64,000 nt of DNA from Tribonema minus. Taxonomy: Eukaryota; Sar; Xanthophyceae; Tribonematales; Tribonemataceae. A program made the translations under genes and the position numbers. The notes under the pieces were generated by a model. That model ran no database searches, was not told where the DNA came from, and saw nothing but the letters and a program-made list of their open reading frames with translations. The stretch's first letter is position 1. Each line of letters opens with the position of its first letter. The DNA lies in assembly GCA_017506865.1 (NCBI GenBank), contig JAFCMP010000112.1, positions 124,001-188,000 of the forward strand, in the 5' to 3' direction. Below, piece by piece: positions 1 through 64,000 of this stretch.

Positions 1-102
1 GCAAGCTCCAGCGCCAGCGATCTGCTCAGGGCTGCAACTATTTCTTTCTTGTTGGCGTAGTACTACTAGTAGCACCAGAAGCAGCGCTACGGTCAGCCGG
101 GA

Positions 103-945
103 ATGATCAACGCAACAGTGCCGCAGAGCAGCAGCAGTGCACTTTCTGCACGCGAAGAGGTGCTGCATCGCGACCTCAAGTCGCTCAATGTGCTCATCTT
201 CAACGACTGGACCGCCACGCTCTGTGACTTCGGATTTGCCGAGCTGAACAGTTGGACGACGTCCACGATGAGCAAGCAGGGCAAGGTCATCGGAACGTAC
301 AACTGGACAGCTCCTGAGGTCATCCGCGACGAACATCCAAAGAAGACACCGCCCGCTAATGTCTACAGCACAGGCATGGTCATCTATGAGATTCTGAGCA
401 CGAAGGTGCCGTTAGCAGAGCATACGCTCTTGAAAGTTGCGCGCGCTGTGACAGAACAGCAGCGTCCATCAGTCCCGCTCCTGCCGGATAGCGGAGCGCA
501 GGAGGCGATTGGCCTCTTGTATCATCGCTGGGCACAAGCACCAGGTAACAGCGCTACTAGCGAGGCTGTCAGCGACACGGCAGTTGAGATCTTGATGAAA
601 GTTGGCGGAGACTGCCGCCACCTCAAGCAGCACGTGCCTGTTGCGGTGAAACGTCAGCTCCCCTCGTACTCCACCAGTCCCACCGTCGCAGAGTCAGCAC
701 GTGCATCCAGCACCGATTACGAGGGCGGCGCCGACGATACCACAAGTACTCCATGTCAGGAAGCGGCAGTACATCAGCTGTTGAAGGAGAAAGGACAGCA
801 AGATGGCCAACTGTGGTCCTCGCAATGCGGTCCTGCCTTAGCAGGCCCGATGTGCCGAGGAAAGGCGCTGAGAGACCGGCAGCCATCGCCAGAGATGGCA
901 CCAGCCTCACGAAGCTGGGGGACATCGGGGCTTGCGAACGAGTGA
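103..945 (+). CDS. Protein kinase C-lobe (TKL/Ser-Thr type), 5' end outside window
   Basis: The open frame contains the second half of a eukaryotic protein kinase. Visible motifs are the catalytic loop HRDLKSLNVL (His codon at 166), the magnesium-binding DFG (codon at 226) and an APE motif in GTYNWTAPEV (Ala codon at 310). HRDLKSLN followed by a GT-x-x-W-x-APE segment is typical of plant and algal tyrosine-kinase-like (TKL) kinases. The glycine loop, VAIK lysine and alphaC helix are missing, so the ATG at 103 is probably not the real start. The coding exon more likely begins at an intron acceptor just before the HRD segment, with earlier exons upstream of the window. After the C-lobe comes a low-complexity Ser/Ala/Gln-rich tail of about 120 residues ending at TGA 943-945. 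Substrate and pathway cannot be told from this piece. Confidence 0.8.
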   Translation: MINATVPQSSSSALSAREEVLHRDLKSLNVLIFNDWTATLCDFGFAELNSWTTSTMSKQGKVIGTYNWTAPEVIRDEHPKKTPPANVYSTGMVIYEILSTKVPLAEHTLLKVARAVTEQQRPSVPLLPDSGAQEAIGLLYHRWAQAPGNSATSEAVSDTAVEILMKVGGDCRHLKQHVPVAVKRQLPSYSTSPTVAESARASSTDYEGGADDTTSTPCQEAAVHQLLKEKGQQDGQLWSSQCGPALAGPMCRGKALRDRQPSPEMAPASRSWGTSGLANE

Positions 946-2027
946 CCGCAGGCATGTACGCGCACGTGAGCAATGCTGACGTGCAGCAGTATTATTAATA
1001 CTTCGGAAGTACGATAATATGAGTGCAGCAGCAGTGGGCGCGGGCGAACTAGCATTTAATCAATTGATTGGGCATCAGACGACAGCTATTACTACTGGAT
1101 CATTTCCGCCACGCACATGATGGCACTGAGGGGAGTTTTGTACCTACGCATCAAGCAACAGCTGCTCTGATAGCAGCAGGTACAGTAGCGCCTACTAGTA
1201 GATAATCTCCGGTTTGAACATTTTTTGGTTCGGATATTGTTCTGAATTTTATGACGCTACACATGTTGACCGGCATGAAATATTCCGGTTCTCCGATGTT
1301 TGGTCAAAACCGGAAAAGTAGCGAGACAAGTGTGTCAAGCAGGCCGTGTGAGCATCGGGTTAATGTGCATACATGTGTTCGTACCAGTACATAGAAGCAG
1401 TGTTTGGCAATTTACAGATACCAGGAGGGCGTCGTACCCTGGCCTTTTTGCTCTGTGTAAGCCATTATCTGAAGCGAGCACGTGCCTACCTGGCAGGCAG
1501 GTCCCTCCATGCTTTCCAATGTACAGCATGTCTGCACCCCTGTCACGCACGTGCAAGCGCAAACATGCTATAGAGCCCCGCCTCGCATCTGCCTGTAGTG
1601 GCGTCCCATCACGGCACCCTACAGTGTCATGCCCCCTTGCATGCGTGCGCATGCATTGTGTAGCCGCATGCAGCACTCCACATGGCACTAAGCGCACGGG
1701 CATGCCAGCATGCCAGGGCCGCTTTAAGCGCACCATGCCGCCAGAAACGTGAATTTCAAAGCTGGGCAGCATGATTTCAACAGGTTCAGTTGCAAGCGAA
1801 AAGGCCAAGTGATGCAGTAAGTAATTATACGCAGGAGCTGGTGCCATACGGGAGTTGTTGAAAAGTGACATATAATATCATCGCCGCTGAACACTGACCC
1901 TGGCTCCCTAGTAAATTGAGCAGAAATTGGAACACCAGGTGCTGCAGAAAAAATTGCCCTTCCAGAAACGTTGTCGTTGTGCTCTGCAGGCAGATGTGCA
2001 ACGCTGTAGCAGGGCTTGCATATGCTC
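946..2027. other. Intergenic stretch with no supported gene
   Basis: About 1.1 kb separates the kinase stop from the stop of the convergent membrane-protein gene. Open frames here are short, overlap on both strands and show no recognisable domain. An AT-rich imperfect inverted repeat lies at about 1208-1316, with CCGGTTT at one end and AAAACCGG at the other. It could be part of a degenerate mobile element, but no target duplication was identified. Confidence 0.5.
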
Positions 2028-5000
2028 CTAGCCTGGAGGAGCTGATTCAACTAAACAGTTCGCTGATATGCTCTGGGGGCCAGTCCTGCGCGGCAGGTCT
2101 TGAGCGTGAACATGGCGCGCAAGCACTGGCGCTGCCTGCTCTATCTTCTTCGCACGCAGCACTACAACCGCAATGACAAAGACTGCACTGAGTGACACCA
2201 CAAGGTTTACCCAGACAAGCACCATTGCCACTGGGTCGTAGATCGTCGTGAAGGTCGAAGAAACAGCCGCAACAATACGGTATGCAGCGGTGTCACTGTA
2301 GGCCCATGTGATCTCCGCAGATGACCCATCCGGATTGTTGGCCCGGGCCTTGACTTCCCCCACTGTGAACATGATTGCAGGCACTGCAATGGCAATAAAG
2401 CCAGTGAGGGCAACTGCCGACCTTGCGAGCCATTGAGGCGCAGCCTTGCGGATGATGCGCTCGATATCTTTCCGACCCGCATCTGAGAGAGCAACACCAC
2501 ACAGAGAGGGTTTCAGATACTCAGTTAAAAGTGTCATATGCAGTCGCGACTAACTAGGACAAAGTAGCGCCTCATCCAAACACATGACTTTGGTGAGTCC
2601 GCTTAGGCAGGAACAAACAAGATCAGCCAACAAGGTAGAAGTAATTGATGCAAGAAGAGACATGGCTGTAGCAAATGAATGGCAGATTGCACGTACATGC
2701 CACAATTACACACACTCACATGTTGCGATAATGGCCACCAGTGTTGTGCTCAGCAGCACCAGAGCCCCTGCCCATGTCAATGTTTCATCAGCCTGTGATA
2801 GCTCCAGCAGGACTTCCTTGCGCAAGTAGATAGACGCCGACCGCAGCGTGACCTCAATTGCAGCCTGTACGGCTGTTGGTGACAGGAAGTTGCCATTGGC
2901 GCTGAAACCTGTGAATTGAGCGAAGAGAAGGATGCATGGTGACAAGTAAGAATTATAGTTACATCCTCTGCCACATTCAGTGAGTGTGAGTGGGCCAGCA
3001 CACTGGCATCTGCAAGCATTTATCAAATCAGTCGATATATAACCGAGCTCCCTGACATTCTCAATCCCGGCTAGCCGTTGTGACTGCATGATCAAAATTT
3101 GGCACGACAGTATATGACTTGCAGGTTTGGGGCGCGGTGCCCATCGCAGTGCACTGTGGATCCACAATGTCGACAAATTCACAGCTAGTGACAGCCAGTG
3201 CAGCATATGATGCGCACAAACATCAGCAGGAAAAGCAGAAGTTGTCTGCTGCAGCATGCACAACCACACGCACAGCGGCATGGCTGCGCCACTGACCTGT
3301 GCCGTATCCCGCCAATCGGCCTTTCCAAAAAGCTGAGTCCGATGTGTTGGTCCAGCTCACGGCCAGACGGTCCATCATCTCCATCCCGGAAAGAGCTAGC
3401 ACCTTCTTGACTGATGAGCGCAGAGCGAGTGGCCCCCACGCAGGCGTAAAGGCGCGCCAGGTGCGCGTGCAGTCGCGCATGTTGGCGGTGGTGCCATCCG
3501 GCAGCGCCACATTAATGTACCAGTGGCCGTCGTCCCCTACTGTAAAATCGCACCACGGCATAGTTTCCAGCGTGGACATGCCCACCAGCCCCAGCAGCAG
3601 CTGTGCGGTGCTCCTCCCTACAGGACCTCCGGATTCGCCGTAGTCCAGCTGAACGTCGGCCAGCCCTTCTGGAGTCCACTGATTTTGCTCCGTGATATTG
3701 AAGACGACGACTGGTGCGGTGCCCACCATCACGGCTTTCACCAGCTCATAGCTTGACGACACGAGACCATCGTATTGGTCGGAAAGGCCGCACACGTCGG
3801 TGACATTAGGTCCTTCGGCGTACTCGCTCGTGCAGTGGTAGTTGACCCCCCAGTAGTAGAGGGAGCTGAGGACTAAGTCGCCGACGGGGAGTCTGGCTTC
3901 CATATTGGTGAGGGTCTTGCGAGCGTTGACTGCCTTGATGTTCCGCAGCACGGCCGCTGTAGAGCGAGCAGGGTTGCGTTGGTTTGGGTCGTTTTCTACC
4001 AACAATGTGTCTGCCAGATCTACGTAGGCTTGCGTCAGGTAGGAATCGAAGATCAGAGTTTGGGTGGGCTCACAGTCTTCACCTTTGTTCCAGCCCATCT
4101 CGTCCATGAAGGGGTGCATGAACGATATGATGGTGGCGCATGAGGTGCCCGTGCCCGCGTCGACAAGGTAGTTGCCCAGCCTCAGCTTGCTCCAGTCCCA
4201 GTTGGCGTTGTTGGACATGATGCGAGCCAGTGTGCCGAGGTCGGACATTACCGTTGCGGGCCGAACCCACTGTGGCTCATCCGCCATTGTCCACACTACC
4301 CTCTGCACATCCAAGCGTGCGCCGCTGGTGTAAGGCGTAATGGTGCTTGTCATGCGTGGATCGAGGAACCGGGTGGGCAGCGCCAGCAGTGAGAAAGGAA
4401 ATCGAGTGTAGCCCATGGCCAGCGTCGCCGTGTTCGCATCATGGAAGTCGGTTGGACCAGAGGTGATGTGTATGAGATCTGCCATTGTTGTACACTTGGA
4501 GTCGCCGCACAGAAAAATGTCCACCTTCACGGGCGCAAGCAGGGTCCAAGCAGCAACAGAGTTGGGTCAGCAAGGACATGATATATTGATGCGTACTGTA
4601 CAAACATGATACCATGATACCCCAGGGCCGCTGCCGCACATGCGAGGGCTTTGGCTTCATCAGTTTTATGGTATTTGTATGCTCCATCCTAACATGTTTT
4701 GCTGCATGGAAGACAGATGTAAAGTGGCAGCATGCACGCAAATACACATGTACACATCATTGCGCTGCCAAGTGCGAGTACATAAATAGTAAAGCTATCT
4801 GCACTGTTTCACAGCATCACGGTGAAACAAGCACAGAGTCCACACGACGCGCTGTCTCACTTAGCTAATGATGCGCAGCTATGCCGCGAGCATTACAGTG
4901 TACGCTGTGGAAACATGTCACAGCACTGGCTCTGATGTTGACGCACCACAAGACCCATAGCGGCTTTGGTTGATGCTGTCGCTCCCACGACTGCACACAC

Positions 5001-6075
5001 GCTATGCAGCCTTCAGGTGCGCCATCACAACGTCGTCACAGCTCGTGTCTATACAAGCGTGAAGGCAATGGCTGCCACACGTTTCATAAATGTAACAGTG
5101 CTCTAGTGCTGCCCCTCGGCAGCATTTAACCTTCAAACCGCACCTATAACATTGCAGGCTCGAAAATAACCATGGAGACCAAAGTTGCGATTCCATACGT
5201 GGGATGACCCTGTTGCTCGCTTCGGCATGGCCATGCGTGAATTCTGCTCCGTGCTGTTTCATACCTGCGATGACCCTGTGACTTGCTTCGCCATGTCCAT
5301 GCGAGAGGTCTGCTCCCGGTCCTCAAGGAGGAAGTCGGCAACCATACCCATGACGCCAGGGTCTGTGCTCAGGGCACCTCCATCTGTCAGAAAAGGGCAG
5401 GTTCGCAACATTCGTAGCTGCAGTCTCAGCGGATCGGAGGGTGTCCACTGCTGCTGGTGCTGCTTTGCAATGCTACATAAGCAGTTGAGATGCAAGAGCT
5501 TGCTGACGCCATCCAACAAGCCGACACATAGCAGAGCTGTGCAGCTCAGGCAACAATGGACTCACAGAAGGTATTTGACCACCGCACGAAGTGCAACTTG
5601 TACATATGTTGTGATATACTTGCTTTGAGGGAGCGGAACCTCTGAGCAATGTGCAATCACGAATGCCGCATATGTATGTACAGCATTATGTTTTTTTCTT
5701 TTCCGATGGAGGGAGCGGAAACCCTGTGAAACATGCAATGATGCAACATGCAAACCGCGCAAGTGTCTGGCACATGGCAACGCTCAGGTGCATGTGAGCT
5801 AGGATACTGCTCCAAGCAGTAGTACCTGGCTGAAATCCCTTGAAGCGCGCGGCGGCCATGATATCTGCAGCTGAACCGAGCTGGAATCCTGGGTTCACCA
5901 GCGTGCAAACACCAGCGAGCTGTCCAGAGGAGAAACCAGCGTCGCAAAATACGTTGCCAGATGTGCGGAAGGTGCTGCTGCGCATCAGTACCTCGACCAC
6001 CGCCTCCACCCGGACCTTTGCTGCGAAGCAGCAGAGCATCGATAGAATCCATCGAGACATAGCGCGGAGGGCCAT
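2028..6075 (-). CDS. Multi-exon secreted/membrane protein of unknown family
   Basis: The proposed first exon starts at ATG 6075. Its N-terminus reads MALRAMSRWILSMLCCFAAK, which looks like a signal peptide. Its donor is after codons for GFQP near 5828. Further coding blocks are about 5480-5275 (donor CAG|GTATGA), 4525-3291 (a long ectodomain with several Cys residues and N-x-S/T sites, donor CAG|GTCAGT), about 3018-2720 (acceptors after CAG; ends in the hydrophobic stretch WAGALVLLSTTLVAIIAT directly before GTGAGT), and 2537-2028. The last exon adds two more likely membrane spans, SAVALTGFIAIAVPAIMF and AMVLVWVNLVVSLSAVFVIA. The architecture is signal peptide, ectodomain of about 450 residues, then three membrane spans near the C-terminus. 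I do not recognise the family. The 3' ends of this gene and the kinase converge. The exon-4525 acceptor and the intron between 5.2 and 4.5 kb are the least certain parts. Confidence 0.55.
5204..5300 (-). repeat. Partial exon-end duplication including the splice donor
   Basis: The last ~40 bp of the exon ending near 5275, coding for EQTSRMDMAKQVTGSSQ and followed by GTATGA, is repeated 56 bp further into the intron. The copy reads EQNSRMAMPKRATGSSH followed by GTATGG. It is therefore a diverged copy of an exon tail together with its donor site. This is the shortest-spaced example of the pattern seen in several other genes of the window. Confidence 0.7.
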
Positions 6076-6342
6076 GGGGCTGCTGTGTGCTCCGCCACCA
6101 CAGCCACTTGCTTTTCTGCGCTTGTTCTCAGCAGCAGAACGTTGAAGCTGCCCGCTACTGACTAGCGCTTTCTCTGCTTGAACTGCTGCCACGGCGCCTG
6201 TGCTCGCGCCACTGCAGCGCTAGCCAGTTGTGTGGCTGCTTCAGCGCACCTTGCTGTTCACAAGGACGTGGTGCCGTCCCGGGGCATTTCAGCGAGGCGC
6301 GCGCGCCCGTTCACTTTTTCTCCCCAGTGAACGGTTGGACTC

Positions 6343-8361
6343 ATGAAAGCAACCCCTAATGTGACATGTATGCACGACAAGGAAGCTTCCGCTGCTTCTG
6401 CTCCTCTGCATGAACCCCAGCACCCAGTTCCCCAGACACCTGGGTGCCTGCTGCTGCTGCTATACATGGTTCGGAAGGGACAGCGCAGGCATAGACATGA
6501 CGCGGCTCGACACAGAGCAGAGGGGCGCAAGCTGTACTATCGCAATAGGCTTCGCAACAAGCTGTGGAGCTCCGAGGAGCAGAGGCAGCAGTGGGAGGCG
6601 GCCTTCAGGGCTGCAAGCTCGGAGCTGGATACTCTCGACTCCATCCCGATAGCAGAGCGGGACACGTCGTACTCCAACGTCGAAGACCAGAATCCAGAGC
6701 TTCCTTCCGTAGCAGCAGGCGCATGCACGGCTTGCAGCGGGTTATTTACTACAGGCAATCCTGGCATCAGCAGTGCAGGAGCAGCAGCGGCAACAGAAGG
6801 TCATTGCTTGCACGTCTCATGCGCCATCAAGGAGCTGGCCACCTCGTCGAGTCGGCAGCCTCCTGCTGCTGCTGCTGCTGCGCGCCAGCGCCAGCACTTG
6901 AATGACATCTTACAGCACGTGGAGCGGTGGCGCAACATCGCTGCTGCTGCTGCTGCTGCTACAGGATCTGCTGCTGCTGCCGCTGCGGATGCCTATGAGG
7001 CGGACCCACTGCAGCAGCAGCTGCAGCAGCGGGCAGCGCAGGCCGGCACTCTCCATGGCCCATGGCCTGATCAGCAGCAGCAAGAGCAGCAGCAGCAGTT
7101 CTCACCACAGGAGCAGCACAGCGCATCGCCGCAGCCGCAGCAGCGACAGCGTCGTGAGCGCAAGCGGCGCCGAGAGCGACGCAGAGGCTCTGAGTCTGAG
7201 GAGGAGTCTCAGAGCCCTGTGCGGCAGCGGCACAGGCCTGCGAGTTCGGAGGACCGGCCTCACCGCAGTGCACGCCGGCGGCGCAGAGTGGACTCGGAGC
7301 AGCCGGAGCGGCGTCGGAAGGGTGACCGTGGTCGTCGCAGCAGCGGTGACCGCCGCAGCCACAGTCACAGCGGCAGTGAACGCCGCCAGGGGAGTTGGAG
7401 GCGGCGCCACTGGGACGATGCAGCTGCGAGTGACACTGATCGTGCTCGCAGCTCAAGCAGGAGCACTGGCAGCAGTACTTCCCGCAGCAGGTCCCGGAGT
7501 GCCAGCAGCCGCTCCTATGGGCGCAGGGGCACGAGCCAGGGAGGGGGCGAGGAGGGAGCAACAGCAGCATCAGGTATTGCAGCTGAGCCTGAGACCAACT
7601 TGCCCAACAGCGAGAGCAGTGAGTGGACCGGCGGTGGCGTTGGAGCTGGCGATACCGACAACCTTGCCGATCATCATGGCAGCAGCTTCGGAAACGAACA
7701 TCTCGCGGATAGCGGCGGCTTTGGCTTCGACCGCTCAGGTTTTGCAGACAGCGGCGCTCAAGTTGCCGCTGCCGTTGACAGTGCCCTCAGCCTCGCCGTA
7801 GGTGGCAGCATAGAAGGGGAGCCTGGGGGGGATGTCAACGTGGCCGGTGCTGACAGCGCCAGCAACGGCGCCGACTCGGTAGGCGTGGGTGTGGTGCTGC
7901 CCAGCCCAGGTGGCGAGGCAGGCAACAGCCAAGAAGGTTCCGCAGTGGAGGCGGGGCAGCATGATCGCAGGAGGTATGACAGGAGGGAGGGACTCAGGGG
8001 GGCGGGCACGACTCGGCGTAACAGCAGGTCCTGGAGCCGGGACAGGGGGGGAAATGGTACTGGTGTGAGAAGGGAGCGCAGCAGGAGCCGCGACAGGGGG
8101 GGCATGAGGCGGCAACCTCTAGATGGGGGCCACAGCATGAACGTTAACAACAGAAACTCGCAGCAGTGGCAGGGCAGGGATAATAGGGGGCGCGGCCCCC
8201 TAGGGCGGCCGCGCAATGTCTTGCCCCCATGCTCTCGGTGCGGAAGGATCAACCACCATGTGTCCACTTGCCGCGCCTGTTCGCGGTGCGGCAGGACAAG
8301 CCATGGGCGCGAAAAGTGTGTTGCCAAGAGTGTTCTTAGCCCGCACAAACAGGTATGGTGA
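6343..8361 (+). CDS. SR-like protein with two CCHC-type zinc knuckles
   Basis: This is a single 672-codon open frame from ATG 6343. From about residue 170 to 270 it has poly-Ala and poly-Gln tracts, then an Arg/Ser/Glu-rich region (about 275-405) with many RS, RRR and SRS dipeptides like the RS domain of splicing factors. An acidic/Gly-rich stretch follows, then a second basic RS/RDRGG region. The last 45 residues hold two zinc knuckles of the form C-x2-C-G-x3-H-x4-C: CSRCGRINHHVSTC and CSRCGRTSHGREKC. This combination suggests an RNA-binding protein of mRNA processing or a Gag-like nucleocapsid remnant. No RRM or retrotransposon polymerase was seen nearby, so I prefer the splicing-related reading. 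The 3' end overlaps the convergent fibronectin-like frame by about 160 bp. Much of the middle is low-complexity CAG-rich DNA, so part of the apparent openness could be compositional. Confidence 0.6.
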   Translation: MKATPNVTCMHDKEASAASAPLHEPQHPVPQTPGCLLLLLYMVRKGQRRHRHDAARHRAEGRKLYYRNRLRNKLWSSEEQRQQWEAAFRAASSELDTLDSIPIAERDTSYSNVEDQNPELPSVAAGACTACSGLFTTGNPGISSAGAAAATEGHCLHVSCAIKELATSSSRQPPAAAAAARQRQHLNDILQHVERWRNIAAAAAAATGSAAAAAADAYEADPLQQQLQQRAAQAGTLHGPWPDQQQQEQQQQFSPQEQHSASPQPQQRQRRERKRRRERRRGSESEEESQSPVRQRHRPASSEDRPHRSARRRRRVDSEQPERRRKGDRGRRSSGDRRSHSHSGSERRQGSWRRRHWDDAAASDTDRARSSSRSTGSSTSRSRSRSASSRSYGRRGTSQGGGEEGATAASGIAAEPETNLPNSESSEWTGGGVGAGDTDNLADHHGSSFGNEHLADSGGFGFDRSGFADSGAQVAAAVDSALSLAVGGSIEGEPGGDVNVAGADSASNGADSVGVGVVLPSPGGEAGNSQEGSAVEAGQHDRRRYDRREGLRGAGTTRRNSRSWSRDRGGNGTGVRRERSRSRDRGGMRRQPLDGGHSMNVNNRNSQQWQGRDNRGRGPLGRPRNVLPPCSRCGRINHHVSTCRACSRCGRTSHGREKCVAKSVLSPHKQVW

Positions 8362-8940
8362 TGTCCCTGCGGGCAATGCTGAAGGATATACAATCTGTGC
8401 TCCCGTTTGGGCTGCGAGAAGGCAAGTGTTGCACGTTGCACCGCCTGTGGAATTGGTGGGGCACCACGACAGGTAGTAGGCGTAGGTTGCATTTGTCCCG
8501 AGCGTAGTCATAGAGACTGCTACCACGGCTGTGGTCGCCGCAGCAGATATGATGGAGACAGTGCTTCCTGCAGGTGTGTTTCCAGTGCCTAGGGTAGTCA
8601 CTGCAACGCCAGTGGTGGTCAGGAATGTGTAAGCCCCAGTCTTCATGTTCTGCGCCCTGACGAATAGGTATCTTGTGGTGGACGGCGCAAGCAGAGTCAG
8701 CGAGACATATTGGAGAGTCGTCGAAGCACTCACCGATGAGAGGTTTGTCATGGTGCCTGCGGTGGAGTTGGTGGGCGAGCTTGACACAAAATAGTTATAT
8801 ATCGAGTCCGTACCCAACAACCCTATGCCTACAGCAGTAACGCAGGATGTGCTTGTGATGAGGGACGAGTCCACTGAGATCGTCAATGGTTCTGCGAGCT
8901 GGGGCTGGCCCTCCGCCAGCAGGAGCCGCTGGTGGGGCTT
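8200..8940 (-). CDS. Protein segment with two fibronectin-type-III-like repeats
   Basis: The frame is open from just after an in-frame TAG at 8943-8941 down to the stop at 8200. It encodes two tandem repeats of roughly 90 residues. They align at SPTNSTAG / CPTNSTGG and at RYLFVRAQNMKTGAY / PYLFVRAKNTLGNTL. Alternating Ser/Thr/Val strands with a conserved YLFVRA(Q/K)N core resemble fibronectin-III-like beta-sandwich repeats found in extracellular adhesins and phage or virus fibres. There is no ATG near the beginning. The upstream ligase-like frame overlaps it by 146 bp in another frame, so the two could be joined by an intron or a frameshift. The downstream end runs antisense through the zinc knuckles of the + strand gene, and its last ~40 codons look unstructured. 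Confidence 0.5.
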   Translation of the reverse strand, partial: KPHQRLLLAEGQPQLAEPLTISVDSSLITSTSCVTAVGIGLLGTDSIYNYFVSSSPTNSTAGTMTNLSSVSASTTLQYVSLTLLAPSTTRYLFVRAQNMKTGAYTFLTTTGVAVTTLGTGNTPAGSTVSIISAAATTAVVAVSMTTLGTNATYAYYLSWCPTNSTGGATCNTCLLAAQTGAQIVYPSALPAGTSPYLFVRAKNTLGNTLFAPMACPAAPRTGAASGHMVVDPSAPRAWGQDIARPP

Positions 8941-10948
8941 CTATAGGAATCGAGCACTCGTTGGCTCTGTTCAAGGGATACAGAACTGTGATGTCTGGCA
9001 CAGTGATGTCCATTGACCTTGCCATAATGTCGGCCTTGAGTGGAGAGAAGAAGTCCTGATCAGTGTGTATGAATGCCTTCAAGACTTCGACCGGGAAGAT
9101 ATTCGTGATCAAGTGGTTCATCGCGAACCTTCTTTCATCTTGAATTATACCTGCAACCTCGGCTTTGAGCTCAGTGGCCATCAGTAGTCTTTGGGCTTTC
9201 ACCATCTGTATTCCCACCTGCTCTGCGCGTTTAGGGTCTACGTTGATGTTGTTCAGGAACAGGCTCCGCATAGTTGCCACATTTGCTTCATGTGCAAGCC
9301 TTAAAGGCTTTAGGGTGGCATTGAAGAAATTGGAAATTAGGTCCTTGTTGAAAAGCCCACGTTGTTCGATCGCCGCACTCATGGCCACTGTGAGCCCAGA
9401 GTAGAATGTAAGAATGTCGAAATGGTGGGGGACAAAGCTCGTTACATACTCAGTTACACACTCGACGAGCCTGTCAGTCACATTGATTTCAGCAAACTCT
9501 GGACGCCTCGGTGTGCCGCCGCCGCCGGCGGTGAACTTCCATATTTTGGTGGCCACAGTGTTGAGGATGCTCTTCATGGCACGCTCACGAGCCTTGAACG
9601 CGTACGTAGGTGAGATCAGTGCATTGTATGAAGAAGTCTGAGCATTCAGGTCGTCCTCATATGCCTTCTTCATCTTGGACACGAATTCCATGGGCAGTTT
9701 GATGTCCTCATAGCCTGCTGGTGACTTGTTGAACTTCTGCAGGTCCGCGGCCTTCTTGCGCCTAAAGTCAGACATGTCTTTGCACTCCCTGACATCAACC
9801 CACAACTGACCAGGGTAGACAACAATAGCCGACTTCTGCGAGTTGTTCCCTTCAACTACAACAGCCTCCAGCTTGCCAGACCCATCCAGCTTCCAACCCA
9901 CGAGAGGAGAAGCCTTCTCCTTCTTCTCAAACTGCCGGCGAGGCTTGTCTTTACGCTCCTTGGGCCCAACAGGGTGCTCGTACATGCTCTCCGGGTCAAT
10001 GATGACGAGGTTGGCGTTGACAGGAGTGTTCTCATACGCAGAAACAGCCCACTCCTGAGACAGAATCGGCATAACAGGGAGCAGACGGATCTGCTTGTAG
10101 GAGTCCTTCAGAGGCTTCAGGAACGTTTCCAGCATATTCCGCCTCTCTGCAAATGTAGCTCCAGGCATGGTGAACACGTCAGTGACCTCAAATACTGCTG
10201 CTTCCCAAGCGGACTCGAAGCATCCACGTGCATCCAGGAAGCCCACCTTGCGCTGTGTCTTTTCGTGTCGCCCATCAGGCCTGACACCAATCTTGTCAAA
10301 GTCCGCTTGCTTGTGATATTCTGGGGGGAACGAAAGTTCCTGCTCATCCAGAGAGATCAGTAGGTCTTCCAGGTACTCCTCCTGTGGAATGTAAATAATG
10401 CCTTCGAGCCCCATGGTGGATGGTATGCCACGCTTGAAGCGCTCGGGAACGTGAAGGTAGCGCCCATCAATATCGAAAAAGTCAAACCCATCCCACATGA
10501 CAGGAAGCGCGTCAGCCCGCTTGTAGCAGGCTAGTGAGCCCACGAAGATGCGCAAGATAACGCCGTCAGCATCCGATTCGATAGCAGCTGGGTCGAGCCG
10601 CGCGACCTCCTGGCGACCGGAAGGCAGAACAAAGCCGTTAGTGTTGTCTGCGAGCCTGTTCTCCACCTTTTGCCATCGGTACATCCCCTCCCCTATCTTG
10701 ACAGACTCAAAGAGCTGCTGGTTGCTTCCCAGAGCGTACTCACCCACATGATCGCGAGCAGGTATAGCGGGCTCAGATGCATCCTTGTAGCTGCTGGCCT
10801 GACTTGACACCAGCTTGAGCGTACCTGCAGGGCGACTGTTTTGCCATACCTGATCATCAGGGCCGATGAGGGTGACGTCACCAGTGTTGGTAGCAAACAT
10901 ATTGTTAATAACGGGCACCTGGCGTGTATTCCTGGGAGTCTTCACCAT
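8795..10948 (-). CDS. DNA-ligase-like nucleotidyltransferase-fold protein, catalytic lysine replaced
   Basis: This is an intronless frame of 717 codons from ATG 10948. Residues ~145-330 resemble the adenylation domain of short ATP-dependent DNA ligases. The run MWDGFDFFDIDGRYLHVPER matches the K-x-D-G motif I and the following strand of that family. LEGIIYIP matches the L-D-G-E-L-(W/Y) motif. The stretch AVFEVTDVF, followed 8 residues later by ERRNMLETFLKPL, matches motif IIIa (FDVF...F.eR...L). At the position of the nucleophilic lysine there is Met151 (ATG, 10498-10496), one base change from AAG, and the motif I arginine is also absent. The C-terminal ~380 residues are mostly alpha-helical and not recognised. 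The protein is probably not an active ligase. It may be a structural or nucleic-acid-binding derivative, or another nucleotidyltransferase-fold protein. Homology is judged by eye only. Confidence 0.5.
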   Translation of the reverse strand: MVKTPRNTRQVPVINNMFATNTGDVTLIGPDDQVWQNSRPAGTLKLVSSQASSYKDASEPAIPARDHVGEYALGSNQQLFESVKIGEGMYRWQKVENRLADNTNGFVLPSGRQEVARLDPAAIESDADGVILRIFVGSLACYKRADALPVMWDGFDFFDIDGRYLHVPERFKRGIPSTMGLEGIIYIPQEEYLEDLLISLDEQELSFPPEYHKQADFDKIGVRPDGRHEKTQRKVGFLDARGCFESAWEAAVFEVTDVFTMPGATFAERRNMLETFLKPLKDSYKQIRLLPVMPILSQEWAVSAYENTPVNANLVIIDPESMYEHPVGPKERKDKPRRQFEKKEKASPLVGWKLDGSGKLEAVVVEGNNSQKSAIVVYPGQLWVDVRECKDMSDFRRKKAADLQKFNKSPAGYEDIKLPMEFVSKMKKAYEDDLNAQTSSYNALISPTYAFKARERAMKSILNTVATKIWKFTAGGGGTPRRPEFAEINVTDRLVECVTEYVTSFVPHHFDILTFYSGLTVAMSAAIEQRGLFNKDLISNFFNATLKPLRLAHEANVATMRSLFLNNINVDPKRAEQVGIQMVKAQRLLMATELKAEVAGIIQDERRFAMNHLITNIFPVEVLKAFIHTDQDFFSPLKADIMARSMDITVPDITVLYPLNRANECSIPIEAPPAAPAGGGPAPARRTIDDLSGLVPHHKHILRYCCRHRVVGYGLDI

Positions 10949-11222
10949 TCTCACTTGACTGCTGGTGTTTCCTTGTTAGCATGATACACAGAAAATCTTT
11001 GCTACAAGCAACTCACTGAAAATTGAGAGCACGCTGCCCTTTGGGACTTGAACCCGGACATCAATGGTTGTAGGTACTCACATACTCTACCTGGGTTGCC
11101 GTGCCCTTCCATATGTAGCGCATGATCCAGGCACACAAGGTTTGTGCCATTTTCATCCTGGACTGATACTGTAGCTAGAACTAATTTGCATCAATGTGCC
11201 CGTGTCTGTCGTGTTTACAGGC
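10949..11222. promoter_or_regulatory. Divergent intergenic/5' region
   Basis: About 270 bp lie between the divergently oriented ligase-like gene (-) and the Q-rich gene (+), so both promoters are expected here or just inside upstream introns. A likely intron acceptor (GTTTACAG, ending about 11220) sits directly before the first ATG of the Q-rich gene, so that gene may have a short non-coding first exon. No TATA box or other element can be assigned with confidence. Confidence 0.3.
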
Positions 11223-12017
11223 ATGAAGGAGCTGCACAGCAGTGTCGCAGCCGGGCAGAGTGCGTATAGACAGTTTTTGCTGTCGCTGACGAGCAAAGTG
11301 CAGAATCGGGGGAAGCGCCACCACTTTGTTGAACCGACTGGTGAGGCCGATGTAGATGTGCCTCGTCCCCCCCCTGCACTGCGCGCCAGGTCATTCGCTG
11401 GGAGCGGCGTTGGTCATGGGGGGGGCGGGGGCGGTGGTGTGAGGGGCGCACAAGCCATTGCCGAAATGGCTGCCGCCGCAAACGCCAACATGCAGATCGT
11501 GCACGCAGCCAGCATGCAGCAGGTGCAGGGCGCGGTAGCCAACATTCAAACCACACACACCACCACAATGCAGCAGATGCAGGCGACACACACTCTGTCG
11601 TTGCAGCAGTTTCAGCGAGTGCACAACACCAACTACCGTAGGACATCGCAGCAGCACGGCCAAACATTGCAGCAGATGTCGCAGGTGCACAGCCGCGCGT
11701 TGCAACAGAGCGCTGCTGCTCACAGCGCGTACTTGGCCCAGCAGCAGCAGCTCGCCCAGCAGCAGCGGGCTCAGCAGGCCATGTTCTTTAACTACCTGTA
11801 CATGCAGCAGCTTGGCATGTTTCCGCCCTATGGTCAACCCCATCAGATGCTGCAATCTGTACACACTCCTGCAATCGGCCCCACCCCCCCACCGCAGGTT
11901 CCTTTGCACATGCAGCACAGCCCTCCAGCATACTACCAGTACTCTCAAACTGCCGCACAGAGCCAGATGTCTTGGCCTACACAGCCCCCTCCACCTCTCG
12001 GCACTCCGCCGATGTAG
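11223..12017 (+). CDS. Gln/His/Met-rich protein with degenerate helical repeats
   Basis: The frame starts at ATG 11223, three bases after a CAG acceptor, and ends with TAG at 12015-12017. A short N-terminal helical part is followed by a Gly-rich patch. The region at about residues 85-190 is built of degenerate repeats of 11-15 residues with the core H-x3-(M/L)-Q-Q-(M/F), for example HTTTMQQMQATH and HTLSLQQFQRVH. The remainder is Pro/Gln/Tyr-rich. The repeats would make an amphipathic helix or coiled coil rich in Gln, as in prion-like or scaffold proteins. I do not recognise a family. The end of the gene and ~250 bp downstream are repeated about 3.2 kb further on, past the two paralogous genes, showing that this locus was duplicated. 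Confidence 0.55.
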   Translation: MKELHSSVAAGQSAYRQFLLSLTSKVQNRGKRHHFVEPTGEADVDVPRPPPALRARSFAGSGVGHGGGGGGGVRGAQAIAEMAAAANANMQIVHAASMQQVQGAVANIQTTHTTTMQQMQATHTLSLQQFQRVHNTNYRRTSQQHGQTLQQMSQVHSRALQQSAAAHSAYLAQQQQLAQQQRAQQAMFFNYLYMQQLGMFPPYGQPHQMLQSVHTPAIGPTPPPQVPLHMQHSPPAYYQYSQTAAQSQMSWPTQPPPPLGTPPM

Positions 12018-12284
12018 ATGCATGTCGGGCACAGTGTCTGCAGTCGTAGCAGCTCAATCAGTTGGCTAGGACGTTATGTGCGTGCATGCCCCGGGTGCCT
12101 GTGGAACTAACCAGAATGAAAGGCTTCCTGAGGCACATTTGCTTTATGCTGTGTGTGGTACGCAGGCTTAAATACACTTTGGACAGTCCCCACATACAAC
12201 GAAGAGGTGATGGTGTTCTGGTGTTCTGGCTTCTGTTTGTGCAATGTGACTGATGCAATTCTTGTTCTCATTGTGCACACCATG

Positions 12285-12640
12285 TACACGCAGCTTGCTC
12301 GCGCACATGAGCAGCATGCAGCAGCAGATGCAGGCAGCGCACACTGCAGGGTGCACAGCCAAATGCTTCTCTGCATGTCCACGCTGCAGCTTGTGTTTGC
12401 GACCCAGCCGCTGACGATAGCACCAGAGGCGGCGCTGCTGCAATCATTACTACATGTGCAGCACCTGGCATCAGCAGCAGCACCATGATCGCGCACATGA
12501 GCAGCATGCAGCAGATGCACGCAACACACACTGTCAGCTGCACAGCCAAAGGGTGCAGCAGAGCGCGTTGCTGCGCACCTTGCATTCTGGCGCCGCCACA
12601 GCAGCAGCAGCGGGCTTCATCGCTGAGGTTGACTAGTAAG
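12285..12640 (+). pseudogene. Degenerate fragments of the Q/H-rich gene
   Basis: This stretch repeats short pieces related to the middle of the Q-rich gene. GCGCACATGAGCAGCATGCA occurs at about 12301 and again near 12492, each followed by CAGCAGATGCA-type sequence, then CACACTG and GTGCACAGCCAAA-like words as in the parent. Frames are interrupted and change from piece to piece, so this is a decayed partial copy, not a gene. From about 12640 to 13144 no coding feature is seen. Confidence 0.5.
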
Positions 12641-13144
12641 GCATCGTGATGTGTTGTGTGAAGGGGTGAGGGAGCAAGGAAGTAACGGTGCACATGAGGC
12701 AGAATCTGTGGCTGCAAATTATCTGACACCCATGCAGTAGTGAGCTTTGCGTAGCGCGGACACATGGTGCGCGCCCAGTGTCGTTTGCGCTTACAACGAT
12801 TGGCAGTACACCGGCTGCCACGACCCAGGGCTGCTACCACACTGTGCTGTAATGCAAGAAGGATGCTGCTTCAAATTGAGGCTGAAGTTCTGAAATCCAG
12901 ATTCAAGGTGTGGAATTCGAACGGCGAGATTCAATGAACAAGATTCGGCTAATGCATTAATTGTTTGATCCAAAGGGTTATGATGAGGCTGCCTCACAGT
13001 CACTACCAATCACTCTCGCGCTCACGACGCACATAGCAGCAGCGCCCGTGGTGCGGTCAGCTGCAACGATTCGAAATATTGTGCTAAGAAACCAGGCTAG
13101 CCGACCTCCTATCAGTCACTGTCACTCATCACACAGCAAACACC

Positions 13145-13915
13145 ATGGACCTCGCCGATGTCACTGCATTCATCAGAATCGATGTGGGCACCAACAAAGG
13201 CAGCGTCATCGATGTCATTAGGCTGGTCAACCCAACTGAAGCTAATGCTGCAAAAACTGCTGCAAGGCTACCGGAGGACTTGAGCTCCAGGTGCACTCTG
13301 TTGCGGATCAATGGCAAAGAGCGCCTTTCTCCAGTAGCAGACTTTGGAACACTTATTCAAGTCATCTTTGCGCTTCCTGGTAAAACAGCGAGAGCCTTCC
13401 GGGCTCGCTCGGCTCACCAGGTGTGCCGGCTGATGGGCGGTGACATGAGAATCATCGCAGAGGTGGTAGCACGCCACAAATGGTGGCAGGAGACAGCCGC
13501 GCGGCGTGAGGTTCAACAGGCACTCCTAGCGCCACCACCTGCTGGCAGATGGGACGAGTTCAGCGGCACGAGTGACACCACTCGTGAGTGTGATGTGCGC
13601 GATGATCTGGCGCTGGCGCTGGGTGGCAGTATCGAGATAGAGACGCCAGCGGGCTTTGCTGATGTCATCACCGCCACTCACGTCATCGAGGTTAAGAATT
13701 GGAGGAACTGGAAACACGCACTCGGCCAGGTACTGGCGTACCACGCGTTCGCCAGCGACAAGCGCATGCGAATCCACCTCTTTGCCGACGAGTGCGATCA
13801 GGTCGCGGCGCAAAGCACAGTGACAATTGCAACCGGCGTGTGCGCCAAGTACGACGTGGACGTGACGCTCGAAGTCCGCAGCAGCGACATGCCGCCCGCA
13901 AAGCGCCCCAAATGA
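13145..13915 (+). CDS. Virus/protist-type N-terminal domain fused to PD-(D/E)XK nuclease
   Basis: This is a single frame of 256 codons from ATG 13145 (context CACCATGG). Residues 1-130 form a domain shared with the next gene, with signatures TNKGSVIDVI, LLRINGKERLSPVADF, LPGKTARAFR and CRLMGGDMRI. Similar LPG-x-AR-x-FR / GGD proteins are, to my knowledge, expanded in algae, other protists and some large DNA viruses, and resemble KilA-N/Bro-type DNA-binding proteins. Residues ~155-250 look like a restriction-endonuclease fold: Asp173 in GFADVI, Glu182-x-Lys184 in HVIEVKN, then LGQVLAYHAF and RIHLF, the usual D...ExK...Q arrangement. The likely role is a DNA-binding nuclease, possibly of a selfish element or antiviral system. 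The gene is intronless and lies 127 bp before its paralogue on the same strand. Confidence 0.6.
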   Translation: MDLADVTAFIRIDVGTNKGSVIDVIRLVNPTEANAAKTAARLPEDLSSRCTLLRINGKERLSPVADFGTLIQVIFALPGKTARAFRARSAHQVCRLMGGDMRIIAEVVARHKWWQETAARREVQQALLAPPPAGRWDEFSGTSDTTRECDVRDDLALALGGSIEIETPAGFADVITATHVIEVKNWRNWKHALGQVLAYHAFASDKRMRIHLFADECDQVAAQSTVTIATGVCAKYDVDVTLEVRSSDMPPAKRPK

Positions 13916-14042
13916 TACTATGTTTTCAATATGGAGCTTGCGACCTTGCTTGTCGTCATTCGAGTCATCTGCTGTGCGCTGCGATGGCAAAATGTGTATC
14001 GTCAATTCCAATTACTTTGTGTTTGTATGTGTATTGCCGAAC

Positions 14043-15086
14043 ATGGACCTTGACGACGTCACCGCAGCCATCCGGGTGGACACGGCAACAAATAAAGGGT
14101 CAGTCATTGATGTCATTAAGATTGTTCAGTCGTGCAATGCAAGTGATGCTTCCACCTACTGCAAAAGACTGTTAGATGACATTGGGACAGACCTCGGGAC
14201 CCGTTGTGTCCAGCTCCGGATCAACTCAAAAGGCCGACTCACCCCCTGTGCGGACGCAAAGACCCTCGTCGAAATTGTATGGTCTCTGCCGGGCAAGGCC
14301 GCGCGCGAGTTTCGGCGCCAGTCGGCCGCCAACGTCTGCCGCGTGCTCGGGGGTGACCTCTCAATCGTGCAGGAGGTGGAGGCACGCCACCACGCGCTGC
14401 AGCAGACGGAAGGTGGGAGGGCAGCCCAGAAGTTTCTACTTGAGGATAGCGAGAGCTCCGTAGGTGGCGAGATGATTAGCGGACTGCCGTTGGAACTCGC
14501 GTTGGCCAATGAGACCCAAAAGAGCGCATACTTTGAAGCGTGGAACAAGAGGACCGGAGAGCAGGCTGAGCTCGAGCTGAGCAGCAAGAGAGAGCAGGCA
14601 GAGATAGAGCTGAGCAGAATGAGAGAGGAGGCTGCGATCGCCACCAAGAAGGCGCGTGCGCAATTTGCGGTGGAGGGTTACGAGCTGCTGCGCTCCATGG
14701 GTGCCGCCGATCATCGCGACTGTATCACGTTCTCAGATGCTGTTAGGCGTGCTGTCACCGACGGCGGAGGGGCTGCTGTCGTAGAAGCGAGGGCCTTGGC
14801 GGCAGACGATCCCACCATTCCCACTCCCCAGTGTGACCCGTTCTACAGAGGTGAGGAGATCAGCATGCACACCGTCGCGCATGAAATGAGGGTGAAGATC
14901 CCTGAGCAGGGTGAGGGTCGCATTGGTAAACGCATGAAAGCGCTGTACACTGAACGGTACGGCGACGCGGCCGCAGCGAACATACCCACGCGCAACATCG
15001 AATTCCGTGGCCAGATTTGGCCCGCCAACTCGTACTGGGCGCGCGACGCTGATCTCATGAAGCGAGCCGTGCAGAGCGTGCTTTGA
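14043..15086 (+). CDS. Tandem paralogue with KilA-C-like tail, no nuclease domain
   Basis: ATG 14043 is chosen as start because the N-terminus MDLDDVTAAIRVDTATNKGS then aligns residue for residue with the preceding gene (MDLADVTAFIRIDVGTNKGS). Residues 1-140 share the domain RINSKGRLTPCADAKTL, LPGKAAREFRRQSAANVCR and LGGDLSIVQEVEARH. From ~175 to 225 there is a charged coiled coil built of E-L-S-x-x-R/K-E-Q/E-A repeats. The C-terminal ~75 residues (MHTVAHEMRVKI, IGKRMKALYTERYGD, ARDADLMKRAV) look like the C-terminal domain found with KilA-N/Bro-type proteins. The nuclease domain of the upstream copy is replaced, so the pair shows domain shuffling after tandem duplication. Spacing to the upstream gene is about 130 bp. 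Confidence 0.6.
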   Translation: MDLDDVTAAIRVDTATNKGSVIDVIKIVQSCNASDASTYCKRLLDDIGTDLGTRCVQLRINSKGRLTPCADAKTLVEIVWSLPGKAAREFRRQSAANVCRVLGGDLSIVQEVEARHHALQQTEGGRAAQKFLLEDSESSVGGEMISGLPLELALANETQKSAYFEAWNKRTGEQAELELSSKREQAEIELSRMREEAAIATKKARAQFAVEGYELLRSMGAADHRDCITFSDAVRRAVTDGGGAAVVEARALAADDPTIPTPQCDPFYRGEEISMHTVAHEMRVKIPEQGEGRIGKRMKALYTERYGDAAAANIPTRNIEFRGQIWPANSYWARDADLMKRAVQSVL

Positions 15087-15194
15087 GCTTTCATGCAGTT
15101 GGTCTTACAAATGTGTTGTTGCGATTGCATACAAGCGTACATCACCAGTACTCATCAATGCAGTTCGTTTTCTACTTTGCGTCCGGCACCAGCG

Positions 15195-15480
15195 GATACG
15201 GCCTGCACAGTCCCCCCCTCCACCTCCCGGCACTCCTCCAACGTAGATGCACATTGCACCCAACACCTGCAATAGTAGCAGCTCAACAAGGTGGCTAGGA
15301 CGCTGTGTGCGTGCATGCATCGGGTGCCTATGGAACTAACCAGAGTGAAAGGTTGCCTGAGGCACATCTGCTCTATGCTGTGTGTGGTGAATAGCGTCAA
15401 GTACACACACATACAATCTGAAGACAAGGTTGTTCTGTCTTCTGTTCGTGCCATTGTTTTGTGCATTCTGGCATTGTTTG
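15195..15480 (+). repeat. Second copy of the Q-rich gene tail and downstream region
   Basis: The sequence from CAGTCCCCCCCTCCACCTCC through GGTTGCCTGAGGCACATCTG and TATGCTGTGTGTGGT matches the Q-rich gene's last codons and downstream DNA (about 11976-12260) at roughly 75-80 % by eye. Only the final Pro-rich codons and the downstream sequence are present. The two copies flank the paralogous gene pair, suggesting the whole block arose by duplication followed by loss of most of one Q-rich gene. Confidence 0.7.
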
Positions 15481-15779
15481 CTACACGTAAACACGCTGGC
15501 CATGTTTGCAGTCCCCACATTGAATTTCTGGCACTCTGCTATCGTATATGCATGCACTCGCTGCCACACATGCTCATAGGGCGCAATGCTGGCGTGCCTC
15601 CACCAGCCCCACAGTTGTCTGCCCCGCTGACACTCCCGGCATGCGACTGCTCATGTTGTGCAATAGCCATGATGCGCCCCCGCCCCCATAGTCATCTCGC
15701 TCGTCAATGTTGAGGAATTGACACTCTACACATACTTGCATGCAGTCATCAAATCAGCATTCAGGGGGCAGATAGTTTG

Positions 15780-16145
15780 CTGATGTGCATCAATCTCATC
15801 ATGTCGTCAGATGTTCCAACTGTGGGCGAAATCTGCAGACTTGCATCAACCTCATCATGTCTTCAGGTGAACCAAGTGCTTGTACAGTCTCAGTACTACG
15901 GATGCTTAGGGGCAGGTACATCTGCAGACATTTGCATCAACCACATCATATCCCTAGATGTGCCAACCGTTTGTACAGTCTCAGCACTACAGGTGCTCAT
16001 GCACAGGTGAACCTGCAGACTTGCATCAACCTGAGCATGTCCTCAGGTGTGCCAACTTTTTGTAAAGTCTGCGTACTACGGATGCTCAGGGGCAGGTTAG
16101 TCTGCAGACTTGCATCAACCTCATCGTGTCCTAAGGTGACCTAAC
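15780..16145. repeat. ~90-bp minisatellite, about four copies
   Basis: The word TTGCATCAACCTCATCATGT and relatives recur at about 15786, 15842, 15932, 16022 and 16111, so the last three intervals are 89-90 bp. Each unit also contains a GTACAGTCTCAGTACTACGG-like piece, GATGCTCAGGGGCAGGT and TCTGCAGAC. No coding frame is kept across units. Confidence 0.8.
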
Positions 16146-16159
16146 TGTTGCAATGACCT

Positions 16160-16560
16160 CACCATCACTTTCGATCTTGAGCCACAAATATTTGCATTTT
16201 TATGAACCCTAATTTCGACAGGACCAGCCTCAGGACCTTCAACTTTCAGCATAAGTTCAACTTTGCGCTGTAAGGCCTACCATGGTGACTGTTAATGCTG
16301 GGGATGTTTGAAGCTCTCTTAGCCTGATCTCACCTACACTTTTGATGCTGGACCACAATTATTTGCAGTTTACGAAAACCTGGCGAGCGCCGTACCAACC
16401 CCGTTTAGGGTCAGCCTCTGAAAAAAACTTTTTCCGACAGGACCAGACTCAGCAACTTCAAGTTTGATCATAAGTTCAAGTGTATGGTGTGAGGCTGAGC
16501 ATGGCGACCTGCTAATGCTGGCGATGTTTGAACCTTGCTTACCCTGACCTCATTGAGGTT
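16160..16560. repeat. Two-copy ~219-bp tandem repeat
   Basis: ACAGGACCAGCCTCAG at 16218 and ACAGGACCAGACTCAG at about 16437 begin matching blocks. These run through AACTTCAAGTTTGATCATAA-like sequence, TAATGCTGGCGATGTTTGAA and a CTTACCCTGACCTC-like end. The copies are diverged. The stretch from here to 17515 has only short frames, and I see no supported gene in it. Confidence 0.65.
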
Positions 16561-17515
16561 GGAGAAGATCACGCACGTCCGCAGGGGACGGCGCCTGATG
16601 GTCTGACATGTTCTTTAGTCTTGGTGTGTGGGGGTCACCCCAGCACCTTATGAACGTGAGCGCATAAAGCAGGCGCTGTAATAGTTGTAATCCACAATAT
16701 CCTTTCATGACTTAAGAGCTTTGACTTCATGCTTGCTGCTCATGTGCATAGCATTGTGCGTAGCCATATATGGTCACCAAGTGTCCTGCACAGTACTGAT
16801 ACACGCTGGCTTCCGCATGCTGTCACCTGACCAGTAGCACAGAACAGTAGGACAAGCACCACTTCAACTGTGTTGCGCTCTATGCAGCAGTCTGCTATGC
16901 AGGGCTGAATGAAAGCCTCATGGCATGTGGTGTTTGCGTCTCCGCAGGTAGTGTGGATTTGTGTCTTGTCGGGATCCTCAACAAAGCATGTGCTGCAAGC
17001 ATTTGCAGAGTGGGACGAGTGCTGCAAATGCGATATTGCCACACATCATCGAACCTCTCTTGCATTTGCTTCAAGCTTTAGTTACAATGAGCCTTGGCTG
17101 TATACTATGGAATCCTTGGAACATTGTGCTCTGCAGAACATATGTGATCCTTACCATTCTTAAGTGTTTCCAAGGACATCAGGGCACAATATGGTTGATT
17201 TCTACTACACAAACCACAAGAGCAATTTGCATATGGGCATTTGCAGAGCATTACGTTGGCAGGGCAAAACAACTTGAGCAGAGGAAACAAGGCCCAAGGC
17301 AGCACTCGATGTCAATGCTACACAACAAAAGGCACCAGGGTATCGTATTACATGCAATCCGAAAAGCGCACCCAGTCATGACTCTCCTGGGAATGGGGGC
17401 ATCGCACCACTCTTGCGCACGCAAAGGGTTTCAGTAGCTCTACTGTTCCACACTGCGAATTTGGCCAGCACCTCTACTGCACACGGAATGACAATTTTCC
17501 TCTTGTGCGCCACTT

Positions 17516-20500
17516 TCAAACAGTGTCGTCGTCCAACCCGGTCGAATCAAGATCTGCTGCTATGCTTTGAAGATTCTCATTGCTCTTGCTTTGCTCTGCT
17601 GTCAAGCGATCCAGCAAGGATTGCTTAAGACCCTCAATCATATTCCTAGCCTCTGAAACGGAGGGAGACTTCCTGATATTCTTTATCACCCCGGCAAAAA
17701 CGGCATCTGCTGCAACCCTGTATTCATCACATACGCTAGCCAGCGCTGTCCCACTGCACCAGATGGCTTATTGCAAGGTGCACAAACTCAGGCCTGGTGT
17801 AAGCCTCAATGCGAGCTTGCCTGTCACTGTTGAAGAGCTGTATGTCACCTGCACACTCTAGTACTGCGGGCTTGGCAAGGCTTTCACAGCACCTTTGCAT
17901 GCCCCGCCAAAAGGTTGTTGCATCCAGCAGCGCTACATAAATGTTGTCAAATGCCCAGCAGGCCATCTCTAGTGCCGCTTGGGTAGACTGAGCGACAGCC
18001 TTCTCCTCCACATGTGCTGAGAGGCGGGCAGTAAGTCCGGCTATCTCACCTAGCGCAGCATTGTTCTTAAGCTCCTGGACCAGTTCACGTTTGTAGCTCA
18101 GCAATATTCGACGCTGTGCATTAGCAGCGGCTGCCTCGTCTGCTGCTCGGTTGGACACGTTTGCAACATCCTCCCTTACAGCCGACATGGCATGACGCAA
18201 AGCTTCTGCTGCAGCTGTGAGGGCCTGTTGAGCGCCATCCACTTTCGAAACCGCTTGCTCGTGCTTGACTCTTGCAATCTCCTGTTCACGTTGCGCGGTG
18301 GCAAGATCGGCAGTTGCAGTCTGGACTGCTGACGCACTGCCAGCAGCCTGTGCTTCTAGGAGCACTGTGCGACAGGAATCAACTTTCTGAGCTGCAACAT
18401 GCGCATCCACCTCGGCTTGATCCTTAGCGCCCTGCAGTTCTTCAAGCTTCCGAGCAGCAGCAGCATGATGCTGAGTCTCCGGCAATTCTGAAGGAATGCC
18501 GGCGCTGTCCGACGGCGTTGGGTCCATTGCTTGACTGTCGGGGTTGCGGTTGCGTCCGAACAGCATGGCCGGACCTCCAACGGCGGCCCCGCCGATGCCG
18601 GCCATCGCATTGCCGAGGCCAGCCATCGCGCCGCCTAAGCCGGCACCAATAGCCCCTGCAATGGCATTCACGATGCTGGCTGCATGGGCTCGACCTGCAG
18701 CAAAAGTGTTCAGCAGACAAATGAGCAATATTACGGCCAGGAGTCCGCATCAACATATCTATATTGTACATGCATGACCCAGCAGTTGAGATCAGTTTTT
18801 TTGAAGCAGGTTATGTGACCTGGCACGTGTCAGCAGGAGGCGCGCATCGGGATGGCTCTTGCACAGTGACAAGATTGAGGCAGGCCATACGAAACACTGG
18901 CCTTATGCTTATTTTGTGAACTGTGCATTTTGCAAAGTCCATACGCTTGTGATCAAGAGGTGATGAACACTATATCTTCCGTGTATCAAAAGTAAGAAAA
19001 TGCACTTTCGTTCTCAGCGGCATGAACAGTCAAATAGCATGGCGTTCAACAATGAGCCCATGAGTGGCAATGGCGTTAACTTAAGCAGTCACCGACTTAA
19101 GGCTTTCTGTTTGAATGTATGATTATCTGTGTCAACAAAAGGGCAAGGCTGAGGCAGTGTGGCTGAATTGCAACAGCAGCTGAGCAAGGACATCATTGGT
19201 CAGGGGAAGGTGACGGTACACGGTCTGACAGAATGCAACGCCGCGCCATGTTTGGCTGTTACATATTAAAATGTTGTTTGAGGGTCAGAAGACAATCAAA
19301 TGACGTGATGAGCAATTGCGAGGCCATTTCTCATCATGAGTCGGAGACTGAGAAGCGTGAACAGCGCCTTGCTTATGCATTTGGCGTGGAAAATGTGACA
19401 TTTGATAACCTGTCAAGTCAACCACAGAACCAGGCTGAGCTACTGTGCAGAAACGCGGGGACGATGGTGCCGACTGAAGAGGACATACGACTAAGGGTGT
19501 TTCCAACTACCACTTGTCCTCTGCATAATACCGTCACAGATCAAGATCTCCAGAGGAAACGCATCACAAGCGATTAAAATTCAATGGGATGTTAGGGATG
19601 AGAAATGCTATATTGAAGTGTGACAGTAGTACGACAGCAGGAATGTTTCACCACCAGGCGCTCAAATCCCCTTAACGTTAAGTTAATGGTGATGAGTGGT
19701 GCATCCACCGAATTCGACGGCTTGCCTTGGCAGTTTGTACTCAAGCGCGCCAATGACGAGGAGCAAGAGACAGAGGTGTGTAGTGTGACCTGTGCCACAA
19801 GCCGTCAGGCGGACGTTGTTCAAGCGGTATTGCCAGGCATCGCAAGTGGAAAGCCACGATGACATTCAACCGCGTTGAGCGCAACTTGCAAGCCCTACTC
19901 AGCAAGTGCCTACCCACGCCAAATAGACCGCACGCCGTTTAGAGCCTCGGCCAACAAGGATTTGTGTGGACATCGTGTTGCTTATTTGCTTGCAAGGGCA
20001 TAGCGCTGTGACAGTCGCGCATCTGTGCCTGTCTGTCGGCAGCTTCACAGCACTTTCGGCACGGGTCATGGCGTTAACACAGACAGGAGGAAATGTAATG
20101 AGCGGGGTGGAAGCTGATGTGGACCGGCGTGGAGACGGCTGGTAGCCACTCATAAGACACCTTAGCTCGCATTTGAGCTTGTGTGAGAAACAGGCACTTT
20201 CGCGCACCTTGCGGGAATAATCTCAATAAGACAATTTTGCGTCTGACCTGCAGCAACATCCGCCCGCTTTGTTTCGCGCTCTATATCTTCCGCGACGTCC
20301 TTCAGCTGCTTTTCGATGTCTTCCCGCATGGCCTTCTTGCTCGCACTTTGAGCCTCCATCGCCACCCTTGCCTTCCCGAGCTCCTTTTGCAGCTCCACTT
20401 GGTCTGTCACCGCCTGACGCGCTGCAGTCGAGTCGCCCCTGGTGAGGTCACGCAGTTTTTTGTACTCGCTGGCTAGCTCATCGCAGCTCGTCGCCATGCG

Positions 20501-21238
20501 TTCTGCGATCCCAGCGCAGCGCTTGACCTTGGTGATCGCCGCGTCCTCTTGGCCTTCGAGTAGATGCCTGTAGGCTCCAATGAGATATTGGACGACGTTG
20601 TTGCTGCCGTCTCTGAGTTTGATCATCGTCAAGGACGACTCCTGGCAAAGCTCCGCCAGATCAAACTGTCTGTTTGCCACATTCGACGACAGCTGTGTGC
20701 CTTGCACTCCACAATAGGCCAGAAACATCATGTCTCCCGCGCGATCGAGGTCGTTCATGAGCGTGTTGAGATGGACGTTTTGCAGCACGTCTTCTTTTGC
20801 CTCCGTCACCCAGGGTGAGTTTTTGTCGGGTACGGCGACCAAACTGTACGATACATTGCTCTGGACCAACGTGCCAGCGGCGTCCACACCCTTAAAGGCG
20901 ATGCCATGGCGTATGGTTGAAGGTGGCGCGAGGGTAGATACATCGGCAGGCGCGCGCGACGTCACATGCGCCCGCCGTGCATCTCTCTGCAAACGCTCCT
21001 CTGCATCGGTGGGCGGTGCGTAAATGTCGTAATAGATCATGATATTATTGATCTCGCTTCGAACCTTACGCCACCACTCGGACGAGGCTTCGTCGGCGTT
21101 GACTCCAAAAAAGTGCTGAAGGCAGTAGCAGCATAAGAGAGTCTTTCCTTCCGCGACTTCAGCGTACTCCATCAGGCGCACGCCATCGCGAGATGGGATA
21201 CGGCAGTTTTCTGGCCCAACTTCCTCCAGGGGCTTCAC
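17516..21238 (-). CDS. Two-exon helical protein: coiled coil, Gly/Ala hydrophobic segment, coiled coil
   Basis: Exon A runs from an acceptor (CTGGCAG|) at 21238 to 20248 (GCTGCAG|GTCAGA). Exon B starts at 18694 (TTTTGCTGCAG|). The junction gives DVAAG-RAHAAS in a consistent phase and removes a ~1.55-kb intron. Exon A encodes an N-terminal globular part (first ATG 21172) and long heptad-rich helices (QKELGKARVAMEAQ, MREDIEKQLKDVAEDIERET). Exon B starts with a Gly/Ala-rich hydrophobic stretch (IVNAIAGAIGAGLGGAMAGL, then more small residues), followed by a second long coiled coil. Helix bundle, glycine-rich hydrophobic hairpin, helix bundle is the layout of alpha-helical membrane-inserting or pore-forming proteins, but also of other membrane coiled-coil proteins. 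The second coiled coil is broken by a frame change near 17740. After it the coding continues (CDEYRVAADAVFAGVIKNIR ...) to TGA at 17516. Upstream exons may exist. Confidence 0.6.
18695..20247 (-). other. Intron of the helical-protein gene
   Basis: This is a 1.55-kb GT-AG intron predicted from matching phase and meaningful peptide on both sides. It contains only short open frames on both strands (for example near 19233-19577 and 19620-19862, +) with no recognisable domain. I see no supported nested gene. Confidence 0.55.
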
Positions 21239-21264
21239 CTGCCAGCGCCGCGGTCTGAGGACGC

Positions 21265-21593
21265 TTACATCGTTGTCACTTTGTTGTTGGTGTAGTACAC
21301 TCGCACTTGCCCCCCGAAGCCCTCACTTTCTGCGCTCCCGCAAAGCCCTGCTTTGCACGCGGTGCATAGCATGGCGGTGTGAGATAAGCCAGAGATGTGG
21401 GCACACAGCTTACATTGACGTGGGAGGTCAGCGAGAGCAGACGACTGTTCAACACACCCGCAGCAGCCGAAAATGCCACTGTGACGACCACACAGTGGAA
21501 GCACTTCTGTGCACCCGCAGTGCTGCACTCAACACAGACGGTTGCAGAGCGTGCGGGTGGTGCATAAACGGGTCGGCTACACCAGCTTGGCAT
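21265..21593 (-). CDS. Possible Cys-rich exon upstream of the helical-protein gene
   Basis: Two - strand frames over this stretch are rich in paired cysteines, for instance CKLCAHISG followed by LCTACKAGLCG in one frame and CVECSTAGAQKCFHC in the other. Such C-x2-C pairs would suit a zinc-binding module. No phase-compatible splice to the exon at 21238 was found: the obvious GTAAGC donor leaves only ~30 nt and would create a stop. It may be part of the same gene with an undetected junction, or non-coding. Confidence 0.25.
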
Positions 21594-22097
21594 TGATATG
21601 CTGATGTGGCTTTAGTCATCAGCAATGATTGAGTTACTTATAGTGTACTCATTATAAAACGTGCTACTAATGCTGCGTTGCTCGAACGATTGGACCGGTG
21701 ACAGCTCCGAAAGGTTGTCGTCCACCAGTAGGCGTTGGGCAGACCCGGCGGAATTGCTCTCAGATAGCGTTATCACGATATCCTGTGGCGGACCCAGAGC
21801 GGCTCAGCAACAGGTCAGCTATGTGCAAGTCCTTAGCCGCCCGCCAGTCACGCCAGTCACAGACGTGCTTGCTTCCTTCCCGAGTTATGCACCTTTACAC
21901 CGCCAGTACTGCAAGTGCCGATAAAATCGTTGGCCCCCTTTCATGGCTCAGCCACCCGACTTCCTGTCTTCACCTTGTGGCCATCCGGCGCCAGTATGCG
22001 CTGGCTGCCTTCTTGCTCATCTCCTCCACTGTTCAGCCACTGAGGTACCTCTCTCTCTCTTCGTGGCTTCGTCAGTGCAGGCCCGACGGACGAGAGC

Positions 22098-22538
22098 ATG
22101 AGCTGCGTCGCGAGCGTGATGCGTTGCGGACAGAAAGACGGCGGTGTGATAAGCACTGTTCCGTGCAGCCACTGCGAAATTCCATTGCCATATGGTAACA
22201 GGATAAGGGCTTACGGCCGTGATGGCGACCCGCGCATGGAAGGCTCTAATTTGACCGTTTTTTGCGTCGTTGGCGCTCAGACAACACAGACAACATACAC
22301 TGGCACGGCGGCTCTAGGCCCTAAGCCCACCGGTACAATCGGGGCTGCACAAACTGCCACCAATTACTGCAAGCTGCTTTACCTGAAGAAGTGCGCCCAT
22401 GCAGGATACACATGCCTCACCTGCTTTCTAGATGAAAAAAAGCCTACATCTCCCCCTCCTCCTGATCACAGTGCCCTGTGGGCTGAGTGCAACACTCTGA
22501 GTACGTGGCACTTGTTCGACATTGAAAAGCGATTGTAG
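22098..22538 (+). CDS. Uncharacterised Cys-containing open frame
   Basis: The open frame starts at an ATG at 22098. It contains CSHCEIP near the start and YCKLLYLKKCAHAGYTCLTC in the second half, then a Pro-rich linker and a final AECNTLSTWHLFDIEKRL. The spaced cysteines suggest a zinc-binding or disulfide-bonded domain, but I recognise no family. An exon beginning at a CAG (about 22128) is also possible. From 22540 to 23770 I see no supported gene. Confidence 0.3.
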   Translation: MSCVASVMRCGQKDGGVISTVPCSHCEIPLPYGNRIRAYGRDGDPRMEGSNLTVFCVVGAQTTQTTYTGTAALGPKPTGTIGAAQTATNYCKLLYLKKCAHAGYTCLTCFLDEKKPTSPPPPDHSALWAECNTLSTWHLFDIEKRL

Positions 22539-23773
22539 CAATGCTCATCGGGTCGCTCCTGGCAATTCGCCACTGCCCACGGCATCGCCTTGACAGGCCA
22601 CTTTAGCGTTGGCACTGAGTGGTACGGTTTCTGCAGGGTCGTGCTTGATGTTAATGTAGGTATAGGTAGTACATCGCATGGCCCTGTTGCGAGTCTTTTA
22701 GCAGGAAATACGCGGCAAAGTCCATCAGGCGGCGGTACTGGTTCTGTAATACGGCACTAGAGCGATTGTGTGAATGCAAGATGTGTCTCACTACTCTCTT
22801 CTTGTGTACCTCACTGCATTGCATGCTGCTGTTGCTTGCTGGCGGTGCATACCAAATGTGTTCTCGTATATTTGGAGCGTGGATGTGCTAAGGCATCTAC
22901 TGCCATTTCAACCAAGTCAACTCAACATGAGAATCGCTTTAGACAACACCACATGACATCTGCGGCAATAGGTAATGGTGCAAATATTGTTCAGCGCTGC
23001 AGGCTATGATGATAGGTTCGTATGGCGTTTGTTGTTCACCGCAGCGGTGGTTCTAATCAGCTTGCCTGCGGTGCGGTCATTGGCTCACCACAACTTGCGC
23101 CATAGTGTGATGCACATGTGTCGGCCATGTTATTTTTCATTGGTGTAGCATGTCACACTGTTGCATTGAGCTGTCGAGGAACATGCAATGCTCTCTAAGC
23201 CGTCGTACTCTGCCTTTGTCCAGTTACAGCGAAGGACTTTGCGATTGACAGCTGGCAGTAAACTTCGCTGGCGCAGTGCAGACTGTATTCAACAGCATCG
23301 AAATTGCCATCATAAGCATCGTGTCAGTACGCGTCCAATAGATGTGGCTCCTTAGCTTAAACTTTGTACATGTGTCAAATTTTTTGTAGCTGCGTCATGG
23401 AGTTTCCGAAAGTATAAGTACACTGCACACGGCACTTGCTCTCCATTGCTGAATTAAACCACCAAAATTTTGGCATCTGAGTATGGCCACCTGGAGGGCA
23501 TCCAATTTTTTTCAATAGGCACACGAAGACGGCTGCAGGTGGAACCCCGGCATTGCTCACTGCTGCAATCAGGCATGGGCAGATCAAGATGGCGGGATGG
23601 ACGATAGCCGAAGGATGTTCCTTCAATGCGTCGACACTGAATGCAGCAACAACCAGCGAACATGTAGAGCATGACGAAATGCGCACAAGTCATTCGAAGT
23701 GAGGCAGTGTAACGAGCGACATGCAAAAACGCAGCGCACAAACCGAAACCGAGGCATAGTGTAGCATTGAACA

Positions 23774-25549
23774 TCATCTTCTGGCGCGGGGCATGCGCTC
23801 CTGCAGCCTTGCGCGATGTTCTAGCTCAGCATCATACCTTGCCCGAAGCTCGTGGTTCTCTTTCTGGAGCTGGTGCAGACGAGCGCGAACGCGGTCATTG
23901 TGCTCAGCCATATGGAACAATGCATCACTCTCACGACTGTATTTGCCAACAAAAATGCCCCTTGCTCTGCACATGCCTGTAACTTGTGCCCACAACTCAT
24001 ACCTCTCATTAGCCAAGGCATCGCGTGCAACTTTCAGCGCTGCTACCTCCTGCCTCAGATGCTGTTCATCCTCCCTCAGCGACCGACTCTCCTCTAGATG
24101 CTCCGCTCTCATGTCCTCCAGCCGTGTAAGCCAACGGCTCTGCACATCCTGCATGTCCGCCGCCGTCGCCTCCGCGGCTTCTACGCTGGCGCGCAGACGC
24201 TGTGTGTCCTCCTCTGCTGCCTCGCGCGCACGCCTGTCTAGCACCTTCTGCAGCACGTCCGTGCCGTGCTGAGTGTAGATGTGCTGCATGGTAGCCAGCG
24301 CCTGCTGCGGGGCGCCAGAGGCGAGTGTGCTGACGATCTGGCGCACATCCTGCTCGCCGCCATGTGTTATAGCGTGCGCGACGTGCGTCGCAGCTGCCTC
24401 CATGATGTGGGACAGCATGGCACTGTTGTTAAGGCCAAAGCCCCCTTGAACGACGTGACCGGGGAGCTCGATGTCTGACACCACCGGCCACAGCGTACGC
24501 ACCCCCGCATTGTTTGTTATGATGGTCCACCGATCCGTGTACACGTTGCCGGAGTGGTCCTTCGGCAGACTCATGCGGTTTCCGGTGGAAGCCCTAGGCA
24601 GCGACGTGTGGAAGTGCTGCACGGCAAAAGAGCTGCTCATCCTCCCCATTGTGCTGAAGAACGACTTCAGGCCGTCGCGAGTCGGTTTGCATCCGCCTCC
24701 GAGGTGCACAAACAGGAAGAAGGACGGGGCTAAAGCTCCGCTGCGCGTAGCCATGGCGACCGCCGCAGCATCCACCACGTTGCACAGCAGCGCCGTGGTG
24801 CGTATGCGTGCACAGATCGTCTGCGTATCGGCGTGTGGAAACAGCTGCCATGAGGGGTTCCGTGCGTCCTCAACTTCCGCGACAGACCAACCCTCCTCTT
24901 CCTGGTGGCGAAGATCCGTGAGGCGGTGTTCGGAGAAGATGAAGTATGTGCCGCTGCCTGTCGTCTTGACGTACGCAACGTCGTGGAGGCTGTTGTCGGG
25001 CAGCCGCTTCTGGAACAGCAGAGGGTGGTAGTTGATCTGGACGATGTAGCCGCCCCACTGCTGTGGCAGCCGCTGCTGCTGGTTCGCCACGAACTGCTGC
25101 AGGCGTGGGTACCCGTTGTTGAACGCCTGGAACACGTCCGGATCGACCGAAATGCGAGCGACGGTTGCGGCAGTTCCTTGAGCAAACGGAACCAGTGTAC
25201 CGGCAGCCGTTGCGGGTACCGGTACCAGCGACAACTGCGCAGCAGCCGGTGGAAACAACCGTCGTATCTCGTTCTGACCGGCAATCATGCTGCTGGCCTC
25301 CGGCTGCACGAGCGTGATGGTGTCGCCGACCTGTTGCTGCCTCAAGGCAGCTGCTATCTCCTTATAGTGGGCACGGCAGCTGCGGTTTGTCATGCTGATT
25401 AACACCGATTTATGTAGCCCAGGCACAACGGCCTTTGTGGAGGGCACACCTCGCGCAGCTTGCAATACCAGCTCCGCTGCTGCGGGTATATCGCTGATGT
25501 ACTCCAGCCGGTAAGCGCTGCACTTGTACGGATCCTTGTTGGACGACAT
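23774..25549 (-). CDS. Intronless 591-residue protein with C-terminal coiled coil, unknown family
   Basis: ATG 25549 lies in a good context (CACCATGTCG) and the frame is open for 591 codons without introns. The first ~430 residues look globular, with balanced hydrophobic content and conserved-looking turns such as NGYPRLQQF, YIVQINYHPLLFQ, GSGTYFIFSEHRLTDL and FFLFVHLGGGCKPTRDG. From ~430 to the end there is a strong coiled coil (KVLDRRAREAAEEDTQRLRA, RLHQLQKENHELRARYDAEL). No catalytic motif that I know is evident. A late hydrophilic tail with basic residues ends the protein at 23774. Being intronless among split genes, it resembles the 9-15 kb block and could share its origin, which is inference. 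Confidence 0.65.
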   Translation of the reverse strand: MSSNKDPYKCSAYRLEYISDIPAAAELVLQAARGVPSTKAVVPGLHKSVLISMTNRSCRAHYKEIAAALRQQQVGDTITLVQPEASSMIAGQNEIRRLFPPAAAQLSLVPVPATAAGTLVPFAQGTAATVARISVDPDVFQAFNNGYPRLQQFVANQQQRLPQQWGGYIVQINYHPLLFQKRLPDNSLHDVAYVKTTGSGTYFIFSEHRLTDLRHQEEEGWSVAEVEDARNPSWQLFPHADTQTICARIRTTALLCNVVDAAAVAMATRSGALAPSFFLFVHLGGGCKPTRDGLKSFFSTMGRMSSSFAVQHFHTSLPRASTGNRMSLPKDHSGNVYTDRWTIITNNAGVRTLWPVVSDIELPGHVVQGGFGLNNSAMLSHIMEAAATHVAHAITHGGEQDVRQIVSTLASGAPQQALATMQHIYTQHGTDVLQKVLDRRAREAAEEDTQRLRASVEAAEATAADMQDVQSRWLTRLEDMRAEHLEESRSLREDEQHLRQEVAALKVARDALANERYELWAQVTGMCRARGIFVGKYSRESDALFHMAEHNDRVRARLHQLQKENHELRARYDAELEHRARLQERMPRARR

Positions 25550-25849
25550 GGTGCTTGCAGCGGTGTCAGCAGCAGCAGTGGAGCCGGTGATGGTGTGCTC
25601 TGTGCTCGACCGCCACCCTGACAGCTGTACCGCAAGCGCTCACCGCCTCTATCTCAAAGAGCGCTTTGTTCCTCAGCCCACTGCCGCCTAGTGTTGAAAA
25701 CGTTTCAAGGGGTGTCTGCAAATTGTTCTGGAACGCGGGGGGTGTCGGCTGCTGCTGCTGCTGCTGGTGGCGGCTGTGAAACCACATGACCGTTAATGTT
25801 ACAGTAATTGGTCTTTCCAAGGAGGGGAGTGCAGCAAGTTGTGTTCTCA

Positions 25850-27200
25850 GTCCCTGACCTGCAGCCGCGAGCCCGAGAGCTGCGCCGCGAGCTCGGTGTC
25901 CCGCGAGCTCTCACAACACAAACTTCTTTTCCCAGGCCTCTGACGCATTCTTTCAAACTGTCTTGAAGGGTGTATCTACAAAAACAGTTGTCTGGACCCG
26001 AGAGCTGAAGATGAGCTGTCGGGCTCTCGGGCTCTCGGGTGTCGGCTGCTGCTGGCGGGTGTCTACAGCATAACCTTTGTTGTTGTTGGCCTCGTCAAGG
26101 CGACCAGCATCGGTGATGCCATACCATCTTTAAGCGTCAGAAGGAGGCCCGAGAGCTACGCCGCGAGCTCGGTTCGCCGCGAGCTCTCACAACACGAAGT
26201 TCTTTTCCGCTGGAGGCCTCTGACGCATTCTTTCAAGCTGTCACAAAGGGTGTGTCTACAAAAAAGTACTGGACCCGAGAGCTGAAGATGAGCTCGCGCG
26301 GGTCTCGGGTGTCGGCTGCTGCTGGCGGGTTTCTAAGCATGACCTTTGTTGTTGTTGGCCTCGTCAAGGCGACCAGCATCGGTGATGCCATACCATCTTT
26401 AAGCGTCACAAGGAGGCCCGAGAGCTACGCCGCGAGCTCGGTTCGCCGCGAGCTCGCTCTCACAACACAAACTTCTTTTCCCAGGCCTCTGACGCATTCT
26501 TTCAAGCTGTCACAAAGGGTGTGTCTACAAAAAAGTTGTCTGGACCCGAGAGCTGAGTCCGACAGATGAGCTCGCGGGTCTCGGGTGTCGGCTGCTGTTG
26601 GCGGGTTTCTAAAGCATGACCTTTGTTGTTAGTGGCCTCGTCAAGGCGACCAGCATCGGTGATGCCATAGCATCTTCAAGCGTCACAAGGAGGCCCGAGA
26701 GCTGCGCCGCGAGCTCGGTTCGCCTCGAGCTCTCACAACACAAACTTCTTTTCCCAGGCCTCTGACGCATTCTTTCAAGCTGTCACAAAGTGTGTGTCTA
26801 CAAAAAAGTTGTCTGGACCCGAGAGCTGAAGATGAGCTCGCGGGTCTCGGGTGTCGGCTGCTGCCGGCGGGTTTCTAAAGCATGACCTTTGTTGTTGTTG
26901 GCCTCGTCAAGGCGACCAGCATCGGTGATGCCATAGCATCTTCAAGTTCAAGCGTCACAAAGGGAGGCCCGAGAGCTGCGCCGCGAGCTCGGTGTTCGCC
27001 TCCAGCTCTCACAACGCAAACTTCTTTTCCCAGGCCTCTGACGCATTCTTTCAAACTGTCACAAAGGGTGTGTCTACAAAGAAGTTGTCTGGACCCGAGA
27101 GCTGAAGATGAGCTCGCGGATCTCGGGTGTCGGCTGCTGCTGGCGGGTTTCTAAGGCATGACCTTTGTTGTTGTTGGCCTCGTCAAGGCGACCAGCAGTG
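25850..27200. repeat. ~270-bp tandem satellite, five copies
   Basis: The word GACCTTTGTTGTTGTTGGCC (or close variants) occurs at about 26073, 26342, 26619, 26884 and 27161, intervals 265-277 bp. Each unit also contains CTGGACCCGAGAGCTGAAGA, TCGGGTGTCGGCTGCTGCTG, AAGGCGACCAGCATCGGTGA, a GAGAGCTGCGCCGCGAGCTC block and CAGGCCTCTGACGCATTCTT. The copies differ by small indels not in multiples of three, so no frame is shared across all units. In one frame the GAGAGCTGCGCCGCGAGCTC block reads like coiled-coil residues (EARELRREL). The array may therefore have grown from a duplicated exon plus intron. Confidence 0.85.
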
Positions 27201-28080
27201 GTGATGTTTTGTGACTGCTGCGATCCATACCTTTGTTGATGGTTCTACTTCAAGTTCTTTTGGGCAACCTGCACCGGTGGTTGTAGCTGTCGTTACCTGT
27301 TGCATTAGAGGACTTAAGGCGCGAGATGCAGATGATACTACAGGAGCGGGCGTGCAAGATTGAAAAACATGGCTCACTGCCCTACTTGCAGCCAAGAAGG
27401 CGTTGCAGAACTACCGGTGGTGGCAGAGCTATAGCCTGCCTTGAAATTGGCGACGGAGGCGCAACAATGCAGGCAAGGGCAAGAAGTGTGCGCACCACCA
27501 TCCTTGATGAAATGCAGCAAGTCAGCATGCAGACATGTGCAGGAGAAGCCTGACACCACCGTTAATACATGGTGGCCTACTCTTCTCTGTCTTGAGGCTG
27601 AAACATGTTGAGCCCTCATGTAGGGGATGCTCCGACCTCCATCAAACTGATACCCTGCTGATAGCTTAAAGCTTACCCTCTTGCAGTTCCTTTAGCTTAC
27701 GCTGGTGCGCTACTCTCCTACACAGTGCAGGATTGGTGCAGCCTCACACCATCATCTGATTTGATTTGATCATTCACGATTCAACATCAACCTAAAGGAG
27801 GCTTTTCTGCTCTTGCTTTTGCACGCCACGTTTGTTCTACCGAGCGGTAGACATCTGGAGGGAGTGGTTCATCTCTTCCCTCAAGGCACAAAGGCAGGCA
27901 GTTACACGCTCATGAGGAGGACTTGTTTAAGCTGGAAATTCAACAGCAATTGCAAGACACCACTGTGTGAGGGACACCCCCCTACACAGTCAGCCCGTCA
28001 GCCCCCCAATGGTTCCAGCCTCCATAATCACAGCAGAACATGCCGCTCCATGTCAACTTTAGCTGCAGATATCCCGGTCG

Positions 28081-28385
28081 CCTAGCGCCTAACGACTAGG
28101 CGCGCCAGCCAAGGCCTTGACTTATTGGCAAATGTGATTTCAGTGCAACAGAACTCATAGGAGATCGTGATGTGTAGCCTTTTTGTTTGCTATCAAAAAA
28201 CAAAACAGTGGCGCCTAGGCGCTAGGCGCGCCAGGCAAGGCCTCGACTTACTGCCACATTTAATTTCAAACAGAACTCATAGGAAATCCTGATCTGTAGC
28301 CTTCTGGTTTGCTCTAAAAAAACACACAGGTCAGCCTAAATGGCAGCGGCGGCGCCTAGGCGCTAGGCGCTAGGTGTAGGCGCAG
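28081..28385. repeat. GC-rich palindromic repeat, period ~126 bp
   Basis: GGCGCGCCAGSCAAGGCC-type sequence occurs at 28099 and 28225, followed in both by CTTA, a CAGAACTCATAGGA block and TGTAGCC. Each unit opens with self-complementary CGCCTAGGCGCTAGGCG-like sequence, and a third, truncated start lies at about 28350. Such hairpin-forming units suggest a decayed non-autonomous transposon or tandem MITE. Confidence 0.65.
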
Positions 28386-28619
28386 GCATTCTTTTGGATG
28401 ACGACAGGAGTTTGCAGCTGAGGACCCGAGGACGGTAACGGGTCCGGTTCGGAATCAGAAGACAGAGAAGAGAGTCTTCTGGTGCCAGCAGCGCGCAGCA
28501 GCTGAAGATCGGACAACGGCGTCATGTGTCCGCTATCAGAAGACAATGATAAGTGCCTCCTCTCGGTTGTATGGCTGTGACAGTGTCGTCAGCATTATGA
28601 GATCCTTCTCTGCCTGCAG

Positions 28620-29465
28620 CGCCCAGTCCAGAATCAGAGGATGACCAGAAGCCAGAAACAGAGGACAGAGACGACGAGCGTCTTCTGTTGGCACTTTCCG
28701 GTGCGGAGTCAGAAAACACTGACATTGCGCCAGGTGGGTCGCCGCCTTCAGCATAATGAAGTCCTTGACTCAGTCTCTGTGGGCGATCAGCACAGGCTCA
28801 GCGTCGCCCCCTGCCTCACCGAAACCGACACGCTGTCTTCTTCAGAGGGTTTTGGAGTGGATACAGCGTGCTGTCCCTCCCCCTTCTGAGAAGCGAGAAC
28901 GTGTTGCGCACAGTACTTGTCGCTCCTATTTCGCAATTTTAGCTGGCTTGTTGCGTGACGTGCAGCAAAAGAGTGGATCGCTGATATCCTACTCTTCGAC
29001 ACAGGTTCGCCGGAAAAACCTGCTGCGTGCTGGAATTGTTTGTCGTATTGTTGGATAGTTGTTTTCCAGTTGCTGAGTGTTATTCGCCTGTCTTTCCATT
29101 GCGTTATGTCGCCAAGGTGTGGGTCGTGTTCCAACTTCAATGGCGTGGTGCTTGTCGGAATGAATAGTGATGTTGTCGGAGAGATGCCCTATGTCTTTGT
29201 GTTGCTCGTTGATGGTTTTGCCGTGTTTATCCGCTGCCTCAGATGCGTCTTGCGCTCTGGGTGGCCGCTGTGGCTCACCTCGGCTAGCTGGCTCTCAGCG
29301 GAAGGATCAGGTTCGTCGTCCGGAAGCCTCGGTATGCCAAAATGACTTGGGTGGTGGTGCCTGGAGATGGTGAACAGCAGAGCAGCAGTGACACTGACAC
29401 AGTTTGGCTCGGTGGTGGGGAGGTAGCTCCAGCAGCAGTGCTTCTAGTGCCAGGGAAGAAGAGGT
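28620..29465 (+). CDS. Possible split gene with an acidic first block
   Basis: A segment between AG at about 28620 and GTGGGT at about 28733 reads PSPESEDDQKPETEDRDDER then LLLALSGAESENTDIAP, an acidic peptide ended by a plausible donor. A partial relative (GSESEDREESLL) lies 179 bp upstream at about 28441. Further possible coding blocks follow (28850-29057, and 29340-29460 reading VVVPGDGEQQSSSDTDTV and ending in a Lys-Lys-Arg before GTGAAC). I do not recognise the product, and the splice chain is not proven. Acidic N-termini of this kind are common in transposase and chromatin proteins, but no catalytic domain is visible. Confidence 0.25.
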
Positions 29466-29603
29466 GAACTTGAAGTGTATTGGGTGTGGGGCTCCCGCGC
29501 ATGCTTGTCTGCAGCGGTATTCTCAGGGTTACTGGCTCCAAGGGCGCTCTGCCCATGTCATGCGCACATGGTCTGCTGCTGGTGGCGTTGGACTTGGAGC
29601 CAG

Positions 29604-30540
29604 GCGCCAGATAAGTGCAACAGTGTGCTGCTCGTTTGTGTGAGGGAGCCATCCTCACATCATCAACAAGCGCGCACACCTGAGAGATTTTTTTCTTCAC
29701 ACGGAAGCAGATGCTGGCGGTCACTGCTGTTAGGGTTTCGGGTGAGGGTTAGGGTTGTTAACTGGTGGCGCACAACGTGCATGCTTTGCGCTGATCTGGT
29801 GTCAAGTGTTGTGGTATCGCGGCATTTGCGCACCATGGAGATCTCAAGCCTAAACGGTTAAGGAGGGTAAACACATTCTCTTCAGGGCTAGCGGCTAAAC
29901 TGTAGGGGCTGAGGCGCAAGGTGTTTAGCCCGGGCCCTCGGGCTAAACCGGTTTAGCCCTGTGGGCGCAAGGGCGCAACCTCTTCAAGGCTTATTGCAGC
30001 TTAGAGAGCAGCAAAGGGAGCGCAAAGCCTGTTTTCGCTTGTAACTCGTGAAGCCCCATAGGTGTGCAGTAGCAAAGAGACTTTCTCGCCCCTCTTTCCC
30101 TCACAACGCCTGCTGCTGCTGCTGCTGATGCTGAGCACCCTTCCTGAACTTCAACTGCCATCTAATGCCGGCGGCCGCAACAGCTGCAGCAGCAGGAGAG
30201 CAGCAGCAGGTGCCTGGTAGCCGTCAAGACATATGCAACACCTCCCCAAACACCTCAGTTTGAGGTCACAACGAGCTGTTGTAGGGCAAAACGGGAGAGG
30301 GTTTAGCCCTTTGCGCCCACGCCAAAACCACAACTTCGGGGCGCAAAGGTCGGGGCTAAACCCCCCCGGGCGCAAGGTCGGAGGTTTAGCCGCCAGCCCT
30401 GGTTCTCTTGTGAAAACGGCCGCGATTGAGGCCTCTTTCTCTGTGTGAATCAAAAACTCCAAAGTGTGCGCAGTTCGCTTAAGTGAGGATGCCTCCCTCA
30501 CACAAACAGGCAACACACTGTTAGCACTTAGCTGGCGTTT
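29604..30540. mobile_element. Foldback/MITE-like element with long inverted ends
   Basis: The left end (29604-29700: CGCCAGATAAGTGCAACAG, TTTGTGTGAGGGAGCCATCC) is matched by the reverse complement of the right end (about 30445-30540: CGCCAGCTAAGTGCTAACAG, TTTGTGTGAGGGAGGCATCC). Identity is ~75 % over about 90 bp. Internal sequence is rich in inverted copies of GGGCTAAACC / GGTTTAGCCC and GCGCAAGG. No transposase is encoded. A block at about 29830-29880 (ACGGTTAAGGAGGG ... ACACATTCTC) is repeated outside the right end at 30560-30602, suggesting nested or imprecise insertion. Target duplications could not be set. Confidence 0.6.
29729..29757 (+). repeat. Short interstitial telomere-like repeat
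   Basis: TTAGGGTTTCGGGTGAGGG and TTAGGGTT form a degenerate run of plant-type (TTTAGGG-like) telomere units inside the foldback element. It could mark a repaired break or be part of the element. The run is too short for an active telomere. Confidence 0.5.
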
Positions 30541-30678
30541 GGCGCATCACAGAGACCTGAACGGTTAAGGAGGGGTACATTTAAGGGGGTGAACGCATTC
30601 TCAAGTGACTCAGAACAGCAGGAAGGATGGAATGGATTTCCTCAGATAGGCGTGCTGACTTAGAAGGCACAGGCAGCC

Positions 30679-31926
30679 ATGGCAGAATATGCAATGGCGA
30701 AAGCTCTGGGCACGTTCATCCTCAAGCAAGCTACATCTTACACCTTGAAAGTCCTGCAGGATAGGTACTTCCCTGGCGCGGCGATGGCATCAGAAGAGTT
30801 TGTGCGCCAACACTGCGGCGCCTCTTTCGACAGCTACCTCGTGGAAGACATCAGTGCTAAAGCAGCAGGTAGAATGATGAGCCCCTGCTGCTCTTTGCAC
30901 GAGTCCTCGCCTCTTGTGTGTGCTGCTCAACGCGTGTGCTTTACGTTGCCATCTTTGTTTGCAGATGTGAAAAAGTATCTGAGGTGGTATTTCACTCGCC
31001 CTACTACGAGCCGGATCGAACGCGTGTATGGAGCACTTGAGGCGCTGTACAACCAAATCAATGAGCACATGAGACCTACTAATGAGCGCGAAGAGGCGCT
31101 GCTGCCCTACATACCAGCGGCCGCAGCTCAGGCTAGAGCTGTGGAGGAGCTGCTGAGTGACCAGTATGACTGGGTGAGCAATTTCAGGAAGACAATGATC
31201 GCTGTGTGTTACTGTGTAATGTCACAACTAGTGGCGTTTCATTACACATTGCATATGTTGCAGTCGTAGTTGTCTGGTCAGGCTAGGTGGTTGTGGACCT
31301 GCACATGTTAATAAAAGTATAAAGGCTGCTACCACAGCTTTGAGGATGTGTCTAAGTGAGTGTGCGTGAGGGCCTCGTGATGCCTCAACTGGCATCCTGC
31401 TTAGCTGCAACCAAGCAACACCGATGCACACTTGGTTGACCTTCCTGCTCTATCCACGCTGAACCTCTTGTGTGCACAGGACTCGAAGGATCTAGATGTG
31501 GCAGACAACTTCTGCAAGCTGTACTTCAAGATAACAAAGCGCCACATGCAGCGCAAGGTGAACAACATCGAGTACACTGAGCGGGAGAGCGTGAAGCGCA
31601 TACTGGACACGCCATTGACCCAGGGCATGGTCAGCAGCTGGAGTAGAGTGCGCAGCAATGACGACTACTTTAAGTGGCTGCAGGTCTTTGAGTTCACGGT
31701 GGTGAACCACAACAACCTGGCACACTGCAATGAGCACAGATCTGTGTGCGACTCCACGGTGCCGAGCGCTTCTCGCGGGTACGCTACCAGGGTGGACAGC
31801 GAACGGCGCAGGATGCAGCAGCGCAGAGAGCAAGTAGAGTACGAGGAGTGCCAGTTTTGGTGCAACCACTGGAGCCGCATGAACACGATGATGGTACAGC
31901 TGCGCAGCATAACAAAGCATAAATGA
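30679..31926 (+). CDS. Three-exon protein of unknown function, mainly helical
   Basis: The start is ATG 30679 (GCCATGGCAG). Exon 1 ends near 30868 (GCAGCAG|GTAGAA). An in-frame but low-quality stretch to 30964 ends in TTTGTTTGCAG and is best read as an intron. Exon 2 follows from 30965 (VKKYLRWYFTRPTTSRIERV ...) to about 31190. Exon 3 begins after GTGTGCACAG at about 31480 and ends at TAA/TGA 31924-31926. The product would be about 300 residues, helical, with many aromatic and charged residues (FCKLYFKITKRHMQRKV; WCNHWSRMNTMMVQLRS). The beginning ALGTFILKQATSYTLKVLQD might be an amphipathic helix. The family is not recognised. The same-strand exons at 33.8 and 34.6 kb could belong to the next gene. 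Confidence 0.5.
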
Positions 31927-33794
31927 GTGTTGTGATGTCTCAGCGATTTCTCAGCATCATTCTGCAGTTTTCCGTCAGCTTTCCGTGAGCTTTCCAGGAG
32001 CTCTCCAGGCCGGTCAGGGCCCCGTCGCTTGTGCTTTAAATACATTCACCCTTTATGTACAGCCTACAGCCTCTGCTCTGCCTGTTCCCATGCACCAACA
32101 CGTTATGAGCGTGGTACGCTAAGGACCAAAGCCGGTGCTTCACGACCATATGACCCTGTCAAAGCTTGGCAACTTGCTGGAGTTTGGCAACTTGCTAGGG
32201 CCAGTCGCTGCATCTGCTGTCTATTGCGGTATCTCGGCACACCTGCCATTCACTCATGGCGAGACCTGATTCCGCATTGCAGCTTCACAGTGTGTGTGCA
32301 ACTCAACATGTGAGCTCAACACATGCGATTTTTTTGCGTACCGTCTTGTCGCTAGTTAGGCCGGCGGGACATGAACTCGAAGTGATGCACTGGCCCAACC
32401 GTGTTCAAGACTTGGTAATACATACGCCGAACCTTGTTCAGGCCGCCTCCAGAGATTTCACAGGTACAGGCATAACTTTGTTGTGCGTGGACAACGTCAG
32501 TTAGCCAGTGGTCGTAGTAGGCCTGGTAAAACCAACGCTCGTTTGAATTTGAATGTCCAGATAACACAAACAGCTCATTTGAAAAAGGTGCAGCTAGCCA
32601 AAATAGAGACAAGGCGGCAATGGCAAACACCGGGGCAGTGCATGAGCCCCTGCTGCGCCTGGCAGTCCGTCACGCCGTCGTCAATGAAGTACGCACTGCG
32701 GCTCCGCAGCATACACAAACCTTGAAGCACCGCACAAGTCTTTCCTGCGCCTGGCAGTCAGCTGCCGAGGTGTGTACCGAGAACGACAGTTTCACCCTGC
32801 TTACACCCTGCACCACACGGGCCCGTCCGGCACCAGGCAACAGCAGCACCAGCACCAGCAGCACCAGCACCAGCAGCAGCAGGGTGCTCAGCAGCAGCAG
32901 CAGGGTGCTCAGTCAGCAGCAGCAGCAGCAGGGTGCTCAGCAGGGCAGCACGGTGTGCTCAGCAGCAGCAGCAGCAGCGTGTGCGGATGGCGCAAAGGGA
33001 GTTGCCGGTAGGCTATGCCAGGTGAGAGTAATGCCAGCAGGAGCCGTGAGGACTATGAGGTCGCAGCAGTGTCACAGGCCAGCCACTGACTGGCCTGAGC
33101 GTGCGCTAGAATTTGGCTGTCTATGTTGCCTCATTGAGACGTCCAAGCTGCCACGGCGTGGCGCCGGGTCATGGAGGGCTCTGCTCATGGGTGCGCTGGC
33201 CGAAGGGCCTTGGCGCTGCAATATGACAATTCAGCTTGAAAATTCAGCTTGAATGTTTTGCTTGCAAGGTTTGCTTGCAAGGTTTGATTGTGTTTTCATC
33301 TTGACGCCGACGTTGCAAGATCATATATGGTGCAGAGAGTGCTTGCTGCATGCGGTACTGCAGTGGTGCGTATGGTGTTGCAGTGTCGGCTGCAGCATCA
33401 AAATGCATGTTTTGCGCCATGTCGCGTGTCAGCATAGTTTACCATCTCTGACCAATCCCCATGCGTGCAAAACTGCATTGCCTGTCACATCTCTGCTGCT
33501 GTGTAGGTGAAAGTGACACATCGGCGGGTAGCGGGGGTAAAAGAGGAGGAACCGTATCCATATCCATATCCTGCACCGTGTGTTCCAGGCAGTGCGATAA
33601 GGTTAGTGCATTAAGGGCATGTATAGGTGCGGCATGTAGTCAGCGTCTTGGCTAGAGTGGGTGCTTAAGAAACACATTGAGGCATTAGACTTTGTATTTG
33701 TGCACTTTCGGGGGCATAAAGAGGGGGATGCGTGTGATTCGGCATTCGAATTGAGCACGTCGTGTCGCGCTTTCGGCATGCCCGAAAGTGCCTG
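31927..33794. other. Intergenic or intronic stretch with CAG tract
   Basis: No supported gene is seen. A CAG/CAC tract at about 32838-32980 (units CAGCAGCACCAGCACCAG and CAGGGTGCTCAGCAGCAG) makes long but low-complexity frames in several readings. The rest has only short frames without domain resemblance. Confidence 0.5.
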
Positions 33795-33924
33795 CACGCA
33801 CATTTGATAGGTATACCGGACGGATACGTATAGTGAAGCTCAAAGTGCCCGATGGCGAGTCATCATGGGTTCTTGGCGTGTCGTGGCACATTCCGCAGTA
33901 CGTGCTTGCACCGTCTGGTGAGCG
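33795..33924 (+). CDS. Candidate internal exon with duplicated 3' end
   Basis: The reading frame RIRIVKLKVPDGESSWVLGV then SWHIPQYVLAPS ends exactly at a good donor (CCGTCTG|GTGAGC). The alternation of beta-strand residues with a W-x-I-P-(Q)Y-x-L element is compatible with a BAH-like domain, which would suit the PHD exon further down, but this is weak. The last ~35 bp with the donor recur at 34030-34075 (CATTCGGCAGTGTGCTTGCA ... CTGGTGAGCGTGCTTTC), 141 bp away, as a partial exon-tail copy. Confidence 0.35.
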
Positions 33925-34618
33925 TGCTTTCGGCAGAGCTATCATGGCAGCCCCGAATGTGGCCTCAGCCGGCAGTTTGTTTTACTAGTAACAGCCCTTA
34001 AGGGCAGCCCGAATGTGTGCCAGTGTTCACATTCGGCAGTGTGCTTGCACCATCTGGTGAGCGTGCTTTCCCGGTGTGTGTAGGGTCGTAGCCTAAGGTA
34101 CCACTCACCTCAGTTGCTTCAACGCCATGAGCAGACATCGCTAACGCTCTTGAGTTCATCCAAGCAGACATTGTGTAAGGCATAAAGCACACCACCTTTA
34201 CCCAAGGTTCAAAGGCTCTGAGGTTCTCATATTCCAGAGGAGTCTTGCTGAATCTCGAAGGCTGTGTATGTAGTGCAACAAGCCTTGAAGCTGTCACTGG
34301 AGGCGCGGAACACGCACCCCACTACTAGGGGGATACTTGTAAATTGTGACGTAGTAATGACCGGCGTGTGCCATGCGCTCTTGGCAGAGCCATCATGGCA
34401 GCCGCATGCAGCAGTATGTTACCACGGCAGCCCGAATGTGGGTTTAGCACTCCTGCTTCGACAGCATGAATGCAGCAGGCATGTTATCACGGCAGCCCGA
34501 ATGTGGCTATAGCACTGCCCTTAGTTTCACATTAGTGCACATGCCAATTACAGTGTAGTGTGCACCAGTCGCTCACTGCTGCTGCATTGTTACTGCTTTT
34601 CGTGCCAATCATCTGCAG

Positions 34619-35203
34619 GTGTTGGCGTGCTTTGGCGTCATCGATGAATGCGACTTTGTCTGCTTCGGCTGCCAGATGCCGAGGGGGGACGGCGGCGTGG
34701 AGTGCACCCTCTTCAATGGCGATCTCGATGCATCAACCCCAGCATTGCCGGTTCGCCACCAGATGACACCAAAGCTGACCGGGTGGGCGCATGCGACATG
34801 CATCAAGGCGTGCGCCATCCTTGTGGGGAGACTCAACTACGACAAACCATACTGCGCCAACCCTTCAACATCCTTCAACAAGTGCACAGGGGAGTGCTCG
34901 TACAACTGTGGCAGGGGCGGCTTCACATCCCCCTGCTCGTATATCGGCTGCACCAGCCTCGTCCATGGGTCCTGTGCTTTCAGCGCTGGTGCGGCCATCA
35001 CAGTCGAGGAATTCGGTGCCACATACGCAAGGGTGGCGTGTGCCGACCACATCCAATTCGTCAAGACGCTCAGCACAACCTACCTGCTGGACAAGCTCAA
35101 CCTCGTCAAGCCAGACGGCATGGTCGGGCGTCAAGGCCTGCCGTACCAGATGCCACTCAGGACCCTGACTGACTCCATATCAGCCTGTACCTGGAGCATG
35201 TGA
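34619..35203 (+). CDS. Extended PHD-finger (ePHD) exon
   Basis: An acceptor (CATCTGCAG|) opens a frame that runs to TGA at 35203. It carries the Cys/His pattern of a PHD followed by a zinc-knuckle/extended PHD: FVCFGCQMPRGDGG, GWAHATCIKAC, then CSYNCGRGGF, SPCSYIGCTSLVHGSCAF. The G-W-x-H-x2-C and C-x4-H-x2-C pairs are hallmarks of ePHD modules in chromatin readers, trithorax-type proteins and their plant relatives. The frame continues about 60 residues past the finger. As the last exon of a larger + strand gene it probably encodes the C-terminal chromatin-binding part; upstream exons may include the block at 33.8 kb. Histone specificity cannot be judged. Confidence 0.55.
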   Translation: MLACFGVIDECDFVCFGCQMPRGDGGVECTLFNGDLDASTPALPVRHQMTPKLTGWAHATCIKACAILVGRLNYDKPYCANPSTSFNKCTGECSYNCGRGGFTSPCSYIGCTSLVHGSCAFSAGAAITVEEFGATYARVACADHIQFVKTLSTTYLLDKLNLVKPDGMVGRQGLPYQMPLRTLTDSISACTWSM

Positions 35204-35540
35204 GCTCAACGGCATCTGCGGCCTTCAGATGTGTGGCTTCGCCCGTGCACTGTGCCATAATTTCATCAGCCGTCCTCACCGGCCCAGCGTCACTGAAACC
35301 CCTGGCCTGCACCAACCTCGCAGATAGGTTTGCGGCGTTGCGAGATGCGCTCAAGTACGCAGTAAGCTGCTGGAACACCTGGGCGCCAGCGAACGTGGGC
35401 ATGCCACTTAAGGCCCGCCTCCTTGCGAGCGGCGACGGCATAGTCCATGGCCCCATTTGTCAGGGGTGGCGATGCGCGAGCTCCATCATCAGTCGTCAGG
35501 GGCGGCAGTTCGCCACGCGCGTGGTACGAGCACAAGCCAT

Positions 35541-35745
35541 GGCTGGCTGGCGTGCCGTAAAAGGGGCGGATTTGGCCGTACCTACCCGTGCACCTCGAAG
35601 AACTGGAGGGCCTCCGCAGCAGCAGCGGCAGCGGCAGCGACAGCGGCAGCAGCAGCGGCAGTGGCAGCGGCTGGCTGGCGTGCCGTAAAAGGGGCGGATT
35701 TGGCCGTCCCTGCTTGTGCACCTCAAAGAACTTGAGGAGGGGGTG
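35541..35745 (+). repeat. 128-bp tandem repeat with CAG/CGG tract
   Basis: GGCTGGCTGGCGTGCCGTAA ... GGGGCGGATTTGGCCGT occurs at 35541 and again at 35669. Each copy is followed by GTGCACCTC(G/A)AAGAACT and a CAGCAGCGGCAG tract. No conserved frame is evident. The surrounding 35.2-36.0 kb has long frames on both strands that look compositional. Confidence 0.75.
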
Positions 35746-36039
35746 GGGCGTCCGCAGCAGCAGCAGCAGCAGCGGCAGGCACCTCCTTGGGCACCTGCAA
35801 CTCTTCGTTGAAGGGAGGTGCGTGAGGCTGGCGCTGGTCGACTGGCGCAGCAGCCGCATAACCAACCCCCCGCCTGCGACGCTTGCGAGCCCCCTCCCTA
35901 TCAGCGCCGCCCCTGCCATCATCGCCACAGCCTTCGCTGGTGGCACGCGCTGCGCTGGCCGCCGCTGTGGCACTGGGCGCATCTGCTTTCAACTGAACAC
36001 GCTGCGCGCGCGAGGGAGACGGAGAGAGAGAGAGAGAGA

Positions 36040-36215
36040 GGCATAACATTTTCTCGCATCAGAATGGCCGCAAGCGAGGCCAGTACAACATATGCTCGCA
36101 TCAAAACGGCCGCGAGCGAGGCCAGTCGTCTCTGTGTACTCATACTCTGTGTTCAACATTTTCTCGCATAAATGACGGCTGCCAGCGAGGCCGGTCAGTT
36201 CTGTGCCAACGTTGA
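36040..36215. repeat. Three short tandem units of ~55-75 bp
   Basis: TTTTCTCGCATCAGAATGGCC-like units with GAGGCCAGT occur at about 36050, 36093 and 36160. They are preceded by a (GA)n microsatellite at 36020-36040. They appear non-coding. Confidence 0.6.
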
Positions 36216-38084
36216 GATCTGCGGGGCACTGTGTAAGCAGGTGCTCAGCAGTTAAGCCATTAAAAAAGCACTGGCACGCTGCGCTGCCGAACATCGCCGC
36301 TCAACGCAAACAGGGAACGATGTGCTCGGCAAGCTCCTGTGCTAGCGACCTGCTCGCGGCCGCAGCTATCTCTTCCCTGTCGGCTGCAGCCCTTCGCACT
36401 TTCTGTGCCCCTCGCCCCGTACTGTGGCTCTGTCTAAACAGAGCCGCCCACAGATCCTTCATGTCGTCCACACAAACAACCGGCCTCCCTCGCGGCCTTT
36501 TTCAATACGAGAATATGAGTACTTTCATTATTTTGTGTAGGTCCACAACCCCTTGGCCTGACCCGCTCACTATGATTGCCTAGTATGCAACATGTAAGCA
36601 AACACCACTGGTCACAACATCCCCAAGTCCGTCCCAGTCTAGCTCCTCCCCTCCTCCGAGGTCCTCCCCCACAAAACCCCCATATTCCCCTGCGTGCCCT
36701 GTCGCAGCCATGTGGCCCATCACGCAGGCATATGAGGACTACGCAGGTCGTCCACAGAAGCTCAAGCTTGCAGAGCACATCATAGCATGTGTCTGCGGAG
36801 CGGGGGCTGCTCACCCCTAGTGTCGGCGTTGCTCGGACATGGCGTTGTGTAAACAGTGTCACCCAGAGTGGGCCACAGATGTCTTTCATGTCTGCGCGGA
36901 GACACATGTCTGCGCGGAGACACAAAAACTTCTCCTGCGGCCCGTTTGTTGTCACTCTCATTTATCATGAACCTTGGGAAAACAGCTCTCCGATGCATGC
37001 CTCATCAACCTTTTGAGTTTGCTGATTTAATGATACGAGAACATGGTGCAAGTGGCTACTGGTGCTCAACCTTAACGGTCAACAAAGTTCTGAAGTATGG
37101 TGCACCATACAGTGAGCTTGCGTGAGAGACAGCAGCAACATCCAACCACCCACAGCCTGCAGGCACTTGCAAAGGACACCAGGAGAAAGCACGCTGAAGC
37201 TCGCAGCCAAGATAACAAAAATTAAGATGCCATTGTCATGCGGCTTGGTTGGGCCGCAAGACGTACTAGGACTGCCCCCCCCATGAGGCAGGAAGCAGGG
37301 AGTTTTGCAGTGTGCCCGTCATCTTCAACTGAAGCCAGCTTGAAGGGCTCGAAGCCCCCCAGCACATGCATCCTTTAAAGAAGTAATACCCCCTCTCTCT
37401 TGTGCTCCCGTGCTATGTACGGCTATTCACCAGTGCCAGATGCTGTGCAATGTTGCAAAGGCTTGGTGCCACAATCACAACACACACAGGGGGGGGGGGG
37501 GGCAGAGCAGTGCTTATGGCGTCAGCGGTTTAGATAGGGCTACTCTAGCAGCGCACAGCGTGCCTATAGGCCGTTTCACTATGGACAGAACGACTGTGTT
37601 GGCACTGTGCTGCTGCAGGGGGGGTAGTACCGACACAGGGCGGGGAAGGGCACCTGAAGCCCGCACAGATGCGTGCATGCAAACAGATGCCTCAGGTTCC
37701 CAAGCGAGCCCAAGTGAGGCACCAGCCCTAGACCAACCCAAATGGCCGAATGGGAGTCCTTCAGCTGCCCCCCTCCCCTCTGCGCGCTTGTTGCGGGCGC
37801 GTTGTGCGTGGTGGTGGTGCAACAGCCTAAAGTGCGACCGGCTCAGGCACCAGGAGCTGGCGGTCTGCCGCCGCGGCAGCAGCAGCAGCTGCCATCGGAG
37901 CATCGCCACAGCTGCTGCCACAGCTGCTGCCGCAGGCGCCGCCGCTGGCGTGTGCACAGGAGGGCAGGGGAGGGGGGCCAACTAGTGATCATGCCCCACC
38001 GGCAACGTTGAGTCTGCAGAGGGGCCCAGATACCCCCTGCCCCCCTGACCCTAATCCCCTTCCCAACCCCCCTGTGCCTACAGA
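36216..38084. other. Repeat-rich stretch without supported gene
   Basis: About 36320-36395 resembles the first 60 bp of the window (GCAAGCTCC, CAGCGA-like and CTGCTC words in the same order), a dispersed repeat. GTAGGTCCACAACCCC TTGGCCTGACC at about 36537 belongs to an intronic repeat family also present at 48.9 and 49.7 kb. A G12 run lies at 37490. Frames over 37.4-38.0 kb are GC-rich and unconvincing. Confidence 0.4.
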
Positions 38085-41000
38085 CTATGGCCGCGGCGGC
38101 GGCGGCGGCTGCTTCCCTCGTGATGGTTGCCGTTGTTGTTGTTGCCGCGCGGGTCTGGCCCCCTCCGGACCCTCCGAACGCGCTGACCCCTCCGCTCCCG
38201 AAGCCCCCGGAGGGGAGGCATCGTCTGCGTAACCCCCATCAGATGACTCGCCTTCGTCATCGTCCAGCAAGGGGTCCCAGTGCCCCCCTCTTCTTGCCCC
38301 CCCTTCCCGCCCCCCTTCCAGCGCGTCGTAGCCCCCTGCTGCCGCCTCCGCTGCTGCCCCTGAGTAGCCGCCGCCACCGAAGTCGGCAGCGAAGTCGGGG
38401 TCGTCGTCGCTGTCCTCGTCGGCGGAGGAGGACCAGGCGGCGGCTAAGCTAGCGTCGAGGGAGGCGAGCGCATCAGCCGTGTCCGCGGCGTCGCTGTCGT
38501 ACAGGGCGTGCGCCGAGTTGAGCTGCGCGTTGATGAGGTCGAACTTGCCCTGTATTTGGTGGCAGGCCTTGCACTCGGCGATGAGCTCCTCGCGGCGCCG
38601 CGCTAGCGCCGCGCGCGCCTCGGCGATGTCGAACAGGTCCGCCACGCCATCGCCACCATATACCTGCGAAGAGAAGAGGTTGTTGTTTGATGAAAGTTAG
38701 TTATGGGATGAGCGTTGTGTGGGTGAAACTTCAACTTTGTCTGTAACATCTGGTGCACGCAACTGGAGCTCCTCAGCGGCGCCACGCGTACTCCGGCAAT
38801 GTCAAACTGGTGTGCCACGCCATCGCCACCATATACCTGCGATGAGAATAGGTTGTTGTTTGGCAAACGCGAGTCAAGAACTTTGATGAGCTTTTGAAGT
38901 GTGGATGAGACTCTAATGTAATCTTGAACATGAATGCCGCGCGCGCCTCGGCCATGTCGAACAGATCCGCCATGCCATCGCCGCCGTACACCTGTGATGA
39001 GAGCAAGAGAGATCAGGTGTTCGGAGAAAAGTGAGTAGAGGCCATCGATTAAGTTGCACGCGCCGCCTACGCCTCAACAACAGATTGGTGGGAAGGTTGT
39101 GGTACATGTGTACAATTTTTTTTGACTGTGTACAATTTCCACTCAAATTGCTCGTGCTCACAAATGAGCTGCAGAACAACAAGATTGATATGTTGCAACT
39201 CATCAACTGACAACTGTCACCGAAGGCGCCCCTGTATTTGCACTTCATGGCGACGCCCTGGCATTCACAAGTCTGTAGACAAGAGTTCTCTCTGTGGAGG
39301 AACAAGCTGATGTGAGATGTCATGCGTGGTGATTCCATATTCAGTTGTGGTCGAAGACGCACCTTGTCCAGCTCCGCGCGCAGGTAGAACGGGAGCGCGT
39401 CCACGAACGGCATGAGGAAGAAGCAGTTGAAATTCATGGCGACGCCCCTTGCAAAGTGCTCACAATCAAAGACAGAACTACCAAGCATGGTGGGTTGCAA
39501 CCCATTGACGACTGTGACCGAAGGAAGACGCACCTTGTCCAGCTCCGCGCACAGGTAGAACGGGAACGCGTCCACGAACGGCATGAGGAAGAAGCAGTTG
39601 AAATTCATGGCGACGCCCCTTGCAAACTTGCTCACAAATCAAAGACATAACTACAAGCATGATGGGTTGCAGCCCATTGACAAATGTGACCAAAGGAAGA
39701 CGCACCTTGTCCAGCTCCGCGCGCAGGTAGAACGGGAACGCGTCCACGAAAGGCATGAGGAAGAAGCAGTTGAACTTCATGGCGACGCCGCGCACAAGCT
39801 GAACTGCATGATGCACGCTAACTGCATGATGGGTCGTAACTCATGAACTGACAACTGTAACCAAATACGCACCTTGTCCAGCTCCGCGCGCAGGTAGAAC
39901 GGGAACGCGTCCACGAACGGCATCAGGAAGAAGCAGTTGAACTTCATGGCGACGCCGCGCGCAAAGTGCTCCCGCCACGACGCCATCACATGCCTCACGA
40001 GCGCCGCCACCACCGCCCCCGTGCGCTCCGCGTTGCTCCTCGTGCACGCCGCCTCCTCCATCAGCTGCATCAAGTCAAAGTAGTCCTTGTGGTTGACGCT
40101 CCCCGCCCCCCCCAGCCCCGCGCTATTGGCCGCCTGCCACTGGTCAAGAACGTTCTCCTTAGCCGGCGCCTGCTGCTGATTTCGCCCGCCGCTGCCGCTG
40201 CTGGTGCTGCGTCGGCGGCTGCGCTGCTCGACGGCGAGGGAGTAGATCTGGACCATGCTCGTGTCGGGGAGGGAGCGGTGGAGGGCGCCGCTGGAGCGCT
40301 CGTTGAGGTCCCAGGTGACGAAGCGCGTGAGGGCTTTGAGGTCGTCGCGGCACCGCACCAGGCAGTCGTCGATGCTGGCCTGTGAGGCGTGGCATGCAGC
40401 ACACAGGCTGGTGAGCTTTCGTCCAGGTACCCCCGTTAATCCATCATAAGGGAAACATGCAGCCAGCAGCGAGCTGCAACGCACCAGGCAGTCATCGACA
40501 ATGGCCTGCATGGCAAAAAACACACACATTGCACATGTCGGGGAACTGAGCAGCTTTTGTCCGGAACCCATTGATGCTGGTATGTAATCATGCAGCAGCA
40601 GCAGCAGCAGCAGCACAGATGAGCCATGCGTTGATGTTGATGTGTTTTGGGGCTCAGGAAACATGCCAATAAGCTGGCTGTATCCAAGGTCATTGATACG
40701 ACTGCTGCTGCTGCTGCTGCTGCTGCTGTCGTTGCTGGCTGTGTGCTCATGTGAACTTCAACGTCAACAGTAAGTAGCACACCAGATCATAGCTCAGGCT
40801 GATCATGGTTCAGGCAGAGTGCTCCTTCGTACCTCAATGAAGTTCTCGTAAATGCGGCGCACGATGAACGAAAACGGCTTCTGGCGGCTCTCGCTCGCTC
40901 ATGACAGCTTGAGCATGTGCTCCAGACGCCAACCTTAACTTCAACAATAGCACAAAACCTCCAAACCTGAGGCAAAGGGCTCATGGTTCTTCGTACCTCA

Positions 41001-44000
41001 ATGAAGTTCTCGTAGATGCGGCGCACGATGAAGGAGAACGGCTTCTGGTGGCTCTCGCTCATGCTCAGCCCCTCGCGCTTGAGCATGTGCTCCACCACCG
41101 CAAACAGCCGCTTCAGCACGTGCACCGCCCTCACGCGCAGGCTCTCCAGCAGCGGATCAAACCCCAGCCGCGCCTTCTCCACAGCGATCACGCACGCCGC
41201 GCGCATGAAGTTGACCCCGTCGTGCATGTCGCCGATGCCTGCTGCGTTGGCGATCTCGTCGTCCGTGATCTCCGGGGAGGGCATGTGGCGCACCGCAAAG
41301 GCGAACTCGCGCAGGACGCGGTGGTACTGCGCGCCGCCAACGAGTCGGTGGTTGGTGTTGCCCACCTCCACCTGTTGAGCATCAGGTCAGGCCACAATGA
41401 GAGGGTCAGTGTTGGAGACACGCTGCGTTGGCGACCTCGTCGTCCGTGATCTCCGGAGAGGGCATGTGGCGCACCGCAAAGGCAAACTCGCGCAGCACGC
41501 CGTGGTACTGCACGCCGCCAAAGAGTCTGTGGCTGGTGTTGCCCACAGCCACCTGGTGTGTCAGGCCAGCCACAATGAGAGTTGGTTCTTGGACACATGC
41601 AAGAAGATGAGGGAAACATCACATTGGCAATCTTGTTGCATATTGGTCATCTCCGGAGATGGCATGTGACGTGCCATGGTTGGTTGCCCACCTCCACCTT
41701 TATCAGGACACGCCAATGGTGATGGTCAGTGGGGCACTCAAAATAAGTCCAGAACTGGAGATACCAAAACACAGGTGCAGGACAATTTGAACCGTGATGC
41801 AAGGAGAAGAGTTGAGCATAACCATGCCAAAATGACAGAGTACGCTGCATATATGCGAGATGCCTGAGAAAGGCTTTACGGCCTACGTGCACCTTGCCAA
41901 CAACTTCATTCACACAATGAAATGAAAATCAGCAACAGCAACAGTCATCACATGCATGAGCTTTTCTCATTTGCTGTATAGCTGTACACGCGCCCCACAT
42001 ACATGCAGCTTCCCGGCAATCTCATGGGCAGGAAAGGTGATTCGGCTGAAACGATTGATCGTGAATGATATATGCTACAAACAGTAGGTGACATGTGGTT
42101 GAAGTCCAACCTCTATGTGAGCCTCCTCCACTTGTCGCCATCTACCTGCCCAGCATCCACAATGCTTCCCGGCAATCTTGCGGGTAACAGACCATTTTTC
42201 ACAAAACAACCAATAGTCTGGAACGCTACACACAATTAGTGACATGTTTGTTGAAGACCAACCTGCATGAGCCTCTCCCACTTATCGCCATCCACGCGCC
42301 CAGCATCCACAAAGCTTTCCGGCAATCTTGTGGGTAGGAGAGGCAATCTTTGGACTGCAACAACCCATCGTAAACAAGCCATCTACGCTACAAACAGTAA
42401 GTGACATGTTATTGAAGACCAACCTCCATGAGCCTCTCCCACTTGTCGCCATCCACGCGCCCAGCATCCACAAAGCTCCCCGCCTGCAGCTGCTCGCTCT
42501 CCAGCGTCTCGCCAAACTGGTCGGGGGGGGCATGTATGGTACCCTGAATGGCACTGCCGAGCGCCCGCACAAAGTGTTCGCGGTACTCCTCTGCACTGGC
42601 CTTGAGCTGGTCGAGACTCAGTGCCTGCGAGCACAGGGAGGATGATGTGAGTGTGCCGGGTGTGTGGATGTGCAAGTACAACATGGGGCGTGGTATGCTG
42701 CTATGGGTGTACACAGCCATACTGAAGAGTGATATAAGAGTGCATCGCTGGACAATGGGGTCTTGCACAAGGTCTATTTTGTAACAGTTGTAACAGTTTG
42801 TAACGGTTTGCTGGTCAGAGACCAAGAAGTTGTGGACCGAAGCCTCATAATGACCAAGTGTTTTAAATGGCACTGCCGAGCGCCTGCACAAAGTGTTTGC
42901 GGTACGGCTCTGCGCTGGCTTTGAGCTGGTTGAGGCTCAGTGCCTGCGAGCGCAGGGAAATATGCATTGATCTCCGTCAGTGTGTGAGTACAGCATGGGA
43001 ATTGTGGTATGCTGCAATGGTTTACATGACCTTGCTTGAGAGTGGTATAAAAGTGCAATGTTGGCATCATCTATGCTCAATGTCAGCATGAATGATGCAC
43101 AACGCTTCTGGTGTTCGCACTCTATATTGGCAGTATCGCGAGGCTCTCAGTCTTATACTAGCGTGCAAGGTGTTTCTCACTGTCGCTAACCACAGTCTGA
43201 ATATCACTGATTGTTCGGTGACTCCGTTAAGAGGCGTCAAAGTTACAATTGCGACCCTAGTTCAAACCCTAGTTCAAACCCTAGTTCAACCCACTCATAT
43301 TTGTTGAGGCATTACAGCAAATCTACTTCAATCCTAGTTCAAACCTTAGTCCAACTCACCGACAGCTCGCGTTCCGTTGACAGCAGCCGCCCCTCTGCCT
43401 TGGTGAGCTCGCGCTGCAGCAGAGGCACAATGCGCGCCACATTTCGTCTGAGAGCACACAGAAAACACAGCAGTTGTTAGCCAGGCAGGCAGAATGTGAC
43501 TAAACAAGTGCTATGGTGCCTCACTCAGGTCAGGGTGTGTATGCCACATTTAGACTTTGAACACACACACAGCAATGGCAGCACACTCAGGTCAGGGTGT
43601 GTATGCCACATTTAGACTTTGAACACACACACAGCAATGGCAGCACAGCGAAACGCCGCTAGAAAAGCGCACGCACGGTGTGGAGGGTGGCACATGCTCA
43701 CCGCCCCTCCGCACTGATGAGGTGCAGATTATGTTGAGAGCAGGTCTACCACTTATCACAGGCTCATTTGGATGGCATCATCCAACAGTGACACTACATC
43801 TGTTGTAGATGACCAAGTACACGCGCACACATTATAACAAAATCGTCCTCACTCAGGATACCACAAAGCACAAAGCACGCTCCTGTAAGAGCGAAAGGAG
43901 TGCCTACATGATTTTACACGTTTCCAACTTATTACAGCACGACGCGCCGGAATGGCTTTCAGCATACCTCTCAGGCACCAGCGCAATTGCGACAACCCAG

Positions 44001-44394
44001 CAGTCTCACTGATGTACCCAAGACACGTCTATAGCGCCCCCCCCGCAACCGTGTCATGTACTTCAAGTAGTACTTCAATCAAATCTTGAAGTGTGATGAC
44101 CGGCGCTCACTGATACACCTCAGCCAAGAGGACTTCAAATGGGCTGAATCACATTCTTCAAGTGTGACGCACCGGTAGCAGTCCTCGACGCGCCGTTCCA
44201 GGAACCGGCGCAGCCGCGACACCCCCACGTGCGGCAGGCACTGGGTGCCAGCGGTTGGCCCCAGCTTTGCTGCCACGTGCATGGAGTCATCTCTTTCAGC
44301 CCGCCGCACCCCCGCCACGAACGCCTCGTTGCTGAAGTAGGCCGACTCTCGCCCGCGGCCCACCCTCCCCGACGGGACACTCGTGAAGAATGGT
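38085..44394 (-). CDS. DRP5B: Plastid/peroxisome-division dynamin (ARC5/DRP5B-like), GTPase N-terminus not found
   Basis: At least six exons are joined by phase-matched splice sites: 44394-44173, 43447-43360, 42624-42424, 41370-40997, 40379-39873 and 38663-38085 (TAG). The peptide follows plant ARC5/DRP5B closely: PFFTSVPSGRVG, then VSRLRRFLERRVEDCYR, IVPLLQREL, APPDQFGETLESEQLQAGSF, VGGAQYHRVLREF, IGDMHDGVNFMRAACVIAVE, CRDDLKALTRFVTWDLNERS, KFNCFFLMPFVDAFPFYLRA and a GED-like end, DLFDIAEARAALARRREEL. In the family this protein assembles on the cytosolic face of the division ring and constricts the organelle. The visible part covers the end of the GTPase domain, the stalk and the effector region. 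P-loop and G2-G4 exons were not seen upstream to 46 kb, so they are either beyond long introns or lost. The protein ends in an acidic, Gly/Arg/Gln/Pro-rich tail absent from plant relatives. Introns are full of partial exon copies. Confidence 0.85.
38641..39005 (-). repeat. Dynamin last-exon head copied twice (155-173 bp period)
   Basis: The acceptor and first ~45 bp of the final exon (GTATATGGTGGCGATGGCGT ..., residues VYGGDGVADLFDIAEA) recur in the preceding intron. The word GCCA(C/T)GCCATCGCC lies at 38641, 38814 and 38969. The copies read VYGGDGVAHQFDIAG and VYGGDGMADLFDMAEARAAF, and each keeps an upstream TC-rich stretch with a CAG-type acceptor. They then decay into intron sequence. Confidence 0.9.
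39361..39965 (-). repeat. Dynamin exon tail present four times (167-172 bp period)
   Basis: The genuine exon end (residues FNCFFLMPFVDAFPFYLRAE then LDK, donor AAG|GTGCG) lies at 39873. Near-identical copies with donors lie at 39704, 39532 and 39361. ACCTTGTCCAGCTCCGCGC on the + strand marks each one. All three intronic copies keep the amino-acid sequence almost unchanged (K to N, F to L or R to C at single sites) and are uninterrupted. That is more conservation than expected for neutral intron sequence unless they are very recent. Confidence 0.95.
40355..40510 (-). repeat. Copy of the exon-40379 head
   Basis: GCACCAGGCAGTC(G/A)TCGA occurs at 40355 (true exon, residues ASIDDCLVRC) and at 40481 (copy, AIVDDCLVRC), 126 bp apart. 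Both are preceded on the minus strand by a CAG acceptor. A (CAG)n tract lies beyond the copy at 40590-40620, with its complement at 40700-40730. Confidence 0.8.
40831..41070 (-). repeat. Copy of the exon-40997 tail (164 bp)
   Basis: ACCTCAATGAAGTTCTCGTA occurs at 40831 and 40995. The true exon end encodes SFIVRRIYENFIEV before the donor GAG|GTACGA, and the intronic copy repeats this and about 80 bp of upstream coding sequence. The copy contains a small duplication that breaks its frame. Confidence 0.9.
41241..41670 (-). repeat. Copies of the exon-41370 head region
   Basis: The block encoding EITDDEI.NAA back to the exon start (VEVGNTNHRLVGGAQYH) is repeated at 41422-41552. GCTGCGTTGGCG(A/C)(T/C)CTCGTC lies at 41241 and 41422, 181 bp apart. 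A more decayed third copy lies near 41640-41700 (ATCTCCGGAGATGGCATGTG). Each copy retains a CAG-type acceptor at its 5' end on the minus strand. Confidence 0.9.
42008..42510 (-). repeat. Copies of the exon-42424 tail (150-160 bp period)
   Basis: The true exon end encodes SFVDAGRVDGDKWERLME with donor GAG|GTTGGT. Matching blocks with the same donor lie near 42261 and 42109, and a still more decayed one lies at 42008. GCTTCCCGGCAATCT-like sequence marks the units at 42008, 42164 and 42314. Copies 42261 and 42109 keep the donor and the Asp-Gly-Asp-Lys/Lys-Trp codons with small changes. Confidence 0.9.
42547..42965 (-). repeat. Copy of the exon-42624 head at 319 bp
   Basis: AATGGCACTGCCGAGCGCC at 42547 (in the true exon, ALSLDQLKASAEEYREHFVR) reappears at 42866. 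The copy includes the CGCAG acceptor and the codons for ALSLNQLKASAEPYRKHFVQ. The spacing equals two units of ~160 bp. Confidence 0.9.
43522..43645. repeat. 61-bp direct duplication in a dynamin intron
   Basis: CACTCAGGTCAGGGTGTGTA to CACACACACAGCAATGGCAG is present twice in direct succession, virtually identical, so the duplication is very recent. A separate short run of ACCCTAGTTCAA units lies at 43255-43290. Confidence 0.95.
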
Positions 44395-44750
44395 CTGGAG
44401 GACAGCAGCATTGACATTATGATTGAGTAAGGCCGTGTGTATACATGCATATGTATAGGGTTCTCCTGGCAACGATCTGTGGTTGGCGATGACAAGAAGA
44501 AGCTTGTACGCTGGTGTAAGAGGGAACTGAGAGCCTCACATACTCCTCGTACATGTCCAAACATAACCTGGTAAATGGTGTAAATGTTTCCTGACATCAC
44601 CTGACCGCTCTCCCTCGGAGAGAGCTGCCACATCTGCGCCGCATGTTAGGCGCATCTATGACGTAAAAAAATCACACTGTCACAACTCAGTAACCCTCCG
44701 AGGAGCAGGGCGGACACTTCAAGAGGGACACTCGTGAAAATAATGGTCTG
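44080..44750 (-). repeat. Copies around the exon 44394-44173
   Basis: The exon tail/donor region is echoed at 44088 (TTGAAGTGTGATGACCGG versus TTCAAGTGTGACGCACCGG at 44157). The exon head with its acceptor (GGGACACTCGTGAAGAATGG at 44374) is echoed at 44725 (GGGACACTCGTGAAAATAATGG), 351 bp away. Between 44.75 and 45.6 kb only short frames occur and no GTPase motif was found. Confidence 0.75.
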
Positions 44751-45648
44751 GTGGACAGACAGTGAGCTGCCTGGATGTCTGTGCATGTTCTCCAGCGCCG
44801 TGCTTGGTACAAGTTGAAAGAGTCTACCATGTAGCAATGATACCAGCTCATCCCATTGACACTCTCCTGCGGATGTTGTGATGACAACAGCAGCAGCAGC
44901 AGCAGTGGTCCTTCCTGCATGTGCTTGGTAGTCAGGAGTGCAGCAGGCTTGCCGCCAGCATGCGCAGCGTACGCGTGTGAACCATGACAACGTTGCTGAA
45001 GCCTAAGCTCATGTGGCCTTGGACTAGAAAGTCAAGGATGTCTGTATACTTTAGACGAGTTAGATTTCCCAGACGGCGGGCGTCGCGCATGCGATCCCAA
45101 CATTAATGCAGCGCATGCGTGAGGCCTGCAGGCTTTGTGCAGCAATCCAGTAACTTGCAGTCAATCGGCCAGTGTGAGCCATGCGACTCAGCCAGTGTGC
45201 ATGGGTGCACATGTGTGTGTAGCATGGGTGTTGTGTAACCTTCGGTCAATCATCTAGGCCTTGCAGCAGAATGTCAGTGTAGTGAAACGTGCATACGTTG
45301 CAATGCAGCGCACGCGAAACATGAAGTGCCAGTGGCCCGGCTGCATCGAGCATGTTCGCACTGAGACCTATTTAGTGCGGTGTAGCAGCATGTATGGTAC
45401 TCAGATTCTCGTGCCAACGGTTGCTGTGACACACATAGACTTGAGCTCCTTAAGCTCAAAATGATGAAAGTAATGGGAGTGTTGTGCTCCTAAAGCGCAG
45501 AATAGTACAAGCATTGAAGAGGGTTGCAGGGGAGGCCGGTTCAAGTTGTTTTGAACAGCGTTTATGATACCATGTTGAATGACACGTACGTGCTAGGTGT
45601 AAAGGCGTCCATGACTAACAGCAGACAGGTGCCTTCCTGACCTGCTGT

Positions 45649-46437
45649 TTGCCATCGCTGTTGCCGCCTGAACTACAGCTCCTGCTGCTGTTCTTACAAC
45701 GGCACACAGCAGTGAGTCTTCAACAGCAGGCGCAGCATACCGCAAACCATGCTGTTGCTGTTGGCTGGCTGCTGCTTTCAAAATTTGTCATTCGCGGTGC
45801 TGGTGTAGCTGCATCATGGCTGAACACCAACTGCTGCTGCAGTGCCCCACCAGCACTTCTGTGTGCCACCTACAGCACTGCTGCTGCTGCCTGCTGCTGC
45901 GCGGCAGCATCTCTCGCCTGCTATGCTGCTGCTGCTGTTGCTGCTGTGGCTGATGTCACTTCCCTCAACACTGCTGCACCCGCCAGCGTGCCAGACACAA
46001 CCTCTGCTGCTGCAACGCCCGCTTTGCTTGCTTTCCTGCCGCCTGCGAAAACGTATGCTGCTGCTGCTGCTGCTGCGCTGCAGCACCTCTTTCCCTGTTT
46101 ATACTGCTGCCGTTGTGGCTGCTGCTGCTGCTGTCACGACTACCAACTCAGCTCCTGCTTCGCTTCGAACTTCAACAGAATGAATGACGAACAACCAAAC
46201 ACTTTTTTCTTCTTCAACTGCCCAGCATCCCCCTCGCACGAAGTAGAGGGCGTGCACACAGGACGCCCGCCGACAACGGCATACAAACAGCACGGCCGTG
46301 CTGAACAGCTTCCAGGGACTCAGGCGGCTCCAGGCTCGAGCAGCTATGACCAGTGTCTGGAAGTTCGGGAGAGCGCCTGCCGCTGTAGACGCTACAACTT
46401 GTGGCGTTGGCTAAAGTGCGCACGCGCCTTATCATAG
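45649..46437 (+). other. CTG/CAG-rich low-complexity open stretch
   Basis: The + frame is open for 262 codons but consists mostly of Ala, Cys, Leu and Gln runs from (CTG)n DNA. The reverse frame is equally open. No domain is visible, so I treat it as compositional rather than a gene. Its last third (NDEQPNTFFFFNCPASPSHE ...) is less repetitive and could be an exon. Confidence 0.35.
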
Positions 46438-46894
46438 TTCAGGGATGCATCCTGTCTTGCTCCTTGTGCTAGGTGCGGCGGTCTTCACGGCTGGTGCCCC
46501 CCCACCCCCCTATGCTGCTCGGCATCAGCTGTGCACCACCTCACAACCACATGGCTTGCTGTTGCCCCTGGCTGCTGCAAGCTGGTCCTCCATGCTCTAC
46601 GCGCGCATGTGGACATCGAGATGTCCAAAGTTCCCACTGCCATGTTCTGGCCATCATAGTGAGAGACGATGGTGAAGCAAGAAGCAGCCTCGGTGCTGCT
46701 GGGGCATGCGAGGTTGTCACCGCTGCACTGCTCCGGCACCATCCCTGGCTCGTCTGTTTGAAATAGGCTGCTTCATATGTATCAGACACGTAAGTGCGAC
46801 CGCCTCCGCCACGCCGCCAACTTTGAGCACAATGCACTCCATGCTCTCATTGCACTCCACGCTGATGCAATGCCCCCTTCCCCCCCACTTACAG

Positions 46895-49531
46895 GCCCTG
46901 ATTGCCGAGAACAAAGACCCTGAGAGCGCCGCCGCAGCAGTGCTCGCGCCCCTCAACAAGGCCACCGTGCGCGACGAGGCCGCCCTCGCGGCGGAGCGCG
47001 ACCGCCTCCGCCGCGCCGCCGACATTGAGCTTGAGCTCCGTGGCTGCATCAAGACCCTAGAGGGGCAGCTCGAAAGAAGCGCAGCCTCAACACAGGCGGA
47101 AGCGGCGGAGGCGGCGGCGGCACGTGCAGCGGCAGCGCGGACTTTGAGAGAGAAGGATGCGATTGCGAAGGCGGCTGCGGCAGCGGGGGGTAGGAGGGGG
47201 GGGGGATGGGGGTAAGGGGGCGGCGGCGGTGGCGTAGTTGGAGGGGGTGCGTGCGCGGGTGTTTGAGCTGGAGGAGGAATGCGCGGAGCTGCGGAGGAAG
47301 GCAGATGTGGAGATATTCTCGCAGGCATGGTGTACAAGCGCAGGACGAGAGATGTGCACGACCATCAGTATTGCTTGTTGGTGGGTGGTGTAGTGTTAGT
47401 GTGATTTTGGTGCCATTTGTTGCGGGAGCTGCCTCGCGGCACGGTCTGGCACTTGTAAGTGCATAGAGTGAAACTTTATGTGACGGTGGATGTAGGAGAG
47501 CTGGGTTGTGCAGTGTGCACGCGGTGTGTTCACAATGCATCGGCAATCAAGATCAAACGTAGCACGAAAAGCTGAGTATGACTCTATGTCATGCAGCGAC
47601 AGTCAGCCTTAGGGTGGACTCCTGGATCCATGTTAGACCACTAGTGTACGTGAACTATGCGATATTGCAACAGCAACTGATTTTTGTGAGATTGTATGTA
47701 TGCATGGGCAACGCCTGCTTTAAAGATGCGCACACATGCTGGCGTGTCCATGCAGGCATTCAAGCTGTTGCAACAACGCAGGGCTTACAGAGAACCACAT
47801 GCCTTCAGCAACAGCTCTTTTCCTGTGTTCCAGTGCACTTCTTATTTCAGTGTCGTGCATCGTATCCTGGACGCTGTGTTGCCAACATGCACCCGTATCT
47901 TCTCGTGTGGTACAACAAGGGGCTGTGTCCGAGCATGTGCGGGTGCAACAGTTACACCAGAGCGTTTACAGTCGAACTGCTGGAACTGCCTGTGGTGTTC
48001 AACGTGGTGGTGTACCTGTGCAGTGGCACGCACTGTTGTGCTAATAGAGCCTCACACCAGCACCAGCAGCAGCACCATCAGCAGTCAGAAGCGTTGCTTG
48101 TGTCTGATCAGACTTCCCGATCTTTGCCAAGTCTGCGTGTGTACTGTAATACATAGCCGCCACACACACACAGTGCCTCACACCAAAAGCAGCTACACCA
48201 CTGCCACGCAGATGTGCAGATGTGCCAAAGTTTGGCTCAGTGCGATGCTTACGCAAGCGTGTGCGCCACTTCTCATGTTGCCAAGTACACTACATGCTGC
48301 ATCGCCAAAAGAGCCCTGGCATATTCCTCTGAAGTATTCAAAGTGCAAGACCAAATACGTAGAGACATCAACATGAGAAAAGCGCAACGAGCACAATGCT
48401 ACAACAGCGTGGTGCCTTTTCCTCCTGTAGCAACGTTCACTTCACGACGGTACTGAGAAGCTTGCATGGCATTTTACAGTCTGAAGAGCAGGCCCAGTGC
48501 TTCACGGACATACCGCACATGTCTCTTATCGACTCCTCTGGTCACCATGTCAGCTTTGTACCCCCCTATCATACTCAGACGCTTGCATGGGATGTCATTA
48601 GCGCAGATAGATCACCCAGCGTGTCACGCGCGAGCTGCGCTTGTCGCTTATCCAACGCCTTTCTCATTGTATGCGGCAGAGCGAGTCCCTCAAGCGCCAA
48701 GTCAGCGCTCTGCGGCTGCGGCCGGAAGAAGCAGATGCGGCCGTGGAGCAGGCAGAACGGCGCGCGCGCGCGCCACCGAGCAGCGCAGCAGGGGGACAGG
48801 GCTGCTGGCAGAGGAGCAGCTGTACCTCGAGGCAGAAGCGCTTAGGGCCGAGCTTGCTGAGGCCCGGCACCGCTGGTAAGTACTTTTACTTGTAAATGTA
48901 GGTCCACAACCTCCATGGCCTGACCAGCTAACTACAATTGCCAATTTGGTGAGGACTATGACGATCCTTCATGGAATGTACATCGCTGCTTTCTTGAATC
49001 CTGCTTGTATGGTTGTCAATACAGTTATGGGATAACACCGTGTGTATGCACACGCATACACATGCTGACACGTATACACGCGCATGAGCATAAGGGGCGG
49101 CTGGCGCAGGCGCAGGCGCAGCTGTGCTATCAGGCAGTGCTGTTGTGCCAGCTTGTTGAAGAACGGCAGCACGGGGGAGATAACCACTTCTGTTCAATGC
49201 GAGCATTGCACTGTGCACATATAACTTTGCTTGAAGGCGTGCGCAAAGTGTTCAAAGCAGCCGCGAGATGAAGGAAAACTTGCTGGATGCATCCGCCGTC
49301 TTGGACATAAAAGCAGCGCGACCTCGAGCGCATGCCGAGATGCACGCACCCACGCGTTTGACTCACTTGGAAGTACAGTTCAAAGCAGCTGAGCCTTCAT
49401 ACACAACGACACCTGCTCAATGCTCTGCATTGCAGCCGCGAGATGGAGGAGGACCTGTTGGAGCACGACGCGGCCGCCATCGCCGCGCGCTTCGACATTT
49501 ACTCATGCAAACGCAACAAAGTGCGCAAGGT
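46895..49531 (+). CDS. Coiled-coil protein, partial multi-exon model
   Basis: After a pyrimidine tract and ACAG at 46894 comes a coding block ALIAENKDPESAAAAVLAPL ... RLRRAADIELELRGCIKTLE, a long heptad-rich helix, to about 47189-47210 (donors GTAGGA or GTAAGG). The next block, from 47238 (acceptor GCGTAG), reads LEGVRARVFELEEECAELRR. Another, about 48676-48878 (donor CTG|GTAAGT), encodes SESLKRQVSALRLRPEEADA and LLAEEQLYLEAEALRAELAE in two frames separated by a (GC)n run. Later blocks are 49082-49190 (GRLAQAQAQLCYQAVL...) and 49434-49530 (REMEEDLLEHDAAAIAARFD ...). Together they suggest a large myosin-tail-like or centrosome/flagellum-type coiled-coil protein of unknown identity. The start and the 3' end are not determined, and the exon 1 to 2 phase does not fit perfectly, perhaps because of indels in G-runs. 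Confidence 0.45.
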
Positions 49532-50295
49532 TCAATGCTGGTTCTCGCCCATCATCTGCTAAAGTACTTGGTCCCCCTGGTATGAAGAGTCACTGCATAA
49601 CTTCCGCTGGTGAGTACTTTTACATTTTGGGAAATGTACAACACGTAAGGCTCTCAGTTATTTTTTAAACAGGCGTGCAGCTTCTACTTACTATCGCTCA
49701 CCACAGGTCTTTGTATGTAGGTCCACAACCCCTCATTGCCTGGCCATCTACACTACTCCAGGCTTTGGCAAGTACCTCTACAATCCTCTACGGAAACGTA
49801 CAGCGCCAATTTTCAAAACTCCGTTGTATGGTCGTCACTGCTCGGATACCATCGTGTTCATGTACCATACATTACGGGGCCTAAGATACCTCTCTTGTCA
49901 ACGCCGGCTTGAGATTTTTTCAGAACAGCGTTTCTCACATGGCGTATGAGGGGGAATCTTATACAGCATACTGTGTAAACTATATTATCACCTTGCAAGG
50001 AAACCAAACTCTTACCTACATTCCCTGCACATCGCTATAAGGAACGGGAAAGCAAACGATATGTACTTAGCGATGGTAAGGAGATGCCCAAAGGCCTTGC
50101 GCCCTTTGTCTGCATTTCCATGGTCTACCCGTGCCTTATACAATGGTACTGCCTTGTACCCCATGATGTACGGTACACGTGCATAAGCATAAGGGCGGCT
50201 GGTGCAGGCGCGGCTGTGCTACCAGGCACAGCGCTGTGCGCCAGCTTGTTGGAGCGCGGCAGCACGGGGGAGATCACGAATTCTGTTCAGTGCGA
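49081..50295 (+). repeat. Exon copies within the coiled-coil gene
   Basis: The block CATAAGGGGCGGCTGGCGCA ... CGGCAGCACGGGGGAGAT (49089-49180) returns at about 50184-50275 with small changes, 1.1 kb away. Separately, the head of the exon at 49434 (GCAGCCGCGAGATGGAGGA) has a truncated copy at 49257 (GCAGCCGCGAGATGAAGGA), 175 bp upstream and including the acceptor. Part of exon 1 (GCGACCGCCTCCGCCGCGCC at 46998) also has an upstream echo at 46796, 202 bp away. Confidence 0.85.
49611..49760 (+). repeat. Dispersed intronic repeat carrying splice signals
   Basis: This segment starts with a donor-like GTGAGTACTTTTAC and continues with AAGGCTCTCAGTT, ending in ATCGCTCACCACAG. Relatives of the second half lie at 43139-43197 (GAGGCTCTCAGTC ... 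GTCGCTAACCACAG) and 59208-59272 (AAGGCCCTCAGTT ... ATCGCTAACCACAG). Directly after it, TGTAGGTCCACAACC ... TGGCC matches 48897 and 36537. The CTAAC followed closely by CACAG resembles a branch point plus 3' splice site. Confidence 0.6.
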
Positions 50296-50897
50296 GCATG
50301 ACTCTGTGTCCGTGCTGTCTATTGGTGGTTCGGCCTTTGAATGGTAGTACATGTGAGGGGCTGTTGCCGTTCCACTTTCAGCGTGTTCATTAACTGCTAT
50401 AATTACGGGCGACCACGCAGTGGGGCGTTTATCTAGCAGGATGCTACAGCAGGTCTCATTGTTCAGGGGTACAATAGCGATCAAATTCAACTGGAAGCGT
50501 GTACCAGAGACGACGTAACGATTGACTTTGAATGAAATCGTATCCCAGACGTGGAGACAACGCTGAAAAGTGCCAAAGATGCTGCAGCAAATTGAAGTGC
50601 GTCCATACTAGCGGCTGAGCTTGAGCGTCATGCATGTACACTTTGTGTTGCCCAAGCTTCATGGGCTTTCTGGTAAAGGGTGAAGGACCACTGGCTTGTG
50701 CGGACAGCACTGGGTGCGTATGCTGGAGGCTGCAAGTATTTGTCAATCGTTCCAGTCTGCCTCGAACGTTCCCGCCTGCCTCAAACGTTCCGGTCTGCCA
50801 CAGTCAATCTTGAACTGTGGAGGTGAAATGCTTGCAAACTTTAAACGTTAAGCGATGCTAGCAATGCCGAATAAAATGACAAAGAGCATGATGTGTT

Positions 50898-51575
50898 GTG
50901 GCAGCATACTGTGCTTTGTGTCAAGGAACGCTGGAAGATGGTGAAATGCTTACAGCCAACTCCAACTGCGGGCGTCAACACGAGACCAACCGGATAGGAG
51001 GACTTGTTTACGCATCAGAGCGGAGTAGTGAGCAGGTGTTGCGAGTCAGGCAAATGCAATCAATATATGCTACTCAAGCACATGTCGCACTTTTGAATAT
51101 CTTGCAACATACTAACATTGCGGAGTTTGAAACATATCGCCGCTCTCACCTCACGGCCATCCCATCATTGCAATCATATGCAGGCCCATACGATATCGTC
51201 GGGTGCAAGCGAGGCATTTCAAGCTAGCTGAAAGCTGCAGCACACCCTCACGAATTGCCAGAGAGCCCCGGTACAAAGCAGCTGGTGTGCGCCACTTACA
51301 GCGAGCATTGCTGGCGACACATCTGGCTGCAAGGGCCATACAAGCAAAAGGACGCAAGTGGGCATCGAACTGCTGTTGTTATCTGCGAATTTCATGTGAT
51401 CCGAAGCCTTTGTTATCGGTGTGTTGTGAAAACTGGCAAGTGTTGTGTGTGTTGTGAACAGTTACTTACATATGCCGAAGGCATCGTTGTAAATCATGAG
51501 CCTGATTCATACACCTGGGGGCATCAACCATGCGATCAATACCGCTCAACTGGGATGTCAATGTATCAGCAGTAG
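50898..51575 (+). CDS. Possible exons with zinc-finger-like cysteines
   Basis: After GTGGCAG at about 50903 the frame reads AYCALCQGTLEDGEMLTANS then NCGRQHETN. A second block at about 51290-51575 ends CCVCCEQLLTYAEGIVVNHE ... GHQPCDQY before a TAG. Both have the C-x2-C ... C/H-x2-C spacing of RING- or PHD-like zinc fingers and could be a duplicated pair. No complete gene model is possible. The interval 50.3-50.9 kb and 51.6-52.8 kb holds no other supported gene. Confidence 0.3.
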
Positions 51576-52004
51576 CTGCTGTCAGAGCGTTGCAGTCAAC
51601 GCGTTGTCGATCATCAAATTGAAGTAAAGCACTTGCAAATGATCAGACTATTCAATGTTGCTGCAGTTGATGTAGCTGGCATAATGTGCGTTCATGCATG
51701 TCTGCTGTTTGTGGAAGCGGGCATCACTGGCCCCTGATGCGAATACGTTTGAGGATGAGGTTGTTTGTTCCTGCGACTGATGCATACATCCTGAGCCACA
51801 CGGTAGTAAAAATACTACAAGTTCGTAGGCACAGACTTCATTTCATAGCAGCACAGCATGCCCCCATGCACTTTTTAGATGTTCCAAGTTCAAAGTATTA
51901 TCAGTATTTATGTGCGTTAGCAGGAACCATGATCATTCAGCATTTAGCCTGATCGATGTTATCCCTGTGCGTTGTCGCAGATTTCGTGGCAACTCCAGCA
52001 GCAA

Positions 52005-52140
52005 GGTGGCGCGTTTTGCAGTTGCAAACTCTGCCTAGTACCAGGCGACCATGGCCGTGGCGATTCCAGCATCAAGATGGCGCGTTTTGCAGTTGTCAAC
52101 TCTGCATGGTGCCAGGCGACCATGGCTGCCCAAGTAGTCA
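52005..52140. repeat. ~71-bp tandem duplication
   Basis: GGCGCGTTTTGCAGTTG ... AACTCTGC ... CAGGCGACCATGGC occurs at about 52007 and 52078 with few differences. It appears non-coding. Confidence 0.8.
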
Positions 52141-52804
52141 TAGTACCTGCAACATGCGATCGCAGCACGGCAGACGCATGCCGTCCAGATGTGCACACAC
52201 CACTGTTATGCCAAGGCACCCCGTTTTTCCACCAGCAACCTTATCGATGACTGCCTTTCTTCCTTTCTTCTGCTCATGTGCGTTTCTGACTTGTGCGCCA
52301 CCATGTTGAGTGTTAGCTGTGCTACCATTTGAAATTTGCAACACACTTGACCAGTACCAGTGTCGAACTGTGAGGTCAACACCGAGTACACGCACAGGCG
52401 GCAGCACATGCAGGAGTGCACAGCCCGCTCAGCAGTTTGTTCAGCATGTGTTTTTACAGGATGCCCTGCTAAACCTGATTCAATCATCAATCATTAGCAC
52501 TTCAGTATTACGCATTGCAGCAGTTGCAGCTGTGATCCCCACCACGGCACCGTCAGCGAAAAAACATGACACAGAGCGCCTTTAACTTGATATTTGCAGG
52601 ACAAGGCTGGCCTCAAACAACATGTGACAACGCCATGTGTATGCTTACAATTGAACACAAGTGGCTTACTTCTGATGTATGCAACGTTTCATGCCAGGAT
52701 GTATGAACTGAACAGCAAAAGCAGCAGCAGAATGCTTCAAAGTGCATCATAAAAATTCTTGTGAGTTACACACGAATTATACTCACAAGTGGCTGCTGAT
52801 GTCT

Positions 52805-55800
52805 CTACGCTTTGGGCTTCTTGCGTGCCCCGCCCGTGCTGCCCTTGTTGCGTTTCCCCACCGTGTTCTGAGTCCGCCGCTTCCTGACATAAGGGTCATG
52901 GGTGTTGCCAGCAACAATGTCGCGCATTGCCTCAGCCAAATACCTCATGTTGTCTACTCCCCGCTGTGGTGGCAAGGACTTAGCGTCTGCAACTATGGTC
53001 TTGGCAATGGCCCAAATCTCAGCATGAGCCATCTCAACACTAGTCTGCAAGGGCTCATCTAATGCTGCTACCTCTTCTCAATCACCGTCGAATGCGGGTT
53101 GAGTGGCATCTGTGCCAGCAGCATGGTGCTTTGCAGCAAGACCCACCACTTTGGCCAGCGCTACCTGATGACCAGCGCTGCTGGTGATGCAAGCCGCTGC
53201 CTGGGCTGAGGAAGGACGCAGCCACCTAGGGTTGGTGTTGCGAAATACAGCATCTGCAGCTGCTATGGCGACATGCAGGCATCGTGGCCGGCCAGACGCT
53301 GCAGGATTTGATGCCAGAGGTGCATCACCCACCCCCCGCTGCGCAACCATGTCCGCCCCACCCTCCCCCTCCCCACCGCTCCGCAGAGTGAGTTTGTTCT
53401 GGCTAGGGCTTACTCTGCGTGCAGCCTTGAGCACTCGCTCTGCTGAGCTCTGCGGCAGCCCTTGCAGGCGGCGACAATCTATGGCAGTGATGATGTCGCC
53501 AATGGCTGTAAGCTCTGATGCTTCGGCAGCAAGCATGCCACCATTCTCCGAGCGCGTGAACGCTTCTACGATGACCGTGCCATTGCCAAATGCGAGCTTG
53601 ACGCCGAGGCCCTCGCCCTTGCGCATGCACAGCGTTACCTCAAAGGCATCGTACGCGGGCGCTGCTGACGCTGCACCGCTTCTGTTGGCAGCGGTGGCGC
53701 CTGCTGCGCATTCTCCAGGCGCCTGCTCGCTGTCCCCGACCCCCGCCCCCGCCCCCTGCCCCTGCCCCGCCCCCTGCCCCTCCCCCCCTCTTCCCTCAGC
53801 GGGGTTGACTGCCGCCCCCTGCCCAGCCCCCTGCGCCTCCCCCGCTCCCCCCCCTCCTCCAGCGGTGATGACTGTCACCCGCGGCAGGCAAGCGATAATG
53901 TGACGGCAAAGCAGGCCTGTCCGTATGGGGTCCAGACAGCTGCACATGGCAGCACCCGAGGCAGCCACCACCACCGAGTGCTGTGAGCACCCTAGAGTGG
54001 ACGTCACTGCAAACCACTCCTGCTCTGCAAACACTGGGGCGCTGCGTGCAATGGCCTGCAACATGCCCTCACTTGCCCTCCGACTATCATTATCATCTAA
54101 TGTTGCGTCAGGGTCGCCCTCCGGGGCTGGTCCTGAAACGCAAACGGATGCGCAGCAAGGCAAACAGAGGTTGCTTTAGCAAATGCTTGAACTGAAACCG
54201 TATGATATCGCTTGAAGCAGAACGTGAATGCCTGCAGACACGCAAAGGAAGTGCAGGCCGCTTTAGCATCAGGTTTGCCACCACCACGCAGTGCACGGCG
54301 CCTCCTTGTGACCTTCATGGTGATTGCATAGGGCTGAACAGGCAAAACAAGAATGAGAATAAGGCAGGTGCTGTTTCTCATGAAGAGCTTGGTGTTGGTT
54401 GCAGAGGGTGGAACAGGTGAGACAGTGAGATACGTATGCAATCAAACTTCAAGTCCGGCTCAGAAGAGTGAAAAAGGTTTCCACACAAAGTCGAAGAAAA
54501 AGTAGACATTGGCCTTCATACAGTGGCACTGTACTTATAATAGCGGATGCATTATGACCATAGTCCCTGAGTCAGGCGAGCCCGACTTTGGGGGGGGGGT
54601 GTTACAATGCAGGCGGGGGGGGAGGGGGGAAACAAGGTTGGCTAGCCAAACGAACCAACAGGTAAGGGCACTGCGTTGAGCAGAAAGGCTATTGACCTTT
54701 GTTGGCTTTAAATTTTGTGTACCCGATGTGTTTGGCGCATGGACATTCAGTACCAGTGTTTGAGTACTATTATGGGTACCAAAATATACGCATATCTGCT
54801 GCGGCATTGCTGATGTGTTGATGTCGTTGACAACCCTGCAGGTGTACCATGCGCATTGCTGCGCACCGTGCCGTCGGCAAAGGGGGGCTTTAGGAGGGCT
54901 CTGACTCCGCAATCATGCCGTGTGGTCTCACACAAAGATGGGGGGCATCTAGAACGGGGGGGGATAACGCAAATCCACAATAAGGGTTTGCTGTGGTCCC
55001 CAGGTGCGTGTGGTGCTCATGATCCCGCATAGTCTGACGTACCTGAAACGGTCTCGCGGCCTTCATCCACAATCTCCACATGATACCGCGCTGCAGCGCC
55101 CACCTCCTGGGCAATGTGCTTCAGGCAGTGCAGAGTGCCATGATGCTTCGCCACCTCCAGCAGTGCCCCGTAGATGCTGCGCAGCGCTGCATTGATGCCG
55201 TTCACAGCCACGTCCAACGCACGGGTGCTGGCCTCCATGTGTAGCTGGTCTTCTGCGCGGTACCTGGCAGTGATGCGGCCGAGGGTAGTGTTGAGGGAGC
55301 ACAGCGTGCCCAATTTCTCCAGCTCTGCCTTCAGCTTGGCGAAGTACCCCTCGCAGTGCTGAGTAGAGTTGATGCCAACGGTGAGGACGCCAAGCCGGAA
55401 ACAGAATGCCCACCGCCTGCGGATTGCGTATATGGTCTGGTGGAGGTACGTCACCACTTCCCCCTCAGCTTTTCCAGCGTCTGCAAGGCACTGGTGCAGT
55501 GCTTGCCACGCCGATTCGAAGCAGCGCTCCGTGGGCGCTCTGGATGCCAGCCGCAGATGCTGCTTAAAGTCCTGTCAGTCGACATGAAAGGAAATCACCG
55601 ATGAATATAATGCTTGCACAGAAATGATCATACTTTCAACAACCTGGCTATGTCATGGGTCAACCGAGCAGGTGGATGGTACAAGAAGTACGCAAGGCTC
55701 TTCGAAAGGCTGTTGCCTCTCGTGCACACAAACGTGGAAGCTTTTTGGTTGTTGCCAGACGAACCCTATGAAATGGCGCACATGATCGACCTATTTCAAA

Positions 55801-58800
55801 CGTATCAAGCACGTCGCTATGCTCGATGCACGCCTAGTAGCGCATTACTCAAGTGTTGGTCATTATTTCTGAGTTTGACAAGTTATCACAAGGTTTAGCC
55901 GCCCAGCAGCTCCCTCCAGTCCAAGGCTGTGGATGCGAGTTGCAGCTATGCAGGTGCAGAGGACGCATTGCACGAGGTCATTGTGTGTTTTGGCTGAACC
56001 GCTCGGGTGTCAGCCGGCACATCACTACAATCATGATCACTGCGGACATGCTAGCCCGCAGCTGAGGCTTGTGCAAGCCTGACATGCAATTCTTCAACAT
56101 CAGCAGAGCATCGGCAGCTGGCAGCCAATGACTCAAAGCGCACTCTCATGGAAATGGGCTTGCCAAGACAAGGATGCATTAAGCGCGTGCCAACGACAGC
56201 AGTGAGATGGTTCCTGTGAACGTCACAAGTATGTAGTTTGATGCACTTGCGGCCAATCGAGCTACACATGCTAGCGAGGGACACACTATCAATGTCCAAC
56301 AGCTATGGACATCCATTATACAGTGGTGTTGTAGTTGGAGAACCCCCGACGCGGCTGATCACATGCAGTTGAAGTTGGTGACGCTCGCATGTATTGTAGT
56401 TAAGGACTTGGATTGGGAAGCTATACTGACGCCCTTTATGCCGCCCATCGACTCTAGTCATCAGGTGAACATGGCAGTTACGGGCTATGGTTGTGCGGTG
56501 CCCAAGCATGCGGGGGCACGCACAGGGGACGATTAGGGGATTGGTTTTGGGGGTTATAAGAGGGCGGTTGTGGAGCATGCGCATTTGAGCGTGTGCCACT
56601 CGTAAGGCCCATGGCGCGTTTGTGCCAACCTGGTGTGCAGTCTGCAGCTCGCGCGTAAGGGGAGTCAGCACTGTGCATCGCCCTTAAGATAGACACGGTG
56701 ACCCTGGCCCGTGTCTCTATTGATAAGCACGCAGTGCGGCAGCTTGCAGTGCCGACACGTGGTATAGTAGAGACAGGAGGCGTGGCGGTCACCTAGGCAT
56801 CGCAAGTGCCACCTTACGTGTGCATGTGTGCCCTGGGGCTACGCAGGGCGCACTCAGCTGCACATGCACAAAGTAGTTGACCTTGACAGTAAAATGGAGT
56901 ATCGCCAGTCAAACATGCATGAGCAGGGGCTCGTGGTGTGCTTGACTTGATGTACGCACCGGCGCGCAGATGCGTAACGTAGTGGCAGCGCTTATATATG
57001 TGGCCTCAGCATGGAGGCACATGATGGTATTTGCAGCACTGGTATACGTCCATCATTACAGCACGCAGCGGCAGCTGCATGGAGTAACAGCAAGACTCCT
57101 AGCCAAGGGGGCAGGCCTTGCTGTGCATGTATATCACTAGACTCATGATTGGGCAGTTAAACTGGCGCCCTTTATGCCTCTCTATGCCTCTGATCATTCA
57201 TGTACGCAACGGTTACATGTTTGGATTGTGTGGCGCCCGAGCACGCGGGGGCGCACACATGGTATGGATGGGGGACCGGTTTTGGGGGTTACAAGGGGGC
57301 AGTTGTGGAGCATGCGCGCAGAGCGCGCGTGTCACTTGTAAGACCCGCGGCGCTACTGCGCCATTCTGGTGTGCAGTGCTGCAGCTCGCGCACATGCGGA
57401 GTCAGCACTGTGCATCACTAAATAGCAGTTTTAGTACACCGGTGACCCTTGCTCATGCTTCAGATACGGCACGGTGCGTGGCAGCTTGCAGCGCCGGCAC
57501 GTGACTTAGCATAAGAGGCATGAGCGCGGAGGTCACCAACGCCACTTGTGTGTGTGCGTATGCACTGGGGCTGCGCGGAGTGCGTCCAGTTGCATGCGTG
57601 CAGCATAGCGTTTTATGGGATTTCCAGGCAAGATGCCAAGATGCATGAGCAGGCGCTTGTGCATACTTGGCCTGGTGATGCGCAGGCATGCAGCTGTGTT
57701 TTAATATTATGATTGTGGCGCGTGCAGTGCAAGCGTGTGGCCTATGTTTGTGGCCTATGTTTGAGAGGCACACGTTGCGCTGGCGGCATCGGCATACATG
57801 CTATGTTTTGCAGCACGCGCCAGCACTGTACATGGGGGTTAGTGCAGGGGGGGCTTACCTGAGGGAGCACCCTCCTGCTCATGTATGTACATAAGAGCTC
57901 AACTCCAAATGCCTGAGTAGCTCGATGGATTACTGGGAGTAAGTAATCCGTCAACAGGCAGTAATCCGTCAACAGGCAATAATCCTGGTCTTTGTTCCAT
58001 TGTTCTTTGGCATTTCCCCAGCTCATTAGTAATTCACTCCACTGAAAACCTGAAGCAATAGCCTACCTGCTGCCCTGCTGTTCTCCAAGTACGTATCAGT
58101 CACCCCTTTAAGTAGCTCTGCACACTGCTTCAGTCTGTACCTGCACAGGACCCTGCTTTGCTAAGTTAGACTGTTCTACAGTCACCACTCTCAGCTTGCA
58201 TCATTGCGTTCTATCATTGAATAGGAGCCTTGCTTCAGCAGTGGTATTGAGGGGCCCTACTACTTTGTCTAACACTGGACTCTGCTTTGCTCAGTCTGTC
58301 CTGCCTTGCAGAATTCACAAGTGAGTAGAGACACACAGCTGCGAAAGAAAACATTGCTGCTGTGTGTTAAAGAGGTCTTGTTGTTATTCACTGCAAGTCA
58401 GGGAATAGCGTTACTTCAGTGGCTTCTGGGTTGCACTTGCCTTCCATGCAGTCCCCAGTCTTGACTTCAACTTCTCCTTTACATTCTTGACGAAATGCCA
58501 CTCGCAGATCAGGTGCACTGTTCCCGGCCATGACAACGCCATGGCTGCCTCCGCCGCTGCATCCCTGCACTTCAACACAAGTATGCAACAAGAATATGGT
58601 TGCAGCCCGCCACTGATGCCATGTCTAAGGCAAAAGGAATGTGCGCAGGAGTATACTCATAATTATATATTTACTGCGTACTGTATCGCATGAACCATAC
58701 CCCCCACATAATATCATGAAATGCATGGTATACTGCGTATAACAACAATATCGAATACTCTTGTAGTAGTAGGCTTTAAATGTCTCATCGGAACTGCAAG

Positions 58801-61627
58801 TCCTGTCATTTTCTCTTCCGGAATGTTATGTGCTAATGCAACATCAGCACGAGAATGTGCATGACATGACTACAAAAAGCACAAGCATAACATTACAGCC
58901 ACAAGTGGGGCCACGTGGCAGCTGCTCTGCACCAGTGCATGTACATGTCGTCTGAACATTGTCCATCTCCTACCTGTATCTCTGACACAAGTTGGCAAGC
59001 AGACCTTGTTACTGAGACAAACTATTTGAAAAGGGTTTGTCGTGTGCCGCTCAAATTGTGCCGCGCCAGCTAAACTGCAGTACTTCGTGGAAACGTACAC
59101 GGACTACATCACGCAACAAGAGCATACAAAATATTTAATGAAGCAAGAGTACACATACGCTATATTCAATTATGATAGTAACCCATCAAGGAAACGCACA
59201 AGGAGTACGTAAGGCCCTCAGTTGTCGCTTACACAGTCGCACACGCTCCTTCTTACCATCGCTAACCACAGGTTGTTGCTGAGAGAACCCTAACAAATCG
59301 CGCAAGTGACCAAACCAATAATCTGCACCAAGCACACTGCTGTGCTGTGCAAGCCTGGTAGCGTGCGACACAAGGTAAAAAGCGCAAAGTTGAGAAAGCT
59401 TTCGCATGTTTTTGCTCTTCAGCAGACCCCGGTCCGAGCACACAAGTGAAAGCACTTATAGTTCAAAATCTGCTCTTGTGCTCCGCATGTCAGGATCAGG
59501 GTTGGCTTTTTCCTTGCATATATGTCCGTGCTGTGAAAACGTACGAAAATGTGTGTGGGTCACTGCTCCCTTAACCACGTGCAAGCTTCGCATATATGTT
59601 TTGTATGCTGGGCACATCAGTGAACAGCATATACTGCAAGCCGTCATACCTGTCCGTGAAGCACACTCGAGGGTGTCGCCCATCCACCATCTTTACGTAA
59701 TGGTCGAAGAACCATGTGAAATCTTCGGCGCCCTCTCCATCCAGCACCGCCTGGCAGAACAGTCTCGTCCTGCACATTTGAAAAAAGTCGCACACTCTGA
59801 GTCACACCATCTTTTTCATGGCCTGCTCCGATTTCAAACAGGTACTGATTTGTACATATTTAGCTGTCAATTGCACGACATTCACCAGCACGTGACAGTA
59901 ACGCAAATCAGGTTCATGAATATGCACTTACGCTACTCCATCACCAGGCATCTGTGCAACAGCGGCATGACTCACTTGCTCTCGCCGTTCACACCAACAA
60001 TGACGCTGAGTGGCAGGCCATATTTGTTTGTGCCAAATGTGCAGTCCTGTGAACACCAAACAATTGACAACAGAGGCAGTTCACGTCGGTGGTAGATCAG
60101 AAAATAGAGTGATCACTCCAGCGGCAGCTGTGATGTCGACACCACACGACCATCTCAGAGCCTGCAAGTTGACCACGATGCAGATATACAGGGACACAAG
60201 GTAGCCAGCCGCATTGACACGGTGTTTCACTACGGCATGTCCTCGAGACCGGCACACACAATGGGAGGTTGACCATGTATGCTGTTGCGTGCATGACACA
60301 CCTCGGTGAAGGCGTGACAGTTGTGCTAAACCTCAAGTGCGGGAAGCGAGTTCAAGCAATTGTGAGTTACCTGTTGAACGACATCCAGACCAAACTCCAT
60401 GGCAAGCTCCACCTCCTCGCGTGTGGCCCAGAATGCTCGCTTGAAGGTGCAGTCCTCCGAAAGGTCATAAGCAGCATAGCCTCCTGTCGCCGCCACGGTG
60501 TTGAGCGCAGCGATGAACTCCTTGCAGTCGCCAGCAGTGAACGCAAGCTTCGCCCTGACAGCCGCCGCTTCATTGTTGAGCTGATTGGTGGCCTGATCAT
60601 CGAAGACAGCCGTCAGGTCCCTGCCAAAATGGTGAGCGATGACAGTCTGTCGCAGCAGCTTGCCACGCATGCTGGGCGCCACACACCACCTCCTAACATC
60701 AGCCAAGATGTCTGCCGTGAGCTCGCTCTTGGCTATAATGCGGCCGATGCCATCAGGACGTGGTGCCTGCTTGACAATCAGTGCGTGGTTGTGGCCATCG
60801 CTAAACGATGTGGGGACACCGCTGAGAGTCCACTGCACTGGTGCAGTGTCCGTCTGTTCTAGGCTATCCGTGATTACAGCAAGAGGCTGTTGTGTTGATG
60901 ACTTGTGAGCCTTTAGAGCTGCACGCCAGCTGCAGTTGCACTTAATGCACTGATTTACCACCTTCTGTGGTGCAGCATCGGGCTTGAGTTCTGAGGCCTT
61001 CTTAGGAGGGGCACCTGCACAATGGCAGACTAGCCAGTACAGGGAGCTGTTTTTATTCTTCAGGTAAACCTTGAAACCAGCAGTGGAAGCGTGCACCTGC
61101 ACGGCCTTCAAATCATCGTTCGGTGACCCAAACAGCCTCCCCTCGAGCTCACCGACCTGTAACAAACCAAAGCGAGGGCAAAGTCAGCTTGACACGATCT
61201 GCTGTCAAGATACGAGCAGGCTGATCGCATTTTTCACATTTCACACAAGGCCATGGACAAGCTAGGCCATGGACAAGCTTGAGCGTATGCCGTGCCTCGT
61301 TGATCGATTCGCATGGGCCATGATCTGCGAGGGCTGACAGCAAAGTCAAACTGGACCAGTCATGCCGTGGTAGAGCCGACATGCTGTGCACCTCATCCAC
61401 TCCAGCTGTGGAGCTTATAGCCGAGGACGAATCGGCTTCAAAGATGGGCGGTGGCCAGCTCTGGCACACACACACAAGCCCAGAAAAGATGGGAAAGTGG
61501 CGGTTGCTTTGCATAGGCCTACCTGGATAACTTCAGCGGCTGCTGCAGGAGCTGAGCCCGCCGGCGGCAAGACGTTCCATCTGCGTCGCCAAGCCCGCTG
61601 CTGCTGCCTGCGCTGCTGCTCAGCTGC
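52805..61627 (-). CDS. Intron-rich MULE transposase-like protein with SWIM and PDZ domains
   Basis: Nine exons splice in phase: 61627-61523, 61460 to ~61193, 61156-60371, 60046-59976, 59769-59650, 58564-58441, 55571-55043, 54132-53165 and 53044-52805. The N-terminal part has a FAR1/WRKY-GCM-like zinc finger (LVCHCAG ... QCIKCNCSW ... DGHNHAL). The catalytic core follows: FWATREEVELAMEFGLDVV, then DCTFGTNKYGLPLSVIVGV (first Asp), DFTWFFDHYV, CFTDRDAAAEAAM (second Asp), the C-x2-H motif in HLICEWHFVKNV, and CFESAW (candidate Glu). Next come WAFCFRLGVLTVGINSTQH, a SWIM finger CSCLDPIRTGLLCRHI, a PDZ domain (GEGLGVKLAFGNGTVIVEAF ... IGDIITAIDC) and a basic tail, DPYVRKRR. No stops or frameshifts were seen in the exons and no terminal inverted repeats were found, so it may be a domesticated gene like FAR1/FHY3. 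One intron (58440-55572) has a GC-AG boundary, and one (about 61192-61157) is only ~37 nt. Confidence 0.85.
56395..57900. repeat. ~740-bp tandem duplication inside a transposase intron
   Basis: The landmarks CGCCCTTTATGCC, GGTTTTGGGGGTTA(T/C)AAG, TTGTGGAGCATGCGC, GGAGTCAGCACTGTGCATC and GGCAGCTTGCAG occur in order at about 56430, 56541, 56569, 56660 and 56740. They recur at about 57162, 57273, 57303, 57398 and 57480. Divergence is ~20-25 % with indels. No coding capacity is apparent. Confidence 0.85.
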
Positions 61628-61849
61628 CTACTCGGTCAGCACGTGAAGGAAAGACGGTTTGCTGGCGCGCAAACACACACACAAAAAAACAGCTGCCGCA
61701 AGAGTGCGGCAGCGCGCACGTATGACGTGGCTGGCCTGGCCCAAACATAATGTGGGCCAGGGCTGGCCCATATATGGAATCCGCTCATCGGCTCATCGGA
61801 ATGAGCGACGTGTCCGACCCAATGTGTGCAGTGTCAGCGTATGCGTGCG

Positions 61850-61990
61850 CTCATCAATGTGTGTACCCCTATGCATGCTCATCAAAGTGTCCACCCCTAT
61901 GCATGCTCATCAAAGTGTCCACCCCTATGCATGCTCATCAAACTGTCCACCCCTATGCACGCTGATCAAAGCGTCCAACCCAATGCATGC
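61850..61990 (+). repeat. 28-bp minisatellite, about five copies
   Basis: The unit TATGCATGCTCATCAAAGTG-TCCACCCC repeats from about 61870 to 61980, with one to three changes in the outer copies. Because 28 is not a multiple of three, successive units are read in different frames. It lies immediately before the likely start of the next gene and may be a promoter or 5' leader minisatellite. Confidence 0.9.
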
Positions 61991-62546
61991 AGGCGCTCGT
62001 AGCTCGGTCAATGAAGTGCTTCGGCAGGTGCTGGTGCAAGCAGGTCCCGACTTCATGGATGAAGTGGTGGCGAGTTTTGCAGAGCTGCAGCGGCAAGGGA
62101 AGCTCAAGGCGTTGGAGGTAGTGGAATGTGAGATTAAGGCTGTTGAGCAGGAACTCGAGGTCCGCTGCATCGCTCTGCAGAGCTTGGTGGGTTGTCCCGC
62201 GGATTTGACGCAGCAGCTGGTGGACAGTCGCGCGGATATGGAATTCGACCTCGCATTGCGTTACCTCGAGTCTCGTCAAGATGAGGCTCATGATGCTCTG
62301 AAGGAGAATGTGTGCTTCCCGTCGTTTGACCCTATAATTGCCGCCGATGAGACGTCTGGCGACGGCATGGGCATTGAGGGCAGCCACAGGGCGAGCACTC
62401 TGAGAGCACCAACGCCCGTGCACAAATATCGCAGTGCATCACTGCCTATCTTAGGTACAACGTGCAGCGTACAGTATAGAATGCGGCTGCGGACACGGCC
62501 AATATTCCTTCGGGGTCTAAATTGTTTGTTCTGTAAAACATGGTGA
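61983..62546 (+). CDS. Small helical protein, unknown family
   Basis: The start is taken at ATG 61983 (MHAGARSSVNEVLRQVLVQA), since everything before it is minisatellite. The frame encodes about 187 residues. The stretch ~15-110 is strongly helical and acidic/leucine-rich (DEVVASFAELQRQGKLKALE; RADMEFDLALRYLESRQDEA), a possible coiled coil. The C-terminal part (GMGIEGSHRASTLRAPTPVH ...) is disordered-looking. It may be followed by an intron near 62454 (TTAGGTACAA), so the last ~30 residues are doubtful. It diverges from the transposase-like gene, with ~350 bp between first exons. Confidence 0.45.
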   Translation: MHAGARSSVNEVLRQVLVQAGPDFMDEVVASFAELQRQGKLKALEVVECEIKAVEQELEVRCIALQSLVGCPADLTQQLVDSRADMEFDLALRYLESRQDEAHDALKENVCFPSFDPIIAADETSGDGMGIEGSHRASTLRAPTPVHKYRSASLPILGTTCSVQYRMRLRTRPIFLRGLNCLFCKTW

Positions 62547-62785
62547 TGAGCAGCAGCGGCTCCACGCCTGCATACCGACATAAAATCCCTCCCTTCCAGT
62601 CCCACACTATTTACATGCGTCATGCAGCAGCACACCTTGTGCTTCACGCCAGTACCAGCTGCAGGCTCGCGTACTGTGCTACAAACGCTGCTTATGCAGC
62701 ACATTGAATGCTGGCGCAGCCGGCTAAGGTGTGTAGCAAGTGTCGGCCTCAGCTACTCAAAGAAGCTGACTACATGCAACCTCAT

Positions 62786-63180
62786 GCCTGCTGTGCACAA
62801 CGTAAACGTACCCCACACCTGCTACATATGCACAAGCGTGAAAGCCGCTCAACCCCAGCTGCTGCACCTAGACGCGCGCCCAACCACATGACGATGCACC
62901 TCCATCCACCGCCATCACGCCCGCACTCCCGAGCCTGCTGTGCACAACGTAAACGTACCCCACACCTGCTATGCACAAGGGTGAAAGCCGCTCAACCCCA
63001 GCCACTTGCTGCACCTAAATGCGCGCTACATGGAATGGTTGACACACGACGATGCGCCTCCATACACTGCCGTCACTACATCCTCAAGTCCCAGTAGTGA
63101 AACTCAACACTAGGCGGTCGTCTGCACCTAATGCGCGCCCAATCACACGACGGGTCACCCCCTCCACCGCCATCACTACT
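62786..63180. repeat. ~147-bp tandem repeat, two full copies plus a partial
   Basis: GCCTGCTGTGCACAACGTAA begins units at 62786 and 62933. Both contain GTACCCCACACCTGCTA, GTGAAAGCCGCTCAACCCCA and CTGCACCTA. A third partial unit (CTGCACCTAATGCGCGCCC) lies at about 63124. Spacing is similar to the exon-copy arrays elsewhere. No clear coding exon is involved. Confidence 0.85.
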
Positions 63181-63286
63181 ACATCATGAGGTCCCAGTAG
63201 TGGAATTTGACAGCGCCACGGTTGGCAGCAGTGGCAGGCGACCCGCCGCCGCCGCCGCCGCTGCTGTGGCTCTGAGGGGAGTCTGA

Positions 63287-63433
63287 CTAGCCGGAGCGAC
63301 AGTATTCGCCCTCAGACTCTGCTGCGCTCTCCCAGTCTTCGCCCAGCACATCGCGTAGATCGGCGTTTTCGGCTTCGAGTTCGCGGACACGTCGCTCCAG
63401 CGTGACCAGCCTGCTGACGTCTATCTCATACAC
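63287..63433 (-). CDS. Last exon of a coiled-coil protein, rest outside window
   Basis: From the acceptor CCCAG| at 63434 the frame reads VYEIDVSRLVTLERRVRELE then AENADLRDVLGEDWESAAES and a short acidic end with a stop at 63287. This is a heptad-rich, leucine-zipper-like helix. Upstream exons must lie beyond the window or between the copies described next. I cannot assign a family. Confidence 0.5.
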   Translation of the reverse strand: MYEIDVSRLVTLERRVRELEAENADLRDVLGEDWESAAESEGEYCRSG

Positions 63434-63699
63434 CTGGGAGGGTGGCACAGCCAGAGAGCGTGTCATAAAAGGTGCTGTGTAGTTCGAGAATATGTCGCGC
63501 GATGGGCAACGAATTTTGCACGGCATTGTGATGACGTGAAGGGATGCTCGTGCAGTGCCCACAAGCAGAAGGTAGACAGTGAGCATGTCATAAATGGTTT
63601 CGCGTACAACTGACAACCGTGCCTGCTGACGCGGGCTCGTACACAGGACGGTACACACAGAAACCAGTCACAGGAGGTACAGACAGAGGATATTAGCAG

Positions 63700-63905
63700 G
63701 AATAGTGCTACGTTTCGGCTTCGAGCTCGCGGACGCGTCGCTTTAGCGTGACCAGCCTGCCAACGTCGGTCTCATACACCTGGAGGGTGGCACAGTGAGT
63801 AAAGGGGGAGGTATGAACACAGTGAGCGTGTCTTAAATGTGCTGTGGTGTAGTATGATAAGAGGTTGTGTGGATGGTGCTACGTTTGACGCTTCAAGCTC
63901 TCGGC
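63700..63905 (-). repeat. Copies of the last-exon head at 346 bp and a further ~173 bp
   Basis: The exon head reappears at about 63779-63711 (VYETDVGRLVTLKRRVRELE, with the same CAG acceptor and upstream GTGCCACCCTCC stretch). The distance from the exon is 346 bp. A fragment (CGTTT.CGCTTCAAGCTCTCGG) appears again at about 63884, ~173 bp from the corresponding word at 63711. The first copy stays open through the matched part. Confidence 0.85.
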
Positions 63906-64000
63906 ACAGACAGTAAGGGTTTAGGCACAGATGGTGTGTACGACTGGCAACAGCGGAGTTGTGTATTGGGTCTCAGTGAAATGCTGCACGAGCAGTGTAC

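Follow-up and report, generated by a model that had tools for sequence, protein, structure and literature searches.

Partial exon copies in the introns of a dynamin-like gene

Where do the partial repeats of coding sequence found in the introns of a dynamin-like gene of the yellow-green alga Tribonema minus come from, and what have they done to these introns? The gene lies in a stretch of 64,000 nucleotides (contig C112:124001-188000, hereafter the window) of an assembly of 158 Mb in 554 contigs. A splice model places six exons on the minus strand at 38085-44394, with GT/AG at all internal borders and all exons joining in frame. The spliced six-exon protein (P0001) is 100% identical to a partial hypothetical protein of Tribonema minus over a match that spans the exon 6 junction, the sole residue outside this NCBI protein match being the first, which is read from placeholder bases. 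P0001 has 382 homologues, and many among the 120 listed carry PF00350, identifying its middle and C-terminal parts as dynamin-domain-like; the narrower label DRP5B may apply. Exons 1-4 appear constrained, with dN/dS of 0.03-0.06 against the paralogues described below. The exons, the copies of their ends and one further repeat are as follows, with positions counted in the window.

38085-38663, minus strand: exon 6, the last, ending at the stop codon and with a canonical acceptor (splice model; protein P0001 across the junction)
38779-38836, minus strand: copy of the exon 6 head with acceptor, lag 173 (repeat finding, alignment; 83% identity)
38936-38991, minus strand: copy of the exon 6 head with acceptor, lag 328 (repeat finding, alignment; 89%)
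39363-39461, minus strand: copy of the exon 5 tail with donor, lag 510 (repeat finding, TRF, alignment; 94%)
39534-39633, minus strand: copy of the exon 5 tail with donor, lag 338-339 (repeat finding, TRF, alignment; 93%)
39706-39797, minus strand: copy of the exon 5 tail with donor, lag 167 (repeat finding, TRF, alignment; 97%)
39873-40379, minus strand: exon 5 (splice model)
40473-40505, minus strand: weak copy of the exon 5 head with acceptor, 33 nt, lag 126 (below the score threshold)
40833-40924, minus strand: copy of the exon 4 tail with donor, lag 164 (repeat finding, alignment; 93% outside gaps)
40997-41371, minus strand: exon 4 (splice model)
41422-41552, minus strand: copy of the exon 4 head with acceptor, lag 181 (repeat finding, TRF, alignment; 92%)
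41646-41671, minus strand: remains of another copy of the exon 4 head, some 200 bp further on (repeat family D16)
42118-42171, minus strand: copy of the exon 3 tail, lag 311 (repeat finding, TRF, alignment; 87%)
42263-42316, minus strand: copy of the exon 3 tail with donor, lag 161 (repeat finding, TRF, alignment; 96%)
42424-42624, minus strand: exon 3 (splice model)
42866-42943, minus strand: copy of the exon 3 head with acceptor, lag 319 (repeat finding, alignment; 90%)
43360-43447, minus strand: exon 2, with no copies of either end at threshold (splice model, alignment)
43522-43647, no strand: wholly intronic 62-bp tandem duplication with identical copies (TRF)
44173-44394, minus strand: exon 1 of the modelled part (splice model)
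44726-44747, minus strand: weak copy of the exon 1 head with acceptor, aligned over 21 nt of the exon, lag about 351-353

Repeat finding and TRF recovered the arrays where a first-pass annotation of this DNA had described them, at spacings of 173 and 155 (38.6-39.0 kb), 171, 172 and 167 (39.3-40.0 kb), 164 (40.8-41.1 kb), 181 with a weaker one of about 200 (41.2-41.6 kb), 150 and 161 (42.0-42.5 kb) and 319 (42.5-43.0 kb). All copies stand in direct orientation, those of exon heads carrying the acceptor and lying in the preceding intron, and those of exon tails carrying the donor and lying in the following one. Ten aligned copies share 83-97% identity with the corresponding part of the exon, i.e. 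they differ from it by 3-17%. The individual copies that had been claimed were found again, but the exon 5 head copy at 40473-40505 and the exon 1 head copy at 44726-44747 are weak; likewise, the statement that nearly every intron is filled holds for four of the five introns but not for the intron at 43448-44172, in which no exon copy reached threshold. Local direct repeats cover 17-63% of each intron of the gene.

Exon-end copies in a sample of the genome

A wider sample comprised 28 random-sample loci from other contigs (20 of 10 kb and 8 of 5 kb, together 240 kb) and eight loci around other dynamin matches, giving the window plus 36 loci. Exons were predicted by a codon model and a simple gene finder, both trained on the sample itself; as a caution, on the window gene this finder placed 8 of 12 exon borders exactly, missed exon 2 and called four copies exons. 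For predicted exons of at least 100 nt, an exon end was scored as positive if a copy with a score of at least 50 lay in the next 1 kb of intron. Copies were detected at 31 of 245 exon ends, compared with 0/245 for reversed introns, 0/245 for inverted introns and 1/1225 for foreign introns; exon-end copies are far above chance. These 31 include a coding repeat (L014), a mirror of another positive (L007) and a copy that the finder took for an exon (window 41435), the removal of which leaves 28. One locus, L005, overlaps L013, and was kept in the 245-end survey and in the whole-sample period count given below, and dropped from the later random-sample counts.

At least one positive exon end was present in 13 of 33 loci. 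Restricting the survey to random-sample loci gave 20 of 188 exon ends and 10 of 25 loci (the L014 case included). The rate of positive ends varies among loci beyond what label shuffling produces, with 35 of 2000 shuffles reaching as high a value. The proposal of the first-pass annotation that duplication lengthens introns in this genome thus extends to many genes as far as the copies are concerned, and net growth is their probable consequence. A shared mobile element was considered as a source of the exon scraps, and was rejected on the single positive among 1225 foreign introns. Some sequence is shared with another locus by 23 of 94 tandem clusters, a count in which paralogous and overlapping loci are included.

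Independent events in three paralogous genes

A DNA search identified two paralogues with the same exons, on C157 (L038) and C490 (L039), in both of which the five introns of the window gene occupy the same positions. Copies were found at 6 of 11 exon ends in the window gene and at 7 of 15 and 9 of 15 in its paralogues, a total of 22 of 41, against none of the 41 in reversed-intron controls for the three genes. Of these 22 ends, 20 also carry a copy in one or both of the other paralogues. The arrays themselves differ: the exon 3 head has copies in all three genes at first lags of 319, 187 and 143, as does the exon 4 head at 181, 161 and 153 (the window gene being named first in each case), and copies of the exon 1 tail number four in L038 and two in L039, the window gene lacking them. 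At the ends of exon 2, copies were detected in none of the three. The share of a single intron covered by local direct repeats ranges from 0 to 68% across these genes.

Compared with the exons of all three genes, 37 of 41 copies resemble their own exon most, three tie and one is closer to the exon of a paralogue; at bases that distinguish one exon from the other two, copies match their own exon 86 times, those of the paralogues 35 times and neither 8 times. By this affinity for the own exon, the tandem duplications are fairly recent events that for the most part postdate the gene duplications and took place anew, independently, in each gene. The divergence between exon and copy at codon positions 1 and 2 is about 0.076, set against a dS of 0.61-1.03 between the paralogues.

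Composition of the duplicated units

The head-to-tail arrays hold both exon and intron parts. Homology between the intron flank of a first copy and the original flank reaches p<0.01 for 20 of the 41 first copies that could be tested; another 8 fall at p 0.01-0.05, and for the remaining 13 (p>=0.05) homology is undetectable. Intron parts of copies are more diverged and richer in gaps than exon parts. A similar disparity is seen between two intronic copies, where exon-derived sequence is less diverged than intron-derived sequence (182/1414 vs 742/1724). A looser alignment narrowed the disparity: five copy-copy pairs gave identities of 0.81 in the exon part and 0.76 in the intron part, and 46 others gave 0.78 and 0.71, with the exon part the better in 28 of 46. 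The simpler reading is that this gap probably stems from indels and misaligned intron sequence (a comparable aligner gives random pairs an identity of about 0.70), which leaves part of it unexplained. The idea that exon parts are preserved between intronic copies was set aside in view of the looser alignment and of the codon-position result given below, with a residue remaining.

Among first copies with an exon identity of at least 0.93, 6 of 19 have no detectable intron homology, which is not what simple recent duplication predicts. Candidate explanations are later deletion, conversion by the exon, or a further mechanism confined to the copying of exon sequence. That the nearest copy in an array is the youngest was not established: 12 arrays agree with such an order, 5 contradict it and 4 are ties (p 0.14).

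Origin of the copies

In our reading, short tandem duplications have repeatedly spanned splice sites and lengthened the introns, and the copies are what is left of them; we give this reading a probability of roughly 0.8. Short tandem duplications, with units mostly of about 60-230 bp, recur at many places in the genome. Where a unit straddles a splice site, one copy would continue to serve as the exon end, and the other, made up of a scrap of exon, a splice site and a piece of intron, would be left inside the intron; being spliced out with it, this surplus copy would leave the protein unchanged and would be spared by selection. Each event would add one unit to the intron, and further rounds would build arrays of two to four copies that subsequently decay. 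The splice site of the original exon presumably remains in use throughout, such that the net effect would be intron growth. As to the molecular cause, our guess is that the duplications arise when offset nicks are repaired or when unprocessed replication flaps are ligated, either of which might fit a size limit near 200 bp.

The first-pass annotation had also considered that the copies serve as alternative exons. In a wider form of this reading they would be retained as alternative or decoy exons, for a role in some messages or in the regulation of splicing. Consistent with this, 54 of 76 copies retain the splice dinucleotide where homology places it, the self-trained gene finder reads four copies in the window gene as exons, and the exon parts of copies are better conserved than the intron parts. 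Yet the intact share of 71% is not above the neutral expectation of about 85% (for 7.6% divergence, before misalignment), and the substitutions tell against a coding role. Across 76 copies in 43 arrays, the copies of one array not being mutually independent, mismatches between exon and copy number 110/115/224 at codon positions 1/2/3, of about 1480 each, vs 68/19/327 of 882 each between the true exons 1-4 of the paralogues. A 1:1:2 ratio is the expectation for a freely drifting copy beside an exon that changes at third positions only; the bulk of the copies is unconstrained on this measure, which indicates that they are neutral relics rather than alternative exons. In agreement, dN/dS is 0.34 between exon and copy as against 0.06 between paralogous exons, the copies are partial, and their lags show no in-frame excess (remainders 0/1/2 modulo three: 24/31/21). 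In-frame stops number 5 in 1424 codons of the copies. The value of 0.34 is lower than the approximately 0.53 expected for a fully free copy, for which conversion by the exon, mutation bias or weak constraint are possible causes; substitutions between exon and copy comprise 219 from GC to AT and 135 from AT to GC. The alternative-exon reading was therefore not borne out for the bulk of the copies, and we regard it as improbable, although selection acting purely on the RNA may be compatible with these results. More improbable still is an assembly artefact, in which the copies would be collapsed or repeated reads. The assembly has given cause for doubt, Tribonema minus having been dropped from one analysis for assembly quality (PMC12459048), but misassembly would yield near-identical copies, and nearly all copies differ from their exon, by 3-17% in the window gene, and the paralogues carry different arrays.

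Spacing and placement of the duplications

The spacing of the copies bears on a further proposal of the first-pass annotation, namely that breaks in the linkers flanking one or two nucleosomes are repaired by duplication, such that the spacing equals the nucleosome repeat or twice that length. In the window gene, 8 of 10 spacings do fall in the range of 150-180 bp that had been claimed, and the lags of 319 and 351 are about twice this length. The 76 successive spacings as a whole are mostly 65 to 230 bp, with 7 below 90 bp, 11 in 90-119, 17 in 120-149, 21 in 150-180, 10 in 181-210 and 10 above. Outside the window gene the clustering dissolves, only 13 of 66 exon-end spacings lying in 150-180 bp compared with 17 in 120-149, and the tallest 20-bp stretch being 118-139 (16 spacings; scan p 0.15). 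For 66 non-coding clusters from the 28 random-sample loci (240 kb), periods in 30-bp bins from 60 to 210 bp number 16/12/11/14/5, with few beyond, the fullest bin thus being 60-90 even though short units are under-counted owing to the minimum match length required. In 20-bp bins from 60 bp, the same periods number 9, 12, 7, 7, 15, 3, 2, 3 and 1. The tallest of these, 140-159, rises above neighbours of 7 and 3 and also holds 19 of 94 cluster periods in the whole sample; this hump is non-significant against a smoothed null (scan p 0.41), and is a weak hint of a preference near the nucleosome core length and not at the claimed 150-180 bp. Units seldom exceed about 210 bp, as a nucleosome-bounded event would have it; the drop beyond this length has no obvious cause in detection and is a size limit on the units. 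Together with the different spacings of the paralogues at the same exon ends, the missing peak at 150-180 bp among exon-end spacings outside the window gene leaves the nucleosome link unsupported in the limited amount of sequence sampled, and we consider it unlikely, though less so than alternative exons.

Recurrent tandem duplication also leaves the question of whether exon-intron edges are merely where duplications are tolerated and recognised, or are hot spots that provoke them, through co-transcriptional structure, the GC/AT step or splicing-coupled nicks. The 66 random-sample clusters are non-coding tandem clusters spanning at most 1500. A predicted exon border falls within the span of 30 of them (within the aligned blocks of 23), whereas random placement within the same locus yields 19.0 (sd 3.2), and 30 was reached in 1 of 2000 placements; for the whole sample, 39 of 92 clusters contain a border vs 25.3 expected, which was reached in 1 of 500. 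Provocation at edges would also agree with the sharing of 20 of 22 positive ends between paralogues, the heads of exons 3 and 4 having copies in all three genes and exon 2 in none. However, an exon pinned by selection keeps old duplications recognisable for longer, and duplications inside exons are removed, so the excess at borders needs no targeting and is no proof of it. More than half of the clusters (36 of 66) include no exon border, and purely intronic duplications of similar size occur alongside those at exon ends. We therefore hold hot spots to be a possibility, somewhat doubtful yet well ahead of nucleosome-spaced breaks. Slightly better placed, and offered tentatively, is the broader conjecture that hyperactive short tandem duplication (units mostly of about 60-230 bp), provoked at exon-intron edges, is a main source of intron length in this genome, with exon ends shedding copies repeatedly.

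Relation to known sources of intron sequence

Intron growth is usually explained by transposons. Under tandem duplication across splice sites, new intron sequence would instead come from the ends of the exons of the gene itself. Duplicated, mutually exclusive exons likewise place repeated exon sequence next to the original; unlike these, the copies in Tribonema minus are partial and lack coding constraint.

Tandem duplication is an established source of new introns, as set out in a review (PMC3443670) and in a report on a potato case (PMC4974935). As described there, intron creation likewise involves a short direct duplication in a gene that splicing hides from the protein, the duplicated segment making a new intron, in the standard model from exonic AGGT. 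In Tribonema minus, by contrast, the introns pre-exist, being at the same positions in the paralogues, and the unit carries an existing splice site and lengthens the intron, in many genes. Introners, for which an association with nucleosomes has been reported, likewise change introns genome-wide, but there it is one element that is copied into many genes (PMC9860276); the scraps described here match their own exon and, in the survey above, almost never an intron of another gene, and they have no element ends that might bear target-site duplications or terminal inverted repeats. Satellite-like tandem repeats of about 160-190 bp, such as those of Daphnia pulex (PMC3152781), are similarly arranged head to tail with a similar unit size, whereas the arrays in Tribonema minus are gene-specific, of few copies, include exon ends and are not concentrated at one size. 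Links to nucleosomes have been described for introners (PMC9860276) and for 171-bp repeats (PMC3152781), and it was these that made the spacing of the copies worth examining.

A search of the open-licence literature returned no description of introns lengthened by exon-end duplications; the difference from the known cases lies in the lengthening of introns that already exist, out of the exon ends that flank them, in many genes and repeatedly. Since selection keeps one copy unchanged, single duplication events can be identified, assigned an age and counted, and with three paralogues serving as repeated independent trials, the lengthening of introns by duplication becomes measurable. There is also a practical consequence for annotation, as gene finders may call such scraps exons in the Tribonema minus genome, as our self-trained one did.

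Further observations on the surveyed loci

The window copy of the dynamin gene may be truncated. No N-terminal GTPase domain was found for it: of 17 PF00350 matches none lies on contig C112, and blastn of two GTPase-bearing loci against the window gave no match, a comparison that a diverged or split exon could escape. No GTPase-domain exon was seen upstream of the gene at window 44400-64000; both paralogues have PF00350 about 5 kb upstream (L007, L008). The NCBI protein matching the window gene is likewise partial. In addition, L038 and L039 each have one extra intron inside the sequence of window exon 5 (39873-40379) and another inside that of exon 6 (38085-38663), both of which the window gene precisely lacks, a pattern as after intron loss, or as after gain before those two paralogues split.

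Repeats of other kinds were also encountered. A 276-bp tandem array of about 4.9 copies with 90% matches occupies window 25871-27206, and a dense array with units of about 158-169 bp at L031 2077-5000 is partly related to window 16213-16552. A survey with Pfam profiles scores best candidates only and cannot count scraps. At L037 (C157:538501-541500), the tail of the Helicase_C profile occurs three times in a row at C157:539404-539933, with lags of about 181 and 193, and self-alignment of this locus gives direct repeats at lag 181 among others. Finally, contigs C90 and C179, and C144 and C223, have paired kinase matches at matching relative positions, which suggests haplotigs or large segmental duplications; these pairs could show whether the arrays differ between alleles.
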